A program made the position numbers and the translations under genes. 64,000 nucleotides of DNA. Source: a virus. The notes under the pieces were generated by a model, which was given only the letters and a program-made list of their open reading frames with translations, searched no databases and was not told the origin of the DNA. Location: the IMG/VR virus record IMGVR_UViG_3300009104_000006, positions 38,094 to 102,093 of that record; one strand, given 5' to 3'. Below, piece by piece: positions 1 to 64,000 of this stretch (positions are counted from its first letter, which is position 1; every line of letters begins with the position of its first letter).

Positions 1-1
1 C

Positions 2-2161
2 TCGGACATTAAGGCGAAAGGGATAGATAAAGCATCATTGATACGTCTCGACGTGCCTAATCCAATACACCTTTACGACATTAAGAGTGAGATTCAGACT
101 TATGAGGCAGATATGCCTTACACAGACCAATTGATTATTCATGCTTATCCCGACAACAAGAACATACCGGACTTTCATCCGAGAATTTGGTATTTCGATA
201 TGGAATGGCAACCCGAAGGGTGTCCACATGAAGGCGCAATTACCATGATTTCGATTGACGACACTATGGGAAATCGACCATTGGTATTCGCTTGGAAAGA
301 AAAGGAAGATGGTTGCACCATAGACCACATAGAAAGAGAAGGAGGATATGATAGATACCTCTATGGAAGCGAACAGGAAATGCTCGACGCTTTTCTTAAG
401 CACTTGAATAAGTGCAACCCCGACATTCTCATCGCGCACGCCATCTATTGGGCCGACTTGCCTAAACTCGTTGAGCGTTTAGGAAATAGAGCAGACAAAC
501 TCAGTCCATTGGGGCAAACAGTAAGGCCACGCAAAAAGGATGGCTACCACGATAATGCTCAACCAATTTTAGGAAGGCTCGTTTACGACACTGCGCTCGC
601 GTGGAATACAGGAAGCGGATTGGAGGCAGTTTGGCAGAAGAATGGACGTGGAACATTCAGAAACAAGAAACTCGCAACCATCGCAGAAGATTTAGAGTTA
701 GCCAAAGAGTTAGGTGAGCAAGGAGAAAAGATGGATGCTGATGTATTTACATGGTGGGTTGAGAACTTTGATGAGTTCGTTGATTACTGTGTGCGCGATA
801 CTACACTATTGAGGCATTGTGCTGAAAAGGTGAATGCGATACCTTACCATTTGGCTATGCAGAAAGAATGTGGAGTCGTCTTCAAAAGCACCTGCAACGT
901 ATCTCGTTTTGTAAGAGGGCGTATCTCTCGCCATACTGACATAAAGGCTCTCACCACTCACTACCACCAACGCGACCAATACGATGGCGCAGACGTGCCG
1001 GAAACTGTTGGTGGACGACACGAAGGAGTCGCCTGTATTGACTTCAAGTCCATGTATCCTCAGATTTGCGTGGATGCGAATCTATGCCCAACGACAAAAC
1101 AGAAAAGTGGCGGTGAAGAAATCCGAAGCGTTGGAAACGGAACGCATTGGAGAAAAGAGGCATCGGGCATAGGCGTCATTCCAGCCATCATTTCGGGTAT
1201 GCTTGAACTGCGACAAGACTACAAGAAGAAAATGAAAGCAGCAAAGAGCGAAGACGAGAAACTCAAATGGGATTTATTGCAGACTGCCGTTAAAGTCGCA
1301 ACCAACGCAATCTATGGCTATATGTCTCAGAAGAAAGTAAGTGGTGGATGGATAGACCCCGATGTGGGTCGCACCATCACCTACTATGGAAGAGAGTGCA
1401 TCAACACCCTTCTGCTGGAAAGTGAGAAGGCTGGTTATACGGCTCTCGCAGGCCACACCGATTCCGGTTATATTCAAATTCCATTTGATGAGATAGACGC
1501 TCACCTCAAGAGCCTCAACAAAATCATTAGAACTCGATACGAACTTCCCATGATGGAAATCGAGTTAGAAGCCTACTTTGACTATTGGCTAACTGCTGAT
1601 GTGAAGAATCAAAACTTCGGATTTATGATTTGGCCTCCCGAAAAGAAGGGGCAATTGAAAGTAACAGGATTTTCATACAAGGCTTCCAGCGTATCTCCAC
1701 TCACAAAGACGATACAAGGGAAGATATTCGATTTAGTCGGAACAGGAGCAGATGAAGAAGAAGTTACGAAGGCGATTAGAAAAATATCACTTGACGTTCT
1801 TGCGGGAAATTGGACGTGGGATGCGCTTTCACCGTATGGAAAAATAGGCAAAGCAGAATACAAGAGAACGCCGCCTATGGCCGTGAGAGGGGCATACTAC
1901 TACAATGACCATATCAACCCTAAAAATCCCTTTAGGGTCGGAGAAAGCCCACAGTGGTGCTATGTGCTACAAACTCCCAAAGATATGCCCCCGACTCTTG
2001 TCGTTGGATTTAGGGATGCGACAGAAGTCAAGGATTTCCAAATTGATTATGCCGTGTGTGTTCAGAAGTTTATCGAAAAGAAAATTGAGAACATATATCG
2101 GGTTTTGGATTGGGATATTGGAGAGGCAATTGGGAGACAAAAACCCAAGACGCATTGGTGA
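2..2161 (+). CDS. polB: Family B DNA polymerase (5'-partial)
   Basis: Replicative DNA polymerase with proofreading. Numbering from the TTG at 38, the exonuclease domain shows Exo I (FDMEW, about residue 54), a divergent Exo II (HAIYWADL) and Exo III (YCVRDTTLL). The polymerase domain shows motif A DFKSMYP (Asp about 335), motif B KVATNAIYG (Lys about 419) and motif C HTDSGY (Asp about 475, in place of the usual YGDTDS). The frame is open without a stop from base 2, and the residues before the TTG read as ordinary protein, so the real start is probably upstream of the window and 38 is not the true start. The four motif blocks in order make the family call very safe. The gene is the first seen of a + strand replication operon and ends 5 bases before the next ATG. 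Confidence 0.93.
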   Translation, partial: SDIKAKGIDKASLIRLDVPNPIHLYDIKSEIQTYEADMPYTDQLIIHAYPDNKNIPDFHPRIWYFDMEWQPEGCPHEGAITMISIDDTMGNRPLVFAWKEKEDGCTIDHIEREGGYDRYLYGSEQEMLDAFLKHLNKCNPDILIAHAIYWADLPKLVERLGNRADKLSPLGQTVRPRKKDGYHDNAQPILGRLVYDTALAWNTGSGLEAVWQKNGRGTFRNKKLATIAEDLELAKELGEQGEKMDADVFTWWVENFDEFVDYCVRDTTLLRHCAEKVNAIPYHLAMQKECGVVFKSTCNVSRFVRGRISRHTDIKALTTHYHQRDQYDGADVPETVGGRHEGVACIDFKSMYPQICVDANLCPTTKQKSGGEEIRSVGNGTHWRKEASGIGVIPAIISGMLELRQDYKKKMKAAKSEDEKLKWDLLQTAVKVATNAIYGYMSQKKVSGGWIDPDVGRTITYYGRECINTLLLESEKAGYTALAGHTDSGYIQIPFDEIDAHLKSLNKIIRTRYELPMMEIELEAYFDYWLTADVKNQNFGFMIWPPEKKGQLKVTGFSYKASSVSPLTKTIQGKIFDLVGTGADEEEVTKAIRKISLDVLAGNWTWDALSPYGKIGKAEYKRTPPMAVRGAYYYNDHINPKNPFRVGESPQWCYVLQTPKDMPPTLVVGFRDATEVKDFQIDYAVCVQKFIEKKIENIYRVLDWDIGEAIGRQKPKTHW

Positions 2162-2166
2162 TTGAA

Positions 2167-2298
2167 ATGAATGGTAAAGATATAGACAAGTGGTCTGAGA
2201 TGCACGTGGGCAGCCTTGCTCTTACACGAACTATCGTAGGTTTCGTGAATGTAATCTTGAGCGTTATAGTAGTAGCGAAATTATTTGGGTGGATATGA
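2167..2298 (+). CDS. Small single-span membrane protein, unknown function
   Basis: A 43-residue protein with a polar N terminus followed by a hydrophobic segment from about residue 18 to the end (TIVGFVNVILSVIVVAKLF), consistent with one transmembrane helix. The ATG at 2167 lies just after the polymerase stop, and the stop overlaps the next ATG as ATGA (2295-2298), which supports the reading frame. It is too short for a family assignment. Small membrane proteins in viral early regions can act in host takeover, membrane attachment of replication or lysis, but nothing here selects among these. Confidence 0.55.
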   Translation: MNGKDIDKWSEMHVGSLALTRTIVGFVNVILSVIVVAKLFGWI

Positions 2299-2423
2299 TG
2301 TTGTCTCAATGCGTATGTGGATGGCATGGTATTACCACAACCTGTATGGTGAACGGAACGCCTACTTGTCCAAACTGTCGAAAACCATTCACCAATATGA
2401 GATGTGAGGGGTGTTCTGAATGA
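2295..2423 (+). CDS. 42-aa Cys-rich zinc-ribbon protein
   Basis: A 42-residue protein with cysteines at 6, 8, 17, 25, 28, 37 and 40, including CPNC and CEGC pairs typical of a zinc ribbon. Its ATG overlaps the stop of the preceding gene (ATGA) and its own stop overlaps the next ATG (ATGA at 2420-2423), so it sits exactly between two coupled genes. It is one of several tiny zinc-ribbon proteins in this arm. Function unknown; a nucleic-acid or protein-binding role is the usual inference for isolated ribbons. Confidence 0.6.
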   Translation: MMLSQCVCGWHGITTTCMVNGTPTCPNCRKPFTNMRCEGCSE

Positions 2424-3418
2424 AGTTTAATCCGAATGAAGAGGCTTTCTTTGAGCGGCGCACTGAAGCGCATACGCCGGAACTGCTTGAATCATACAAC
2501 AGGTCGTGCTATAATTGGACACCCGACATGAAGGATATGATACTGAGGGCAAGTAAATCGTCTATCAATGACTATGATTGGTGTCCTCATCAATACAAAC
2601 TCAAGAATATCTATCGTCTCTCCGAACCGGAAAACGATGACATGATTCGTGGAACGAACGTGCATAGCATAGTCGAGTATTTCTGGGATAACGTAGGAGC
2701 AAAGATTCCCGAAGCCCTCGTGCTTATGAGAGAAGGAAAGAAGATGCTCGCAAAGGACTTACTGTGGCAGGTAATACCGACACCTCCGCTTCCATACCAA
2801 TTTGGAGAAGAAGTAGTCATACGAAAGTGGTTTGATTGGCAGTGGGATAGATTTCTCATTACAGATGGAGAAAATTGGACACCCGTTGGAAACGAAATAT
2901 CAGCACACGGCGTCGTTATGGTGGAAGTGGATGGCGAAGAATATCCTGTCCATCTTCGAGGATTCATTGATACCATCTTCTCGGATGGAGAGGGCGGCTT
3001 CATACTGATGGAACTTAAGACAGGTAAATGGCGAGAGAAGAAGACTGCCACTAAGATGAGAGTGGAAATGCAGATTTACAGAATGATGCTTGAAGAAGGA
3101 GAATACACTGATTTTCTCCCTATCACACATTGGGCTTGGGAGTTCCCAAGAGGATATGTGAATGGCGGCGATAGGGCCGAATGGGAATTAGAAGAAACTG
3201 GAACACGAAAGACGCAATTCGCCCCTCGAACTGCGATGAGGAAATTACAGAACCTTGTGAAAGGACACCTATATGATTCATTTGAACCAAAAATACGAGA
3301 ATGGAGAACACCCAACGGAGAGACAATGACAAATTGCTCTTACTGTTCGTTTATGGAACTGTGTCCGGCTTGGGGAATGAATGAAGGAGAAAACGAATAT
3401 GAGAATGAAGAAGAATGA
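2420..3418 (+). CDS. Cas4/RecB-like PD-(D/E)XK nuclease with probable Fe-S cluster
   Basis: A 332-residue nuclease-like protein. Visible elements in order: a first cysteine in DWCPHQY (Cys55), RGTNVH (about 77-82, helical motif with His), the catalytic Asp in RGFID, the ELKTGK strand with the E-x-K signature, QIYRM (Q-x3-Y motif), and three clustered cysteines near the C terminus in NCSYCSFMELC. One Cys before and three after the nuclease core is the arrangement of Cas4, AddB and RecB-type Fe-S nucleases. A role in DNA end processing during viral replication or recombination is inferred. There are no cas genes or CRISPR array nearby, so an adaptation role is not supported. It is translationally coupled to both neighbours. 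Confidence 0.8.
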   Translation: MKFNPNEEAFFERRTEAHTPELLESYNRSCYNWTPDMKDMILRASKSSINDYDWCPHQYKLKNIYRLSEPENDDMIRGTNVHSIVEYFWDNVGAKIPEALVLMREGKKMLAKDLLWQVIPTPPLPYQFGEEVVIRKWFDWQWDRFLITDGENWTPVGNEISAHGVVMVEVDGEEYPVHLRGFIDTIFSDGEGGFILMELKTGKWREKKTATKMRVEMQIYRMMLEEGEYTDFLPITHWAWEFPRGYVNGGDRAEWELEETGTRKTQFAPRTAMRKLQNLVKGHLYDSFEPKIREWRTPNGETMTNCSYCSFMELCPAWGMNEGENEYENEEE

Positions 3419-3722
3419 ACTGAAAGAAAAAGTGAATAGAACGGCAGACATTTTGTCTGAGATGTTGAAAGGAGAAGATGAGAACATGGAAGTGAATGTA
3501 ACTTACGGTATGTTGGGAACGGGAGATTTCAAGGCCCAATTAACCAAGCAGATGACGCTTGATTACTACACCGAAGAGAACGCAGAAGTTCCTTATTTTC
3601 ACGTTCTTGACGTTGTGATAGACAAGCGCGCATTTACGTATACTGAGAAGAACTTGTTTCCCGAAGGGCCAGCGTCCTTAGCAGTAAAAATCCATCGAAG
3701 ATACAAGGATATGGCTGAGTAA
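3399..3722 (+). CDS. Hypothetical protein in replication operon
   Basis: About 107 residues, not recognised. The N terminus is Lys/Glu-rich and probably helical. The rest mixes strands and aromatic residues (LDYYTEENAEVPYFHVLDVVIDKRAF), suggesting a small alpha/beta fold. The ATG at 3399 is preferred to the upstream ATG at 3381 because AAGGAG (3384-3389) lies about 9 bases before it. The gene overlaps the end of the Cas4-like gene and ends one base before the primase ATG, so it is probably co-translated with both. No catalytic motif is visible. Confidence 0.6.
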   Translation: MRMKKNELKEKVNRTADILSEMLKGEDENMEVNVTYGMLGTGDFKAQLTKQMTLDYYTEENAEVPYFHVLDVVIDKRAFTYTEKNLFPEGPASLAVKIHRRYKDMAE

Positions 3723-3723
3723 T

Positions 3724-4827
3724 ATGGCGTTTGCGTCATTGATACGCGACTTCCCAAGAGAAGTCCTTGAAGTAAGTTCGAGCGGTAAGCACGGAGGGCG
3801 TTATATCGTCCGCGATTGGGAAGCGTTGGAAAAGTATTGGAGAGGGAAGAACGGGTCTGGTAATGCGTATCACACTGCATATGGGTATCGAAGCACCCAA
3901 GCGCCCAAGCACCATAGAGTCGAATACAATACTGCAATAGTCAGACACTTTGTAATGGACTTTGACTGCAAGGACTTCAAGAATGGAGGTGTTGATGTTG
4001 ATTTCTCCTTCATGCAAGAACAAGTGCAACGCCTTCACAGACACCTATTGGACAATGACTACCAACACTACATCTTCTTTACAGGAGGTGGATTTCACAT
4101 CTATATTCCTTTGTCTGAAGCATTCCTACCAATAGACGGATTGGAGGTAACAAGAATCAAAAGTGCCGGAAGAAGGCTAATGAAACGCTGGCATGATAAC
4201 CTCAACCTCTCATGTAACGACCCTACTGTTGCATTCGACCTTGCGGGAATGATACGCATCCCTAACTCCTACAACGCAAAGAGAGGGTGTTGGGTTATAC
4301 CGATTGAAAGTGATGAACTCATGTCCTTAGATTTCGAGACTATTTACGAAATAGCACAGGATTACAGACGTGGCTACATCGTTCAAGGAAGCAAACCACT
4401 CAAACTCATTCTGCCTAAGAAGAATAATGCCTTTAGCAAGAAAGAGCGAAAGAATGTATCTGATTTACCCACAGTCTCGTTAGGCTCAATCAAGGTTCTG
4501 CCTTGTATAGCCCAAGCGGCTCTTGGAGCAGGTAATCCAACACATAGAGCGAGATACCATCTCGCATCCTATCTCGCAGACAGGCTTCGTTGGTTCTTTC
4601 CGATTGATAATGTGCCGAAAGAAGACTTGCCGAAACACGTCGAGCAGATTGTGCAGATATGCTCGGAGCAAGGATGGGTCGATTGGAACGAAAACATAAC
4701 GAGAACCCAAGTCGAGAGCATAGTGTTCAAGGGTTATGCTCATGCACGTTGTGAAACTTTGATGCAAGAAGGCCTGTGTGCAGGTAAATGCAAGTATTAC
4801 GATGGAACTGCGGAGGATTTGCTATGA
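3724..4827 (+). CDS. Archaeo-eukaryotic primase, probable PriS-PriL fusion
   Basis: DNA primase of 367 residues that makes primers for the viral polymerase. The N-terminal half carries AEP motifs: MDFD (Asp79 and Asp81, metal binding), GGGFHIYIP (121-129, with the conserved His125) and DLAGMIRIPNSYNAKRG (about 178-194, third motif region). The C-terminal third resembles the Fe-S domain of the primase large subunit: LPCIAQAAL (Cys261), then R-rich helices, then HARCETLMQEGLCAGKC (Cys343, Cys352, Cys356). Four cysteines in this order, with the phrase GLC, are the PriL-CTD pattern. The primase call is strong. The PriL-like part is a motif-level inference. It is coupled (ATGA) to the downstream Cys-rich gene. 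Confidence 0.82.
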   Translation: MAFASLIRDFPREVLEVSSSGKHGGRYIVRDWEALEKYWRGKNGSGNAYHTAYGYRSTQAPKHHRVEYNTAIVRHFVMDFDCKDFKNGGVDVDFSFMQEQVQRLHRHLLDNDYQHYIFFTGGGFHIYIPLSEAFLPIDGLEVTRIKSAGRRLMKRWHDNLNLSCNDPTVAFDLAGMIRIPNSYNAKRGCWVIPIESDELMSLDFETIYEIAQDYRRGYIVQGSKPLKLILPKKNNAFSKKERKNVSDLPTVSLGSIKVLPCIAQAALGAGNPTHRARYHLASYLADRLRWFFPIDNVPKEDLPKHVEQIVQICSEQGWVDWNENITRTQVESIVFKGYAHARCETLMQEGLCAGKCKYYDGTAEDLL

Positions 4828-5039
4828 GAGAGTGTAGCGAATGTGGCGCCAAGTTAAGCCATAGGAACCCCCAAAGAAAAGCGAATGGAAAATACTCATT
4901 CAGAAAATTATGCCAGCCTTGTTTCAATAATCCAAAGGCCGAAGACCGTTGCATCGCCTTAACTGCGAAAGGGAAGAGGTGCAAACTTAGACGTCTTCCC
5001 GAATCAAAAAGGAATATGTGTGCGATGCACAGGAGGTGA
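4824..5039 (+). CDS. Small Cys-rich zinc-binding protein
   Basis: 71 residues starting at the ATG that overlaps the primase stop. It has two zinc-binding halves: CSEC...CQPC (Cys4, Cys7, Cys30, Cys33), then the pattern RCIALTAKGKRCK...CAMH (three Cys and a final His). The second half resembles a small module common in phage and protist virus proteins that reads C-x-A-x-T-x-K-G-x-x-C...C-x-x-H. It is basic overall, so nucleic-acid binding is likely. Its last codons form part of the strong Shine-Dalgarno of the next gene. Confidence 0.65.
   Translation: MRECSECGAKLSHRNPQRKANGKYSFRKLCQPCFNNPKAEDRCIALTAKGKRCKLRRLPESKRNMCAMHRR
5031..5039 (+). promoter_or_regulatory. Strong Shine-Dalgarno AGGAGGTGA
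   Basis: AGGAGGTGA, a near-perfect anti-SSU match, ends 4 bases before the ATG at 5044 and includes the stop codon of the preceding gene. It fixes the start of the downstream zinc-finger gene at 5044 rather than the upstream in-frame ATG at 5020. Confidence 0.75.
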
Positions 5040-5043
5040 ACAG

Positions 5044-5517
5044 ATGCAACCAATCAACGTATCTAATACGACTCTATCCACATACAAGGGGAGAAGACAC
5101 CGTAAGTTCGACGCTAAACAAAAGAAGCGGCATGACTTTGGAAAAGCACAGTGTGTGATTTGTGATGAGGTATTTACCAAATATACACATAACACAAAAG
5201 TGTGTTCTAAAGAGTGTAGGAAGAAAAAGAAAACACGCAATAATCGCAAGTATAACGAAGAAAATCCTGAGAAGCAAAAAGCGTATGCACGCAAGTATCG
5301 TGAAAAGAATCGTGAGAAGATAAAAACGGAAGCACGCAAGTGGCGCGAAGAGAATCGTGAGAAAGAAGCGGCGAGAAGCCGCAAGTATCGCAAAGAGAAT
5401 CGTGAGAAGACAAATGCGTATGGCCGCAAGTATTACGAAAAGAATCGTGAGAAGGTATTAGCGAGAGACCGCGCACGATATCACGCAAAGAAAAAACAAG
5501 AGGAAGTGAACAGATGA
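5044..5517 (+). CDS. Zinc-finger protein with charged 15-residue tandem repeats
   Basis: 157 residues. The N-terminal part holds a Cys4 finger (CVICDEVF...KVCSKEC, about residues 36-60). From residue 69 follow five consecutive 15-residue units of the form K-Y-R-E-K-N-R-E-K-x6, then a basic tail. The repeats are strongly charged and alternately basic and acidic, predicting a long helix or coiled coil. Repeats of this look are common in phage proteins linked to HNH-like or DNA-binding functions, but no HNH catalytic motif is present here. Function unknown; DNA or RNA binding is likely. The stop overlaps the ATG of the ERCC4 nuclease (ATGA at 5514). Confidence 0.65.
   Translation: MQPINVSNTTLSTYKGRRHRKFDAKQKKRHDFGKAQCVICDEVFTKYTHNTKVCSKECRKKKKTRNNRKYNEENPEKQKAYARKYREKNREKIKTEARKWREENREKEAARSRKYRKENREKTNAYGRKYYEKNREKVLARDRARYHAKKKQEEVNR
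5248..5472 (+). repeat. Five 45-bp in-frame tandem repeats
   Basis: Units start at 5248, 5293, 5338, 5383 and 5428, each encoding 15 residues that begin KY or KW and contain the NREK or NPEK core. The units differ at many bases, so the array is an old amplification kept by selection on the protein. It is coding and contiguous, without spacers. Confidence 0.85.
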
Positions 5518-6194
5518 CTGACTTATTCATAGACACCAACGAGAGAGGCAGATTATGCGAATCCGTGATACGCAAGGCCGAAAGTGCAGGCTTGTGTGTT
5601 GAAAGAAAGACGCTTGTGGTTGGCGATTACCTGTTAGGCGCAGCGTGCATCGAAGCCAAATCGGTTAGCGACTTCCTCCATTCTTGCGACACCGGACACC
5701 TGTGGAAGCAATTGGATAACATGGATGCTAATTACGAACGCTTCTTCTTATTGATACACGGCAGTATATCAGCCTACGTCAAAATGAACAAGAAGCATTC
5801 ATACAGCCGCATCCAAAGTAAGATGGTAGGACTCATAGCGCGCACTATGGCAGATTTTGACTGCCAAGTCTTGTTTACTCCAAACGTCAGTGAAGCCGCC
5901 TCATTCGTGGTGAAACTACACAACAAACTCCACAAGCCAGCGTCTCAACATGGCGCACAGGGAATACGTAGGGTCAGCACAAACGATGTGCGGAAGGACA
6001 TACTTCTGTGCATACCCGGCATAGGCTCAGTCATGGCTGATAGATTACTCAAGGAATGTGGCTCTATTGAAGAGATGCTTTTCTTAGACTCACTCAAGAA
6101 GGTGAAAGGGTTGGGCGACAAGTCAGCGAAGAAAATCATCAAGGCATTAACCAGCGAATCTCCTGTTCACATCGAAAGGAAGGTGTTCAATTGA
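5514..6194 (+). CDS. ERCC4/XPF-family structure-specific nuclease with HhH domain
   Basis: 226 residues. The nuclease domain shows FIDTNERGR (Asp7, variant of D-x-R-E), GDYL (37-40) and IEAKSVSD (Glu47, Lys49, Asp53, a variant of the E-R-K-x3-D signature with Ala for Arg). The C-terminal part (about 160-215) has two helix-hairpin-helix motifs, IPGIGSVMADRLL and VKGLGDKSAKKII. This is the architecture of archaeal XPF nucleases without the helicase. It likely cuts branched DNA such as flaps, forks or recombination intermediates during viral replication. The EAK in place of ERK is worth noting but keeps the metal-binding Glu, Lys and Asp. It ends the first tightly coupled gene block. Confidence 0.88.
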   Translation: MTDLFIDTNERGRLCESVIRKAESAGLCVERKTLVVGDYLLGAACIEAKSVSDFLHSCDTGHLWKQLDNMDANYERFFLLIHGSISAYVKMNKKHSYSRIQSKMVGLIARTMADFDCQVLFTPNVSEAASFVVKLHNKLHKPASQHGAQGIRRVSTNDVRKDILLCIPGIGSVMADRLLKECGSIEEMLFLDSLKKVKGLGDKSAKKIIKALTSESPVHIERKVFN

Positions 6195-6322
6195 TTTGGT
6201 ATTTAAACGAAGATAGTAATTCCGATTATTCCGAAACAATGTCTAAACAGGGAGAATTAAATACGAGTGTATAGACGGGACGAAGGAATACTCGGACAGG
6301 AGATAAGGGGAGAGAAAAGAAA
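6195..6322 (+). promoter_or_regulatory. Largest gap in the early arm; possible archaeal promoter
   Basis: A 128-base gap in an otherwise overlapping operon. It contains AT-rich stretches like archaeal TATA boxes: TATTTAAA (6200-6207) and ATTAAATA (about 6256-6263). A purine-rich Shine-Dalgarno region, AAGGGGAGAG, lies ahead of the ATG at 6323. A second early promoter for the ATPase-to-thermosome block is a reasonable inference. A 27-codon frame from TTG at 6191 to 6274 exists but has little support. Confidence 0.35.
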
Positions 6323-7735
6323 ATGAAGAAGGCAAGTGAATATGAAGCAGTGAAGAAGTTCTCCGTGTTTGACGGCTACGTCAAGCACTTCGGGAACATA
6401 TCAATGGACAACGATATACCAGCGATGCTATCGTTCTTCTTTGTGCAGGGCCAATTAGCAGTGCCATACGTGCGTATACCTTGGGGGGCAACCCACTTGG
6501 ACCCGCGTGTGCATTCGTTTTGGATTCAATCAAGCAGAACGGGCAAGTCAATTGCATGGGAGTTCGTAGGCGACGTATTGAAGGACGTGGGAATCCCTAC
6601 GGACCTCTATACCACAGGAACTGACGCAGGATTGATAGGCGGGTTCGAGGAAACATTGGTGGATGGAAACAAGGAAGTCGAATTGAAGGAAGGCTTCTTG
6701 AACGGACGAAAGGCGTTGAACTTCGATGAAGGTTCAATCATCCTCAATCCAAACAAGCATAGCCAAGAGACGGTTCTGTATCTGCAATCGGCGTGCAACC
6801 CTGTTGGAAGCAACAACAACATACTCGTCAAGCACACCAAACAAGGACGAATTGAAACTGAATCGCTGGTATCACTGTGGATTACCACATATCCACCTGC
6901 CGGCGTTAAGGAATATGTGCTGACGAAAGGAATCTTCCAACGAGTTCTGCTATATTGGTCTAATTGGAGCATGGATAGAAGAAAGAACGTCAGTCAAATG
7001 AGAGGGGAAAAGTGCTACAAGAGTATACCCAAAATGAAAGTCTCTTACGATGAGATAGTGGAATACTTCGTCTCATTGGAAAAGAGATTAAGAGACAAGG
7101 TGCTTGAACTCACGGAAACCTCCTTCGTTGAATGGGATGCTATGTCGAGAGCGGAGCAAGAAACCATATTACAGGATTGTATGACTGAGATGTTCAGTGC
7201 AGATGAAGGAACATTCTATGCCGCACTTGCTGGTTCGATAGACGACTATTACGAATTGATGGATGGATTAGGGCCGGGCATCAGCGATGTAGTGGCGTCC
7301 TTCATACCCGCTATGGAGAACTACACGGCTATCCTATCGACGCACATGGCTATGCTGGATGATAAATGGATTGTAACGGGCGACCACGTGGATATGGCAA
7401 CGGAAATTTTGTATGACCTATTCAAGAATCTCATACAGTGGCTTGAAGGCGAAGTCGAGATTGGACCGAAAGTGGCTGAAAGAGCAACACAAAGGAACAA
7501 GTGGATTGTTGCTTACCAAGCCACCGAATCTGTGGAACTTGGAAACAAGGGCGACGCATGGCGCAAAAAGAACGGAGTGATTGGTGCTTACCTATCACAG
7601 ACAGGAGTTACTCGTGGCACAGGCTACGCTCACTATGCTAAATGGGCAGTGAAATTGTTTGATAATGCTAAAGATGGCACTACGGGATATGTGCGACTAA
7701 AGGAGGAGTTCAAGAATGACAGTAAGAAAGCGTAA
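6323..7735 (+). CDS. P-loop ATPase, candidate replicative helicase
   Basis: 470 residues, family not firmly recognised. A Walker A-like loop, QSSRTGKSIAWEF (about residues 73-85), is followed by a Walker B-like strand, KALNFDEGSII (about 133-143), then SLVSLWITTYPP (sensor 1-like) and KGIFQRVLLYW, a possible arginine-finger region. The spacing and the phrase around GIFQR recall primase-associated superfamily 3 or DUF3987-type ATPases more than DnaB or MCM. It sits after the polymerase, primase and nuclease genes, and no other helicase is visible, so the helicase role is a context inference. Alternatives are a DNA-packaging or recombination ATPase. The C-terminal part (about 400-470) is probably a small DNA-binding helical domain. 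Confidence 0.6.
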   Translation: MKKASEYEAVKKFSVFDGYVKHFGNISMDNDIPAMLSFFFVQGQLAVPYVRIPWGATHLDPRVHSFWIQSSRTGKSIAWEFVGDVLKDVGIPTDLYTTGTDAGLIGGFEETLVDGNKEVELKEGFLNGRKALNFDEGSIILNPNKHSQETVLYLQSACNPVGSNNNILVKHTKQGRIETESLVSLWITTYPPAGVKEYVLTKGIFQRVLLYWSNWSMDRRKNVSQMRGEKCYKSIPKMKVSYDEIVEYFVSLEKRLRDKVLELTETSFVEWDAMSRAEQETILQDCMTEMFSADEGTFYAALAGSIDDYYELMDGLGPGISDVVASFIPAMENYTAILSTHMAMLDDKWIVTGDHVDMATEILYDLFKNLIQWLEGEVEIGPKVAERATQRNKWIVAYQATESVELGNKGDAWRKKNGVIGAYLSQTGVTRGTGYAHYAKWAVKLFDNAKDGTTGYVRLKEEFKNDSKKA

Positions 7736-7850
7736 GATGTGCGTCGAATGTAAAGGGCGCGGTGTAGTATGCTATCAAAATGTTGATGGAGAGTATGAAC
7801 TCGAACTATGTATGTGCGCAGCATACCCAAGGGAGATGATGCAGGAATGA
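7716..7850 (+). CDS. 44-aa zinc-ribbon protein with DnaJ-like CxxCxGxG motif
   Basis: Starts at an ATG inside the end of the ATPase gene, after AAGGAGGAG, and overlaps the next ATG by ATGA. It contains CVECKGRG, one copy of the DnaJ-type C-x2-C-x-G-x-G motif, then Cys19, Cys32 and Cys34 (CMC). It is too short to be a co-chaperone and probably folds around one zinc ion. It lies in the same operon as the thermosome, but a link to folding is speculative. Confidence 0.55.
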   Translation: MTVRKRKMCVECKGRGVVCYQNVDGEYELELCMCAAYPREMMQE

Positions 7851-7945
7851 CGGACCCGCGAATTAAGTTATTTTGGATTCAAGCCTGTCGTAGTGGCAGA
7901 TGTGGTTGTAAGATGCCATGGGCTTGTATGGAGGAAGAGAAATGA
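7847..7945 (+). CDS. 32-aa Cys-rich peptide
   Basis: A very short frame, supported mainly by ATGA overlaps at both ends (7847-7850 and 7942-7945). It has four cysteines (positions 14, 19, 21 and 27), a basic centre and an acidic C terminus. It may bind a metal, or may simply be a coupling frame that carries ribosomes to the exonuclease gene. The chance of a spurious frame is real. Confidence 0.4.
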   Translation: MTDPRIKLFWIQACRSGRCGCKMPWACMEEEK

Positions 7946-8550
7946 CGGACATAATGGCATTAGACATAGAGACAAGCAATTACTCATGGGAGATTGGTGG
8001 TTGGGATAACAAAGCCCTCTTCGACACATCAGTCGTAGCCACATGGAATGGAACGGAAGGACACATATTCACGAAAGCAGACGTCTCTCTCGACGGGTGT
8101 GAAACACATGACCTTCATCCAAGGGTTCTTGGCGACCACATAAGTAACCACGTTGCGAAAGGTGGGAGGATGCTCGGCCACAACATTATCGGATTCGACT
8201 TTCCTGTCCTTAAGCAATCGCTTGACTGCTGGGCGATAGGAGATGTAATGCAGAAATCTGAGAATGTGATTGATACTAAACTACTCTTTCAGAAGGCGTC
8301 GTTATCATACGGTAAACTTGAGTCATCTCTCCAATCACTCTCCAATCACAATTTGGGAGAAAGCAAGAGCATGAAAAGCGTCGATGCGCCCATAGGCTGG
8401 AGAGAAGGAAAATATGAGGAAGTATGCGATTACTGCCTCAAAGACGCCAAACTAACGTATGACCTATACAAGTATGGGAAAGACAATGGTGTATTGAAGT
8501 CAAGGTCATTTGAGACCGGAGACATAGTGGAGGTTGAGATAGGATGGTAG
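7942..8550 (+). CDS. DEDD (DnaQ/RNase H-fold) 3'-5' exonuclease
   Basis: 202 residues from the ATG at 7942, chosen because it overlaps the previous stop. All three exonuclease motifs are visible: ALDIET (Asp8, Glu10), GHNIIGFDFPVL (N-x3-F-D) and YCLKDAKLTYDL (Tyr-x3-Asp). This is the free-standing DEDDy arrangement seen in the proofreading domains of family B polymerases. It is separate from the exonuclease domain inside PolB, whose Exo II is divergent. It could proofread in trans, process primers or degrade host DNA. The final codons overlap the next gene by 7 bases. Confidence 0.8.
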   Translation: MTDIMALDIETSNYSWEIGGWDNKALFDTSVVATWNGTEGHIFTKADVSLDGCETHDLHPRVLGDHISNHVAKGGRMLGHNIIGFDFPVLKQSLDCWAIGDVMQKSENVIDTKLLFQKASLSYGKLESSLQSLSNHNLGESKSMKSVDAPIGWREGKYEEVCDYCLKDAKLTYDLYKYGKDNGVLKSRSFETGDIVEVEIGW

Positions 8551-8822
8551 AATACAAACCAAGAGGCGAATTGCCCGAAATAGACGATACGACAGACGAC
8601 GAGAACTACAAACTCAAGCGAGCATTAGACATATTGTTCAGCATGATACAGGGTGGAAGAAATCTATACGACATAAGTAGGGTGGCATCTAAACTTGCAG
8701 AAGAAGTAGGCTATCCGTATTTGCGAAAACCGGCTACATTGAAGGAGACATATGAGATATTAGCCGAAGCGGAAAATGCCAACCCCATCAAAAAAGACTA
8801 TCCATCGGAGGAAGAGGAATAA
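8544..8822 (+). CDS. Hypothetical acidic protein
   Basis: 92 residues, not recognised. It is acidic at both ends (DDTTDDEN near the N terminus, SEEEE at the end), with a helical middle (about 24-60) and no cysteines. It overlaps the exonuclease gene and shares a base with the next start (TAATG), so it is clearly part of the operon. Confidence 0.6.
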   Translation: MVEYKPRGELPEIDDTTDDENYKLKRALDILFSMIQGGRNLYDISRVASKLAEEVGYPYLRKPATLKETYEILAEAENANPIKKDYPSEEEE

Positions 8823-8995
8823 TGGATGATGAAGGATTCCTACTACACGAAGTTATTCCCGAAGGAGCCAATATACTATTTTTCTGTTGGGTTTGCGACA
8901 CTCCATCAAATAGTGAGATTGGATTTACAGTGGGATATTGCACTCAAGAGTGCTTTGAAAAGGACTTAGAAAGATTACAGGGGGAAGAAAAATGA
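8822..8995 (+). CDS. 57-aa Cys4 zinc-finger protein
   Basis: Starts at the ATG that shares the last base of the previous stop and ends overlapping the thermosome start (ATGA at 8992-8995). Cysteines at 22, 25, 40 and 44 (CWVC...CTQEC) form a treble-clef-like or FCS-type finger. The C-terminal helix is charged. Exact coupling at both ends supports it as a real gene. Function unknown. Confidence 0.6.
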   Translation: MDDEGFLLHEVIPEGANILFFCWVCDTPSNSEIGFTVGYCTQECFEKDLERLQGEEK

Positions 8996-10524
8996 CAGAA
9001 GGAGATAGTGAAACGACACTAAGAAGCAACATAGAGGCAGTAAAGACGATTGTAAAAACGGTGAAGACTACGCTTGGACCGCTTGGGCGCGACAAATTGC
9101 TGGTTGATGATGGTGGGAACACCATCGTAACCAACGACGGAGCAACAATTCTCCGTGAACTCGACGTAAGTCATCCCGCAGGGAAGATGATAATCGAATG
9201 TTCGCAAACACAGGAGAGCCTGTGCTACGATGGCACTACTACGGCCGTTGTGCTTGCTGGTGAATTATTGACTAATAGTGCTGCACTTCTGAATAAAGGA
9301 CTTCACCCTAATGTTGTATGTAAGGGCTACAACGATGCTGCTACTATGGCAGTGGATTACCTAATGAATGAAATTGCCTTGAAGAATAAAGAACACTCGT
9401 ATGTGAGTGATAGTCCCCTTGATACAAATAGCCACACCGAATATGCAGTCGCAAAGACGGCGATAACCGGAAAAACTGTGGATGCGGCACTTGACGCAGT
9501 AGCACATCTGTGTGTATCGGCAGTGGAAAAGGCAGGAGATGCTGACAAAGTGAGGGTGCTATGTCTTCCGGGTGGAAGCCTAAAGGACTCGTATCTTTTC
9601 AATGGGGCAATCGTCAATAAGGACTTAGTCATTGAAGACGAGATAGATGGAGATTTACACATTGTCCTTTTGAATGGAGGGCTTGAACCACAGAAGACAG
9701 AAGATAATGTAACTGTCCAATTAGATATGCAGGGATATACGCAATTCAAATCATCCACTAATGAAGGAGTGTTGGAGCAAGCGAAGCAGATAAGCGAACA
9801 CTTACCGGAAGGAGGTTTGGCCTTTGTGAGAGACGGCGCGTTGGATAGCGTGGTAAACTACCTACGAAAGAACAACGTCCACACTATCAGAAATCTCCCA
9901 CAAAGCACAATGCGTGCGCTCTCAGCGACTCTTGGCCTTTCAGTGGCTCAGACCCCTTCGGACATAGAATGCGCCGCACAGGCAAAGGTCCACAAAGAGC
10001 GACATTATGATGTGAATTACATTTTCGTGCAAGGAGTGGTTGATTCAGACCAATCCACGCTTGTATTGCGAGGTGCAACCACCACTACACTCGATGAGAT
10101 AGAGCGAGGATTTGATGATGCGCTCGGTGTAGTATCATTGGTGAAGAATGGCGACAGTGTAGTGCCGGGAGGCGGTAGCACATACGCGGCTATGGCATCC
10201 CATCTCCGTTCCGAAGCCGCTTCAGTGTCGGGAAGAGCGCAGATGGCGATAGAAGCATTTGCTGACTCGTTGGAGATAATTCCAGCCACGATAGCGGAGA
10301 ATGGAGGGCAAGACCCTCTTGACTGCATCCTTGCACTCAGACACTCCATACAAGACGGCGTAACTGATATGGGGCCGGATTTAGAGCATGAGGGCATCGT
10401 TTCGATGTTAGACAATAACGTAATGGAGCCTGTGTCGTTGGTTAGACAAGCAGTTCTAAGTGCAACCGAAGTAACAACCTCAATCCTCAAGATTGACGAC
10501 ATGATTGCCAAGCGAGGCGAATGA
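8992..10524 (+). CDS. Group II chaperonin (thermosome subunit)
   Basis: 510-residue ATP-dependent chaperonin subunit of archaeal/CCT type, expected to form double rings that fold viral proteins. Equatorial ATP-site motifs are visible: TTLGPLGRDKLLVD (26-39), NDGATILREL (48-57) and YDGTTTAV (79-86). In most thermosomes the last reads GDGTTT; here Gly is replaced by Tyr79 while the catalytic Asp80 is kept. Later come VVPGGGSTYAAMA (intermediate/equatorial junction) and NGGQDPLDCILALR near the C terminus. It is shorter than cellular subunits (about 540-550) and lacks the Gly/Met-rich tail. The helical protrusion region, about 200-300, is divergent. It is an unusually clear archaeal-host marker in a viral operon. 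Confidence 0.95.
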   Translation: MTEGDSETTLRSNIEAVKTIVKTVKTTLGPLGRDKLLVDDGGNTIVTNDGATILRELDVSHPAGKMIIECSQTQESLCYDGTTTAVVLAGELLTNSAALLNKGLHPNVVCKGYNDAATMAVDYLMNEIALKNKEHSYVSDSPLDTNSHTEYAVAKTAITGKTVDAALDAVAHLCVSAVEKAGDADKVRVLCLPGGSLKDSYLFNGAIVNKDLVIEDEIDGDLHIVLLNGGLEPQKTEDNVTVQLDMQGYTQFKSSTNEGVLEQAKQISEHLPEGGLAFVRDGALDSVVNYLRKNNVHTIRNLPQSTMRALSATLGLSVAQTPSDIECAAQAKVHKERHYDVNYIFVQGVVDSDQSTLVLRGATTTTLDEIERGFDDALGVVSLVKNGDSVVPGGGSTYAAMASHLRSEAASVSGRAQMAIEAFADSLEIIPATIAENGGQDPLDCILALRHSIQDGVTDMGPDLEHEGIVSMLDNNVMEPVSLVRQAVLSATEVTTSILKIDDMIAKRGE

Positions 10525-10650
10525 ATGTTGATAGATTTGGTAATAGAACTTGCGTTGTTGGGAGCGTTGTCCTTTACCTTAGTTTACGGAATGTGGTATG
10601 TCGGCTTATTCATGGATGCGTTTATGCGCTCCATATATGGTATGGAATGA
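10525..10650 (+). CDS. 41-aa membrane protein
   Basis: Follows the thermosome stop directly. Residues about 3-32 (LIDLVIELALLGALSFTLVYGMWYVGLF) form one long hydrophobic segment, and the C terminus is short and polar. An alternative overlapping frame from 10521 gives a Cys/Val-rich peptide that looks less natural. Function unknown; a holin-like or membrane-anchoring role cannot be decided from sequence. Confidence 0.5.
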   Translation: MLIDLVIELALLGALSFTLVYGMWYVGLFMDAFMRSIYGME

Positions 10651-10659
10651 GGGATTCCA

Positions 10660-10791
10660 ATGAGTAAGTATTGCGATTGCATAAAGAAAGATTGGAAAAT
10701 AACAGATTTTCATTATGCAAGATGTTTACAATGCAAAAAATGGATTCCTACACATGAAGTAATTAGGGCGTGGCACGAATGGGACGTTTGA
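10660..10791 (+). CDS. 43-aa zinc-ribbon protein
   Basis: Cys5, Cys7, Cys22 and Cys25 (CDC...CLQC) form a probable zinc ribbon followed by an aromatic, His-containing helix. The stop overlaps the preferred start of the next zinc-ribbon gene (TGATG at 10789-10793). It is one of two zinc-ribbon genes in a row here. Confidence 0.55.
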   Translation: MSKYCDCIKKDWKITDFHYARCLQCKKWIPTHEVIRAWHEWDV

Positions 10792-10976
10792 TGGAGAGAC
10801 TAAAAGTCCACTGTCGCAATTGTGAATACAAACATATTCCTCGCTCTCTCGTAGCGCGTTATTCTGGCTACTCAAATGTGCGAGTTGCAGGTAGCACTCC
10901 AAAGCAAATCCAATTATGGGAGTGTAAAGAGTGCGGCCATATTTGGCAAGATACTGCATTCGAGAAGAAAAGTTAG
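10791..10976 (+). CDS. Zinc-ribbon protein, 61 aa
   Basis: A two-knuckle ribbon: CRNC near the N terminus and CKECGHIW near the C terminus, separated by about 34 residues with basic and aromatic character. The CxxCGHxW ending resembles the zinc ribbons of transcription factors such as TFS/RPB9 and of small archaeal ribbon proteins, but no specific family can be named. Starts at 10770 and 10779 are also open; 10791 is preferred because of the TGATG overlap. Confidence 0.6.
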   Translation: MERLKVHCRNCEYKHIPRSLVARYSGYSNVRVAGSTPKQIQLWECKECGHIWQDTAFEKKS

Positions 10977-11002
10977 TATAGAGGCGGTGTATTTTTCGCA
11001 CC

Positions 11003-11284
11003 GTGTTTCAGTGGTTGGCTCGCCGCCTTATCTCGTTAATGGGTAATATCTATGTCTGGCTGGATAAGAAAATCCAATATACAGACGAGGAAACAGGCAC
11101 CGTTCTCGGTCTTGAGATAGACGATGACTTGCGTGTAAACTCGCGCTACGAACTATGTCAAAGAGTGGAAGAAACCTTCGGCTTAGAAAAGGAGACATTT
11201 TGGCATTTACTAAGCACACAGAAGATTCGTTTTGCCGTTCAACAGGCAAGAAACTTACAGAAAGAGGCTACCAATGGACGATAA
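11003..11284 (+). CDS. Hypothetical protein at the end of the early arm
   Basis: 93 residues from a GTG at 11003; an ATG at 11039 would give 81. The N terminus is amphipathic and hydrophobic (WLARRLISLMGNIYVWLDKKI). The rest is mixed charged and helical, ending KEATNGR. GAGGCGGTG upstream (10981-10989) could serve as a Shine-Dalgarno, although its spacing to the GTG is long. No family recognised. Confidence 0.5.
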   Translation: MFQWLARRLISLMGNIYVWLDKKIQYTDEETGTVLGLEIDDDLRVNSRYELCQRVEETFGLEKETFWHLLSTQKIRFAVQQARNLQKEATNGR

Positions 11285-11360
11285 CGATAACGATATTGGT
11301 TTAGATGTCGAGGGAGTTTGGTTGTGGCTACTTCGGAAAATAGGAACAATCCCAAATTGA
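11274..11360 (+). CDS. Possible 28-aa peptide, last + strand frame
   Basis: A short frame overlapping the previous gene by 11 bases. The N terminus is Asp/Asn-rich (MDDNDNDIGLD) and the C terminus has a Trp/Leu-rich stretch (VWLWLLRKIG). It ends 7 bases before the end of the first - strand gene. Evidence is limited to the operon pattern. Confidence 0.35.
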   Translation: MDDNDNDIGLDVEGVWLWLLRKIGTIPN

Positions 11361-11367
11361 TGGGTAA

Positions 11368-11697
11368 TCAGCAATCCACGCCGTCAGTGAAGCCGTCTTT
11401 GGTCTTCAAGTCAAGATAAGATTGTTTGATGAGATTGTATTGATTCTTAGAGCCAGCCGCATCTAACTCAAACGAACCGTTGAAGCCACCAATCGGTGAT
11501 GCCCCATCGTTATAGGCTGACAGTGATGCGAAAATCTTACCACTGTAATTGATATCGAAAGTCGTAGTGCTAATTTCATCACCGTTCTCGTCTTCCGTAA
11601 TTTCCACTTCTTTGTTCACCCTTGCATCTCTTACAATGCAGTGCGCGCTTTCACAAGTTATTCCATAATGCGTTTCATATTCTATTCTTAGTGCCAT
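11368..11697 (-). CDS. Small late protein downstream of fibre cluster, unknown
   Basis: 109 residues from the ATG at 11697, which is preceded by AGGAAG at a good distance; the frame extends further but without support. Sequence begins MALRIEYETHYGITCESAHC and continues with alternating strands, an acidic stretch (ITEDENGDEI) and a KTKDGFTDGVDC end. The beta-rich look and the position after the fibres suggest a small structural or fibre-associated protein. It is the last gene of the morphogenesis arm. Confidence 0.55.
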   Translation of the reverse strand: MALRIEYETHYGITCESAHCIVRDARVNKEVEITEDENGDEISTTTFDINYSGKIFASLSAYNDGASPIGGFNGSFELDAAGSKNQYNLIKQSYLDLKTKDGFTDGVDC

Positions 11698-11708
11698 TTT
11701 ACTACTTC

Positions 11709-12275
11709 CTATTCCCAATTCCAACCATTCATTTGCTCTATGTAATCACCATACCTGTCCTGCATTCTGGCTATATAGTCAATGAGGCTTTCATCGTGAG
11801 TTACCCAAGTATCAAACCAACCAATATCCCAAGATGTGCCTTCTGGTGGATTCCATGTGTTAATATCTGCGTGAATGAGTTTGAAGCGCCCGTCCTTAGC
11901 ACAGTGTTCCCAAACTAAATCTATCACATCTTGATTCTTTTCAACGATAGTGATACTCTTTGCATCCGAAGCCAATAGAGGGATATTGAGCATACCCACT
12001 CCTAAACCAGCGACTAATACATCTCCAGCCATCTTATCCATCATCCATGCGTGTTCGCCATATTCTCTTTCAGTGTCTTGCATGATATTCAGATAGGATA
12101 GACCAAATTTCTCGAATAGAACAGTATATGTTCCTTCAGGTATGTTAGCATTTTGAACATAATTTAGCCAAGAGTCATGACCGGAAGATTCAGTGCAAGA
12201 CTTGATAGAAAACTTACCTACTTCCCCATCGGGTATTCCAGATACTTCCCATCTACTCATCATTTGACACCTCAT
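11709..12275 (-). CDS. SAM-dependent methyltransferase-like protein
   Basis: 188 residues from the ATG that overlaps the preceding stop (ATGA). A class I Rossmann motif I is visible in VLVAGLGVGML, followed by SITIVEKNQDVIDL (motif II with the acidic ribose-binding Glu) and KLIHADINTW (motif III-like with Asp). The pattern is closest to the spermidine synthase-like group of methyltransferases. There is no NPPY or PCQ motif for a DNA methylase, so the substrate is unknown. Its place inside the fibre cluster suggests modification of a virion protein or a host surface molecule, but this is inference. Confidence 0.65.
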   Translation of the reverse strand: MRCQMMSRWEVSGIPDGEVGKFSIKSCTESSGHDSWLNYVQNANIPEGTYTVLFEKFGLSYLNIMQDTEREYGEHAWMMDKMAGDVLVAGLGVGMLNIPLLASDAKSITIVEKNQDVIDLVWEHCAKDGRFKLIHADINTWNPPEGTSWDIGWFDTWVTHDESLIDYIARMQDRYGDYIEQMNGWNWE

Positions 12276-12892
12276 ACGAACGTAATTTTTATCTGGATAT
12301 CTGGGTCTGCCAAGGTCGAGCCGCAAGCGTTAATGGCATTGGCTCTCATATCCCATTGAACGTAATCCTCTTCGTCCAACGCCAGATAACCCCTTCCACC
12401 AGAAACATGGGCGATTTGAGCATATTCGCCGGTCCCAGACGAAGTAGCATCTTGGCTTGTTGATGCACTACCGCCTATTGATGCTGAAGAAACTGCATTT
12501 GTATTGCTATCATCGTAAGTAAGGCTTTTCATTACCCATGACCATGAGGTTGCTTCTCTCGTTAGAGTGTTGGCATCTCGTATGTAGCCCTTACAACCGA
12601 ATCTTAGGACTCCACTGTTATTGTTGAGCATAGCGTTGTAGTTTGAGTCCACAACAAACTCAATCTCGGCAGTAGACATTCCACTATTCATTGAAAATCC
12701 ATTCCCATTATTACTACTCAACGCATCTTCACCACTACTACCCAGATTTATGGAGTATACTATGAGTGCATCGTCATAGTTACCAGACGAAGATGTAGCC
12801 ATTGAGACAGTTTCTGGGGCTTGTAAACAGCCGCCGCCAGCACTTTGATTTCCTTGTTGGGCTACAACCCCAACTGCGCCTATGAAACTCAT
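12272..12892 (-). CDS. Putative fibre or fibre-tip protein
   Basis: 206 residues from the ATG overlapping the previous stop (ATGA at 12889-12892); an ATG at 12910 would add six residues. The sequence is Gly/Ser/Asn-rich with beta-strand character (GGSASTSQDATSSGTGEY) and no catalytic motif. Location directly after the beta-roll fibre suggests a receptor-binding tip, a fibre cap or a fibre chaperone. Not recognised by family. Confidence 0.5.
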   Translation of the reverse strand: MSFIGAVGVVAQQGNQSAGGGCLQAPETVSMATSSSGNYDDALIVYSINLGSSGEDALSSNNGNGFSMNSGMSTAEIEFVVDSNYNAMLNNNSGVLRFGCKGYIRDANTLTREATSWSWVMKSLTYDDSNTNAVSSASIGGSASTSQDATSSGTGEYAQIAHVSGGRGYLALDEEDYVQWDMRANAINACGSTLADPDIQIKITFV

Positions 12893-15285
12893 GCTCCAAC
12901 CTGCACCCATTGACTTTCGCTACTACTGATATTAACACAGACATAGGCCGTAGCATCATTATCTGCTATTGCCGCATTAGAAGCCCATGAACCAGCCATA
13001 GCATCGCCCGAACCTAATGATACGGTAACACTACCACCTGTGTTATTGAAAATGGTATATTGTGTTCCTACTGCCGCATCTGCCGGTAAAGTCAATGTTC
13101 CCGCCGTCCAATACACATACGAGCCGCTTTGTGCCTGTGTGAGCGTTGTATTTCCTGTGACTGCTACCACATCAGCCAATTGATTGAGTGACACATTACC
13201 ATTTGAGTCACCTGTAATCCACACAGGGGAACCATCGCCCGAAGAAATTGAGAGTTGGTCTGAACCTGTTGCGCTTGCTGCATCTGCTCCACCAATCATT
13301 ACGTTATTTGAGCCTGTTGTGATGTTATCTGCGGCCTGATAACCAATTCCTATGTTCTTTGAACCGGAAGAAATACCTTTGAGAGAATCAGCGCCAAATG
13401 CCGTGTTATAATTTCCTGTTTGATAATTGGTTGTTCCGGCTAATGCAAACTCTCCAACTGCGGTATTGTAGCCTGTCCCTGCTCGTGCATACAACATAGC
13501 ATACTTTCCAACTGCCGTGTTATGGCTACTTGTGGTTTCATTATGTGCAACACCTTTACCGATGAATGTATTACTTGCTCCTGTTGTTAGATTATATGCG
13601 GTTTGATGTCCTACCGCAGTATTGTAATCTCCCCCGCTTGCTTGACTGAAAAGAGTATTAGTTCCTATTGCAACAGAATAATGCCCTCCGGCAGTTTGCA
13701 TCGCACTTCTTCCTATTACTGTATTTTCTTGGCTGTTAGTGACGCTATTACCGCTTAATGCGAGATGTCCTATTGCTACGGTGCTTGCTGAGGTAGTTTG
13801 TAATAAACCTGCACTTCTCCCGATAAAATTGTTATAATTAGCCGATGTTAATGCACTACCCGCTTCATGTCCAATTGTTATATTCTCATCACCGGAAGTA
13901 ATTGCATCTCCGGCATAGTTCCCAATAGCGATATTCTTCTCGCCACCATTCGGATTATAGAGGGCTTCAAAACCGATTGCGATATTATCTGCTTCTGTTG
14001 TTGCACTATCTAATGCTTGAACGCCAATGGCTATGTTTCTTGTTCCACTTGTATTTCCGTAAAGGGTGCGATAACCAAGAGCAGTATTGGAATTACCGGT
14101 TGTTGCTTTCAAAGCAGATGCTCCCACACCTGTGTTCTGAGTTGCTGAATTGGCTGTGCTTAACACATTTGAACCAATAGCGGTGTTATTAGCACCATTA
14201 CCAATACCACCACCAGCAAAATAACCCACTGCTGTATTATCATTAACTGTTGTAATTTCCTTTAATGCACCATATCCAATTGCGACATTGTAATGGCCGC
14301 TTGTTAAGTCTTCTAATGCTACACCGCCAATACCCACATTCATCAATGAGGAGGCTATTGCGCTGAATACACTTGCGCCAATACCAATGTTATGATTTGC
14401 GCTTGCTAATGTTCCTGTTGTCGGTGCTGAACCACCGCTATCTGTCTGAATAAGAAGTGAAGATGCAAAGTTAGTTCCTGATTGCTTAACATCGGTTAAG
14501 TCGCCCAACACAGAAGCACCGCCACCACCTGCGGCTTCTAATCCAATAGTCCCTGCTGAATGGTCGTAAGTCATTACATAGTTATCTTGACCCGAACCTA
14601 CGCTTTGGTCTGCATCAAGAGTGAAATTACCTAATGCAAGATTTCCTGTTCCCGATGGGGTTATGAACATATCAAAATTAGAATTACCTGTATCTTTCAT
14701 CTTTGCCCCAATCTTTCCAGCGACATATCCACCATAGTTTATCTCTCCTAATCTAAACTCTAATTGTGTTCCAAAACCTGCTGCTCTTGTGCCTGATGTT
14801 ATCGCAGTCGTCATGTGTGCTGCGGTCTGAATTGCATTAGTTGCAGTTGTTGGTGATGTAAAGGTAGCAGCAGTTGAACTGTTACTATTACCTTTAACCT
14901 GAAATGCGAAGGAATTAACAGAAGAAGCATAATTCACTAATACTGACCCTGTGCCGTTTGGGTTAATGTGTATATCCGCATTTGACGTGGTGACGATATC
15001 ATTACCGTTCATGTCTAAATCACCACCCAACTGTGGTGTGTCATCTGCGGCTAAACTTGCTATACCACCACCACCTGCTGAACTCCATACAGCCTTACTT
15101 CCATCCCAAGTCAGAACATCATCTGACGAAGGGCTGTCCTGACCTATCTTGGTGATGTGCCCTGAGCCATCGAAGGTGAGAGCAGCGGTCCCGCCAGCCT
15201 CCTTTAGCGAGCCACCATCATCAAGCGTGATGTCGTCTGTAACGATTAGCCCGTTTTTTACTTTGAAGTCCTTTTTCGTTCCCAA
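12889..15285 (-). CDS. Tail fibre with YadA-like NTAIG beta-roll repeats
   Basis: 798 residues from a TTG start. The N terminus, MGTKKDFKVKNGLIV, matches that of the next fibre (MGTIKDFRVKQGLVV) and is probably the attachment module. Then comes DDGGSLKEAGG, also shared with it. Residues about 300-660 are a long run of short repeats with cores such as NTAIG, NIAIG and NTAVG, like the head domains of trimeric autotransporter adhesins (YadA), predicting a trimeric left-handed beta-roll shaft. The C-terminal about 130 residues are Gly/Thr/Ser-rich and may be the receptor-binding part. Host adsorption is the expected role. Confidence 0.75.
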   Translation of the reverse strand: MGTKKDFKVKNGLIVTDDITLDDGGSLKEAGGTAALTFDGSGHITKIGQDSPSSDDVLTWDGSKAVWSSAGGGGIASLAADDTPQLGGDLDMNGNDIVTTSNADIHINPNGTGSVLVNYASSVNSFAFQVKGNSNSSTAATFTSPTTATNAIQTAAHMTTAITSGTRAAGFGTQLEFRLGEINYGGYVAGKIGAKMKDTGNSNFDMFITPSGTGNLALGNFTLDADQSVGSGQDNYVMTYDHSAGTIGLEAAGGGGASVLGDLTDVKQSGTNFASSLLIQTDSGGSAPTTGTLASANHNIGIGASVFSAIASSLMNVGIGGVALEDLTSGHYNVAIGYGALKEITTVNDNTAVGYFAGGGIGNGANNTAIGSNVLSTANSATQNTGVGASALKATTGNSNTALGYRTLYGNTSGTRNIAIGVQALDSATTEADNIAIGFEALYNPNGGEKNIAIGNYAGDAITSGDENITIGHEAGSALTSANYNNFIGRSAGLLQTTSASTVAIGHLALSGNSVTNSQENTVIGRSAMQTAGGHYSVAIGTNTLFSQASGGDYNTAVGHQTAYNLTTGASNTFIGKGVAHNETTSSHNTAVGKYAMLYARAGTGYNTAVGEFALAGTTNYQTGNYNTAFGADSLKGISSGSKNIGIGYQAADNITTGSNNVMIGGADAASATGSDQLSISSGDGSPVWITGDSNGNVSLNQLADVVAVTGNTTLTQAQSGSYVYWTAGTLTLPADAAVGTQYTIFNNTGGSVTVSLGSGDAMAGSWASNAAIADNDATAYVCVNISSSESQWVQVGA
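13290..14400 (-). repeat. NTAIG-type protein repeat array
   Basis: About twenty degenerate in-frame units, most about 20-25 codons, each with an N-T/I-A-I/V-G core preceded by small or polar residues. The units vary at DNA level. The array forms the middle of the fibre gene. Confidence 0.7.
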
Positions 15286-15310
15286 GTTATCACCATAATT
15301 TCACTATCCA

Positions 15311-18300
15311 TCAGGTTATGAGTTGTGTTGTGCAGAGACTGTATGTATGAGCCCCGTTTGCAGTAGGAGTAAATCTCACTTCGATATTACTGCCACTAAC
15401 TGTAGCATCCCAAGTTCCAACTACTGCAGAACCTGTGCTGATTTCCGCGTAGTGAGTTAGGAAGGCATTTGTGCCGTTGTATGTAATGAGTATCTCACCC
15501 GCATCTGTATCTACACTATCGTCCTTCTTAATATGATACAAGACTTTAGCCGCTCGGTATGTTGCCTTAGCGATGTTCATGAGAGATGTTGCGCCAGAAA
15601 TTGATGCTCCACTACCTCTTGCTGTATCTATGATGGCTACTGCATCGGCGCTGAGTGTGGCGCCTTGCACTTGTCCATCGGAAGTTAGATTTCTAATTGT
15701 GGCTACATCTCTGCTGGCGTCTACAGTTAGAGCCTTACTCGCTGCCACAGTCCCTACTGTAAGACCGTCTAAGACTCCTAACTCGGCGGTTGTAAGTGTA
15801 GTAGAATCGAGAGTAAGCGAAGTATCTCCAGTAATTGTGCCCGAAACCGCCAGACTGGTTCCTGTAATTGCCCCTCCAGCAAGAGTGCCCGAAGTTGTGA
15901 TATTAGATGAGCCTGTGTTAATTGTGCCGAAGCCCGATGTGATACTACCTGAGTTGAGTGCTCCTACAGTGGTAAGACTCGATGCCGTAACTCCACTTCC
16001 AAGCGTGTTGGCGTTGAGAACTGATGTGCCACCAATCTTGTATGCAGGAGTGCTGATGGAAGTCAAGTTCATGTGATTGTTAGAAGTCCATGAGTCGGTC
16101 GAATCCACCCAGATGAATGTCTTATCATCTCCGCTTGATTCAAGAGTAATTCCACCACCATCTATTGCCGCATCATTTCCGACACCGTTTCCAAGAGTAA
16201 TGTTAGTATCGGCTACGTCAATCGTAGTGCTGTTTACCGTGGTCGTTGTCCCGCGCACGATGAGATGACCCTTCACATCAACAGTCGATGTTGCGGCAGT
16301 TGCGCCACCTGTGACTACAAGCACTTCGGCGAGAGCGCCACTTGTGGATGTCGCTACACTGAGACCTATCTCGCCGGTTTCTGAACCAGAAGTTGCTGCT
16401 GTCGTCTTTGTCTGTATCTTTCCAAAGGCTTGGTTGTTTTGTGCAGCATCGTCGGAGTAAAAGGTAATTGCGCCTGCTACATCACTGGCAGCACCAGCCG
16501 CCCCCTTGTCCTTTACGAAGCGCAGTTCAGAACCAGTCTGGTCATTAGTAGTATTCTTGATTTGAACCACAGGTTTAGTGCTCGTGCTACTCTCAATACT
16601 CAGTAAAGGAGTCGTAATTGTGCGTGAAGTGCTACTGGTCATACTACTGGTAGCAGCCGTCTGTGCAGCATTCACGCTCATCTCGCCACTGGAAGCAGAA
16701 AGACCTGTGCCAGCGAATAGCGTAGCAATCCTGTCCACTGTTGTCTTTCGGTTGGTTCCGCCTGCGCCATCATCGACTATGAATAAATCACCACTCGCAA
16801 GTCCTGCACCGATGTCGGTCATTCCGTCAATGTCCAAAGAGAAAGTTAGGTCGTATGGGTCTCCGTCAGAGCCTGTTGATGTATCAGTCCAATTGATTTC
16901 TAATCCATCTCCATCAATGAACTTCACTTCTTTGTCTTCATCAATTGTGACTTCTGTGCCGTCCCCATCCTCTAAGACAAATCCGCTACCCATTCCGTCT
17001 GCGCCTGAAGACGATTGGGCCCAAACTGCATTTCCTCCGCTTAATTTGAGAACATACCCATTTGTATGAGTGCTTCGTCCTATCCTTGTAACATTTCCAG
17101 ACGCATCGAAAGTGAAAGACTCATCTCCGCCCGCTTCTTTGAGACTACCACCATCATCAAGAATAATATCTCCTTTGAACTTAGCCGTGCCGCCAGTGTC
17201 CAGAGTCATTACGTAATTTTGAACGTTAAGAGGGTTATCGACGCTACTTGCGACGTTATCATAATCTTTAGCAATATATCCGATATGGAATATATTGGCT
17301 TGAGTTTCGCCACTTCCACCTGCTCTGTTGGCTTGCCTTCCCACACCCCAAGAGTTTCCTGTGCCGCTTCGACCTTGAGTGTATACCGTCCCTTGACCAA
17401 CGTGGATATTTTCTGCTTGGTCTAAGACTAAGGCATTACCCATTCCGTTGTATGTGACGCCTGCAACATCATCATTAGCAATATCTGTATGAATACGGGC
17501 TTCCGCATAATTCATAGTGGTGTCATTGGAGGAACCAGATAAAGCAGGCCCATTGACTTGAAACATTGAGTTAGTTTCTCTCGCAGTCCCATTCACTTTA
17601 GCCCAAGATGTTGTTGTAAGATTAGTAAACTTCCCTGTGGAAGCAACATTTGCGCCAATAGTAGCACCATCCACTGTGCCCCCATTGATATCTACCGTTG
17701 TAAGGATACCCGCATCAGCCACAGTTCTACCTGCATTAGTCCAATTACCAGCCATTGAAGCGATAGTTGCTGCACCGCCATCAGTTAATCCGTAAGCACC
17801 AACTGTGAAGTTACCAGTATCAATATCCAAAGCAACTTGACCAGAAGTGCCAATAATTTTCAATTGCTCTTCAGAAGCATCCCATAACATATGGTCGCCA
17901 GAAGTGGCTGAATGGAATGTGACGTCTACGCCACTGCCAGCAGTGCCAGTAGTAACAGCACCGGTCGCACTGAGTGTCGTGAATGCTCCCGACCTTGGAG
18001 TAGCCGTGCCGATATCCGTATTGTCTATCGTGCCAGCGTTGATATCGACTGTAGTCAAAGTAGATGTGCCTGTTGCACTGAATGTCGTGAATGCTCCTGT
18101 AGAAGCACCATTTGCACCGATAGGCGTGTCATCTATCGCACCACTGTCGATGTTCACATTAGTCATCGCTTCATCGGAGAAATCAACTGCGCCCGCTTGT
18201 TCGTAAGCGCCGAGTTTAGTGACTGTTAGCGTATCAGTAGCGAAAGTGAAATCGGAATCATCGGTCAATAAACCAGCAGTGGAAGCAAATGGAACTCGAC

Positions 18301-18787
18301 CAGAAGTCAATCCATCGGCAGTAATACTCGCCGCTCTGAAATTGTAAGCGCCGATATCTATGTTCGCACTCGCTGTAATTCCAGCAGTTGTAAGTGCAGT
18401 AATTGTAGTAGCGGCGATTGTTCCTCCTTCGACTTTATCGCCACTAATCTGATTGTTAGCCAGAGTAAGAGTTCCGCCGGAAACATCGAGGGTTTTTCCA
18501 GAGCCAACTGTAACATCCGATGTGGCTATCGTCGCACCATCTATCGTGCCAGCGTTAATGTCTACCTTAGTGATATTCACTTCTCCAGACCCTTTCGGGG
18601 TGATATTGATGTCGATATTGGTATCTGTGCCATCGGCTGCAAGTGTCGTGCCTGTAAGCGTAACACCGGCTGCAGCGACATTCGTATCGAATATCCCCGC
18701 TTTTACAGTATGGTCGCTCGCAAGCGTAACATCGCCGTCTTCTACTACCAATCCTTGCTTTACTCTGAAATCTTTTATCGTGCCCAT
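15311..18787 (-). CDS. Tail fibre protein (paralogue 2)
   Basis: 1158 residues, ATG preceded by GAGAGGGATAG. N-terminal attachment-like module MGTIKDFRVKQGLVVEDGD. Residues about 100-400 hold repeated T/V-D-I-N-A/G-G-T-I/V-D phrases (VDINAGTIDGATI, VDINAGTIDNTDI, VDINGGTVDGATI). Further on are DDGGSLKEAGG, LSASSGEMSVNAAQT, and the module GHLIVRGTTTTVNSTTIDV with ITLGNGVGNDAAIDGGG, both with counterparts in the next fibre. The C-terminal about 90 residues, from RAAKVLYHIKK, end in an Ig-like or beta-sandwich domain also present there. This mosaic of shared modules is typical of phage fibres that diversify by recombination. Confidence 0.75.
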   Translation of the reverse strand: MGTIKDFRVKQGLVVEDGDVTLASDHTVKAGIFDTNVAAAGVTLTGTTLAADGTDTNIDINITPKGSGEVNITKVDINAGTIDGATIATSDVTVGSGKTLDVSGGTLTLANNQISGDKVEGGTIAATTITALTTAGITASANIDIGAYNFRAASITADGLTSGRVPFASTAGLLTDDSDFTFATDTLTVTKLGAYEQAGAVDFSDEAMTNVNIDSGAIDDTPIGANGASTGAFTTFSATGTSTLTTVDINAGTIDNTDIGTATPRSGAFTTLSATGAVTTGTAGSGVDVTFHSATSGDHMLWDASEEQLKIIGTSGQVALDIDTGNFTVGAYGLTDGGAATIASMAGNWTNAGRTVADAGILTTVDINGGTVDGATIGANVASTGKFTNLTTTSWAKVNGTARETNSMFQVNGPALSGSSNDTTMNYAEARIHTDIANDDVAGVTYNGMGNALVLDQAENIHVGQGTVYTQGRSGTGNSWGVGRQANRAGGSGETQANIFHIGYIAKDYDNVASSVDNPLNVQNYVMTLDTGGTAKFKGDIILDDGGSLKEAGGDESFTFDASGNVTRIGRSTHTNGYVLKLSGGNAVWAQSSSGADGMGSGFVLEDGDGTEVTIDEDKEVKFIDGDGLEINWTDTSTGSDGDPYDLTFSLDIDGMTDIGAGLASGDLFIVDDGAGGTNRKTTVDRIATLFAGTGLSASSGEMSVNAAQTAATSSMTSSTSRTITTPLLSIESSTSTKPVVQIKNTTNDQTGSELRFVKDKGAAGAASDVAGAITFYSDDAAQNNQAFGKIQTKTTAATSGSETGEIGLSVATSTSGALAEVLVVTGGATAATSTVDVKGHLIVRGTTTTVNSTTIDVADTNITLGNGVGNDAAIDGGGITLESSGDDKTFIWVDSTDSWTSNNHMNLTSISTPAYKIGGTSVLNANTLGSGVTASSLTTVGALNSGSITSGFGTINTGSSNITTSGTLAGGAITGTSLAVSGTITGDTSLTLDSTTLTTAELGVLDGLTVGTVAASKALTVDASRDVATIRNLTSDGQVQGATLSADAVAIIDTARGSGASISGATSLMNIAKATYRAAKVLYHIKKDDSVDTDAGEILITYNGTNAFLTHYAEISTGSAVVGTWDATVSGSNIEVRFTPTANGAHTYSLCTTQLIT

Positions 18788-18799
18788 TTTCTATCCCTC

Positions 18800-21181
18800 T
18801 CATATTGTCATTGCTTGCCAAGAGATGCGCACGACTACCGCTTTACTGTTAGCCGTAGGCGTCACTTGTAATTCAACGTTCGCACCATCTATCGCTGCAT
18901 CATAACTTCCCTGTAACGTTCCATGACTCGTTACAACACCGTATGTGGTGAGATATGCCTCTGTTGCATTGACCGAATCCGTTCCATTATGCGTTAGAAC
19001 CATTTCAGCAGTTTCATATCTGGAATCGGTAGTATTCTGCACTTCAACAAGCACTTTCGCCGCTCTGAACTTCGTTTTATCAAAAAGAGTCACATCAATA
19101 GAAGTTGAAGTGCTTGAACTGCCTGTGCTATTCGTTGCATAGCCGAAACCAGTCTCCTTTACTTGGAATGTGGCCTCTGGGGAGGCTTGGAGTATACCGA
19201 CTTTATCTCCGGCAGTATCTACTTTGAGCACATTCGTGTCGATTGTAACATCTCCGCTTCCAGTGATGGTGCCAGTAGTAAGTGCATCGAGATACCCAGT
19301 GGCGAATCTGATGGTGTTAGAACCTAAGTTCAGCGCACTATCTGCACTTGGGTAAATATGCTGATTAAACGTCCAAGCATCATTGGCATCGACCCATGAT
19401 ATTGTCTTGTTAGTGCCACTCGATGATTCAAGAGTGATACCGCCTCCATCGACGGCAGCGTCGTTTCCTAAGCCATTACCGAGATTGATGTTTTTATCCT
19501 CCACGTCTATCGTAGCCACGTTCAATGTAGTAGTTGCTCCACTGACAATTAAATCACCAGTGACTGTGAGGTCATCGCTTACAGTAAGCGTTCCACTCGC
19601 TGGACCTATTGACGTAATGCCCGTTTGGGCGGCATCAAGATTCAAAACACCACTGGATGCTGAAATGCCTGTGCCAGCCATCGCAGTAGCCAAATCAGCA
19701 ATAGATTCTTTCTTGGAATTATTTGAGTCGTTAGCGTCAATGAATCCAATCGAATCGGCGGCGACATCCACAGCAGCAGCAGAAAGAGCATTCAAATTGG
19801 TGGCTATGGAATCCCCATCAAGAAGCACCTTTGAGGTATTGAAGTATAACCTTGAATCATCAGAATCGCGCCATAGAGTAGTTGCTGAACCCGGATTAGT
19901 AGCCGTGCCAGTGCCAAATTGCACACCCGTAGGCGCACTAATGAGGCCTGCTGTTGATACTACGCCTACAGTAAGAGTGTTCGTTCCAGCATTGTAGGTG
20001 AAGGCAGACTCGCCAGAGAATCCGCTTGACCCATCATTGTATTGAACATCACCAGTAGAGCCACCCGAAGCGCTCGAACTACTACTTGATGCGAATATCT
20101 TGACCCATGCGCTGCCGTTGTATGCAAATACTGCTGCTGACGCAGGACCAACGGTGGAATTGATACCAGACGGGTCGAATGCTATATTGTGAGTAGCAGA
20201 AGCAGCGTTGTTTACTGTCACCGTATGACTTGGAGGAAATGTGCCACTTGGCGTTAGTGTGATGTTACCAGTAGGCGTAGCATGAAAGAAGTTTGGCCCA
20301 TCGAATCTGAAAGTCTGCGAAGCATTACTCGTGCTAAGTTTGTCTGGACCGAGTCTGTATGACCTTCGCGCACCGCCTTGCTTACCACTGAAGTAAAGCA
20401 CGTTATCCCCAGCATTACTGTAAGACATCCACAGAGCGCCTAACTCACTGTTAGTCAGTGCACCATTTTCATCTCCACCTCCGTGAATACCATCTAAGTC
20501 AGTGTGCATGTCAACGCGATTTGAATCCGTAACAGTGGCTCCTACTGCACCTGTGCTTACGGGCGTCATGTAAATTGGTGATGGACGAAGGAAGGTCCGT
20601 CTGTCGAGTATCTCTCCTCCGGCTGTAGTCATATCCAAATCGCCTGTGCCGCTGGAATAGACACATTTCACTATTCCAAGAACCGTAGTTTGCTTAGACG
20701 AGAGTGAATTATTGGGGTCAGAAAGGAATCCTTCTGGAGTTACAGGATAACCGCTCGATACAGGAGTGCCCATTTCAACATAGATATTCTTCTTCGTATT
20801 ACTTCCATCAGAGCAGACATAGACTACTAAAAGAACAGACTGACCACTTGTTAAAGCAGATTGGCTCCCTTCTATACGACTATCTTCAAGCGTCACTGTG
20901 TAATCATCGGGCGCATTGCTATCGTAACCTCCTCCGAATGGCACTATGATGCCATCAATGACAGCATATCCACCCTTAATCGTCAATACATTGGTTGAAG
21001 CAGAAATAGCGCCGGGCATATTCGCAGGTGTATTTCTATCACCATCTCCTACTGCCCCGTCTTCTAATGCTAAGATTCCATTACCATGAAGCCCCTCATA
21101 GAGATTAGTGAAAGATGGAGAAAGTATGTAGTCTCCATCTGTTAGGCCCGTTGTATGTCCAGATTTCGTATTATCGCCCAT
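18800..21181 (-). CDS. Tail fibre protein (paralogue 3)
   Basis: 793 residues. The N terminus differs from the other two fibres (MGDNTKSGHTTGLTDGDYI) and is followed by a beta-rich part with tail-fibre phrases such as RRSYRLGPDKLSTS. From about residue 500 it parallels paralogue 2: ISASSGVLNLDAAQTG, GDLIVSGATTTLNVATIDV, INLGNGLGNDAAVDGGG, then the C-terminal domain beginning FRAAKVLVEVQN. It lies next to the hub gene and so may be the fibre closest to the tail tip. Receptor binding is inferred. Confidence 0.72.
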   Translation of the reverse strand: MGDNTKSGHTTGLTDGDYILSPSFTNLYEGLHGNGILALEDGAVGDGDRNTPANMPGAISASTNVLTIKGGYAVIDGIIVPFGGGYDSNAPDDYTVTLEDSRIEGSQSALTSGQSVLLVVYVCSDGSNTKKNIYVEMGTPVSSGYPVTPEGFLSDPNNSLSSKQTTVLGIVKCVYSSGTGDLDMTTAGGEILDRRTFLRPSPIYMTPVSTGAVGATVTDSNRVDMHTDLDGIHGGGDENGALTNSELGALWMSYSNAGDNVLYFSGKQGGARRSYRLGPDKLSTSNASQTFRFDGPNFFHATPTGNITLTPSGTFPPSHTVTVNNAASATHNIAFDPSGINSTVGPASAAVFAYNGSAWVKIFASSSSSSASGGSTGDVQYNDGSSGFSGESAFTYNAGTNTLTVGVVSTAGLISAPTGVQFGTGTATNPGSATTLWRDSDDSRLYFNTSKVLLDGDSIATNLNALSAAAVDVAADSIGFIDANDSNNSKKESIADLATAMAGTGISASSGVLNLDAAQTGITSIGPASGTLTVSDDLTVTGDLIVSGATTTLNVATIDVEDKNINLGNGLGNDAAVDGGGITLESSSGTNKTISWVDANDAWTFNQHIYPSADSALNLGSNTIRFATGYLDALTTGTITGSGDVTIDTNVLKVDTAGDKVGILQASPEATFQVKETGFGYATNSTGSSSTSTSIDVTLFDKTKFRAAKVLVEVQNTTDSRYETAEMVLTHNGTDSVNATEAYLTTYGVVTSHGTLQGSYDAAIDGANVELQVTPTANSKAVVVRISWQAMTI

Positions 21182-21185
21182 TTAC

Positions 21186-21530
21186 TCACTTCACTTCTAC
21201 TATCAATTGAATCTTCATTTCGTTATTTGCACTTTTCACTATTGGCCTGAAAACATGCCTTGTGATGGGTGTGAAACCGCTCGCTCCGCGTAACTGGACA
21301 TAGACTTCCTTCAAAGTCTCATCGAATGTATTTGCTATACCGAGTGTTCCTTCGACAAGAAGCGTCGCATTATCAATCACTTTTACCGTTGGAGTGATGG
21401 TAACGGCAGGACGACCTGCAGAGCCATCACCAGATGTTGCTGGAGTGCCATCGAATCCTATCACCATCTCATTGATGTTCGATGCAATCGTATCAATCAT
21501 CAATCTCTTCAAATGGTCGTTTGCTGGCAT
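21186..21530 (-). CDS. Small tail-tip/baseplate protein, unknown
   Basis: 114 residues, mostly beta-strand in pattern (VTITPTVKVIDNATLLVEGTLGI, KIQLIVEVK), with MPANDHLKRLMIDTIASNINEMVIGFDGT at the start read in two parts as helix then loop. Its start shares a base with the hub stop (TAATG). A linker between hub and fibre is plausible from position alone. Confidence 0.5.
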   Translation of the reverse strand: MPANDHLKRLMIDTIASNINEMVIGFDGTPATSGDGSAGRPAVTITPTVKVIDNATLLVEGTLGIANTFDETLKEVYVQLRGASGFTPITRHVFRPIVKSANNEMKIQLIVEVK

Positions 21531-22942
21531 TAACTTTCACCTCGCATGATTACTGCGGCACTCTTGTTCAAGCCCATAGGCTTGTAGTTTTTACCGATTC
21601 TCCCTCTTTCGGCATTTTTTCCAATTATAAGCCCAGAAGACGACACTTGTCTTAATGTGATTATTGGTGTTATGAAAACATCCAATGAATCAAAGAAGGA
21701 AAGATTCTCATCCACAATCTGACTACTTTTATCTGGATTTTCAATTGAACCTCTTGAGATGCTACCGCTTGTGATATTCTGTAATACGCCCTCTATACCA
21801 GTATCTAACGTCAAGAATGTAAAATCACTCGTCTTATTACTCAACTTGTGTTTTGATTCCATTACTACATACATATTATTGCCATATTCAACTACACTAC
21901 CCGGTCTCAAATCCCAAGCATCTGGATGTCCATTTGTTACAATAGCCCCTCTCATAATCGAGTTTGCTTTCAATATCTGTCTTGCGACCTTCTTTGCACT
22001 CTGCACGCTGCTTATCGACGCATCATATATTGGTGTGGTGTTTTCGAGAATGTCTGTATCGAACTTACCCTGCTGTCTTGCACCATCGTCCATAGTAAGT
22101 ATCAATTTCTCATTCAGAGCAATGGCCTCGCCCTGCACAGTAATTCGATTCTCTGTATTTTCCACTGGGCTTCTATCTTCACTCCCAGTTCTAAATTGTG
22201 GATTTAGTTGTTTAATTCCGCTTGAAAAGTTGAATGGCACGTATTGTAGTGCACCATGGCGATTGAATATCGAAATCCTGTTATCATGACGAGAGATGAA
22301 TCTTAATGCAGATAGCAGATTAACACCATTGAAATCTGCAGCAAGATACGTATTGCTTACCTTTCTTCTATTTTTACCCAAGTTCGCTATTGTGGGTGAT
22401 TCGCCTATCGTCACAGCAGTGATGGTGCCAGTGATAGAATTACCCAGTTTCATTGCCAAATCCGTTGTTCTCAACCCTACATCGACAATTTGACCAAAAC
22501 GCAGTGCTTCTTCATCGAACCCTAAATCCTTCAATGTGCTACCTTTCAGATTCCTCACATTCACCCTTAATCCAGAAGTCGTGCTTTCATTACTACCTCC
22601 TATGATTCTATTCAACGGCTTATTTACACCATACATCAGAGATGTAGGCGCGTCTTTTCCTTTTCCTGTCCAGATAGTGCCTTTCAATGAGTGCCCATCT
22701 GTTTCGTTATGGGTGATATGCATACCAGATTCTGATTCTACAAATGTATATGTCTTTTCTGTCGCTAAATCGTAGTTCTGAGCATTCCTTGTCTCAATTG
22801 TAATTTTGCTCTTATTGCTACTTTGAGGTTGAATCTTAGCATAATGAACTGCATTATCTACGAATACAGGCTGTCTAACATCGTTCATTACTGAAGTGAG
22901 AGTGGTATCGAAACGACCAACAGAAGATTGTATTAGTGTCAT
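21530..22942 (-). CDS. Baseplate/tail hub-like protein
   Basis: 470 residues. The middle has features of gp27/gpD-type hub proteins: FNGVNLLSALRFISRHDNRISIF, a typical 'localised frame' helix, followed by RHGALQYVPF, then VARQILKANSIMRGAIV and DLRPGSVVEYGNNMYVV, the R-P-G-x-x-V phrase common near the end of hub beta-barrels. No lysozyme or peptidase domain is visible. Coupled by ATGA to the giant gene upstream. The protein probably forms the trimeric hub at the tail end through which DNA passes. Assignment is by pattern, not search. Confidence 0.6.
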   Translation of the reverse strand: MTLIQSSVGRFDTTLTSVMNDVRQPVFVDNAVHYAKIQPQSSNKSKITIETRNAQNYDLATEKTYTFVESESGMHITHNETDGHSLKGTIWTGKGKDAPTSLMYGVNKPLNRIIGGSNESTTSGLRVNVRNLKGSTLKDLGFDEEALRFGQIVDVGLRTTDLAMKLGNSITGTITAVTIGESPTIANLGKNRRKVSNTYLAADFNGVNLLSALRFISRHDNRISIFNRHGALQYVPFNFSSGIKQLNPQFRTGSEDRSPVENTENRITVQGEAIALNEKLILTMDDGARQQGKFDTDILENTTPIYDASISSVQSAKKVARQILKANSIMRGAIVTNGHPDAWDLRPGSVVEYGNNMYVVMESKHKLSNKTSDFTFLTLDTGIEGVLQNITSGSISRGSIENPDKSSQIVDENLSFFDSLDVFITPIITLRQVSSSGLIIGKNAERGRIGKNYKPMGLNKSAAVIMRGES

Positions 22943-25900
22943 GCTCCATCCCCACTATGGTCTGTAATGCTAAATGAAATGTCCCCTTTGTGCCCCTTAG
23001 AATGCAACGCTTGACTAAATCTTGGCTTAACAGAGAAGTCCATTCGCTTCATTTCGTCATCTGTATCTTCTTCTTGCCGCCTTCTTGGAGCATCGGAACG
23101 ATGATGTTGTAGCGTATTATCAGAAATGACTAATCTACTCACTGTCGAGTTTAGACTCTCCTTGTCGAATCCAGAAACTTCTGTTCCGGGTAGTTTAGGA
23201 CCGAAACTCGTTGGTGCCGTGAAAGCCCCTGTGGGGTCGAATACGAATACTGGCAAGTAAGGCCCATTACCGTCCGGTAAACTTCTTCCAGATGCCAGAT
23301 TCCCAGTGGCTGCTCTTCCATTACTAACTTCATACGTAAAGAGACCATATTTTCCACCAGATGATGCAAAGAGGTAATTCTGGTCGTATTGAGGAGTGCC
23401 AGTAACAATTGAATTATGAATGCGATATACCTCTGTATGTTTAGAGTCTAAGGTTCTAATTGGTCGAAGTAAGAACTTTACATTCTTGTCTTTTTCGTTG
23501 TTTCTCACTGATTTTGAGGTGTAGTCATCTGCATCTTGATATGGATTGCTCGTATCATTACTTCCCGTCAATGAAGCCACTCCCCAATTCGTATCATCAA
23601 ACAATCCAGCATAGTTGCTTGCATCTAACACATAGGAACCGCCATAGGGTCTGAATGCGTTAGTGTGAGAATAGCGATGCACTGCACTTACAGGAGAGCC
23701 ATTATTCTGTCTTCCAAATGCGCCACCTGTGTAATCGACATCGGCTATCGTATTAGTTCCAACTTGGAATCCACCATGAAGAACGACGCGCTGACCTACA
23801 TTTCTGTCTGTATGAAGACTATGTGCCTCAGTATTGATAGCAATGTGATTTTGCTCTATTCCTTCAGTCACTTCAGCGTCTATTCCAATTCTGGGACTTG
23901 TTCTTGATATTGCATCCTTATGAGGAGAAACGCCTACAAACTCTTCGATTCTATCACTTGCGACAGCCTCTGGCTTCAGTAACCCATTACTGTCTATCGC
24001 TAATTTAGCACTAATTCCCCTCTTGACTTCATCGGCTTGCAGTATAGCGTTACGGGGACGTAGCAAACCATCTCCAAAGAGCGGTTCGGCAGTATTATGA
24101 CTCAAGACTACACCCGTTTTGTGGATAGGGGCCGAAAGTTCAGTAAGCACATCCTCATTAAATCGCGTTGGATAACGCACGCCACGACCATTACCCATAT
24201 CTCCCACACGCATAGAGTGAGTTGGCGCAAATACATCTACCAAATCATGGCCTGTATTAGTTGCATGTAAGTTCACATCGTTGTTTGTGCCACCAAATCT
24301 CGGTATCGTAGTCGTCACACTCACATTGCCGTTAGATAGATTAGCCACCCCCTTCATATTGAAAATTGGTTTAGCATTATTCCAAATTCTCCGATATGGG
24401 CTTCTGCTATTCCTTCTATCGTTCTCATAAGCGTCACCACAGTCCCATGCCGGTCTAATGCCGAATCCACGCACTGGAGCACGCCTTACATCCTCTCCTC
24501 GCTCGTTGCCCCACCAATCCACCAGATAATACTGAGAGGCCTCAGATAGGCTTGTTTTGTCCATAGCCACTTCATCTCCCCACCAGTCTCTTTGAGTTCC
24601 TGCGTTATTGGTTAGTGTTCTCACAGGAGTCCCAAAGGGTCTGGTCATCCTTCTACCGTCGCTATAACGCACTTGCCAGTCCGCTTGGTCTTGAGCCAAC
24701 ATTCCTGTGAAATTGGTCTGTCTTTCCATAATTCCAACATATGTGGTAGGATGAGTCGCATTGGAAAGTCCCGAACCGCCTGCATAAGTCCATGTCGCAG
24801 TTTCAGTCTGAACCAGTGGCCCAGCGTCATAATCAAGAGTTTTGATGCCAGACCCGGTTGGATTTGTTTCATAGACTGCTCTGGTCGGACTGAGACCGTA
24901 TGTAGGCCTGTTACAGGCTTGACGTATAGCGTTACGGTAGCCATACGGTTTTCTTCGAGAAGAGCCCATAGCGGCCGTTGTGATGCCCGAAGAGACAGAA
25001 TAACTGCCGTCATCATCGCTATCTACCCATTCTCGAAGGTCGCTGGAAGTGAAATTGGGATTTCCATCGCTGTGATTGTGCACATTCCAAGATGCGCTTG
25101 CAAAACTGAAAAGGTCAAGTTTGCTGACATGAGGGCCGCCACGACTTCCACAAGGCCAAAAACCACTCAACATTACATCGGTTCCTCCCGCTTGATGGTC
25201 AGTGCCAGTTGTAGCGGCAACTGTTTCTCCTGTCTTCGATATGTTAGGTGTCATAATTAGGAAGTCAAATGGTCCGGCACTCATAGCATGTGTAAAATCA
25301 TGATAATGTATAGTCTCAAAGTGTTCTGGTATTGAATTATACGATGCTTTATCCACAGCAACACTTCCCCAAGTAGTTCGACTATCTGAGAAATACGTAT
25401 TTGGCCTTCCTAAATTAGGATGCCACATACATAGGAAAGCATCTGGTGTATAAGATGAATATGTATCACGATTACCATTCACTATATCTGGTAGTATATT
25501 CGCAAATACACTCTTCTTTCTATCTGTAAGTAGTTTACTTGCAGATAATGTATTGTATGAATGTGATAATCGTAGTTCTGCACCATCGTATATATTGTCC
25601 CAGAAATTATCTGAACCCGATTTAGCAGCCAAATAGATGGTATTCGGCACATTCACATTTGCAGCATCATTACCGCTTCTCTTTGTATACGGTTTAGAAT
25701 AGATATCTCCATTCTTTGCCGTGTATTCAATCTCCTGAGCGTAATGAGAGGTTAATGGGAATAGATTTGCATTGTCTACGGTAATTGTCCCACCTGTATT
25801 GAAGGATTCAACAATGCATTTTGGATTAAGGCTGACAATTTGTCGTAGTTTAGAGTATATGTCAAGGTATGTTGAGGTATATCCATTGATAGTTTGTTGA

Positions 25901-28900
25901 TTGCCTATACTTCCAAACCCATTTCTTGAATACATGAAGTAATCATCCGGTGCATATTGCGATAGTTTTCGGAAGTTGGACGCGGGCACTCCGTTCTTGT
26001 GAAGTATACTCCACCATGGTATGTGTAATGTGTGACCCGGTGAAGAGTCTGAGAACATAGTTGAGTAAGGAAACCCTCTTCTTGTGAATGCAGGAGACTC
26101 CGTCATCTGTATTCCATGTGCATTATGAAGCATTAGTGGAGGTATATTTGTGAATTGACTACCGAAATCAGGATTGACATCAAGCATAGCCTCATTGATG
26201 AATACCTCACAACCTCGCACATCTGCTTGTGTGGCTTTTGCTAAAACTAATGTCAGCCCACCTTTTGCAGTGCTCTCATTGATGCCTATCACTGTGTTTA
26301 CTTGCTGACTGGTAAGTTCTGTAGTGCTGTTGTTGTGGAAACCAACAAGTTGGTTGTTGAACAGATTTGGTTGTATGATGATTTGGTAGGCTCCAACTTC
26401 AGCAGGGTCTGGGAAATGCCTTGCGAGTGTGTAGTTGGCTGCGGCTTCGAGAACGATGCTATGTCCGCCCGCTTTGTTCACTGCACCCGCTAATGACCCA
26501 GCAGAAGCCAAAATACCATAACCGTCATACTTCAAGCCTGTTTCAAACATCAAAGTGAATGCTCCACCATGAATATCGCTTGGGCCAGAAGGTGCTGCGT
26601 TTATGCCACTGAAGTTGATTTCAGCATCCATTGGATGAGTATTGTCTTGCAGTGACGTGCTTTCTGTTCCGCCATATTGCGTTACCATAGAATTGTTGAT
26701 ACCCGATTTCTTGTTAATTGCAGTGGCGTGTTCGTTGAAACGAGCGGAATCTGTGAATCCAACACTCATGTTGTAATCGGCAAGATGACGATTATACAGA
26801 CTCTGATATGCAGGATGAGCCCAGTGTCCGGGCAGCATGGGCATTGTGGGCGTGATGAAGTGATGTCCCATTCTGGGATATGGCATAGGCGTCATCTTTG
26901 GTTTACTGTATGCATTGTATGCTATCGTATCACTGGCAAAATAGCGCGTATGGGCCATATCTGGGGAATTTCCAGATACTTCAGCATGGTCACGTAAGCG
27001 TCTTGACGCAAAGAAACGCGTGCTTCCACCGGGTATATAGTAAGATGGAACAACTTTCAGAGCAGTAGTTGTGTTTTCCGCCATAAAGGCAGTAAAATCA
27101 ACATCTCCTACAATCTCCATGGTTGTATCATTTTCAGCAAGATATGAGCAAACAACTCCTTCATCCGTTATGGGATTATACACTCTGAGGAACTTTCTTC
27201 CGTCCTTCGCCTCTTTCGTTCCAAATCCTGCATTGAAAACCTCAGTATTCAGTGCCCCGTCTATTGTAAGAACGCCAGTCTCAGCATTCCAATTATTTGC
27301 ACCAAGTGTTTGTGTAACCGATACACTATCGTTTACCACACCGTTAGTATGACTGTAAATAGTCGGATAACGATGAGTGTGACTGTGTCCCATCTTACAG
27401 ACATGGAAGAATAGAGTCCTATCATGTAATTCGTAGGACGTATGTAGTGGCTCGTTATTTACCCATGCTCCTACTTCAGAATCGAATGTTATGGGGTCTA
27501 TTCTCTCCCAATTATGGTCTTCGTATGTCGGCCCTTTTCTTGGCCCTGCTACACTGTTATCGAAAAGATGGCCTATTGTGTCGGCACCTAAATCTGGGTG
27601 TATCATACCTCCCGTTCCCATAGTTTCGTTCTGATAGGCTTGCAGTGGGTCGAATCCTGAGCGCACTACGATATTTCCCGGTATGGAATCGGGATTCGGT
27701 AGTTGCACTTTGAGATTAGGAGTCTTTCCAGAGTTAGCGAGTGCTGGTCCGTTGCCTTTCACACCACGATTTTCCGGCGTGCGGAAGCCACGTATGATAG
27801 TCCCCAGCGGACTACCACCCTCTATCTTGTGTATTTGCCCCGCATCGTCTGTTACAGTAATACTCTGGAATTGTATCTCTTCATTCGGTATGGTAAGCAC
27901 ATTCCCCACCTTGTATGGGTGTTTTCTCAGCAACTCAGGGTGTGCAAGTTCCTGTGCCTGTAATACAGGTAGCATAGCGCTATTTGTTGTCTCGAAAGTA
28001 AATCTAACATTCCCATACAATTTCTCTCCTGTAGTATAGGCTGTGTTATTCTTCACCCTCGTCATCCACGGCACTGCACCAAGGCCTCGTGCATTGATAG
28101 TGGGTAAACTGAGATTGCCGCCATCCATTCTTTTCCAAACTATGTGTTCTACTGAGAAGTTTTTCGCTGCTGAATTTTTATACATGTCAAATGCATTCAC
28201 ATCCCCCATCCAATACTCGTTAGGATAGTTTCCGCTCACGGTATAGGAATATCCAGTGCCGTCCATATCTTGATGGTTAGCAGATACATTACGTTCCGCA
28301 TCTCCACTTTCAAGAAGCACAGAACCAACAGAGTAGTCTAAATCGAAGAGTAAATCACCAGTCTTAGCGCGTCCGGGTGTTGCGTTTTTGAGATTGAGGT
28401 CATCTGATACTGCACCGTGGAAATATGTCCCAACATCTCCATTGAATGGAGCATCAGAGGAATTGTCTGCGAAAGCATTTGCTATCGTTGGAACAGTTGT
28501 GCTATCGTTGTGCTGTTCGCCGTGGTCTACAATTAGAGCCTCTACATTCGGACCAGCATTCGCGGGCGCAATAAAGCGGTCTTGACCGTGGAATCTTTCA
28601 TCCCATAGTGTAGTTCCAGCATAATGGATGGGGTCAGTTCCTTCACCCTTAACGTGTAACCAATCACCTGTAGCAGTAATTGCGTCTCTATCGAACTTCG
28701 CTATCAAAGAACTTTCAGAATTGTAACTGACTACGAGGAATGCATTGCTATACAATCCCTGTGGCAATGAGAGTTCCTTTGGTAAAGTAGTCGATATCTC
28801 GTAATTTGTGGGTTTTGCCCATTGGTTTGAGTTATCCGTAGTATCTGTGTCCTTGAAGTAGCCTTGTCCATTAGCAGGCGTTCGCCCATTAGCATCTAAT

Positions 28901-31900
28901 GTATAATTTGTATACAGACTTGCCTTCGTGATGTAAGTATCAAGGTTATCTCCTGCGCCATTGATGGTAGGAGTGCTTTCGGGACTATGTCGCATAGGAG
29001 CAACTACTGGAACCGTGCCGTATGTGCTCATAACGGAGCCAGCAGAGCCGTATGGTGAGAATCCCAGCATTGAATGATATGCTCCTAATCCAGCAGCATA
29101 TCCGGTTGCTGTAGTAGTCGAATCATTCTTCGTTACGCTGGTGCTTATCTTGAGACTATTGAGATATGAATACCGCTCCCCATGCCAACCGGCCACACCT
29201 ACTGGCCTCGTCCTGTCTATTGCATCAACTATGCCTGAGAAGTGAACTTGCGTCATGTGGTCTCGTGCACTTACATCTTCGTTGTTGAATTGCATTATTC
29301 CGGCTTTACTCCAAACATACAGATTACCACTCAAAGTCGTAGGATTGCTATTTGCATTGCTTGCTTTGTGATTAGCCCATGTAGTATCATACTCAAATAC
29401 AGTCTGGCCTCTTATCGCATTAGGTGCAAGATGGAATCTTACTTTCCAATTACCTCCTGAAGCAATTACGTCACGAGAGTGATATACTGCCCAACCGGGG
29501 TCTACAGAATCCCCTTCACTGTCGTCATCAGTATTAACTCTCAACCAACCCGAAGCGGGAATTTGCTCCAATAACGTTTGGCTGGCATTTGCTGCGCTTT
29601 CGACATATTGCGGATAGGTGCTATGATTGTAAGAGCCAACAGTGCCTAAATCTACCCATCCATAGCGGTCTTGTCGCATTGCATTACCCATAGAAGGCAT
29701 GTGAGTGCCTCCCATACTCTTGAGTGCTCCAGCACCGGGGAAAGCGTTGATGGCTGCTCCTACCACAGTTGCGAGTTCTTCTCCATTCTGACATCTTGTC
29801 CCATCTATCAGGATGTATTCGTTCTTGGTGTTTCCAATTGAGAAATCTGTGCTACTACCGATATAATCCTGTATTGTAGCCATTAGGGGTCCAGCGACTC
29901 TGAAAGCAGTAGGATGAATCTGGTTATCTCTTGTCCATGTGCTTGATGAATTACCACCAGTAATCCGAGTATTCTTCTTTGGATGAACTGGATTAAACGT
30001 AAACTGATTATCTAACCAAGACCCACCTGCGTGGAAACCCCCATCCATATGGAATACCGTATCGGCACCCATCGTGATGCCGTAACCGATGAGTGGAACA
30101 TGCATTTTAGGATGCACTTGCTCGAAATCCTCTGCATTGTGTATTGAGTCATCATTCAACAACTGACCATACATCCTACCATGCTCCGGTCTCTGGAACA
30201 AGCCCGCACTACCACTGTTAGCCGAGTTCTTCCAACAATATCCAGCAGGAGTTTCCCAATTCACCATCGCTTTCCAATGGAAGCCAGCAGTAGCATTGTA
30301 GTATGTTTTCGAGTGCGGTCTATACTTTCCTTGGTCATTGACTATCGAGTTCGGGAACTTATTGTTAGAACCGCCTAAAGAGGGCACGCTTGCCCAAGAA
30401 TTGCCAGTATAGATGATTCTACCAGAGAAAGGCTCCAGTGTGTTGTGGCCCGAAGCAGCATCTGCGACTTCTTGTGTGAATGGGAATGCCTGCCCCGGTC
30501 CAAAGATGATATATGTCGTCTTGTTATCGGTATCTATTCCATCGACGTGGTCTTCATAACGTGCTGTAGGATGAGTGAATCGTAATACGAGAGGAACTGG
30601 TTTGGCCTTTATCTCCCCTGTGCTGGCGTAAAGTGAGCCCCCTCTACCCAAATCCGGTGAGAGTATATTGTCTCGATTGAATGCTGGTGGATTGATACTA
30701 CCTCTGTGTTGGTTGCAGAGAGCCGCACCGGGGAAGAAGGCAAACATAGCATTACAGTCCATCATAGCGAAACTGGTAGATATCTCGTTAGCGTTCTGTA
30801 TACCAGCCACTCCCGTTGGACCATTAGCGTATGGATGTGTGTAGAATGTGGAGTAGTCATTATTAGTGCCATCATTCACATCGAGCGTAACGCCGCTGAA
30901 TCCGCCTCCGAAGTAAAGAGGCACGCTGTGGTCGCTGCTGCTTTTTCCCCCTCTGAAATATACAACCGGCTCTGAGAAGACACTACCTATGGAGCGCAGT
31001 CCATCGAAATCTCTGTTATTGCTAAGTGATAGAAGATTATTCCAATATGGTGCGTCTCTTGTTATGTTACCTTCAGCGTTTTCGATATCCCAAGAAAGCA
31101 CGGTTGAACTGGTTGCTCCCCTCTTACTCTCAGCGAAAAGAGAATCCTTCTCATTCAACCATACTCTCTTTTTCTCTCCGAATGATGGGATATTACCCGA
31201 ATCATTTCCAGCGGGTATCATAAAGTGGAACATGGCAGCGCCGAGTGTTGCGCTTAAGAGCCAATCCACTCCACCAGCAGAACCAGTCAGCCTTTTATTT
31301 ACAACAGTAGCATCGGCTAAATTCGTCTGGATTCCGCCCCCTATCGTAAATGAAGATGTGCCACCTGTTGCAGTGACTTCTCCTATCACTCTTCCATCCG
31401 TCGTGGCAAGTATATCTCCTATTGCTACTGAATTGGCATTTCCCGCATCTATTGCTATTGCACCCGTCCAACCTATGGGATATCCATTGGCGTTATCCAC
31501 TTCCATTTGAGTAAAGGATGCCCAACCCATATTTAGCACAGAATGTGGAGTATCAATATGCGGTAAGATATGGTCGCCGGACGACCTCGTATATCGTATA
31601 CCCTTAAGATTCTCTCTCCATTCATTGATATTGACTGGAGTATTCTTAGAATCGACCAGATTAGGTGTTGCGGTATTAGCATGAGGGCCGCGCGCAATGG
31701 AACGAATCTGCAAGAGGGTATAGGGAATGTAACCGCAGTCTATGCCTCTGCTATCATCTATCAATGCGTCTGTGACTGCACGAGATGTGCCGAAAGCCCA
31801 ATCTGCCGTTCCCGTTGGCCTCGTTACTTTCTCTATCTCTCCGAACTCAAGATGTGCTGCTTGAATGCCAAAATCACGATGGAGAGAAGCAGAAAACGCC

Positions 31901-34900
31901 TCATTTAGAGGAATTACCGGCTTCTGAGTATTGTATGCCCGAATGCGCACAGCATTTTCGCTGACGCCCCATTCACCGAAAGTTCGCCCGTCTGCCGCAT
32001 ACATCTCAGTGCAATCGAAGATATGCCCATCTTCGGTATTTACTTCCCTTCCAGCGTTTATTGCGGCGGCAGTTACGGCAGCCATAAGTTCGTCAGTGAC
32101 AAGAGTAGTCCAATTCAATACAGGAGTGATGAGATAATTCGTATCAGTCCAACTTGGTAAACCTGTGATACCGTAGAATACATTACCATCCCTTCTTGTG
32201 TATGAGAGAGTCAGACCAACATCAGCGTCGCCATCGCCGTCAATATCCGAAATCTGTATCAGACCGTTTTCTCTTGGGAAGCCCAAATATCCTAATTTAT
32301 CATCAGAAAATGCAGCATCGAAAGGCGCAGGGAACGTTATCGTCATTTTAGTGCCCGATACGGCCGTGCCGACGTAAGCAGCAATACTCGGAGCATGAAC
32401 TCCTCTCCATCTTGCTCCTTTCCACGAACCAAGAGTTTCACTCACAGAACCGAAATCCATCCTTCCCGTAGCATCTCCTGTGCCGTGCATGTGATTACCG
32501 ACAGTAAATCCGCCTTGTGCTACGTCTCTATCATCGAAGAAAACGCAAACCTCCTCCTCTATTGTTGAAGGTAAAGTGGTGTTCTCATTGGCGAAAGAAT
32601 CACCCATCTTCCGATATACAAACCTTAGACCAGACTCAGAACCAACATTGTCCTTGAGCCTAAAACCGTATAATTGACCGCTACCTATTGCGTCAGACAA
32701 CTTATCTACAGTTGGCACATGACTGCTGTATGATGTCACCGAAGATGAACCGTATCGCTTATTGAACTTGGTATCTCCAATCTTTCCGAAGCCCCAAATC
32801 CCAGCATCTGGTGCCCAACCGGGCACTCCGCTGGCTACCAGTCCTCCGAAATTGATACGAGAGGTTGCTCTACTGCCAACTCTGAGACCTTTCACAAGTG
32901 TGGAAGATGAACCCTTGAGCGAGAAAGATTCATTGTTTATTGTGTTGTGATTCTTTCCGCTTACTGTATCAGATACTGCTCTAAGAACACTATCTTCCTC
33001 AAACTCAGCAACGCTTCTGACTTCCTCTCCGCTTTCTTCTGCAGTGATATACTGCTGTAATGTGGTGATTGGGGTAAATGGTCTTCCATGCTTATTCAGA
33101 GGCAATGGTGCGGGATGCATGTTCTCCCCCTCACCCTCTTCGGGCAATGCCCAGAAGTTACGCCACCTTCCACCATGGCCGATAAGGAACTGTGGTTGAT
33201 AGGGGTGTTGTCCTGTGCTATTGTCGAGCCATGTGCAGAAGTTCCTGCCAGTAGCGCCGGGCACTGTGCTGTGAATCACTACCGTATAACCTGTATCTCC
33301 GTTCAAGTCCTGAACTTCTCTGCCGATATGGGCACGAATATACCCCATGTGAGTTCCTCGGTCATTGTTATCGGTATGCCAGAATGGCGCAGGGTCGTGC
33401 GCGGAACCATCTGTATAACGAGCGTTTAGAGCAGCATGTTGGTTGATTAACCGCACAATTTCCTGCGCTGCTGCCTCAGTATTGACTACTCCATCCTTCT
33501 GAGCAACCTCACCGCAGTCTATCGTAAGCCTCCTAACGAAGTCCATGTCCTTCCACTGAGGCAGATGTTGGAGTCTACTCTCTTCGTGAGATGACAAGTC
33601 AAGTGTCGTGCTGCGTATTCCTTTCAGACAAAGGAAAGCGGGAATCACTCTGGTCCCATCTGGAGTATCAAAGAATGTTGAAGGGTCGCGGAAGGAACAG
33701 TTTGTCGTTCCATTTCTAAGTCTCACCAGTTCATTCGTAAAGGTATCAAACGAATCAACTGGTATTCTGGTAAATGAGTGATAACCATCTGCAACCTTGT
33801 AGAGAGCCACAGAGTCATTAGTCCTCGGAGTCACACTGTTATCGACGCTGAGACCAGATACTGTTCCACCGAACGAATAACCCGTATGGACATGGTGGCC
33901 GTGAGCCTTACCATACAACCTCGCGCCTGCTATCTTCCTACCGTCATCGGGAAGCGTCAAATTAGCGTAAGTGCTACTTTCAAGCAAATCGAGTGTATGC
34001 CTGTTAGCAAGGTCATGAGCGTATGCGCTCTCGATGAACTTAGATTGTTGAGTGCTTCGTATGTAGGGATTCTGTGAGAGAAATCCGTTAGCCACATCTA
34101 TCTGTGTAGTCCAAGGGCTCGGCCCAGAACCATTGTATGTCGCAGTAACCTTGTCGAGTCTGCTTCTGCTTGTGCCACCATCTTCCACGACTTCCTTCGG
34201 CCAGCCTATCTCAGCGGCTTGGGCGCTTGACTGCACCTGCATGTGAATATCTTGGAAGGCTACAAACTCCCTATCGTGCGCAGTATCATACAAAAGCACG
34301 CGTGCGTGCCCATCTTCAGCCAGATATGGGTCTACGTAAGCCACAGTGGGGGCTTGAGCGGCTGTGAGGCCCAGCGCCTTGTAGTTCTCCTCCACAGTCC
34401 TGTTCACGTGTTGTGCATAATTCCTCGCAGTTTCAAGGCAGGTGTTTCCAATTAGGAAGTTTTCAAGCGGTATGCTATCTCTTGGGTTAGTCGTATCCAA
34501 GTCTCCTTTTCCTCCGTTAAACTCCTTCCACACTTGCGCCTCATTCAGAACTCCCCTGCTCTTTGCGAATAGCCCCTCAACTGCATGGGGGTTGTTGTAT
34601 GACATATTAGCCCACACAGTGTCGCCGTTGCGTAGGCCACCCGAAGCGTAGGGATTGAGCCATGAAGTATTCAGTATGGCATCCTTATCCTCATAGTCCC
34701 CAATCCAGACTGCCAGTTTCGCATTCGACGGAATATCATTTGTATTACCGCTCAAATTGATTGTTTGCTTATCGTTCGCAAGAGGCTCAGTGACGCTCGT
34801 TACTTCACCTATCCTCCTCAGTGTGTCTGTTGTATCATTGATGTAGTAGTAAATAATGTCCCCCTTTTTGACGTTGAGGCCATGCAGGTCATTGACGCTC

Positions 34901-37900
34901 ATCCCAGTCGGGTTAGTGATTTCCACCAATGCTCTCGCTGTGGAGGAATACGCAGTAATGGCGATGTTCTCATCAATCATCAGATTACTCTTCGCTTCAT
35001 CATACGCAAGACTTCCCTCGCTCAATAAAGATGTGATGTAAGAACCGAAGACCTCACGACCACGACGAGCGAGGGTCAGTTGCTTACCCACCAAATCGCT
35101 CGCCGTTGGATAACTCTGCCCTAACTTAGTATAGGCGTGATAGACGAGTGTGATACTGTTCTCTGGGTTTGCGGTTGCTAACGTCTTGATGTTTCCATGA
35201 TATTGGTAACTATGTATATAGCCACTCTCCAACGTATACTGCATATCATATCTCAAATCACCAAGGCTGCTGGTTCCCAGAGTGTCATAACCAAGATTTG
35301 GCAGTTTCTTGAAATCCTCGTCGCTGAAAGTGAGGACGATAGCCTTGCTACTACCAGTCAGAGAAATAACAGAAGAGACGGTAAGAGGCGTTACAACTGC
35401 TCTCCCGCTCTGTATCTTCTCTGCATGGGGGTTGCTCTCAGGTCCAGCCTTGAACTCCACCGCGCTCGCATATTGGCGCAGACCGTAATCCACATTTCCA
35501 CCCTGTGTTTTTACACTGGCTGCGTCGTAGTAATACTCGCTTCTGCCTTCAAAGTCAGACGACGGAGTAAACTCGTCTGATGCAAGAGGGGAGAGAGTAT
35601 CATCAAAACCGATTCCGCCAGCAAAAACGGGAGTGCCCACATCAAGGCTATCAAGAAAATTACTTGTGTGACCATATTCTGCATCAACGATGGTAAGATA
35701 CTTGTTACCTGTGTTCACTCCGCTATACCAAGCCCACTCTCCGTTACCGAGCCAGACCTTTCTGTATCTGTATGCTGTCGTTACTCCTCTGTAAATGCCT
35801 GTCGATGTAGTAGCATCTGGAAACACATTGATATCGTTCACATAGAGACGTTTGTTAGACGCATCCCATTTTGTGATGAATGTCGAGTTGATATATTCCC
35901 TGTTAGCCAAAGCGTGTGAATACGCAGATTGAGCCTCTCTGTCTGCTGGCATTACGTCCTTGAGTCGTCTCCCTACTGGACTTGGATTCCACGTGTGAGC
36001 AGTGTGAGTGGCGTCTATGTGAATCTTGAATCCATTATCTGGGCCCACCCCACTGTCAAAGAACTGATGAGAGAAGAAAGGTATCTCGGCTAAAGCACGA
36101 GTGCTGGCGTATTGGGTGCCTAATTGGTAATCATGGCTAACATCACTCATACTCTGGAACATGCGGTCATTCACAGTGCTACCATTCTCTATCCTCGACT
36201 GCTCTCCAAAGTCTGGTTCATTGTATACAGTGAAAATACCTTCCAGAGTCGGGGTTCCACTCGTTACTCCTTTGAGAAAACCAGTAGCGTTGAGCAGTCT
36301 CGCCATCGAGGTATATTCGACACCACTCGATGAGACGAAGTCGCCCGAACCCAGCGTGCCTGATGAAAACGTGAAGGTCGTTCCATTCTTGGAATCATAC
36401 TTCCCGCTACTACCATCTGCAAGATACACTCTACCATAACGTGGGAATCCATAAGTGCCCCAACTTTGCATATCTGCAGATTCATTATTGATGGCCTTTA
36501 CATGAAGCACATCGGCTCCGCTACTAAAGTTAGCCACCAACTTATGGGCCATTGCTGCAAAGGCACGACGAGAAGAATATGGCTCATGAGCAAGAATACT
36601 TGGCTGATTCGTGGGCTTTGTGTCCATCGCTCCCTGCCCCGGTCCTCCAAGCGTGACTGTTACCACAGGCGAGTTCGGCTCTATCTCCTTGACGATGTGA
36701 GAGTCTGGACTTCCTCTACCTACCTCATTGATGGAACGAGAAGTTGCTGCTTCAGAGAGACCAATGCAGCGTATGGTAGTGAAGTTCTGCCCTTCTCCCT
36801 CAGTTTCTTCTATGCTTCTCACACGAGCGCGACTCATGAGATACATGAGCGAGACTGTGTTCGCATCATCTGAAGTGGAGACTAATGACTTGACGTTAGT
36901 CAGTTGATTGGTTCTCCTTCTATCAGATGGTTGAATGATTATTCTCATATCTGATGTGGCCGAATCCACTATCTCGATATTGTCTATGATATCGAAGACT
37001 TCGTGAATCGGCGTAGAAGACGATGCGGTAGCAGTATCGAACTCTCCAGCAGAAGGACTGTCTACCGTTGTGTGTGGCTCAACTCTGGAATACAATCCTT
37101 TGTCTGTTAGATTTACTTTCTGGCCTATCTTGTTCAATGCTATCCTATTGAATACCGATTCATGAGTTCCAGTGCTACTTACTGATTCCACAATCACTTT
37201 TGGTGGACTATTCTGAATCGAGTCAGCATCTGCTCTGGGAGTATAGTTCACAGGCGTCAAAGCCTCGTCTAACTCATCATCTGCCGAATATCCTTCGCTC
37301 ACATCACCTATCATGGAATGAGGCATGGCTAAACTATTCATTGAGAGTTCTGCAATAGCAGCGATGTCAATGTAGCCGCCCGGCGAATAAAGAGTCTTTC
37401 CAGAGCCTATGGCATTGATTATGGCATCGTAGATGTAAGAGCCGCCACCAGTAGCCACATCGGAAGCAGGAACGGTTTTCTCAACCATCAATAGGGGTTG
37501 AGTTGTTCCACTCATGCTTGCTCCAGTAAGGTCTATTGCGTTGTAGTGAATCTCAACATATGGAGCGAACTTGACATTGGTGCTGCTTAATTGCGGAACA
37601 TGCAATAATGCGACTCTGCTTTCCTTCGAGGGTCGAAGATGGAATTTTCTTGTTTCGTCATTAAAGGTGCCTTTCCATGCTGGCACTGGTCCCTTTAGCA
37701 TGAATGGAGTGAAGTCAAAATTAGGACCGCCGATGGCTATGAGTTTCTTCTTTCCAGCAGGGGGTGAAGATGTATTGTGATACGAATTGAAGGCGGCTGT
37801 AACAGTGCTGGAATTAACTACGTCGTTTATCTTGAAGTTTCCAGTCTCTCTGTATACGTCTACCCTGCTATTAACAGATATCTGCTTATCGACACCTTTC

Positions 37901-39486
37901 TGAGTATCATCATACATAATGTCGATTATATCTGCCGAGCCATCTATCTGTTGGTCGATTATCTCATCGTTGGCTCTTGGGAGTATTCTGAGGAACTCAT
38001 GCCCATCAACATGGTTTAACGTGTGTCTTCCACTATGTCCGATTTGAAATGCAGCATCTAATGAAGTGGGCCACACAACTGCATAGGGATTATCGGGGTC
38101 GGAAGTAGTAGTAGCCATTCGACTCGAATACACGAAGCCATGAGACTCGAATACCCCCTCATCTATCACCATCTGCCCCGTTCTATCCACCATCTGAGAA
38201 GAGAAGTGAGGAGGTTGATACGGCTTTCCAGTCCCGCTGTCTATCAATAAGTCTGCACCTATGACTACGAAATGATTGTCTACATCGGTGCTACGGGATG
38301 TATGAAGCACTCCTCTAATACCGCTTGTTGAATTACCATAATCGAGATGAATACTGGAAACAAGACAAGTATTAGTGTCTACATTGATATTATGAAGTCT
38401 GAGTCTCTCTGGAGGAGTTTGATTAGGTATCTTAGTATTCGGATTGATGCTACCCGGATTAACGAGTATATTGTATGGAACATGAGGAATCTTTCGCATG
38501 GTTGTTCCAGAAGAAGTGCTCTGCGTAATCTCATAATCTCCATTGCTATATGGGGAGGACGTGAAATCATAATTACCGCTAACTGTAGATAGCCCCGTTA
38601 ATTTCTTCGCAAGCGCCGTCGCTTCTGCATCAGAGAGAGTAATTTGCGAGATAGTAACAGACTGCCCTCCAACTTGAGTGCTATTCGTTGCTATATTGGT
38701 GATATTGTATATTCCCTCAATGGGACTAATCGGCTCCTCGAAACGATAGAGAAGTTGAGTGCTACCGTCTGGTAATGGAGTATTACCAGTAATATGAGTA
38801 TTCTTCAGTCCTCCATTCAGATGCACGGCTTCGATAACGCCTCTAAACTGGCCGCCCTTACCACCTACATACACATGAGCATTAGACTTAGCCAAAGTAA
38901 AATTGGTATCCTTAATGTTTTTACTGACTACAATCGACCCATTCACATACAACTCTATCGCCGTCGGTTTAACTGCTGCAACTACGTGAAGTAGAGGCCT
39001 GTGGTTACGATTTAGGTCAGTAGCATCGTCATAGGTTAAACCTGTGAATCTGTTATATGAATCATGAATCCCACCATATGAAGAAGATGGATAAACAGTG
39101 CCCTCATATCTGGTGCTCTGCTTAGTAGCGGTGCTAAGTTGAAATCTTTGAGTGCTCACACCATCCTTGAGAAAGACCTCGAATACTGCAGGGCCGGGAG
39201 TATCTACATTGCCTACGGTGAGTTTGAACTGTCCTTCCTTTTCTATCACAGTGCCGCCACAATCTGGCATTATCCAAGCCTCGATGACGAAATAATTGGA
39301 GAACTTACCAGATGAAGGAGTTAGTGCACGATGACCGTGTGGTGATTCATCGAGGATATTTCTTACATCACTCGCACCATCAAGCGTCTTATGACCAAGC
39401 GCAGTAAACTGCCCTTCTGGAATAATGATACTATCGCTCACGCCATCAAAGAAGAACGCATGATTGGAGCGGCCTATTACTGTCAT
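22939..39486 (-). CDS. Giant 5515-residue tail-tip protein with LamG-like domain
   Basis: A single uninterrupted frame of 16.5 kb, about a quarter of the window, between the tail-tip protein and hub genes and coupled to both by ATGA. Residues about 65-220 resemble a LamG/concanavalin-like sandwich: FVIEAWIMPD, HVVAAVKPTAIELYVNGSIVV, HVYVGGKGGQFRGVIEAVHLNG. Another similar segment lies at about 4300-4400 (GGAFTLMFETGLKYDGYGILA). Most of the rest is Asn/Gly/Thr/Tyr/His-rich beta-type sequence without obvious tandem repeats and without a clear signal or membrane segment. No HExxH or lysozyme motif was found by eye. The C terminus is charged (RRRQEEDTDDEMKRMDF). It likely forms the tail tip or a central fibre and may bind sugars. 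The frame itself is certain; domain calls are tentative. Confidence 0.75.
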   Translation of the reverse strand: MTVIGRSNHAFFFDGVSDSIIIPEGQFTALGHKTLDGASDVRNILDESPHGHRALTPSSGKFSNYFVIEAWIMPDCGGTVIEKEGQFKLTVGNVDTPGPAVFEVFLKDGVSTQRFQLSTATKQSTRYEGTVYPSSSYGGIHDSYNRFTGLTYDDATDLNRNHRPLLHVVAAVKPTAIELYVNGSIVVSKNIKDTNFTLAKSNAHVYVGGKGGQFRGVIEAVHLNGGLKNTHITGNTPLPDGSTQLLYRFEEPISPIEGIYNITNIATNSTQVGGQSVTISQITLSDAEATALAKKLTGLSTVSGNYDFTSSPYSNGDYEITQSTSSGTTMRKIPHVPYNILVNPGSINPNTKIPNQTPPERLRLHNINVDTNTCLVSSIHLDYGNSTSGIRGVLHTSRSTDVDNHFVVIGADLLIDSGTGKPYQPPHFSSQMVDRTGQMVIDEGVFESHGFVYSSRMATTTSDPDNPYAVVWPTSLDAAFQIGHSGRHTLNHVDGHEFLRILPRANDEIIDQQIDGSADIIDIMYDDTQKGVDKQISVNSRVDVYRETGNFKINDVVNSSTVTAAFNSYHNTSSPPAGKKKLIAIGGPNFDFTPFMLKGPVPAWKGTFNDETRKFHLRPSKESRVALLHVPQLSSTNVKFAPYVEIHYNAIDLTGASMSGTTQPLLMVEKTVPASDVATGGGSYIYDAIINAIGSGKTLYSPGGYIDIAAIAELSMNSLAMPHSMIGDVSEGYSADDELDEALTPVNYTPRADADSIQNSPPKVIVESVSSTGTHESVFNRIALNKIGQKVNLTDKGLYSRVEPHTTVDSPSAGEFDTATASSSTPIHEVFDIIDNIEIVDSATSDMRIIIQPSDRRRTNQLTNVKSLVSTSDDANTVSLMYLMSRARVRSIEETEGEGQNFTTIRCIGLSEAATSRSINEVGRGSPDSHIVKEIEPNSPVVTVTLGGPGQGAMDTKPTNQPSILAHEPYSSRRAFAAMAHKLVANFSSGADVLHVKAINNESADMQSWGTYGFPRYGRVYLADGSSGKYDSKNGTTFTFSSGTLGSGDFVSSSGVEYTSMARLLNATGFLKGVTSGTPTLEGIFTVYNEPDFGEQSRIENGSTVNDRMFQSMSDVSHDYQLGTQYASTRALAEIPFFSHQFFDSGVGPDNGFKIHIDATHTAHTWNPSPVGRRLKDVMPADREAQSAYSHALANREYINSTFITKWDASNKRLYVNDINVFPDATTSTGIYRGVTTAYRYRKVWLGNGEWAWYSGVNTGNKYLTIVDAEYGHTSNFLDSLDVGTPVFAGGIGFDDTLSPLASDEFTPSSDFEGRSEYYYDAASVKTQGGNVDYGLRQYASAVEFKAGPESNPHAEKIQSGRAVVTPLTVSSVISLTGSSKAIVLTFSDEDFKKLPNLGYDTLGTSSLGDLRYDMQYTLESGYIHSYQYHGNIKTLATANPENSITLVYHAYTKLGQSYPTASDLVGKQLTLARRGREVFGSYITSLLSEGSLAYDEAKSNLMIDENIAITAYSSTARALVEITNPTGMSVNDLHGLNVKKGDIIYYYINDTTDTLRRIGEVTSVTEPLANDKQTINLSGNTNDIPSNAKLAVWIGDYEDKDAILNTSWLNPYASGGLRNGDTVWANMSYNNPHAVEGLFAKSRGVLNEAQVWKEFNGGKGDLDTTNPRDSIPLENFLIGNTCLETARNYAQHVNRTVEENYKALGLTAAQAPTVAYVDPYLAEDGHARVLLYDTAHDREFVAFQDIHMQVQSSAQAAEIGWPKEVVEDGGTSRSRLDKVTATYNGSGPSPWTTQIDVANGFLSQNPYIRSTQQSKFIESAYAHDLANRHTLDLLESSTYANLTLPDDGRKIAGARLYGKAHGHHVHTGYSFGGTVSGLSVDNSVTPRTNDSVALYKVADGYHSFTRIPVDSFDTFTNELVRLRNGTTNCSFRDPSTFFDTPDGTRVIPAFLCLKGIRSTTLDLSSHEESRLQHLPQWKDMDFVRRLTIDCGEVAQKDGVVNTEAAAQEIVRLINQHAALNARYTDGSAHDPAPFWHTDNNDRGTHMGYIRAHIGREVQDLNGDTGYTVVIHSTVPGATGRNFCTWLDNSTGQHPYQPQFLIGHGGRWRNFWALPEEGEGENMHPAPLPLNKHGRPFTPITTLQQYITAEESGEEVRSVAEFEEDSVLRAVSDTVSGKNHNTINNESFSLKGSSSTLVKGLRVGSRATSRINFGGLVASGVPGWAPDAGIWGFGKIGDTKFNKRYGSSSVTSYSSHVPTVDKLSDAIGSGQLYGFRLKDNVGSESGLRFVYRKMGDSFANENTTLPSTIEEEVCVFFDDRDVAQGGFTVGNHMHGTGDATGRMDFGSVSETLGSWKGARWRGVHAPSIAAYVGTAVSGTKMTITFPAPFDAAFSDDKLGYLGFPRENGLIQISDIDGDGDADVGLTLSYTRRDGNVFYGITGLPSWTDTNYLITPVLNWTTLVTDELMAAVTAAAINAGREVNTEDGHIFDCTEMYAADGRTFGEWGVSENAVRIRAYNTQKPVIPLNEAFSASLHRDFGIQAAHLEFGEIEKVTRPTGTADWAFGTSRAVTDALIDDSRGIDCGYIPYTLLQIRSIARGPHANTATPNLVDSKNTPVNINEWRENLKGIRYTRSSGDHILPHIDTPHSVLNMGWASFTQMEVDNANGYPIGWTGAIAIDAGNANSVAIGDILATTDGRVIGEVTATGGTSSFTIGGGIQTNLADATVVNKRLTGSAGGVDWLLSATLGAAMFHFMIPAGNDSGNIPSFGEKKRVWLNEKDSLFAESKRGATSSTVLSWDIENAEGNITRDAPYWNNLLSLSNNRDFDGLRSIGSVFSEPVVYFRGGKSSSDHSVPLYFGGGFSGVTLDVNDGTNNDYSTFYTHPYANGPTGVAGIQNANEISTSFAMMDCNAMFAFFPGAALCNQHRGSINPPAFNRDNILSPDLGRGGSLYASTGEIKAKPVPLVLRFTHPTARYEDHVDGIDTDNKTTYIIFGPGQAFPFTQEVADAASGHNTLEPFSGRIIYTGNSWASVPSLGGSNNKFPNSIVNDQGKYRPHSKTYYNATAGFHWKAMVNWETPAGYCWKNSANSGSAGLFQRPEHGRMYGQLLNDDSIHNAEDFEQVHPKMHVPLIGYGITMGADTVFHMDGGFHAGGSWLDNQFTFNPVHPKKNTRITGGNSSSTWTRDNQIHPTAFRVAGPLMATIQDYIGSSTDFSIGNTKNEYILIDGTRCQNGEELATVVGAAINAFPGAGALKSMGGTHMPSMGNAMRQDRYGWVDLGTVGSYNHSTYPQYVESAANASQTLLEQIPASGWLRVNTDDDSEGDSVDPGWAVYHSRDVIASGGNWKVRFHLAPNAIRGQTVFEYDTTWANHKASNANSNPTTLSGNLYVWSKAGIMQFNNEDVSARDHMTQVHFSGIVDAIDRTRPVGVAGWHGERYSYLNSLKISTSVTKNDSTTTATGYAAGLGAYHSMLGFSPYGSAGSVMSTYGTVPVVAPMRHSPESTPTINGAGDNLDTYITKASLYTNYTLDANGRTPANGQGYFKDTDTTDNSNQWAKPTNYEISTTLPKELSLPQGLYSNAFLVVSYNSESSLIAKFDRDAITATGDWLHVKGEGTDPIHYAGTTLWDERFHGQDRFIAPANAGPNVEALIVDHGEQHNDSTTVPTIANAFADNSSDAPFNGDVGTYFHGAVSDDLNLKNATPGRAKTGDLLFDLDYSVGSVLLESGDAERNVSANHQDMDGTGYSYTVSGNYPNEYWMGDVNAFDMYKNSAAKNFSVEHIVWKRMDGGNLSLPTINARGLGAVPWMTRVKNNTAYTTGEKLYGNVRFTFETTNSAMLPVLQAQELAHPELLRKHPYKVGNVLTIPNEEIQFQSITVTDDAGQIHKIEGGSPLGTIIRGFRTPENRGVKGNGPALANSGKTPNLKVQLPNPDSIPGNIVVRSGFDPLQAYQNETMGTGGMIHPDLGADTIGHLFDNSVAGPRKGPTYEDHNWERIDPITFDSEVGAWVNNEPLHTSYELHDRTLFFHVCKMGHSHTHRYPTIYSHTNGVVNDSVSVTQTLGANNWNAETGVLTIDGALNTEVFNAGFGTKEAKDGRKFLRVYNPITDEGVVCSYLAENDTTMEIVGDVDFTAFMAENTTTALKVVPSYYIPGGSTRFFASRRLRDHAEVSGNSPDMAHTRYFASDTIAYNAYSKPKMTPMPYPRMGHHFITPTMPMLPGHWAHPAYQSLYNRHLADYNMSVGFTDSARFNEHATAINKKSGINNSMVTQYGGTESTSLQDNTHPMDAEINFSGINAAPSGPSDIHGGAFTLMFETGLKYDGYGILASAGSLAGAVNKAGGHSIVLEAAANYTLARHFPDPAEVGAYQIIIQPNLFNNQLVGFHNNSTTELTSQQVNTVIGINESTAKGGLTLVLAKATQADVRGCEVFINEAMLDVNPDFGSQFTNIPPLMLHNAHGIQMTESPAFTRRGFPYSTMFSDSSPGHTLHIPWWSILHKNGVPASNFRKLSQYAPDDYFMYSRNGFGSIGNQQTINGYTSTYLDIYSKLRQIVSLNPKCIVESFNTGGTITVDNANLFPLTSHYAQEIEYTAKNGDIYSKPYTKRSGNDAANVNVPNTIYLAAKSGSDNFWDNIYDGAELRLSHSYNTLSASKLLTDRKKSVFANILPDIVNGNRDTYSSYTPDAFLCMWHPNLGRPNTYFSDSRTTWGSVAVDKASYNSIPEHFETIHYHDFTHAMSAGPFDFLIMTPNISKTGETVAATTGTDHQAGGTDVMLSGFWPCGSRGGPHVSKLDLFSFASASWNVHNHSDGNPNFTSSDLREWVDSDDDGSYSVSSGITTAAMGSSRRKPYGYRNAIRQACNRPTYGLSPTRAVYETNPTGSGIKTLDYDAGPLVQTETATWTYAGGSGLSNATHPTTYVGIMERQTNFTGMLAQDQADWQVRYSDGRRMTRPFGTPVRTLTNNAGTQRDWWGDEVAMDKTSLSEASQYYLVDWWGNERGEDVRRAPVRGFGIRPAWDCGDAYENDRRNSRSPYRRIWNNAKPIFNMKGVANLSNGNVSVTTTIPRFGGTNNDVNLHATNTGHDLVDVFAPTHSMRVGDMGNGRGVRYPTRFNEDVLTELSAPIHKTGVVLSHNTAEPLFGDGLLRPRNAILQADEVKRGISAKLAIDSNGLLKPEAVASDRIEEFVGVSPHKDAISRTSPRIGIDAEVTEGIEQNHIAINTEAHSLHTDRNVGQRVVLHGGFQVGTNTIADVDYTGGAFGRQNNGSPVSAVHRYSHTNAFRPYGGSYVLDASNYAGLFDDTNWGVASLTGSNDTSNPYQDADDYTSKSVRNNEKDKNVKFLLRPIRTLDSKHTEVYRIHNSIVTGTPQYDQNYLFASSGGKYGLFTYEVSNGRAATGNLASGRSLPDGNGPYLPVFVFDPTGAFTAPTSFGPKLPGTEVSGFDKESLNSTVSRLVISDNTLQHHRSDAPRRRQEEDTDDEMKRMDFSVKPRFSQALHSKGHKGDISFSITDHSGDGA

Positions 39487-40658
39487 AGCAATCCATCAAT
39501 GGGGGCAAATATCATGTTGAACGAGTATACTGTCTCTCCGGCATCATACATGATGTCTAATTTTTGCACAGCGCCTTGAATGCCCGTATGTTGGTCACTC
39601 TGACTAAACGTAACACTTGCAGAATGGTCATTACCCTCAGAGGTCTTATCTGGGCCTGTTACTCCAAACCAACCAGTGGGCATGAAAAAGTTCCTTGCAG
39701 TATACAATTCCCCATCCTCCGCTTTGATGGTTGAGTTGTAAGGTATCTGTAATCCGGTGATATAATCTGCCTCTTTCCCAGAATTATCTATTGTTGCTAA
39801 ACCAACCCCTGCTACAGCAGCCCCTGCTGCTATACCAAGCCCACCTGTGGCAATTGCGATTGCCGCACCTCCTGCCACCATACCTAAACCCAAGAGGGCT
39901 CTACCAGCCTGCGTTACGCTATTATTGAGTATTCCATAGAGGTCCATGGCCTTATCGCCTGCTGACTTTTTCTTACCCAAAGACCCACCTGAGAAAGTGT
40001 TGATATCTGGGCTGTAGAAATTAGATGTGCCGCCATCGAAGAGAAATCTGGGCGTGCCATTATTGGAAACTGCTCCTTTCGCTACCATAGATATGGAAAC
40101 GCCCCAATTATCTTCAACACCAACAGAGTCTGCAGTCTGCACAACCGTGCTCGATAAAGCAGCCGAGAACCTATCATTGATACAAGTATTAACAGCGCTG
40201 GCGAGATTGCCAACAACGGTGCTATCTGCCTCAGAGAGGTTGATTAGAACATCGTCATTACCTGAATTATGCCTTGCGACACCAGAACCCGTCGAAGTGA
40301 AAGTGATGTATCTCTTAGTGCCAGAAAGGTCGGTTATCTCTAACTTCTGGCCTAATAGAGCAGTGAGATTGGTGCTTGTCGTAAATGCACTACCACTATA
40401 CGCACCGCTGCCTTTTGCGAAGTTAATCACGGCCGACGCTGCCGTGCTTGCTCCAGCACTCCTATCGTCGGCTATTATGCCTCTGATGTTTATCATCGCT
40501 TGGTTCACGTTAAGGTCGAATCCTATACGCTTGCTACCAGTGAAAGGAATGGCAGACCCGCCTACCTTTCTTGTTGTAGTTAGGACCATCTCTTGAGCAT
40601 CTAACTCGATGAGATTACCATTCTCTTGAACAAGTCTAATGGGAGTAGCAGAAGGCAT
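39483..40658 (-). CDS. Distal tail/tail-tip protein with hydrophobic Gly/Ala hairpin
   Basis: 391 residues. N-terminal part is beta-rich (LIELDAQEMVLTTTRK, KRIGFDLNVNQAMINIRGI). About residues 249-290 form a long hydrophobic stretch, ALLGLGMVAGGAAIAIATG then GLGIAAGAAVAGVGLATID, able to form a helical hairpin in a membrane. The C-terminal part resumes beta structure (GVTGPDKTSEGNDHSASVTF). Position right after the tape measure is that of distal tail proteins. The hydrophobic segment is unusual for such a protein and suggests membrane contact at DNA entry. Coupled to both neighbours. Confidence 0.6.
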   Translation of the reverse strand: MPSATPIRLVQENGNLIELDAQEMVLTTTRKVGGSAIPFTGSKRIGFDLNVNQAMINIRGIIADDRSAGASTAASAVINFAKGSGAYSGSAFTTSTNLTALLGQKLEITDLSGTKRYITFTSTGSGVARHNSGNDDVLINLSEADSTVVGNLASAVNTCINDRFSAALSSTVVQTADSVGVEDNWGVSISMVAKGAVSNNGTPRFLFDGGTSNFYSPDINTFSGGSLGKKKSAGDKAMDLYGILNNSVTQAGRALLGLGMVAGGAAIAIATGGLGIAAGAAVAGVGLATIDNSGKEADYITGLQIPYNSTIKAEDGELYTARNFFMPTGWFGVTGPDKTSEGNDHSASVTFSQSDQHTGIQGAVQKLDIMYDAGETVYSFNMIFAPIDGLL

Positions 40659-41572
40659 TACGCATACCTACCACGTTGCCTCACACCGCCCATGCTTCTT
40701 GCGAGTTCCTCTTGAATTAAGTCACCCATTTCACGTGCCATTGCTCTCTTATCTGAGCGGTCTGTTACACCACTCACATCTATTGTGATATTGAATGTTT
40801 GAACGACCCCGCCTTGGACGGATGTGCCTACTGTGGTGCTCCCGCCACCGCCACCGCCGGTAACGAGATTTTTTGCTCCACCCACTATTGATTTACCAAA
40901 ATTGAAGACCTTACCCAATGAGCCACCTATGATATCCTTAGCCGCATTCAATATGCTCAATAACCCATCAATGATAGCGCCCACTCCATCTTTGAGGAAC
41001 GAGAATACCGGACCAAGCGTCTTATCATAAACGCTCTTCATCACGCCCATTACTCTACTCCATGCAGAAGCAAGAGCGTCGAATACCCCTCCGACAATGC
41101 TCTTCATACCTCCCCAGATAGGGGTGATTACCTTGCCCCATACGGCGGAAAGACGGCCAACTAAGATATCCCAGATATTCTTGATATTATCAATGGCTTT
41201 CCCCCACCGTAATGTCATGAGATTGAACGCGAACCCAAACATATTCTTGAAAACTCCCCATATCGGAACTAAGATTTCATTCCAAACCCCTTTCATGAGT
41301 TTGACGAGCCCTCTCCAAAGAGTTCCGATGAGTTTGAACACAGGAGCAACAAGATTCTTGAATCCCTCCCAAATGGGAGCGAGATGCTCGTTCCAAAACT
41401 CCTTAATCTTGGTGAATGCCTTGATTGCTACTCCTTTTACAGCAGAGAAGATGCCCTTTAGTGCACCACCGATACCCGATGCAATACCTCCAAGCCCACT
41501 CATAGCACTGCCTATCCCACTAAGGGAACTCGATACTGCAGAAAGTGAGTTTAGTAATGCACCCAGCGCCAT
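40658..41572 (-). CDS. Tail tape measure protein (short)
   Basis: 304 residues. The N terminus is a Ser/Gly/Leu amphipathic stretch (LNSLSAVSSSLSGIGSAMS). The middle has about six repeats containing Trp and the phrase P-I/V-W or similar (HLAPIWEGFKNLVAP, ILVPIWGVFKNMFG, VITPIWGGMKSIVGG), the usual look of tape measure proteins. It ends with a Gly-rich linker and a charged C terminus. Order tail tube, chaperones (with frameshift), tape measure matches siphovirus tail modules. By the usual 0.15 nm per residue it would give a tail of only about 45 nm. Confidence 0.82.
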   Translation of the reverse strand: MALGALLNSLSAVSSSLSGIGSAMSGLGGIASGIGGALKGIFSAVKGVAIKAFTKIKEFWNEHLAPIWEGFKNLVAPVFKLIGTLWRGLVKLMKGVWNEILVPIWGVFKNMFGFAFNLMTLRWGKAIDNIKNIWDILVGRLSAVWGKVITPIWGGMKSIVGGVFDALASAWSRVMGVMKSVYDKTLGPVFSFLKDGVGAIIDGLLSILNAAKDIIGGSLGKVFNFGKSIVGGAKNLVTGGGGGGSTTVGTSVQGGVVQTFNITIDVSGVTDRSDKRAMAREMGDLIQEELARSMGGVRQRGRYA

Positions 41573-41865
41573 CAGATATCCTCTCCATCTAAGAACGAAT
41601 AATCAAGAGTCACTGTTTCATTTCCAGTGGAGTCTTGCATATGCTGCCTTTTCCTTTCCTTGTCTTCTTCATCGTTGATTGCGAGCGCCCAAGCAAGGGA
41701 CTGGGTGAAAATCTCCTTATCCATCTGATATACCTCTGTCAGCGATATGCTGTAATGTTTCGCCACGATATAGGCGAACAACTGAGCCTGCAGTCCAAAA
41801 TCTTCGGCAGATTCTATCTTCCGTTTCTTAAGGAACTGCTGAACTCTCAATTGTTCGCGTTCGTA
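41572..41865 (-). CDS. Tail assembly chaperone, second frame (gpT-like, by -1 frameshift)
   Basis: The frame is open from the slip site at 41865 (continuing Tyr-Glu-Arg-Glu-Gln-Leu-Arg) to 41572 and yields 97 residues, rich in helices (QQFLKKRKIESAEDF, LQAQLFAYIVAKHYSIS). The only candidate start of its own is a TTG at 41850 that overlaps the stop of the first frame, with no convincing Shine-Dalgarno. This fits expression as a fusion with the upstream frame, giving about 213 residues, as in lambda gpG-GT. It lies directly before the tape measure gene, the standard position. A separate protein from TTG remains possible. Confidence 0.7.
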   Translation of the reverse strand, partial: YEREQLRVQQFLKKRKIESAEDFGLQAQLFAYIVAKHYSISLTEVYQMDKEIFTQSLAWALAINDEEDKERKRQHMQDSTGNETVTLDYSFLDGEDI

Positions 41866-41871
41866 AAACCC
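41865..41871 (-). promoter_or_regulatory. Predicted -1 ribosomal frameshift heptamer G GGT TTT
   Basis: On the - strand the first frame reads ...GGG GGT TTT ACG, containing the slippery heptamer G GGT TTT in the correct phase (X XXY YYZ). Slipping back one base leads into the open second frame. It is ten codons before the first-frame stop. The lambda equivalent is G GGA AAG. No downstream structure was modelled. Confidence 0.7.
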
Positions 41872-42165
41872 CCCTGCATCACCTCTGCAAGTTCATCTGG
41901 CTTTGGTAATAGCGCGGCTAACTGCTGCCCTACGTATGCATTAACGTTGGCTAAGTCATCCGGTGAGAGTTCGGGGTTAGTTCTCAATACCCAATTAGTG
42001 AAGGCGTATTTCCAATAGCCTTCGAGGTCAAGTTTGACGTCGTCACCATCGACAAGAAAGAGGTTCTGGGCGGCTTTTTGAACGTCGAAAAACGAAATGT
42101 CACGCACCCACACCTCCATCTTTTCATCTGGATTATCGCGGTTTACGCCAATCTCATGTCTTCGT

Positions 42166-42878
<713 letters not shown>

Positions 42879-42882
<4 letters not shown>

Positions 42883-43094
42883 AGACATTCTAAGCAACTC
42901 CCAATCATACTCATAGCAGCAGAATCATCGGTGCCCCAATAGATTCCCTTACCACACTTTGGACAATGTGAATCAAACTCCAGTCCTTGCCAATCATATG
43001 GACCGCCGGGAGCCTTTTTGCCTTCTTCATCGTAGGTATTACCTGTGCCACTGGACTCTTTGAGAAAAATCCAAGCCTTGTTGAATGCTGTCAT
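42879..43094 (-). CDS. Small zinc-ribbon protein with AWxxLK N terminus
   Basis: 71 residues from the ATG at 43094; a GTG at 43103 overlapping the previous stop is possible. N terminus MTAFNKAWIFLKESSG carries the A-W-x2-L-K motif seen in another gene of the cluster. C-terminal CPKC...CLEC forms a zinc ribbon. The stop overlaps the next ATG. Function unknown; presumably a virion or assembly accessory. Confidence 0.6.
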
Positions 43095-43099
43095 AATAA

Positions 43100-45169
43100 T
43101 CACGCGTGTAGTATTGTATCCTTGCTAATGACCTTGAAGGTCTTAGGCAATATCTTGAGTGCAGAGCGTATTGGCCCCTTATCCTCTGGAATAGGAAGCG
43201 GTGCCTCCGTAATGAAATAGTCATCAATTAGTATGTCGATAGATTCTCTGTCTGCCCCAGTGCCCTGTTTGACGAAAGACAGTCGTATCATGTCTGCATC
43301 TGTTTGAGCAGTCTCATCAGTATCGTCGAAATGGTCTACTGCTCTCCTTACCTTATGGTAGAAAAGAGGGTCATCCACGATAATCTCCATCTCAAGGTCA
43401 TATTCAGTCTTACCTTCCACAGCGAGTTTAGGGTTTCTTGTTCCAGCATGGGGCACTTGGTCTGTCGCCGCATCTGCTATGTTTGCTCCGCTGATAGTGT
43501 AGAATTGCTCAACTCCAGTCTTACCATTCAGAGTAAAAGATACTACCTGCCCTAATGTGGTTCCCGCTACGCTTATCGAACCATTGTAAAACATAAACGG
43601 CTTTTGTGTGCCCTTCTCGATACCTGCCTTCTTTCGCTCAACCTCATTATTAGCGGTGTCCTCAAAGAGCCTGTGCGTATCGTATCTATCTCCTTTTGTG
43701 CTTTCTAAGCGCCCTGTATCGGTATAACAAAGAGCAGAATCAAAGTTTGTAGTGAGTCTTAGAGCAGCATCTGTATCGGCGGTCAAACTGAAGTCCTTGA
43801 CTTTACAGCCCCTGAATACACGAGTGAGTTGCTTGGAGTCAGATGGACCACCGTCTGTGACTTCATTAGTGACAGCGCTGTTACCACCATCGCTATCATT
43901 TCTCCTAATGCTAACTTCCATTGAGAAAGATGGTATTGTGCTTCGAGAAAAGAAGAGATGCTCAACGGGTTGAGTTAGATTACCTGTGCTACTGTCTCTA
44001 TGTGGACTACCGTTGCTTGAGTCTGTTTGATACTTAGCGAACTTCACGACTAAATTATTTGCATGGTCATACAATAGAGAGTCGTCCAACCAGACTGAAT
44101 ACTCTGCCCCATTTCGTTGCACAGCCGCTATCCTTCTAACCTCAGTTTTGAGAGCCTTATCGAATATCTGTGTGGCTCCTACATTGGGCCAAGCGTCTGC
44201 TAAAAGCCCCCCACCCACACCAGTATCTCTGTATGTTTGGATATCGACCATCTCTGTCGAAGAGTCAAGAATGATGTAATCGCCCGGAGCGAGTTGCACG
44301 CTATTTATCGTAGGCCAACTACTGTTTCCATCAAACATCAAGAAATTATCGCCTGCGCTAACTGAACCAAGAAGACTGTATGTGTTACCACCAGTCTCCT
44401 TTGTGTTAGCATGTAATTTCACTACCTCTTGACCGAGGCAGTAGTTAAACCATCTACCATTGTGAATGTTGCACTCGAAAGAGCCTCCTTGATTGAGATA
44501 TCTACCCGGAACTTGCACTGCTACATCACGACCAAGACCAACCACATGGTAACGCTTGAGGTCCACTTTAGTCTCCGGTAAGGCTATAGTGCTGACCAGT
44601 CCAACGAATTGGTCAGTCAGAACACGCTCCACAGATTCATTGGCAGCATCATTATGAACCATACTGACATCTATTGTCGGCGTAGTGAAGGAGTGAATAT
44701 ACATGGTATCCCCAGCCTTTGAGTCTTTGTCGGCAGTAGTATGGTCCGTTTTCAACGCAGGAGTGACTGTAATCTCAGTCTTGTTGTTATTTTGGCTATT
44801 CGTATCATTTGCGACTTCCTGCTTAATGATGGTATATGTCCTACCAGTTACAGAATAATCATCATCGGTGCTCCAATTAGGACTGGTCGAACCTATTGAG
44901 AAGGTCACCTTACTGCCTACAAGCATCCCATTGGGATAACGAAGGATTCCGCTATTCACCGGAGTATTAGCCGCACCACTATCAAAGACAATCACACTGG
45001 TATCCTTAGTGAGATTCTGATGTGGTGCATTAGCGGGTGCGGGAACATTCGGGTCAAAAGATGCTGTGAACTTGAAATTAGACCCCGCATAACCATGATT
45101 CAAAGTCAAACCAGTCTCGTGACCAAAGGTCACTTCTGTTAAATCACCCTTGTAGACTGTGGACGGCAT
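43100..45169 (-). CDS. Major tail tube protein (large, probably multidomain)
   Basis: 689 residues. The C-terminal third fits a tail tube fold: KPFMFYNGSISVAGTTLG, VVSFTLNGKTGVEQFY, EYDLEMEIIVDDPLFY and SIDILIDDYFITEAPLP, that is, strand, 'ltl-n' turn and long beta-hairpin spacing. An earlier part (about 190-260: VVGLGRDVAVQVPGRY, FECNIHNGRWFNYCLG) also looks like half of a tube barrel, so the protein may contain two tube-like halves with an inserted domain between. Cellular siphovirus tube proteins are commonly 150-400 residues, so this is large. No sheath gene is adjacent, which argues for a non-contractile tail. Confidence 0.65.
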   Translation of the reverse strand: MPSTVYKGDLTEVTFGHETGLTLNHGYAGSNFKFTASFDPNVPAPANAPHQNLTKDTSVIVFDSGAANTPVNSGILRYPNGMLVGSKVTFSIGSTSPNWSTDDDYSVTGRTYTIIKQEVANDTNSQNNNKTEITVTPALKTDHTTADKDSKAGDTMYIHSFTTPTIDVSMVHNDAANESVERVLTDQFVGLVSTIALPETKVDLKRYHVVGLGRDVAVQVPGRYLNQGGSFECNIHNGRWFNYCLGQEVVKLHANTKETGGNTYSLLGSVSAGDNFLMFDGNSSWPTINSVQLAPGDYIILDSSTEMVDIQTYRDTGVGGGLLADAWPNVGATQIFDKALKTEVRRIAAVQRNGAEYSVWLDDSLLYDHANNLVVKFAKYQTDSSNGSPHRDSSTGNLTQPVEHLFFSRSTIPSFSMEVSIRRNDSDGGNSAVTNEVTDGGPSDSKQLTRVFRGCKVKDFSLTADTDAALRLTTNFDSALCYTDTGRLESTKGDRYDTHRLFEDTANNEVERKKAGIEKGTQKPFMFYNGSISVAGTTLGQVVSFTLNGKTGVEQFYTISGANIADAATDQVPHAGTRNPKLAVEGKTEYDLEMEIIVDDPLFYHKVRRAVDHFDDTDETAQTDADMIRLSFVKQGTGADRESIDILIDDYFITEAPLPIPEDKGPIRSALKILPKTFKVISKDTILHA

Positions 45170-45183
45170 GGCTCTCTCTCACC

Positions 45184-45633
45184 TCATGGGATTGGTTCTG
45201 CAAAGATAACTACTTCTATCTGGAAGGTCATTCTGAACAATTTCTTGCTCCTATCGGACAAATCCGTGCGTGTTTTGTATACTAACCTATCGAAATTAAC
45301 GCCATCGCCCTTTCTCTTCAGATGAATGCACCGCCTCAACTCGTTTTCCATCTCCTTAAGTTGCCTACGATTTCTCGTAGTCCGCATATCCACCGTGATA
45401 TTGATTCTGGTTGTGACAAAATCGTAGAGCATCTCAGGTAGTTCTTCGTTATGTGCTGTCTCGAAAACGAGAATATAGTCCGACCTATCAAGGTCAAGAC
45501 GCTTACCTCGCTCAGGCGTCACATCGGCAATATCAATGATGATAGGCTTGTAGTTGCTCGTATTTGCCCTATTCCAATTGTCCTTGAGGACATCCAAAAT
45601 GACATCTATTCCTTCTTTGAAGGTGGCAACCAT
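45184..45633 (-). CDS. Tail terminator/completion-like neck protein
   Basis: 149 residues with ATG after a purine-rich GGAGGAAGAAGAA. It has the layout of tail terminators: an N-terminal helix (KEGIDVILDVLKDNW), then strands with YILVFETAH, RINITVDMRTTRNRRQL, and a C-terminal strand (FRMTFQIEVVIFAEP). It sits between connector genes and the tail tube gene, the usual place of tail terminator genes. Assignment rests on length, predicted fold and position. Confidence 0.6.
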   Translation of the reverse strand: MVATFKEGIDVILDVLKDNWNRANTSNYKPIIIDIADVTPERGKRLDLDRSDYILVFETAHNEELPEMLYDFVTTRINITVDMRTTRNRRQLKEMENELRRCIHLKRKGDGVNFDRLVYKTRTDLSDRSKKLFRMTFQIEVVIFAEPIP

Positions 45634-45911
45634 TTCTTCTTCCTCCTTGCTTTATCATGAGCGTCCCAATCTGGTAATACTGAATTACCATTGAACCTAA
45701 GTTTCTGCTCAGTCAATATAGGCGATTCAGTTAGCATACGTCTATCCACAATATCAGGATTCTCCTCTTGAGACTTTACTAAATCGTGATACTGCGTAGA
45801 ACCTTCTATAACGCCCTTACGTAATTCCGCTTGAGTTTCTGCTTGAGTGAACTCCTTCTCAATCACTTCTTTCCACTCATCGTAGACTATTCGTTCGGTA
45901 TCATCACCCAA
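45606..45911 (-). CDS. Putative neck protein
   Basis: 101 residues if it starts at the TTG at 45911, which follows GAGGTGGT; a GTG at 45944 is also open. The sequence is charged and helical (ERIVYDEWKEVIEKEF, QAETQAELRKGVIE) and ends in a basic tail (KARRKKKWLPPSKKE). It overlaps both neighbours. Position in the neck module suggests a head-closure or adaptor role, but no motif confirms it. Confidence 0.5.
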   Translation of the reverse strand: MGDDTERIVYDEWKEVIEKEFTQAETQAELRKGVIEGSTQYHDLVKSQEENPDIVDRRMLTESPILTEQKLRFNGNSVLPDWDAHDKARRKKKWLPPSKKE

Positions 45912-47472
45912 AGACGACCACCTCAATATATCGTGCGAAAACACGGTCTACATCTGCTCGATAGAGTTGAATCTTAGATGCCAAGTCCACATTCTGTGTT
46001 CCTTCCGGTATGAGAACGCTACGGTCATCATTCATCAATAAATCAATTGCTACCAACTTAGTGCAGATATCCTCTATACCCTTATCCACATAGCGCTCAC
46101 CATAGATGTAAGATGTCTTGATTGCATTCCACTCAAAGAATGGATATGAGTTGTTGAAGTATATGATGCCCATCTCGTGGTCGAGCCACCAGTCTCGCAG
46201 TCTGCCCTTGTCTCCGCTTGAACTACCGCCTTGGAGGTCTATCTGTAACTGGTGTTGAGTGAGAACCCCTGCTATATCAGAAAGAGCAGAGCCTACTACA
46301 ATCACACATCCAGTGAAGGATGTGGCAGTTTTTCCTGTATAACGAAAGACGTCACCGCTCGCATCGACGACGACGCCCGTTTCTGCAAATCCACTTGTAG
46401 TATCTACATTGATAGTTGTAGAAGAGAGATTACTGAATGTAGCCGTTGAACTGCTGGTCTGACTAATATCTATGTCGCTATCAGTGGCGACGATTGTGCA
46501 AGTCTCTCCTCCCTTTGTATCTCTCATACTGGTTATCTTGACGATGCCTGTCCCATAATCGGAATTGGCCGTAGCGAGAAATTCATTGTGGACTGCGACA
46601 TTAGCCGTATTACCCTCAAGAGTAAATGTAGGCGCAAAATCTACTGCGGTCTTTCCTACTCTGTCTTCTTTATTGATTAAGTCGGCCAGATTCTGAGCAG
46701 AAGTTGCCTTATCGAAGTCTGCTCGCCAATTCGCAGTGCTACTGCCGATTGAGAGGACACCGACGCTCCCATTGCCGGGTGAAACGACTATGGAACCGGA
46801 GAGGTCTCGCACATTGTCTGGTAGTGTGATTCTTGCCTCTGCTGCACCTATCTCTCGGTAGTCATCTCCTTGCCACAACTCCAATCGAAGTATCTGCTGA
46901 ACGTTTCTGAAGAGAAGTGGAGAAGTGCCGACGTAGTCAGTATAGTATCGACGACGATATGGCTTGTAAGTATCGAAGTTGATGTATTCCGCATTAACAA
47001 GATACGGTCTCCATGCATTGTGAGTTCTGTTGTCTATGTGGTCCTGCATACGAAGAATGACTTCCTCAACCTTAGCCTTAGTTAATCCACGAGTTCTTCC
47101 ATTGGTGAATGATGCCAGATTTTGCACATATGTATCATCTACCGCTTGGTAATCTGAAGTTGAGAATGACCCTGTAAAGTATAGGGCTACTCCATTGGTC
47201 CCCCCTTCAGCGATAGATGTAATCGTCTTCTCTATTCCCAATGCTTGCGCATCGCTGTAAATGAGAATTGTATCTCCTACTGAAAATCCGATATTTCTGT
47301 AATCGGCGCCCGTCACATATACTCTATCAGACTCAGAGTCAGCACTGACTGCGACGGCGTCTTGCGGTCCCATATCCAGTAGGTCTGCAACTTTCTGCGC
47401 CGTGGTGTAGACTACCTCAGTAGGGTCAAGAGGTCTTGTTTCGCCTTCACCGGGACTGAATACTTGTGGCAT
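45904..47472 (-). CDS. Head-tail connector/adaptor-like protein with inserted beta domain
   Basis: 522 residues from the ATG at 47472 (TAATG overlap, GAGGAGGGA upstream). The N- and C-terminal parts resemble adaptor proteins: KAKVEEVILRMQDHIDNRT with AWRPY, then IYFNNSYPFFEWNAIKTSYIYG and GIEDICTKLVAIDLLMNDDRS (helical bundle). In between, about residues 210-410, is a beta-rich insert of Ser/Thr/Gly character (SSTATFSNLSSTTINVDT), perhaps an exposed decoration domain. It joins portal and tail. The large insert is unusual for gp6/gp15-type adaptors. Confidence 0.6.
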   Translation of the reverse strand: MPQVFSPGEGETRPLDPTEVVYTTAQKVADLLDMGPQDAVAVSADSESDRVYVTGADYRNIGFSVGDTILIYSDAQALGIEKTITSIAEGGTNGVALYFTGSFSTSDYQAVDDTYVQNLASFTNGRTRGLTKAKVEEVILRMQDHIDNRTHNAWRPYLVNAEYINFDTYKPYRRRYYTDYVGTSPLLFRNVQQILRLELWQGDDYREIGAAEARITLPDNVRDLSGSIVVSPGNGSVGVLSIGSSTANWRADFDKATSAQNLADLINKEDRVGKTAVDFAPTFTLEGNTANVAVHNEFLATANSDYGTGIVKITSMRDTKGGETCTIVATDSDIDISQTSSSTATFSNLSSTTINVDTTSGFAETGVVVDASGDVFRYTGKTATSFTGCVIVVGSALSDIAGVLTQHQLQIDLQGGSSSGDKGRLRDWWLDHEMGIIYFNNSYPFFEWNAIKTSYIYGERYVDKGIEDICTKLVAIDLLMNDDRSVLIPEGTQNVDLASKIQLYRADVDRVFARYIEVVVFG

Positions 47473-48332
47473 TACTGTCCCTCCTCGTGCATAGTGCGAT
47501 GCCGTATTTCTTCTTCTTGGATACACCTGTTACATATTATTGAATTTACATCGGATGGTTGTAATGTCGCTTCACACTTTTCACAAGTCTCATATCTCTT
47601 ACCCGGTAAAAGTTTGAGATTGTAATTTGGGTCATCTCTTTTAGGGAAGGCATACGGACTACCATCTCGTGCTTTAGCAGAATCCTTGAGTAATCGGAAT
47701 GCAATATCCATTGGCTCACCAGTAATCACCCTTGCACCGCGTTTCGGCCAATCTATGTCCTCGTAATCAAATGGAACGGGATTCCGTTCATCACTCCATA
47801 TAGGTGGCTCTTCTTCTCCCAGTAGTCGCCTTTGCACCGCGCCCCAATCTGGCTCTTCTCCCTTTTCGGAGAAGGCGTCCCTCAATTCTTGGGACGTTAT
47901 AGTTTCACCAGCCAATAAACGCGCCTGCGCGCCGGCTGGAGTAAGGAGCGATTTTGGGGGGTTTCTATTCTCAAATTCCTTACCGGGAGCAGCCTCTTGA
48001 GGTATCATACTATGCATCCTCTCTCGCCAGATGTTGTATTGCTCTGGAGTCATACTGCCTCTGACCAAGGCCTTCTGGTCCTCCGCCTGTGCCGCCTGCG
48101 CCGCTTTCGCCTTCGCCCAGCGCGCCATTTCCCGTCCCTGAAGTTCTTGGCTATCCCGATTCATCATCTCGTCAATATCGTAATTGCTTGCTTCGTTCAT
48201 CTGTCGCTGAAAGTTTTTATTTCCGCGTCTGGGAATAGTATTATGTCTCTGCATTCTGGCATAGCCACCCCCACTCATCTGCTGTTCTGGGAGTCCTTTC
48301 AAGACGTTCCACGCTAAGTCAAACTCATTCAT
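47472..48332 (-). CDS. AWxxLK-motif protein with C-terminal zinc ribbon
   Basis: 286 residues. Starts MNEFDLAWNVLKGLPEQQM and later repeats the theme as PMDIAFRLLKDSAKARDG. The middle is Ala/Glu/Arg-rich and likely disordered or helical. Near the C terminus CEKC...CNRC (C-x2-C-x13-C-x2-C) is a zinc ribbon. The N-terminal motif followed by a low-complexity region looks like a tag or docking peptide on a virion-associated protein. Family not recognised. Coupled at both ends. Confidence 0.6.
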   Translation of the reverse strand: MNEFDLAWNVLKGLPEQQMSGGGYARMQRHNTIPRRGNKNFQRQMNEASNYDIDEMMNRDSQELQGREMARWAKAKAAQAAQAEDQKALVRGSMTPEQYNIWRERMHSMIPQEAAPGKEFENRNPPKSLLTPAGAQARLLAGETITSQELRDAFSEKGEEPDWGAVQRRLLGEEEPPIWSDERNPVPFDYEDIDWPKRGARVITGEPMDIAFRLLKDSAKARDGSPYAFPKRDDPNYNLKLLPGKRYETCEKCEATLQPSDVNSIICNRCIQEEEIRHRTMHEEGQ

Positions 48333-48634
48333 AGCCTCGCCTCCTCATTACGGGTTCCGAGGTTGTATTCCATAGGCCTATCGCAAGCGCCACAAGTAGC
48401 CCTCCATAGAAAGTGAAGCATACCACAGTGGGCACAACGTGTGCCAGCACCAATATCGAGTATGTCTGCGATATCAGAGGTTCTCGCCCTCTGCTTCTTA
48501 GTGATGCCCTTTAGCGGGGCATCGGTATTGATTTTCTGGTTGTCGTATTTAATGTCTGCACGAACATTTTGCTTGGCTGCTCTGCTGATGTCGTCAATAT
48601 CAAGTGTTTGTAACTCGAACTTGGACACCCACAA
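48329..48634 (-). CDS. Small zinc-ribbon late protein
   Basis: 101 residues from a TTG at 48634, with AAGGTGGTG just upstream; a GTG two codons on is an alternative. The N-terminal half is charged (IDDISRAAKQNVRADIK). CAHC...CGAC (C-x2-C-x10-C-x2-C) near the C terminus forms a ribbon. Overlaps the next gene by ATGA. Function unknown. Confidence 0.55.
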   Translation of the reverse strand: MWVSKFELQTLDIDDISRAAKQNVRADIKYDNQKINTDAPLKGITKKQRARTSDIADILDIGAGTRCAHCGMLHFLWRATCGACDRPMEYNLGTRNEEARL

Positions 48635-48643
48635 ACACCACCT

Positions 48644-48841
48644 TCATGCATAGTATGTGAGAACAAGAAACACATTTCCAAGAATAGTAATTGGCTCAGA
48701 TGCCACTAATGATGACGTAGAGGCTGCATCAGTAATCGTAGTATATGCTGCCGCCAATGCTGTTTCTGCCTTAGCCTCAGTGGAAAATTCCTTCGGGGCT
48801 ATCGGGCCGATAACTGCAAACTTTAGTGTTAGGTTAGCCAT
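48644..48841 (-). CDS. Small beta/hydrophobic head protein, unknown
   Basis: 65 residues, MANLTLKFAVIGPIAPKEF at the start, an Ala-rich helix (TEAKAETALAAAYTTI) and a hydrophobic strand at the end (PITILGNVFLVLTYYA). It lies in the run of small genes after the capsid gene. It could be a minor decoration or head-stabilising protein. Confidence 0.5.
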   Translation of the reverse strand: MANLTLKFAVIGPIAPKEFSTEAKAETALAAAYTTITDAASTSSLVASEPITILGNVFLVLTYYA

Positions 48842-48858
48842 TTAGGTCACCGCCTGTT

Positions 48859-49134
48859 TCAGCGCTTACCCAATGCCCACCACTTACCAGTGTTTCCACT
48901 GACGCAATCTATTGTTAGGGAACCCGGTGCAGCGGTTGTAACGATAGCGAATGCTCCGTCTACTCCACCACCTGTGTTGTCTTCGGTATCACCAATGACG
49001 TTTCCAGCAAGTATCTCGGATAGTCCTGTGACTATTGTTCCAGTGTCTACGCTTGCTGCATTCCATGTTCCAGTAACCATCATTAGGTCACCCATTACGT
49101 GTGTTCTTGTGTCTGTTGTGCTACTAAATGCCAT
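48859..49134 (-). CDS. Putative capsid decoration protein
   Basis: 91 residues, Gly/Thr/Ala-rich and beta-type (MAFSSTTDTRTHVMGDLMMV, GTIVTGLSEILAGNVI, GSLTIDCVSGNTGKWWALG). The pattern, size and place two genes beyond the capsid gene resemble small head decoration proteins of marine viruses. GGAGTGA precedes the ATG. Confidence 0.5.
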   Translation of the reverse strand: MAFSSTTDTRTHVMGDLMMVTGTWNAASVDTGTIVTGLSEILAGNVIGDTEDNTGGGVDGAFAIVTTAAPGSLTIDCVSGNTGKWWALGKR

Positions 49135-49140
49135 AATTTA

Positions 49141-49608
49141 TCACTCCATTTCCGTTTCGTCTTCTGCTACTGCTTCCTCAACAACTGGCTCTTCCACTAC
49201 TGGTTCAACTACTGCTTCTTCCACTACTGGTTCTTCCGCTATTGATTCTACAACTTCTGCTGCTTCGACTACTGATTCCTCCACTGGGGCTGGACTTAAA
49301 GCCTCTTCCACTAAAGAGAGAAGAGAACTCTTGGTCTTATAACCGCCAGCAATTGGTATTCCATTATCGTCGAGCCAAGCCATAATGTCGGCTTTTCTCC
49401 ATTGGCTGTCGGGAATGCCATCATTGCCCGCATCTGAATGCGGTGCTTCGTCGCCCTCAATGATATAATCGTCCTTGAGTAACCAATGCCTGTTCTCATC
49501 CAACCAAGATTGGGAGACGGTTCTTCTGCTTCCACGTATCCATTCGCCTATGGATGGGTCGCGTCCAGCACGAGAATACCACTTGCCTGCATAGGTTACG
49601 GTAGGCAT
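49141..49608 (-). CDS. HeH/SAP-like domain protein with acidic Val-Glu repeats
   Basis: 155 residues. The middle (about 70-105) reads SQWRKADIMAWLDDNGIPI then TKSSLLSLVEEAL, the helix-extended-helix pattern of HeH/LEM/SAP domains. The C-terminal 50 residues are a repeated acidic stretch (EEPVVEEAVVEPVVEE). The N-terminal part, KWYSRAGRDPSIGEWIRG, may be a small beta motif. A second gene with a SAP-like domain plus acidic repeats lies at 42166-42882. DNA or capsid-lattice binding is plausible; neither is shown. Confidence 0.58.
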   Translation of the reverse strand: MPTVTYAGKWYSRAGRDPSIGEWIRGSRRTVSQSWLDENRHWLLKDDYIIEGDEAPHSDAGNDGIPDSQWRKADIMAWLDDNGIPIAGGYKTKSSLLSLVEEALSPAPVEESVVEAAEVVESIAEEPVVEEAVVEPVVEEPVVEEAVAEDETEME

Positions 49609-49617
49609 TCACCCACC

Positions 49618-50016
49618 TCAGTTGTAAAATACCACAAGTTGTCCACTGGTTACAGTTCCGGTTGTGGGTAGTGTGACTACCAAACCGTCTATGGTTGCGC
49701 CGAGCGTCTGAGCATTCGCGCTTGTGCCGCCAGTTGCTATTGCTGTAAGAACAGAGGTTGCTCCGCCACTTAGTGTGACAGTGGCTCCATTAGTTGTTGA
49801 ACCAAGTGTAATCAATGCCATCTTGGGGGCCGGGTCGTATCCGGTCGCTCCATCGGAGTTTGATGGATGGAAAGTGCCCGGACCTCCGCCCGGATAAGTT
49901 ACATCTGCTGCTCCGTCAAGCCATTCTGTTGTGTCGTGAGAACCCGCTCTGAGTTCCCATGCCCCTACAAGGGTTGCCGTTGTGCTACTGCCTGTTACTG
50001 TTAATGTATCTGCCAT
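49618..50016 (-). CDS. Putative capsid decoration protein
   Basis: 132 residues, first gene after the capsid gene, preceded by GGAGATGAAG. It is Gly/Thr/Ala-rich with beta periodicity: TLTVTGSSTTATLVGAWELR, then PKMALITLGSTTNGATVTL and DGLVVTLPTTGTV. A head decoration (cement) role follows from size, composition and position. An overlapping TATATATT sits 17-24 bases upstream. Confidence 0.55.
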   Translation of the reverse strand: MADTLTVTGSSTTATLVGAWELRAGSHDTTEWLDGAADVTYPGGGPGTFHPSNSDGATGYDPAPKMALITLGSTTNGATVTLSGGATSVLTAIATGGTSANAQTLGATIDGLVVTLPTTGTVTSGQLVVFYN

Positions 50017-50054
50017 TTTTCTTCATCTCCTGTATATATTCCTGCCTTCTGGCC

Positions 50055-51221
50055 TCACTTCAAGTCCCTCAGACTTCCTTGCGACCCAAAGAAAGTGGTC
50101 CAAATCTCGCCCATTGTTCGGTAGAGTCCTTCTTGACCCAGCCTGTTGATGGCGAAGGGGTCGCCGGTCTCAATTCCCGACTCGAAGTATTGGGTCGGTA
50201 TTGCTGTGCTAAAGTGCAGGTAATCTGTATCTAAGAAGTAAACGCGACTGATAGAATCCGTCAGCATGTTCTTGGTTGGGATAATCGGGACTCCGTTGTA
50301 AGTAGCCACAATAAATCCGGCTTCCATTCCCGGAACACCCTTTACACCGTTGTAGGTGGGGGTGACTCTCTTCTCTTCCATGAACCTCTGCTGGCTCTGC
50401 AATAGTTGCTGCAGGCGCATTAGTGTGTCATATCCGGTTAGCATAACCTTGGGGTTACCACCACGGACCCAGAGTTTCTGGAACATCTCGTCAATCAAGT
50501 CGAGAGAAAGAACTCTGTCAGTTGAGACATTGCTCACTGCGTTGTTGCTCATCTCAGCGTTCGACCATGAGTTTGCACTCCTGTCGATACTGTATATGTC
50601 GAGGTCAGAGTCAGCGCTTAGATTGTCGTGACCATTAACCAGACCAGTTGTGGTAGTTGCGTTGTTGCTGTATGCTGCTGTAACTCGGTCCAAGGACTCG
50701 AAGTTGTTAGCGGCAGGTGTGTCCACATCAGTGCAAAGCATCTTGTTCACCATCTCAGCGTGATGTTTGCCCATTTCTTCCTTCATGACCGAGCGGATAT
50801 CTCCGAGGCCATCATCCTTGTCAGCGAGGAAAATCGCTGTCTCGGACATATCAAAGGTGTGTGCGATAGTCTTAGGCTTTGCAGCAACGTGCTGGAAAGT
50901 CGGCTTGACTGTCTCAGGCAGTGTTGCGTTCTCTGCAACTCCACCGTGTAGAGTGCCCGAATTGGGGCGACCAGTGATTACGCGCCATCCGCTTCGGTCC
51001 CAAGGCTTCTTGGGTAGAATACTGAAGGCGTTGAACTCTTGGTTCAGTTGCGACCAGACTTTGCGTCCATAAATTGCTTGGTAAGTTCCACCAGTGGTAG
51101 ACAGCATTGGGCTGTCTGCCTTGAGTAGTTCACTACCGGAGTAAGAATACCCCATTGCGTTCCCTGCGCCATAGTAATAGCGCTCCATGTCAGTTATTGT
51201 TCTTACGTAGTTTCGTGCCAT
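50055..51221 (-). CDS. Major capsid protein, HK97 fold
   Basis: 388 residues, directly after the protease gene. Features typical of HK97-type capsid proteins of archaeal and marine tailed viruses: a helical N terminus (MARNYVRTITDMERYYYG), a WDRSGWRVITGRP strand region, KPTFQHVAAKPKTIAHTFDM (about 110-130, P-domain strand), a long helix DIRSVMKEEMGKHHAEMVNK, an A-domain segment with NPKVMLTGYDTLMRLQQLL, and EAGFIVATYNGVPIIPTKNM near the C terminus. No separate delta domain is obvious. It builds the icosahedral shell. AGGAGATGA precedes the ATG. Confidence 0.85.
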   Translation of the reverse strand: MARNYVRTITDMERYYYGAGNAMGYSYSGSELLKADSPMLSTTGGTYQAIYGRKVWSQLNQEFNAFSILPKKPWDRSGWRVITGRPNSGTLHGGVAENATLPETVKPTFQHVAAKPKTIAHTFDMSETAIFLADKDDGLGDIRSVMKEEMGKHHAEMVNKMLCTDVDTPAANNFESLDRVTAAYSNNATTTTGLVNGHDNLSADSDLDIYSIDRSANSWSNAEMSNNAVSNVSTDRVLSLDLIDEMFQKLWVRGGNPKVMLTGYDTLMRLQQLLQSQQRFMEEKRVTPTYNGVKGVPGMEAGFIVATYNGVPIIPTKNMLTDSISRVYFLDTDYLHFSTAIPTQYFESGIETGDPFAINRLGQEGLYRTMGEIWTTFFGSQGSLRDLK

Positions 51222-51254
51222 TTTTCATCATCTCCTAATTTTTGTTGTAGATTC

Positions 51255-52637
51255 TCACTCCGGGCTCAATGTCTTATCGGCCAATTGATGAACCTCATCC
51301 CAAGACATTTGTGCCAAATCCTCAGTCGAAGGAACCACTATTCCGGTGGCGCTCTCGGACTTCTTGAACTCCTCTCCTTCTTCTGCTGGTGTAGTCAAAC
51401 CATCAATGCGCTCTCCAAGTGCTTCGATGGACTTCTGGATAGACTCAAGTGGGCTGCGTGCATCGAATGCTGCTGCCTCTGCCTTGGTAATCTCGGCCTC
51501 TCTCTCGTGCGCGTAGCGTGTAGAGAACTGCTCTTCGAGACTTCCACGTAGTTCATTCTCAAGGGCTGCAGCCTTGTAAACTTCGTAAGCAGCCTCAATA
51601 TCTGAGTCTGTTAGTGAACGAGGGTCGATGAAGTCAGACTTCGCAACCTTGCCACTACCTGTAGTCTTACCGAGTGCGCCAGTTGAAGGCTTGCCACCCT
51701 CCTGCGCGCGTCCCTTAACCTGTCCAGTTCGCTGGAGATGTTGTGCTTCCATCTCTTCTGGAGTAGAGCCGAGGTTAGCCTTTTCCAAATCATCGAAGTG
51801 TGCGCGTGCGGCTTTTGTGTCCACACCGCCACTCTTCAGAGTGTCTTCCATCCAATTCAAGTAATCAGATGTAATGACGTCTGAGAACTCATTGGATTTC
51901 TCCACTGGCTCCTCAGTTGTATCTGCTGCCTCTTTCTTCTTGTCGTCCTTCTTGTCATCATCGTCCTTATCCTTACCTTCAAGGAAAGCAGGCTTCTCGC
52001 CCTTTTCCATATCATCCAAACGTGATTCCAAGCGCGTTAGAACGTCGCCCAGTTGTTTTGTCATATCATTTTCGTCGTTTTCTGTTGTCATATTGTTCAC
52101 TTCCGTGTCTTCTTTTAGTATACTGAATGTTGCTTCGGGGTTGATGCCTTTTTCACAAATCGTTATTTCGTGTAGTTCCAGTTTGCTTATTTCTTGGTAG
52201 TCGCCTCTTTTTGGGTCTGATTTTCTAACCCTTTTGAACGCTTGACCACCGATACTGAATCCTCTGAGAGCGCCTTTTCTAATCTCTGCTGAGACTTCCT
52301 TGGCTTTCTCGATGTCGTTACGGAGTTGCACTACTACAAACATCCCGACATCATCGACTTCGCTTTTCCACAACCTCCCTTCATTATCTGTGTAACTTGG
52401 AACCACATCGCCTACTTGTATATTGGAGTGCGCTAATTGGACGTTTCTGTAAGATGGATTTTCCATGAACTTACGAAATGCGTCCTTTAATGCCTCCTTT
52501 GTTATTACGTCGCCTTGCTTGTCTACAACTTCCACGCTTGCGTAGCCAGCGACAATGAGGTCGTTGCCACCCTTGAGGATGGCGATTGACTCATCGTCAT
52601 GTCTGAACAGTTGTTTACTACCGAGCACACTAACCAT
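51255..52637 (-). CDS. Prohead protease fused to scaffold-like domain
   Basis: 460 residues. Residues 1-190 match the U35/S78-type prohead serine protease: GYASVEVVDKQGDVI, VQLAHSN (His70) and RGFSIGG (Ser128), plus a later LELHEITICEKGINPEATF. From about 190 on it is acidic, Lys/Glu/Asp-rich and helical (KDKDDDDKKDDKKKEAAD), as in scaffold proteins, ending in MSWDEVHQLADKTLSPE. One protein thus supplies protease and scaffold, which is common when no separate scaffold gene is present. It matures the capsid and cleaves itself. The C-terminal motif recurs in the gene at 58811-59158. Confidence 0.85.
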   Translation of the reverse strand: MVSVLGSKQLFRHDDESIAILKGGNDLIVAGYASVEVVDKQGDVITKEALKDAFRKFMENPSYRNVQLAHSNIQVGDVVPSYTDNEGRLWKSEVDDVGMFVVVQLRNDIEKAKEVSAEIRKGALRGFSIGGQAFKRVRKSDPKRGDYQEISKLELHEITICEKGINPEATFSILKEDTEVNNMTTENDENDMTKQLGDVLTRLESRLDDMEKGEKPAFLEGKDKDDDDKKDDKKKEAADTTEEPVEKSNEFSDVITSDYLNWMEDTLKSGGVDTKAARAHFDDLEKANLGSTPEEMEAQHLQRTGQVKGRAQEGGKPSTGALGKTTGSGKVAKSDFIDPRSLTDSDIEAAYEVYKAAALENELRGSLEEQFSTRYAHEREAEITKAEAAAFDARSPLESIQKSIEALGERIDGLTTPAEEGEEFKKSESATGIVVPSTEDLAQMSWDEVHQLADKTLSPE

Positions 52638-52672
52638 CCCACGTATTGCTTTACTACTTCAATGCTCCGCGA

Positions 52673-55600
52673 CTAATCCTCAAGACTTCTTTCCTCTAAA
52701 TCGATAGACTGCGCGGCATTTTTCTTCGCTTTCCTCCGTCTACCGGGATAGTCCTCTGGTTTCTCCATGTCCTCTGTAGGCCGCTTTCTCATATCCCAAT
52801 CCGGTAAAGACTCTTCACTATCCAACTTCGTAGGGCCGCGTGGACTCTCGGTTCCATCGCCCACATCATATCCAAAACCTCTTCCAGCCAAATTGCTGAA
52901 TCCCTTCTCCATCGCATCTATTGCGCGTTCTATGAGAATGAGCGTTTTGTAAACGTCGTTTGGCTTCATTATCAGATTCTTATCTTTCTTTGGTTTGAGT
53001 ATGCCAGCACTCTCTTCCTCTATCCTCTCCTCATCTATCTCAGGCTCTATCTCGGTATCTTCCTTTAACATCTCACTTAATGCTATTTTCCAATAAGGCT
53101 CAAGACTCTTAGCGAGGCGTAGAGAGTAATCTGAATCAGTAAGACTACCTATTGCTGCTATTGGCTCGATTGCCTCCCCATCTACTATCTCGTATTTCAC
53201 TAAGTCCTCTGGAAGATGTATAATGAAGTGACTATCATCAATCTCCATAGAGAAAGGTATGTGGAACTCTATGTCCGATTTTGCCAATAGAACCCACTTA
53301 GGGTGCTTTTCTTCTCCCTTCATGTATGTGGACTTTGCATCTCTCAAGAGTATCTTGTCAGACTCCTTACTCAACTCCTTCACTGCATTCTCCAAACCAA
53401 CTTCATCTGTAATTCTAATGTCAGACGGGCTGGGTATGAAAACAGGGTCGTAACTATCGAACTGTCCTCTTAACACTTTAATGCGCTCACGCGTAGAGAG
53501 GTCGTATACGACATCGTCATCATAGAGTAGAATATCATTAACGTAGAACTCTCCGTCTTGCATTACGCCATCTATTACGTAATCCTTCTTTCCGATTTGT
53601 TTGAAAGCACTCCTCATCTTCTCACTCATTGATTGTTTATTACCGCTATCGTCAAATACAGTCACGCGATTCTTCTTGCATTGCACTTTGCATCTTTTTC
53701 CATCCTTATGGATTGAAACGACCCATTCACCAGTGAATCCTCTTAATTGCTTCAAATCTTCAATGTCGAATATCCTATGAAGAGGGTCAATGAGCGGAAC
53801 TTGCTTCGGCAACTCTGCTTTGTCTTTCAGCAATAGATTGGAAATATGCATTGGTTCACTGTATCTAACAGATGGGAAGTCCGCTGATGGTGGATATCCC
53901 GTATCACTGGATGGAGTTTGTTGATTAGATAAGGTCGTTTCTTCAACTGGGTGGCTATCAATCAAAGTTTGTATATGCTCATTGGAATAGTTTGGAAACA
54001 TCATCTGTAACGTTTGGAATGGCACGGTGTGATAATAGCCTTCAGTAGCATTAGTGCCTACAACGATGTTATCGTCTTCATCGTGTTCAATTCCTATTTC
54101 TGGTGTAATCAGATAGCCATCATCCATGCCGCCACTAATATAGTGGTCATGAGGAATAGCCCCTTCTCCGCTATCATGTGATTCGATTGGGACATCATTA
54201 TACCATCCTACCGCTTTCTTTCCCTCAAAAGGGTCAAATTTGGCTTGAAGTGTTTCTCCTTGTAATGCCCCCTCATCGAATACAATAATGCTGTTTGCTA
54301 TATTCTTCATGTCAGTTAAATCTCTCTTATCACCAGTCTTGTCTTTGTGGGAGAACAATAATTCTCTATCTCCCAAAGGCTCGCCTAAGACCTTCTTTTG
54401 TGCCGTCATTGGATTCTTTCTACTGTAGTTAGGAGAAGATTGGAAGGTTAATCCATAGCCCCTCAATGAGTCAGGTTGGAGATTCACAACATTCCTAATT
54501 CCTCTTAATGCAGTATGACCCTCGTGGGATTTATCCCATGCACTTCGTAAAGCGCGTTGCTTTACTTGATATTCGGTGCTCTCGCGTCCAGTTGCTGCCG
54601 AAGTCGGATAACTCTCCTGAAGTTCTTGGAGTTTATCATCTAAGACAGTGTGGATATCTTTCCCTTTCAAACTCCCATATACCGACGGTGCCGGGATTTT
54701 CTTCCCATCCTTATCGAGAACAAACTTCCCCCTCTCGTCCTTCTCGTAATTCGACTGCCATTCTATTCCTGCCGTTGCTAATTGACCGAGAGTAGCAGCA
54801 GTAAAATCACCGCCGTGCACCTTCATCATATGCTTTACGTGTTTACGATGAGGCATATCGTCTGGTAAACCGAGTTTCTTCAGAATCATATGTATTGACT
54901 CATCACCAATTATCTTGCTTCCGACTTCACCTTGCCGCATCAAAGAGGCCAATCTATATTGCTCATCTGATGAAACTCTCTCTGGAGCATCTAATGCGTC
55001 TTTTGACCCAGTAGGTCGAACCCAAGCAGCGGGAGTAGTAAGACCTCCTCCCCCTTTCTTGTAGATACTCCTCATAGCACCTTGTAATGTAGCGGCAACA
55101 TTAGCAAGCGCTTTAGGATTGGTCGGATGATATGCAGAAGGATGGGCTTTGAGAACTTCTGGAATTAAGATATCACGAGCATAATTAGTAACAGCCTTTT
55201 TGTCGCCTCGCATAACATCCTCGTCTCTATCACGCCAACCATATTTCGTTTGCTTTTGCCTTCCACCATATTCACCCCTTGTGGTATGTGTTATCTCATC
55301 CCCGTATACCTTGTTGAACTTCGCCATGAGATTATCGTATCGTCTCATTATTGGATGGTCTGCAGGCAATTCCTCTGGAGGATTCTTCGACTTCATCTCA
55401 TCGAGTATAACATTGAAGTCTTCCAACTCATCCAATAAACCGGGGTCAAGCCTATCTTGGATATTTGAGCCTTTGAAGTGAGGCATCTCTGCTAAGTAAT
55501 CCATTGCATCCATATCGGGAGATGCTCGGAAACTTGGGTTATCCTCTAAATCTTTCAAGGTCGTATGCATTCTTTCACCGGGATTACCAAAAGCGTTACG

Positions 55601-58342
55601 CCTGCCATTGGCGTGGGCTTGTAGACGCGCTAATGCTGCTACTCTTCTTATTCCATAATCTCCCGGCTGCACTCTTCGTGCTATCTCTTCATCAGTCCAT
55701 CCCTTGCGGTTTGATAATATCGGCTCGCCATCTTTGTCAAGCACGAGTTCGCCATCCTTATCTTTCTTGTATTTTGAAGGAGGTTCCTTCCATTCTTTTG
55801 CTGTATTAGTCATAGTAGCAAAATTATGAGAATTGAAATGATGAGCCATGAGGTCTCTTGTAGTTAGGTTCTTCGTTTCCATTACAAAATTCTGTGGAGA
55901 TGGGTTTTCGTGCATAAATCGAGCCATAAAGTAAGGACTGCGAGTCGAAAGATATTGTGAACTGTTCGTCTTGATATTTCTTCCGGGGTGTCTTGCAGTT
56001 CCTATCCTGTGTAATGCGTGAGTATTTGTATCAGTCATAGACATAATACCATGCGGAGTATCGTGGTAGTTCTGCCCATAAGGAAGGAAATGAGGATGAG
56101 CACGTGCCCAAAGTCCCAACGTATCGTTATTAGGAATAATTTTTCCAGACCCCTCTTGTTCTCTGTCTCCTAACTCTGACGATATTCCCTCTCCCTTATT
56201 CCAATCAATATCATCGGCATGAAAATCATGCATTATATCCACATAAGTTGAAAGTTCTCTTCCAAGCCCTCCTCTATGCGCAAATATGCGCCTACCTTGT
56301 GGAAATCCTAATCCCTTGAGCCTTCCTTCAACATCTAAGTAGTGTTCTCGCTCTTCATCAGAAATGTCTTCAGACTTTGGTCCATGATTAACGATATGTG
56401 CTCCCATTGCTGACCTCATCTGTTTTGCACTAAGCGAAAGACCAGTTGCGTGCTTTAGATTTTTGAGAATACCTCGCATGATAGACTTGTTAATCAAAGG
56501 CTCTCTTCTCCCACTAAAGAGGGGGTGGCTCTTGTGCCTTACAGTCAAATCACGATTCCAGCCCATTAAATCCAGAAATCCCTCTGTTCCCAAAGCAATG
56601 TGACTATTATTTGTGAGTTTTTCGCTCAATGCCTCCTTTGCATCCTTCCCTTCTGATAAAGCGCTTTGAATGTCTTCTATATCTCTCTCACTAAACTTTG
56701 GAAGATTCTTGGCCTTACCGATAGGTAAGTCATTTGCATCTACCCTATCCTTACCATACTCTAAGAGGCCATCTCCTTCATAGGCCTCTTCGAGTTTTTC
56801 CATCACATGCTCTAATGCGGTCTTATCATACATCTGTTTTGGTTTCTTATCCATATCTATCTCCCCAGACGCGTGTCTCACATACTGATATGGTTCGCCC
56901 TCATGGATGCCATCATCTTTGACGAGTGTATTAGCCAAAGTGCCAGCAATCATGCCTTCATCTCCATGTATGAATGAATCATGCGGCGTTTCCTTATGCT
57001 CCGGCACATTAGCGCCCGAATGCATTCTGGCACGTTGAAACCAATGCATCTCTCCTTCTTGCCTTTGCTTCTTTGTCTGCTTTATGCGAGCCATAGAAAG
57101 ACGATGCCCATCATCAAGGTCAATGTATTGGTGTTCTGGGTCGTCTGTGCCATGTGTCGCCATATGCTCCATCGCAATAGTCCTCTCTTCTGGAGAAAGG
57201 AACTCCAATCCTCTCATCAAAGTCGAATGCCCCATTCCATGAGCATGGACTTTGGTCATATCTGCTAATGATTCTATTCCCTTTTTGTCCCATTCCTCAT
57301 AGATGCTCTTACTATCCTCTGGTTTGTAGGTTATAGGAGTAATATCATTACTGAGTAATTTCTCCATCCTATCATTGAAATGCTCCTCTTCCAAGTCCTT
57401 GCCTTCTTTGTCCAGCGCTTTGACTCTATCTTTGTGCTTCTCGGTATCTTCTTCATTGAAACCTCCCCAATCACCAGTTCCATTCTTCCATCTCTCGAAG
57501 TCTCTCAATCGTAATCCATGAAGATGGTTAGTAAATTCACTTTCATGTCCATCATCTCCACCTAAGAAAGAGAAGTTCCCATCAGGAACAGAATCGTAGA
57601 TAGTCTGCGTATCATATTCCTTAGAGCCGTCTCCAATTGCATCTTTCTTCCAATGTGCTCTATGCTTCTTTTCCGCGTTTGCTACCTTCTCGGCCCATTT
57701 ATTCTTACCTAAATAGAACTCCCTAAGCATCTGTTCCCATTCTGGTTTACCAGTATCAGCGCGAATCCTCCTTAATGGGTGCACTCTTTTATCAAAAGGA
57801 TTGACGTCAGTATAATTCTCTTCTGGTTCGGTTTCAACTCCTGTCTCAACCCAACGCGCTACCCCATCCTTATCTTCGATTTTCTCCCTTACAGGTCTCG
57901 TTCTCGATGGTAGAACTTCCGGCCAGAGGCCGTGCTTCATACTGATAGGTATCTTATTTCTCTCCATAAACTGCGAATGAGTTTCCCCCTTCCTCTTCTC
58001 AGTAAATAAGGGAAAATTGAATCTATCGTTATCGTTCTTATCAAAGGCCATCTTTATTCGTTGAAGCCAAGGATGACGTGTCCCCATTTCCATATGAAAA
58101 GCAGGTCGCCATGATGCGAATGGTTGGCTGCTTCTGCCCTCTTCTGCTTTTAGAAAATCGGAACTAAACCCCTGACAGAGTTCGTCTTCTGATGTAGAAT
58201 GAAACTCTATACCGTGATTCTCCAGATTTATCGTGGAAATAACATAGTCACCGACCTCTTGCTCTGGGTCGGTGCCGTCGTATATGGCCTTCAGTAATTC
58301 AGAACGATGACGCAGATAGACATCCATTGGACCTTCTCTCAT
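52673..58342 (-). CDS. 1889-aa head-cluster protein with C-terminal ligase-like nucleotidyltransferase domain
   Basis: Very large protein between the protease and small head genes. About 1480 residues of N-terminal region are charged and His-rich, with no recognised domain. From about 1490 the sequence reads like an ATP-dependent ligase/nucleotidyltransferase: IHKDGKR (motif I, Lys1546), YVIDGVMQDGEF (motif III, with Val replacing the usual Glu), LLRDAKSTYMKGEE (motif IV region, divergent) and HPKWVLLAK (motif V). The order is right but motif III and IV residues are changed, so activity is uncertain. The end (about 1800-1889) is helical and then charged (RRRKAKKNAAQSIDLEERS). It may be packaged and enter the cell with the DNA. 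The domain call is moderate; a role in joining genome ends or modifying proteins is speculation. Confidence 0.65.
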   Translation of the reverse strand: MREGPMDVYLRHRSELLKAIYDGTDPEQEVGDYVISTINLENHGIEFHSTSEDELCQGFSSDFLKAEEGRSSQPFASWRPAFHMEMGTRHPWLQRIKMAFDKNDNDRFNFPLFTEKRKGETHSQFMERNKIPISMKHGLWPEVLPSRTRPVREKIEDKDGVARWVETGVETEPEENYTDVNPFDKRVHPLRRIRADTGKPEWEQMLREFYLGKNKWAEKVANAEKKHRAHWKKDAIGDGSKEYDTQTIYDSVPDGNFSFLGGDDGHESEFTNHLHGLRLRDFERWKNGTGDWGGFNEEDTEKHKDRVKALDKEGKDLEEEHFNDRMEKLLSNDITPITYKPEDSKSIYEEWDKKGIESLADMTKVHAHGMGHSTLMRGLEFLSPEERTIAMEHMATHGTDDPEHQYIDLDDGHRLSMARIKQTKKQRQEGEMHWFQRARMHSGANVPEHKETPHDSFIHGDEGMIAGTLANTLVKDDGIHEGEPYQYVRHASGEIDMDKKPKQMYDKTALEHVMEKLEEAYEGDGLLEYGKDRVDANDLPIGKAKNLPKFSERDIEDIQSALSEGKDAKEALSEKLTNNSHIALGTEGFLDLMGWNRDLTVRHKSHPLFSGRREPLINKSIMRGILKNLKHATGLSLSAKQMRSAMGAHIVNHGPKSEDISDEEREHYLDVEGRLKGLGFPQGRRIFAHRGGLGRELSTYVDIMHDFHADDIDWNKGEGISSELGDREQEGSGKIIPNNDTLGLWARAHPHFLPYGQNYHDTPHGIMSMTDTNTHALHRIGTARHPGRNIKTNSSQYLSTRSPYFMARFMHENPSPQNFVMETKNLTTRDLMAHHFNSHNFATMTNTAKEWKEPPSKYKKDKDGELVLDKDGEPILSNRKGWTDEEIARRVQPGDYGIRRVAALARLQAHANGRRNAFGNPGERMHTTLKDLEDNPSFRASPDMDAMDYLAEMPHFKGSNIQDRLDPGLLDELEDFNVILDEMKSKNPPEELPADHPIMRRYDNLMAKFNKVYGDEITHTTRGEYGGRQKQTKYGWRDRDEDVMRGDKKAVTNYARDILIPEVLKAHPSAYHPTNPKALANVAATLQGAMRSIYKKGGGGLTTPAAWVRPTGSKDALDAPERVSSDEQYRLASLMRQGEVGSKIIGDESIHMILKKLGLPDDMPHRKHVKHMMKVHGGDFTAATLGQLATAGIEWQSNYEKDERGKFVLDKDGKKIPAPSVYGSLKGKDIHTVLDDKLQELQESYPTSAATGRESTEYQVKQRALRSAWDKSHEGHTALRGIRNVVNLQPDSLRGYGLTFQSSPNYSRKNPMTAQKKVLGEPLGDRELLFSHKDKTGDKRDLTDMKNIANSIIVFDEGALQGETLQAKFDPFEGKKAVGWYNDVPIESHDSGEGAIPHDHYISGGMDDGYLITPEIGIEHDEDDNIVVGTNATEGYYHTVPFQTLQMMFPNYSNEHIQTLIDSHPVEETTLSNQQTPSSDTGYPPSADFPSVRYSEPMHISNLLLKDKAELPKQVPLIDPLHRIFDIEDLKQLRGFTGEWVVSIHKDGKRCKVQCKKNRVTVFDDSGNKQSMSEKMRSAFKQIGKKDYVIDGVMQDGEFYVNDILLYDDDVVYDLSTRERIKVLRGQFDSYDPVFIPSPSDIRITDEVGLENAVKELSKESDKILLRDAKSTYMKGEEKHPKWVLLAKSDIEFHIPFSMEIDDSHFIIHLPEDLVKYEIVDGEAIEPIAAIGSLTDSDYSLRLAKSLEPYWKIALSEMLKEDTEIEPEIDEERIEEESAGILKPKKDKNLIMKPNDVYKTLILIERAIDAMEKGFSNLAGRGFGYDVGDGTESPRGPTKLDSEESLPDWDMRKRPTEDMEKPEDYPGRRRKAKKNAAQSIDLEERSLED

Positions 58343-58356
58343 GCATCATCACCTTA

Positions 58357-58491
58357 TCACCCATTCATTGGACATTGTTCTATGGGTAATCCTTGTTGTC
58401 GCCTACACCCCTCGCTGGGAGTAGCGCCGCATGTTCTACATGATGTAGAATCTATGACGCCTTTGATTACAGCAACTTTGGTCACACTCAT
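58357..58491 (-). CDS. 44-aa Cys-rich protein
   Basis: Starts at the ATG overlapping the stop of the neighbouring gene (ATGA at 58488-58491) and ends 14 bases before the large gene. Cysteines at 18, 21, 29 and 40 (CRTC, then two single Cys) give a plausible zinc site. The position in the coupled chain supports it; function unknown. Confidence 0.55.
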   Translation of the reverse strand: MSVTKVAVIKGVIDSTSCRTCGATPSEGCRRQQGLPIEQCPMNG

Positions 58492-58811
58492 CCCTCGACA
58501 AGCCTGTTTACGGTGTCGTGGGTGTTCTTCATTGGAGTATTATCAAGATTTATGCTCTCACTGGATGCTCCCTTATTAGCGACATCATCGGAATCAAGAA
58601 GTGATTGATTTGTGTTATAGAAGGCATTGTAAGTTTGTCCTCCACTCTCTGCCATGAATTGAACGCCACCCGGTCTCGTATCAAAAGTAGTTTCTGGATG
58701 GTGAGATGATTTCTGTATCTCTGCCTCATCTATGCGCTTCTCAAGTGCAATTGCTTTCATCAATAATTCTTGGACCTCGGACGAGGTTTCTTCATATCTT
58801 GGTTTTACCAT
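58488..58811 (-). CDS. Hypothetical small head-cluster protein
   Basis: 107 residues from the ATG at 58811 that shares a base with the previous stop (TGATG). N-terminal helix (SSEVQELLMKAIALEKRIDEA) then a Gly/Asn/Ser-rich, probably extended region (GVQFMAESGGQTYNAFYNT). Not recognised. Between portal and protease, proteins of this size are often minor head or scaffold-associated proteins. Confidence 0.5.
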   Translation of the reverse strand: MVKPRYEETSSEVQELLMKAIALEKRIDEAEIQKSSHHPETTFDTRPGGVQFMAESGGQTYNAFYNTNQSLLDSDDVANKGASSESINLDNTPMKNTHDTVNRLVEG

Positions 58812-59158
58812 CAATACATCTCCTTTACTTCTCTATGTTGGTCTGCCATATCATGTATCTCATCCCAACTCATTTCGTGAATCTCAGTATTGCTAAACTT
58901 ATCTGGGTCAGAGGAGTCTGCCTCTGCCTTGAGAAGTCCGCCAGTCTGCACATCTGCTCTGAATGCATCCACTTCAACATCCTCTGATAGAGGAGTGCCG
59001 AAAGGGACAAAACCTGCTTTACGTAGGAGAACTTTTGGATTATCCATCATTCTCTTGAGAATAAGATTCTCTGCCTTTAGCGTCTGAACCTCATTATCCA
59101 TACTCTCCATCTTAGAGATGAGAGTATTCATGAGTTTTCCTGCGTCTCCTTCTTCCAT
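58811..59158 (-). CDS. Coiled-coil head protein with C-terminal MSWDE motif
   Basis: 115 residues. N-terminal coiled coil (MNTLISKMESMDNEVQTLKA, continuing ENLILKRMM). The C terminus carries HEMSWDEIHDMADQH, closely matching the C terminus of the protease/scaffold protein (QMSWDEVHQLADKT). The shared ending suggests both bind the same partner, for example capsid protein or portal, during head assembly. Scaffold-assisting function inferred; no known family. Confidence 0.6.
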   Translation of the reverse strand: MEEGDAGKLMNTLISKMESMDNEVQTLKAENLILKRMMDNPKVLLRKAGFVPFGTPLSEDVEVDAFRADVQTGGLLKAEADSSDPDKFSNTEIHEMSWDEIHDMADQHREVKEMY

Positions 59159-59167
59159 TATATCGCC

Positions 59168-59509
59168 TCAAACTCTTCGTCCGAAAGTTCCCCTTGCCTT
59201 TTTCATAACATGGTTATTTCTTGCTGATAAGATGGTTCCGGGCAATTGATTGTCACGATACTGAGGGTCGAAGTTTGCACCAGATTGATTGAACTTCATA
59301 ACTTGCCATGAGTTATCGGGCGTTACTATTTCATCCTCTCCTTTCTTTACAGCCATAAGAAGGTCGTCCTCAAGAGTGCTTGCATACTTGATTATCTCCA
59401 TAATATGCTGTCTTGCGACATCTGCATTGCCATCTTCTATTGCTTTCGCAAGTTCTTCATTGTGGGCTGTCATTTTTCGCGCCATTGGGTGCATTTTGAT
59501 GAGGTCCAT
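59168..59509 (-). CDS. Small helical head protein
   Basis: 113 residues from the ATG at 59509; a GTG at 59518 is an alternative start. Helical N-terminal two-thirds (KMTAHNEELAKAIEDGNADV, IMEIIKYASTLEDDLLMAV) and a basic C terminus (RNNHVMKKARGTFGRR). It follows the portal gene, the place of minor capsid and head-assembly proteins. Not recognised. Confidence 0.5.
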   Translation of the reverse strand: MDLIKMHPMARKMTAHNEELAKAIEDGNADVARQHIMEIIKYASTLEDDLLMAVKKGEDEIVTPDNSWQVMKFNQSGANFDPQYRDNQLPGTILSARNNHVMKKARGTFGRRV

Positions 59510-59549
59510 TGTCTTCACTGCCTATTGCGTATACGCGATGCTATTTGAA

Positions 59550-61322
59550 TTACGCGCCCTTTATTCGTCTTGCGTTTAGCAGCGCACGACTATTATCCTG
59601 CGCTAATGAGTTCTGTGGTCCCCTCTGTTGAACTGATGAAACAGGGGAGCCTATACCGAAAGATGTTCGGCTTTGTGGCGAGGCTGGTCCTCTTGGCGTT
59701 CTTATTCCCATTCCCTCTCCTCCGGGTTGTGATGGCGGCATTACCTGATTGAGTGGCATACCGGGTGGCATTCCTCCATGCGGCATTCCTCCACGTTGTG
59801 CCATTCCCGGCGGCATCATTCCATTAGGCATCATTCCAGTGCCGGGCGGCATTCCTTGCGGCGGTGCCATTCCGGGCGGCATTGGTGGCGCTCCATCCTG
59901 TTGAGGGTCCATTTGACGATAAGTAAAGCGTATATCTCTGTCTCCTTCCTCCATGAGTTCGGGCTTGTAGCCAAGCATCATCATTCTCTGAGCAAGATTT
60001 ACTTCCATTTCGTCTCGTCGCAAACGAGTAATTTCATCCTCTTCCTCATTAGGATAGAGAGTGAGTTTCCAATCTGTGACGTCCATTTCTTTAAGCATAC
60101 GAGGGAAAAGCACGTCAGTGTAAACCTTCTGACCGAACTCGACAGCCCGATTAGTTACAAGAATCTGCATTCCCTCGTTATTCAAACCGCCACTCTTACC
60201 ACTATCAATCATGAAAATGCTACTTACACCAAAGAAAGCGGCTATACGATTCCTCATCTCATCTCTAACTGAAATATACTGCATTTCCTCAAGAGTGTCC
60301 ATGAACTTAACCCAATTCACTCCACCTCTTCCAGTCTGACTCTCTATGCCAACTTTTGGTATGTAATGTGGGTCACGCTCCATTTTCTCATCAACAGTCT
60401 TCCAAAATGACTTCATCGATTCAAGATTATCAGTGGTAACAGATATGATTCCTTTCGGACTCCTTCTCTTCTGATATGCTGTATACATGTAATTATCCAT
60501 TGCCGTCAAAGTCATGGCTTGTCGCCACATGGTATTAACTGGGCTCTTACCATACAACTTGGATGGATTGTATTTACTGATATGGAGAACCTCTCCTTCC
60601 AGATAATACTGTGTCTTCCCACTTCCTGCCATATTGGCATAGTGGGCTTCCTGCATGTTATTTCCACAGACTTGGCATTTCTCGTCTTGTCCGGGATAGG
60701 AAACTTGGTCACGATGGAGAGGACATACTTTGTATCTACCACCACGAACTCCGCGCTTATCTGAGATGATTCTCATGAATATCGGGTCGCCTCTGATGAT
60801 TTCCTTTACTCGATAGAACTTCATATCTGATGTCTCAGGGTCTACGAAGTATTCCTTAACGCAAATCAAGAATGCATCATCCACTATATTGAGGTCTTTC
60901 TCAATCTCAGCCATTATGTGCATGAAGTTCTGTTCCATCGAATTTTGCTGCTCAAGAAGCCATTTAGGATAGATTAGTTGATTTACATCTGGCGTCTTCA
61001 GTTGCCCGCCACATAGATTACATTGTTCTACTTCATTCTTGTATTCCTCACCACAGTCCATACACTTGTGCTGAAACTTCTTTTCCCAATAGTAGCCTCG
61101 TCTGAATATCTCCTGCGCTAATTTAGAAATGACTGTTCGCAGTATGAGATTCTCGTGCGTGACCGCATATAGCGCGGGTAGTGTAATACCCTGCGCTAAG
61201 ACTGGTTCCTGTATACCGGTAGTATAGAGGGGCATCTGCGGTTCTGGCGTAGTTCGACTTCTGAATGGCGCCGAGACTCTTCTTAGGAATCCGCGTATTC
61301 CTCCTTCTTCTTCATCTGCCAT
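59550..61322 (-). CDS. Portal protein with embedded zinc ribbons
   Basis: 590 residues from the ATG at 61322 (TGATG overlap). Portal features: VTHENLILRTVISKLAQEIFRRG, then YGKSPVNTMWRQAMTLTAMDNY (clip/stem region), IAAFFGVSSIFMIDSG and GLNNEGMQILVTNRAVEFGQ, typical of archaeal and marine viral portals. Two metal sites interrupt the fold: CMDC...CNLC (Cys87, Cys90, Cys101, Cys104) and CPLH...CQVC (about 205-225). The C-terminal 120 residues are low-complexity Pro/Gly/Met/Gln (PPGM-type repeats). It forms the dodecameric DNA gate at one capsid vertex and docks the terminase encoded upstream. Confidence 0.88.
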   Translation of the reverse strand: MADEEEGGIRGFLRRVSAPFRSRTTPEPQMPLYTTGIQEPVLAQGITLPALYAVTHENLILRTVISKLAQEIFRRGYYWEKKFQHKCMDCGEEYKNEVEQCNLCGGQLKTPDVNQLIYPKWLLEQQNSMEQNFMHIMAEIEKDLNIVDDAFLICVKEYFVDPETSDMKFYRVKEIIRGDPIFMRIISDKRGVRGGRYKVCPLHRDQVSYPGQDEKCQVCGNNMQEAHYANMAGSGKTQYYLEGEVLHISKYNPSKLYGKSPVNTMWRQAMTLTAMDNYMYTAYQKRRSPKGIISVTTDNLESMKSFWKTVDEKMERDPHYIPKVGIESQTGRGGVNWVKFMDTLEEMQYISVRDEMRNRIAAFFGVSSIFMIDSGKSGGLNNEGMQILVTNRAVEFGQKVYTDVLFPRMLKEMDVTDWKLTLYPNEEEDEITRLRRDEMEVNLAQRMMMLGYKPELMEEGDRDIRFTYRQMDPQQDGAPPMPPGMAPPQGMPPGTGMMPNGMMPPGMAQRGGMPHGGMPPGMPLNQVMPPSQPGGEGMGIRTPRGPASPQSRTSFGIGSPVSSVQQRGPQNSLAQDNSRALLNARRIKGA

Positions 61323-62464
61323 CAAATCGCCTCCGCCCACTTATTCACTTGGTCGGCCTCTATACCCCACTCGGCCAGTAGGGCATTAGCCTTATTGGTA
61401 TCGTCACTCCAATTGCTATACCTTACTACTTTCTTCAATTCGTCTTTCTTCAGACTATCTCCTTCTTCTATGAAAGCGAGCACTGCTTTTGCTTGAGTCG
61501 CTTTCATTTGTAAGAATGGCAAAACCCCTTTCAGTAGTTTTGCTATATCCGCTTTAGAATAGAATTGAAGGCGATGTTGACTACGTTGATTATCACTATA
61601 CACCTTTTGGTCTAATTGTAGTATACCGCAATCTAAGGTTTTCTGCAGTTGTTCGCAATGTATCTTACCTCTATTCCCCGTCGCTATGAAACCAGCGCGA
61701 GGCTCACCTCTCTTTGTAATTGTGATATAGCCATCGGCATCAAGGAATCCAGCAGCATACGCCCATGGGTCTTTGATAATGAGACCGGTCTTATCCATCT
61801 TGACAAAAGTCCCTCTTCCTGCTCCTCCAATAATATCAATCTCCTCACCATACATTGAGAGTAATTTTGCTAATTTCATGGACGTCATACTCTTATGGAG
61901 AATCTTCTTTTCAGATAAGTTTTCAAAAATCATCCTTCCTGTCATTGGGCCTTTACTTTGTAGAATCTCAGCACTCTTGACAAGTGTTTCCTTCTCTTTA
62001 TTGGTTAATCTTTCCATTTGATGAAGTGCGGTCTTCCATATTAGTCTGGCATCTCTCTTTGCTTCCATCGCTTCTACCCAAGTCTTCTTTTCCGAATCGC
62101 CCCATACATCTTCATATTCTTCGAGCATCTTAAGTGTATCATCTGCATTATCCCATTGGCGACAAGCCCTTTGAAGAGTAATACTCCTTGACTCTCCAAA
62201 CTTTCTGAGTGCTTTCATATTGCGGTCAGTAAGTCCTAATTCCTTGATAGTATCAGAATAGGGTTCACTCCAATCATGCACCTTCAATGTAGCATCAACT
62301 TCCATAATTTTCAACGCTCTAATATCATCTATTGCTTTGTCTATGAAATCCTTATCTTGTTTATTGTGCCTTCTGGCTTTCTTTAGACGCTTCACTAATT
62401 CAGATGCTGAAAAACCAAGATTGGCTTCAAACCAACCGTCTCCATTATCTGGAAAAATGCCCAT
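61322..62464 (-). CDS. LAGLIDADG domain protein with winged-helix region, in packaging cassette
   Basis: 380 residues. Residues about 1-165 are helical and charged. About 170-228 reads like a winged helix (KGPMTGRMIFENLSEKKI, then MKLAKLLSMYGEEIDIIGG). About 233-380 is a single-motif LAGLIDADG domain: YAAGFLDADGYITITKR, then IHCEQLQKTLDCGILQLDQ and LPFLQMKATQAKAVLAFIEEG. A single motif implies a homodimeric homing endonuclease or a domesticated DNA-binding protein. It lies exactly between terminase and portal, where small terminase genes often sit, and is coupled to portal. It could be a free-standing homing endonuclease, but the two extra domains suggest a packaging-related adaptor. Confidence 0.72.
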   Translation of the reverse strand: MGIFPDNGDGWFEANLGFSASELVKRLKKARRHNKQDKDFIDKAIDDIRALKIMEVDATLKVHDWSEPYSDTIKELGLTDRNMKALRKFGESRSITLQRACRQWDNADDTLKMLEEYEDVWGDSEKKTWVEAMEAKRDARLIWKTALHQMERLTNKEKETLVKSAEILQSKGPMTGRMIFENLSEKKILHKSMTSMKLAKLLSMYGEEIDIIGGAGRGTFVKMDKTGLIIKDPWAYAAGFLDADGYITITKRGEPRAGFIATGNRGKIHCEQLQKTLDCGILQLDQKVYSDNQRSQHRLQFYSKADIAKLLKGVLPFLQMKATQAKAVLAFIEEGDSLKKDELKKVVRYSNWSDDTNKANALLAEWGIEADQVNKWAEAI

Positions 62465-62527
62465 TCTCTCACGTCCAAAGTGTAGTGTTTACATTCTTTG
62501 AGTCTATTTCTGTCGTATTTATCTTAT

Positions 62528-64000
62528 TCATGGTATCATCCAACTCCCTGTATTATTGCCATCCCCACTTACCCAACTATCGAAACCGGGCATATAATCA
62601 TCCAAGAGCATTACACTTCCCTTAAACTCCTTAGATGCCCAATTTGCGAGTGCTATACTCATCGCTAAGTCATCGTGCACGCCTACGCTCTCTAACTTAC
62701 CACTCTTCTGCATACCGAAACGATTGAGTTCCTGCTCAAGAGCATGAGTGTATTTCTTACTTCTCTCATCACCATATGGAGTTTTAATGTGCCCTTGCTC
62801 AAATGCAAGAAGAAGAGACATGAACAAACTCTCCTTACGCGTGCGCGTAGTCATGAATACTCGAATAGGCATATCCGCCCTAAGTTCTCTCATCTCTTGC
62901 TCAAGCATTCTTTGGAAGTTGTTTCCCTCAAGTTCGATAAGTTCGGGCTGAAACTTACTATTGAGCATCACCATCATCCTCTTCTGTGCTACTGAGGACA
63001 TTCCTCTTTCATGAACGACGTGAATTATCTCCTTCTTCTCCTCATCGGGTTTGATACGCATAACCGTCATCGCAGTAAAATCAGCATTTTTATCAGACGC
63101 TATCGCAGGGTCGTGACCTATGAAGTGCTGTCCGAAAACGCCATCTGCTTCTCCTTCTTCGTTGTAATTAGTTTCGGCCCTGTCTAACAAAACTAAATCA
63201 GTATCTCTTGCTTGTTCCAACAAGGGCAACGGAAACATACTTGCCACATCGTGGATAGGCTCACAGAGATATTCTCGCGTAAACTGAATTGCAGGCATCG
63301 ACATGCGCCTCGAATCTAAGGCTTCTAAATCCCAACGCTCAGGCCAAAGAGCAATTCCTTCAGCATCTATTGCTGGATAAGTCTCCACTCTGAATGTTTC
63401 CTTCTGCTCCAATTCTGCATACAAGTCATTGTAACTAAATGGTGTGCCAACCATCATCAATTTACTCGTGTGGTGAAGAACCGGAAGGAGAACACCATAG
63501 AACCAATCGGCCGTTTTAGCCAATTCAGAAGCAGTCGTTCCCCAGAGAATATCGTCACACACTACTATGTCGGGGTGGAAACCACGAGTTGCTCCACCAA
63601 CTGACTTTGCCATCATACGGCTACCGTTAGAAAACTCGAAGTAGGATTTCGCCCAAGGCTTGCCTTCTGGCTTCAAATGTCTAAGAATGTCATTTTCCTC
63701 TATCAGATTGCGAATGAACCTCATATGCTCAAGCGTCTGCTCAAGTGAGTGAGAGAAAACCATAACGTGTTTGCCGGGATTGAATGCAGCAAGCCATAAC
63801 GCATAAGACATGAAGAAGACGGATTTACCGTGGTCACGAGATGCTTTCACGCAGTAGTATTGTGACTCTTCTAATCCCTTCCGCCAATCGTCATGATGAT
63901 GATTGTATAGAAAACCAAGGATATCTACGAAGAAATACTTGAATGACTTCTTGCACATCTCTCTATCCATATTCAGGATGAAGGCGTCCATCTGCTCATT
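62528..64000 (-). CDS. terL: Terminase large subunit (5'-partial)
   Basis: DNA-packaging ATPase/nuclease of 487 residues from an ATG at 63991. The frame stays open to the window edge, so the true start may lie outside. ATPase: Walker A-like VKASRDHGKSVFFM (about 48-61), Walker B IVVCDDILWG (about 150). Nuclease: FIGHDPAIASDKNADFTAMT (first Asp), LIELEGNNFQRML (Glu), VGVHDDLAMSIALANW (Asp). These are the classical TerL motifs. It cuts and pumps DNA through the portal. Read in the order of transcription it is the first seen gene of the late arm. Confidence 0.9.
   Translation of the reverse strand, partial: NEQMDAFILNMDREMCKKSFKYFFVDILGFLYNHHHDDWRKGLEESQYYCVKASRDHGKSVFFMSYALWLAAFNPGKHVMVFSHSLEQTLEHMRFIRNLIEENDILRHLKPEGKPWAKSYFEFSNGSRMMAKSVGGATRGFHPDIVVCDDILWGTTASELAKTADWFYGVLLPVLHHTSKLMMVGTPFSYNDLYAELEQKETFRVETYPAIDAEGIALWPERWDLEALDSRRMSMPAIQFTREYLCEPIHDVASMFPLPLLEQARDTDLVLLDRAETNYNEEGEADGVFGQHFIGHDPAIASDKNADFTAMTVMRIKPDEEKKEIIHVVHERGMSSVAQKRMMVMLNSKFQPELIELEGNNFQRMLEQEMRELRADMPIRVFMTTRTRKESLFMSLLLAFEQGHIKTPYGDERSKKYTHALEQELNRFGMQKSGKLESVGVHDDLAMSIALANWASKEFKGSVMLLDDYMPGFDSWVSGDGNNTGSWMIP

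Follow-up and report, generated by a model that had tools for sequence, protein, structure and literature searches.

Two otherwise unrelated head proteins of a tailed virus from the sea carry nearly the same short peptide at their C termini, and the two copies are kept together in its relatives. We consider it probable that this tail is a C-terminal docking peptide of two scaffold-type proteins, and that both would use it to reach the same socket, most likely on the major capsid protein (MCP). One of the two, PRO, is a protease of family S78 fused to a candidate scaffold region; the other, CC, is a small protein encoded close to the portal. The analysis started from what is called here the window, a stretch of 64 kb that belongs to the 102,093-base virus record IMGVR_UViG_3300009104_000006.

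The source virus and its head module

PolB, a chaperonin and nucleases are encoded on one strand of the window virus, and the portal, TerL, S78 protease and HK97-fold MCP on the opposite strand. Magroviruses of Poseidoniales (order Magrovirales; Aoguangviridae and relatives) are reported to carry a portal, a terminase, an HK97-fold MCP and a caudovirus prohead serine protease (PMC10160649, PMC10768690). The features taken here as marks of Magrovirales were all found, namely PolB, chaperonin, portal, TerL, S78 protease and HK97-fold MCP, arranged in two oppositely transcribed clusters. PolB and the chaperonin were named by eye from the translations, and the assignment was made by comparing gene content and strands with PMC10768690. 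The window virus fits a magrovirus, a tailed virus of marine Poseidoniales archaea. The host assignment is supported by L421, a relative from the sister clade described below, which is a 106-kb contig (CACGHY010000002.1) in the Poseidoniales single cell AG-422-I20 and carries the head module. A scaffold, CC and the shared tail of magroviruses are not described in PMC10160649, in which the word 'scaffold' is absent, or in the short profile PMC10768690.

The head module lies on the minus strand in the order TerL, endonuclease-like ORF, portal, P116, CC, P108, a 1889-aa protein, PRO and MCP (Table 1). The PRO gene adjoins that of the MCP, with the stop of the former at 51255 and the start of the latter at 51221. 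PRO scored 39.8 bits against Pfam Peptidase_S78, above the gathering score of 21. Its S78 domain covers residues 28-179 of 460 and is followed by 280 further residues that end in the tail; this C-terminal region presumably acts as a scaffold. The preliminary description had called PRO a protease/scaffold protein. That name agrees with the gene, which encodes an S78 protease followed by a long C-terminal region and lies directly upstream of that of the MCP. The scaffold part of the name is further backed by a third lineage, in which a stand-alone scaffold-like protein encoded upstream of the MCP bears a divergent form of the tail and the protease is another gene. CC matched no Pfam or PHROG family. 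The structure model of the MCP matched the capsids of Mic1, SU10, T5 and HK97 in Foldseek, and its sequence gave no match to the sequences of solved structures.

Two large reading frames of the window deserve mention. The 1889-aa protein of the head module (52673-58342, minus strand) has a weak ATP-dependent DNA ligase-like match near its C-terminal end (Pfam E 0.009, below the cut-off), and the tail module holds a single open reading frame of 5515 aa (window 22939-39486, minus strand). A ligase-like protein of 877 aa with a possible intein is also encoded in the head region of the distant virus L349.

Table 1. Coordinates of the head-module genes, tail copies and candidate elements in the window
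Feature	Position	Strand	Remark
Portal protein	59550..61340	-	Pfam Phage_portal 5.1e-11
CC, 115 aa	58811..59158	-	second gene downstream of portal
PRO, 460 aa, S78-type prohead protease in N-terminal half and putative C-terminal scaffold region	51255..52637	-	Pfam Peptidase_S78 6.6e-10; PHROGs head maturation protease
MCP, SU10_MCP, HK97 fold, 388 aa	50055..51221	-	Pfam SU10_MCP 1.3e-9; PHROG major head protein 5e-59
Shared tail copy 1, PRO S437-K455, STEDLAQMSWDEVHQLADK	51273..51329	-	90/90 distinct PRO relatives keep the tail
Shared tail copy 2, CC S89-Q107, SNTEIHEMSWDEIHDMADQ	58838..58894	-	63/63 distinct CC relatives keep the tail
Candidate protease cut site F-K-K-S-E before tail copy 1, PRO 424-428	51354..51368	-	
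Candidate cut site L-L-K-A-E before tail copy 2, CC 75-79	58922..58936	-	
Candidate cut site L-L-K-A-D, MCP 32-36	51114..51128	-	
Candidate nested scaffold, 278 aa, internal start at PRO Met183, without protease, same tail	51255..52091	-	putatively translated

The two tails

It had been noticed from the sequence that the end of PRO is nearly repeated at the end of CC, and this likeness was confirmed by two kinds of comparison. In pairwise BLASTP, PRO 437-455 and CC 89-107 are identical at 9 of 19 positions and similar at 15 of 19 (E=6e-5). When the family profiles were compared with each other, 25 columns were aligned with E=1e-7. The two proteins had been described as unrelated in all other respects, which is borne out: pairwise BLASTP found no likeness between PRO and CC outside the tails, and the family profiles gave no match after tail removal. 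The absence of similarity without the tails rules out CC as a paralogue of the scaffold half of PRO. The distance from the end of the tail to the C terminus is 5 residues in PRO and 8 residues in CC. The PRO copy had been placed at 51255-51320; the similarity begins slightly upstream of the proposed start, at 51329, since it includes S-x-x-[DE]-[LI]-x-x.

The consensus of the tails is M-S-W-[DE]-[DE]-[VI]-H-x-[LM]-A, in which the Trp, His and Ala are invariant in PRO and CC over 100 distinct tail/MCP sets. Searched as a degenerate DNA pattern, W[DE][DE][VI]H is encoded exactly twice in the 102,093-base genome, and the two places are the two tails; a control with the reversed pattern gave zero matches in the same genome. 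Each tail has its own signature as well. At W+3, PRO always has Val and CC always has Ile (100/100 genomes), and a second signature is found at W-4 (A/H). The fixed difference at W+3 indicates that each copy is separately selected.

Conservation of the tails in relatives

Two scans of IMG/VR, one by MCP and the other by PRO, provided 155 loci including the window's own. The tail is kept in every distinct PRO and every distinct CC of these loci (Table 1), and the motif was found in no other ORF of the 155. A larger set from the window's lineage contained 212 loci with both complete genes, and in each of them both proteins keep W..[VI]H.[LM]A; this count was not deduplicated by contig, has L349 among the loci with a PRO tail, and uses a pattern that also allows Ile. 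Loci in which the motif is present in PRO or CC and lost from the other numbered 0 in this set. At 143 further loci PRO has the tail and CC is not on the DNA compared. An unbiased scan of IMG/VR with a degenerate DNA pattern for M.W[DE][DE][VI]H.[LM]A returned at least 123 matches. Among the matches listed, 79 are PRO, 42 are CC, one is a PRO fragment at a locus edge and one is a new protein (L217), the motif being almost confined in these to the PRO and CC gene families.

The preliminary description had proposed a docking peptide used twice and had named co-conservation of the two motifs in relatives as one check. That proposal is supported by the 212 loci with both copies and by the lack of any locus that keeps a single one. 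The co-conservation extends to a virus with 45% MCP identity, in which the PRO copy is divergent, and both tails are changed in a sister clade.

The codons give a view of how the likeness has been maintained. At shared tail residues the codons are identical in 39% of 389 cases. For the Ser of MSW, the window has TCT in the PRO gene and AGT in the CC gene, and each family uses codons of both classes. Since shared residues have the same codon in only 39% of cases, the likeness is old and maintained by selection at the protein level, not the product of recent copying. The codon divergence rules out that the tail DNA was recently duplicated or underwent gene conversion, and chance similarity is ruled out by the profile match, the genome-wide uniqueness and the 212-locus co-conservation. 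A coincidence, or a recent gene duplication without function, has the shortness of the motif in its favour and nothing else. Against it stand the E value between the families, the 212/212 co-conservation, the diverged codons and the lack of similarity beyond the tail, and we regard its probability as negligible. The data separate a shared docking peptide from chance very well. Inside the window's clade the two tails covary weakly (partial Mantel r of 0.21), and a test on independent pairs was without power.

A joint change in the sister clade and the tails of distant viruses

In the sister clade, PRO ends in ...PTHEEFAxMGxxLDGWRAxEDLARRALRGE and CC in ...KSRxDELxEWEDAEREM. The Trp is kept. At W+4 the window's clade and L349 have His, whereas both proteins of the sister clade have Glu (60/60 loci with both). 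Within the sister clade the PRO and CC tails are weakly similar to each other (hhalign E=0.07). In the MCP tree the sister clade groups as one branch with good support, either beside the window's lineage or within it. As the clade forms a single branch, the change in both proteins probably took place on one branch, and the joint switch from His to Glu is probably one event in one clade. Both tails are kept in all readable relatives and were changed together in one lineage, so that PRO and CC very probably use the same socket. The MCPs of the two clades are fixed differently at 13 positions, for example E148M and D241N. These positions were considered as possible socket residues and set aside, since divergence alone suffices to explain them.

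The new protein from the motif scan, L217, comes from a distant archaeal-type virus whose MCP is 45% identical. In that virus a 154-aa protein has the motif SNEELLKMSWEEVHKLAQ at its end and is encoded after the portal and a MuF-like gene, which is the position of CC; PRO of this virus has a divergent copy of the tail at its C terminus, TTPWIEVHKIAKNF (PWIEVHKIAKNF). L285 and L293 encode, directly upstream of the MCP, a scaffold-like protein distinct from the protease; its C-terminal sequence, QELSKMTWREVEDYV or FKDISKMSWEELNVL, matches the tail HMM weakly (E about 1). A tail on a scaffold-like protein apart from the protease argues against a protease-recognition tag as the main role.

The sequence data establish that the two tails behave in the same way; they do not name the partner. 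CC is encoded two genes from the portal both in clade A and in L349, and the shared peptide might dock instead onto the portal, the S78 protease domain or another head protein that gathers CC and PRO. We think such a socket rather unlikely. In the systems for which there is evidence, scaffold C termini bind the capsid protein (PMC5644958, PMC12474303), and the divergent tail of L285 and L293, carried apart from the protease directly upstream of the MCP, speaks against a protease-specific role. By analogy with these known systems, the MCP would be the best candidate for the socket.

Structure models of the tails

The AlphaFold2 model of CC (mean pLDDT 73) has an N-terminal helix at residues 3-39, a weakly structured linker and a tail of two helices, 90-94 and 98-108. 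The AlphaFold2 model of the PRO tail has two short helices like those of the CC tail, at low confidence. Both tails are predicted to form similar helical hairpins. PRO reads into the MCP in frame when TGA is Trp (genetic code table 4), and the PRO tail and the MCP were folded as a single linked chain. The resulting AlphaFold2 model had a mean pLDDT of 62 and a pTM of 0.62, with no reliable contact at this confidence.

Two similar short hairpins could also pair with each other, and the tails would then act as a clasp, homotypic or heterotypic, by which CC is held to the protease-scaffold. A coupled change of both tails would follow from such pairing. For simple self-pairing there would be no need for each tail to keep its own signature, V/I at W+3 and A/H at W-4, and we hold the clasp to be very improbable.

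Candidate cleavage sites

The motif hxK[SA][DE] occurs about 12-fold above shuffled sequence in the MCP, PRO and CC families, and zero times in the portal family. It looks like a recognition site of the S78 protease, at which cleavage is predicted. One candidate site stands upstream of each tail and another near the N terminus of the MCP; the motif is also present at other PRO sites in the window. The KAD of the MCP is conserved to HVTV-1. The A-D is present in vir519 as well, where the K is N, and the retention of A-D with Asn in place of Lys means that LLKAD in the MCP could be structural instead. No mature N termini of HVTV-1 proteins against which to test the K|A site were found in the open papers searched.

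With a candidate cut site before its tail, its small size and its long helix, CC could alternatively be cargo, that is, an internal head protein on which the scaffold's tail serves as a loading signal in the manner of a capsid targeting sequence; the same sequence facts speak for this reading. The capsid targeting sequence of T4 is an N-terminal loading peptide that ends in a protease site, unlike the tail, which is C-terminal in both PRO and CC. CC also consists mostly of helix and linker, with no recognisable cargo domain. A cargo role is, in our estimate, quite unlikely.

A candidate nested scaffold

A second product may be encoded inside the PRO gene. Met183 (52091) is a conserved Met located just after the protease domain, and is preceded at 52104-52097 by GGAAGTGA, a Shine-Dalgarno-like sequence that matches GGAGGTGA at 7/8 positions. 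Of 247 PRO genes, 81% have a match of at least 6/8 to GGAGGTGA ahead of an internal Met; synonymous shuffles reach this in 33% of cases, and other internal Mets are preceded by such a match in 8%. The codons that make up the signal differ from lineage to lineage (AAGGAGGA, AAGGTGA and GGAAGTGA). These observations suggest that the PRO gene also yields a nested, protease-free scaffold that ends in the same tail.

The proposed docking model and known systems

In the model that we favour, the tails of PRO and CC, 19-25 residues in length, would dock into one socket, most probably on the MCP, during head building, and an inner core would assemble from the remainder of PRO and the long CC helix through oligomerisation. 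The core would bring the protease into the shell, and CC, encoded two genes from the portal, may bring in the portal. At maturation the S78 protease would cut hxK|[SA][DE] just upstream of the tails, and the core would be freed and removed.

Two known systems offer a comparison. The scaffold protein SP of 80alpha and CpmB of SaPI1 bind the same site of the capsid protein through a shared C-terminal helix and RIIK hook (PMC5644958). Like SP and CpmB, PRO and CC are different proteins with a common short C-terminal motif and nothing else in common. In 80alpha/SaPI1 the second protein belongs to a parasite and competes with the first, whereas both proteins are core genes of one virus here, and neither SP nor CpmB carries a protease, unlike PRO. 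The tail MSWDEVH is unrelated in sequence to the RIIK hook; PRO and CC may work like SP and CpmB but are not members of that group by sequence.

In herpesviruses, the protease-scaffold and the scaffold share an MCP-binding C terminus that is cut off by the protease (PMC12474303; PMC7920273). The common tail of pUL26/pUL80, a protease-scaffold fusion, and pUL26.5/pUL80.5, a protease-free scaffold, has roughly 25 residues. PRO resembles this system in that its protease is fused N-terminally to a candidate scaffold region, and the candidate nested start would produce the same arrangement. The herpesvirus tail is shared by way of overlapping genes, whereas PRO and CC are encoded separately and their bodies are unrelated. 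The PRO protease is of a different family, S78, and MCP binding and cleavage of the PRO and CC tails are predictions here.

An extended form of the docking model is conceivable, although we consider it doubtful as a whole. It would be a three-part, herpesvirus-like scaffold made of the protease-scaffold, the nested protease-free scaffold and CC, the last of which would sit beside the portal and nucleate the portal vertex. All three would carry the same MCP-binding tail, clipped by the S78 protease, and with the same plug on unrelated proteins the copies would be forced to change together.

Docking tails of this kind are known; the new variant, as far as openly searchable papers show, is their presence on two separately encoded proteins of one virus, one of which is a protease-scaffold, and their retention throughout an abundant archaeal virus group. 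If the docking model is true, the principle of one socket for two scaffolds, as in 80alpha/SaPI1 and herpesviruses, would extend to archaeal viruses and operate within a single genome. Scaffold proteins diverge fast and are rarely recognisable in uncultured viruses, and the incorporation of the portal at one vertex is an open question in tailed-virus assembly. Here two assembly proteins can be picked out by a short and near-invariant peptide in hundreds of genome fragments from abundant marine archaeal viruses, and the tail names CC as a candidate second scaffold beside the portal gene. The tail residues Trp, His/Glu at W+4 and Ala are the points at which the model is testable.

Haloarchaeal relatives and other shared modules

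HVTV-1, HCTV-1 and HCTV-5 (Druskaviridae) share with the window the order of portal, large head-region proteins, protease and MCP. The window MCP is 32-33% identical to theirs over 99% of the query, with tblastn E values down to 2e-51. The protease C termini of the three viruses are without the motif, and no CC protein was found in them. As the tail motif is absent from the haloarchaeal Druskaviridae, with MCPs about 33% identical, the socket, if it is on the MCP, would not be ancestral to the whole family.

The head regions of these and other distant viruses contain further elements of note. At 12822-14650 of L349, an HNH-endonuclease-like ORF splits the MCP frame into an N-terminal and a C-terminal part, like an intron or a mobile endonuclease insertion. 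Different head-region proteins of L156 and L157 (HVTV-1, HCTV-1), L285, L293 and L349 share a module of the approximate form [RK][VI]Y[VI]xxPxxAPxGxxVxxGxxGGxYY. The haloviruses additionally share KEWVSDPTEQAPNRWTNTxTGEHRYQE among head-region proteins. These modules are possibly another shared loading or docking element.
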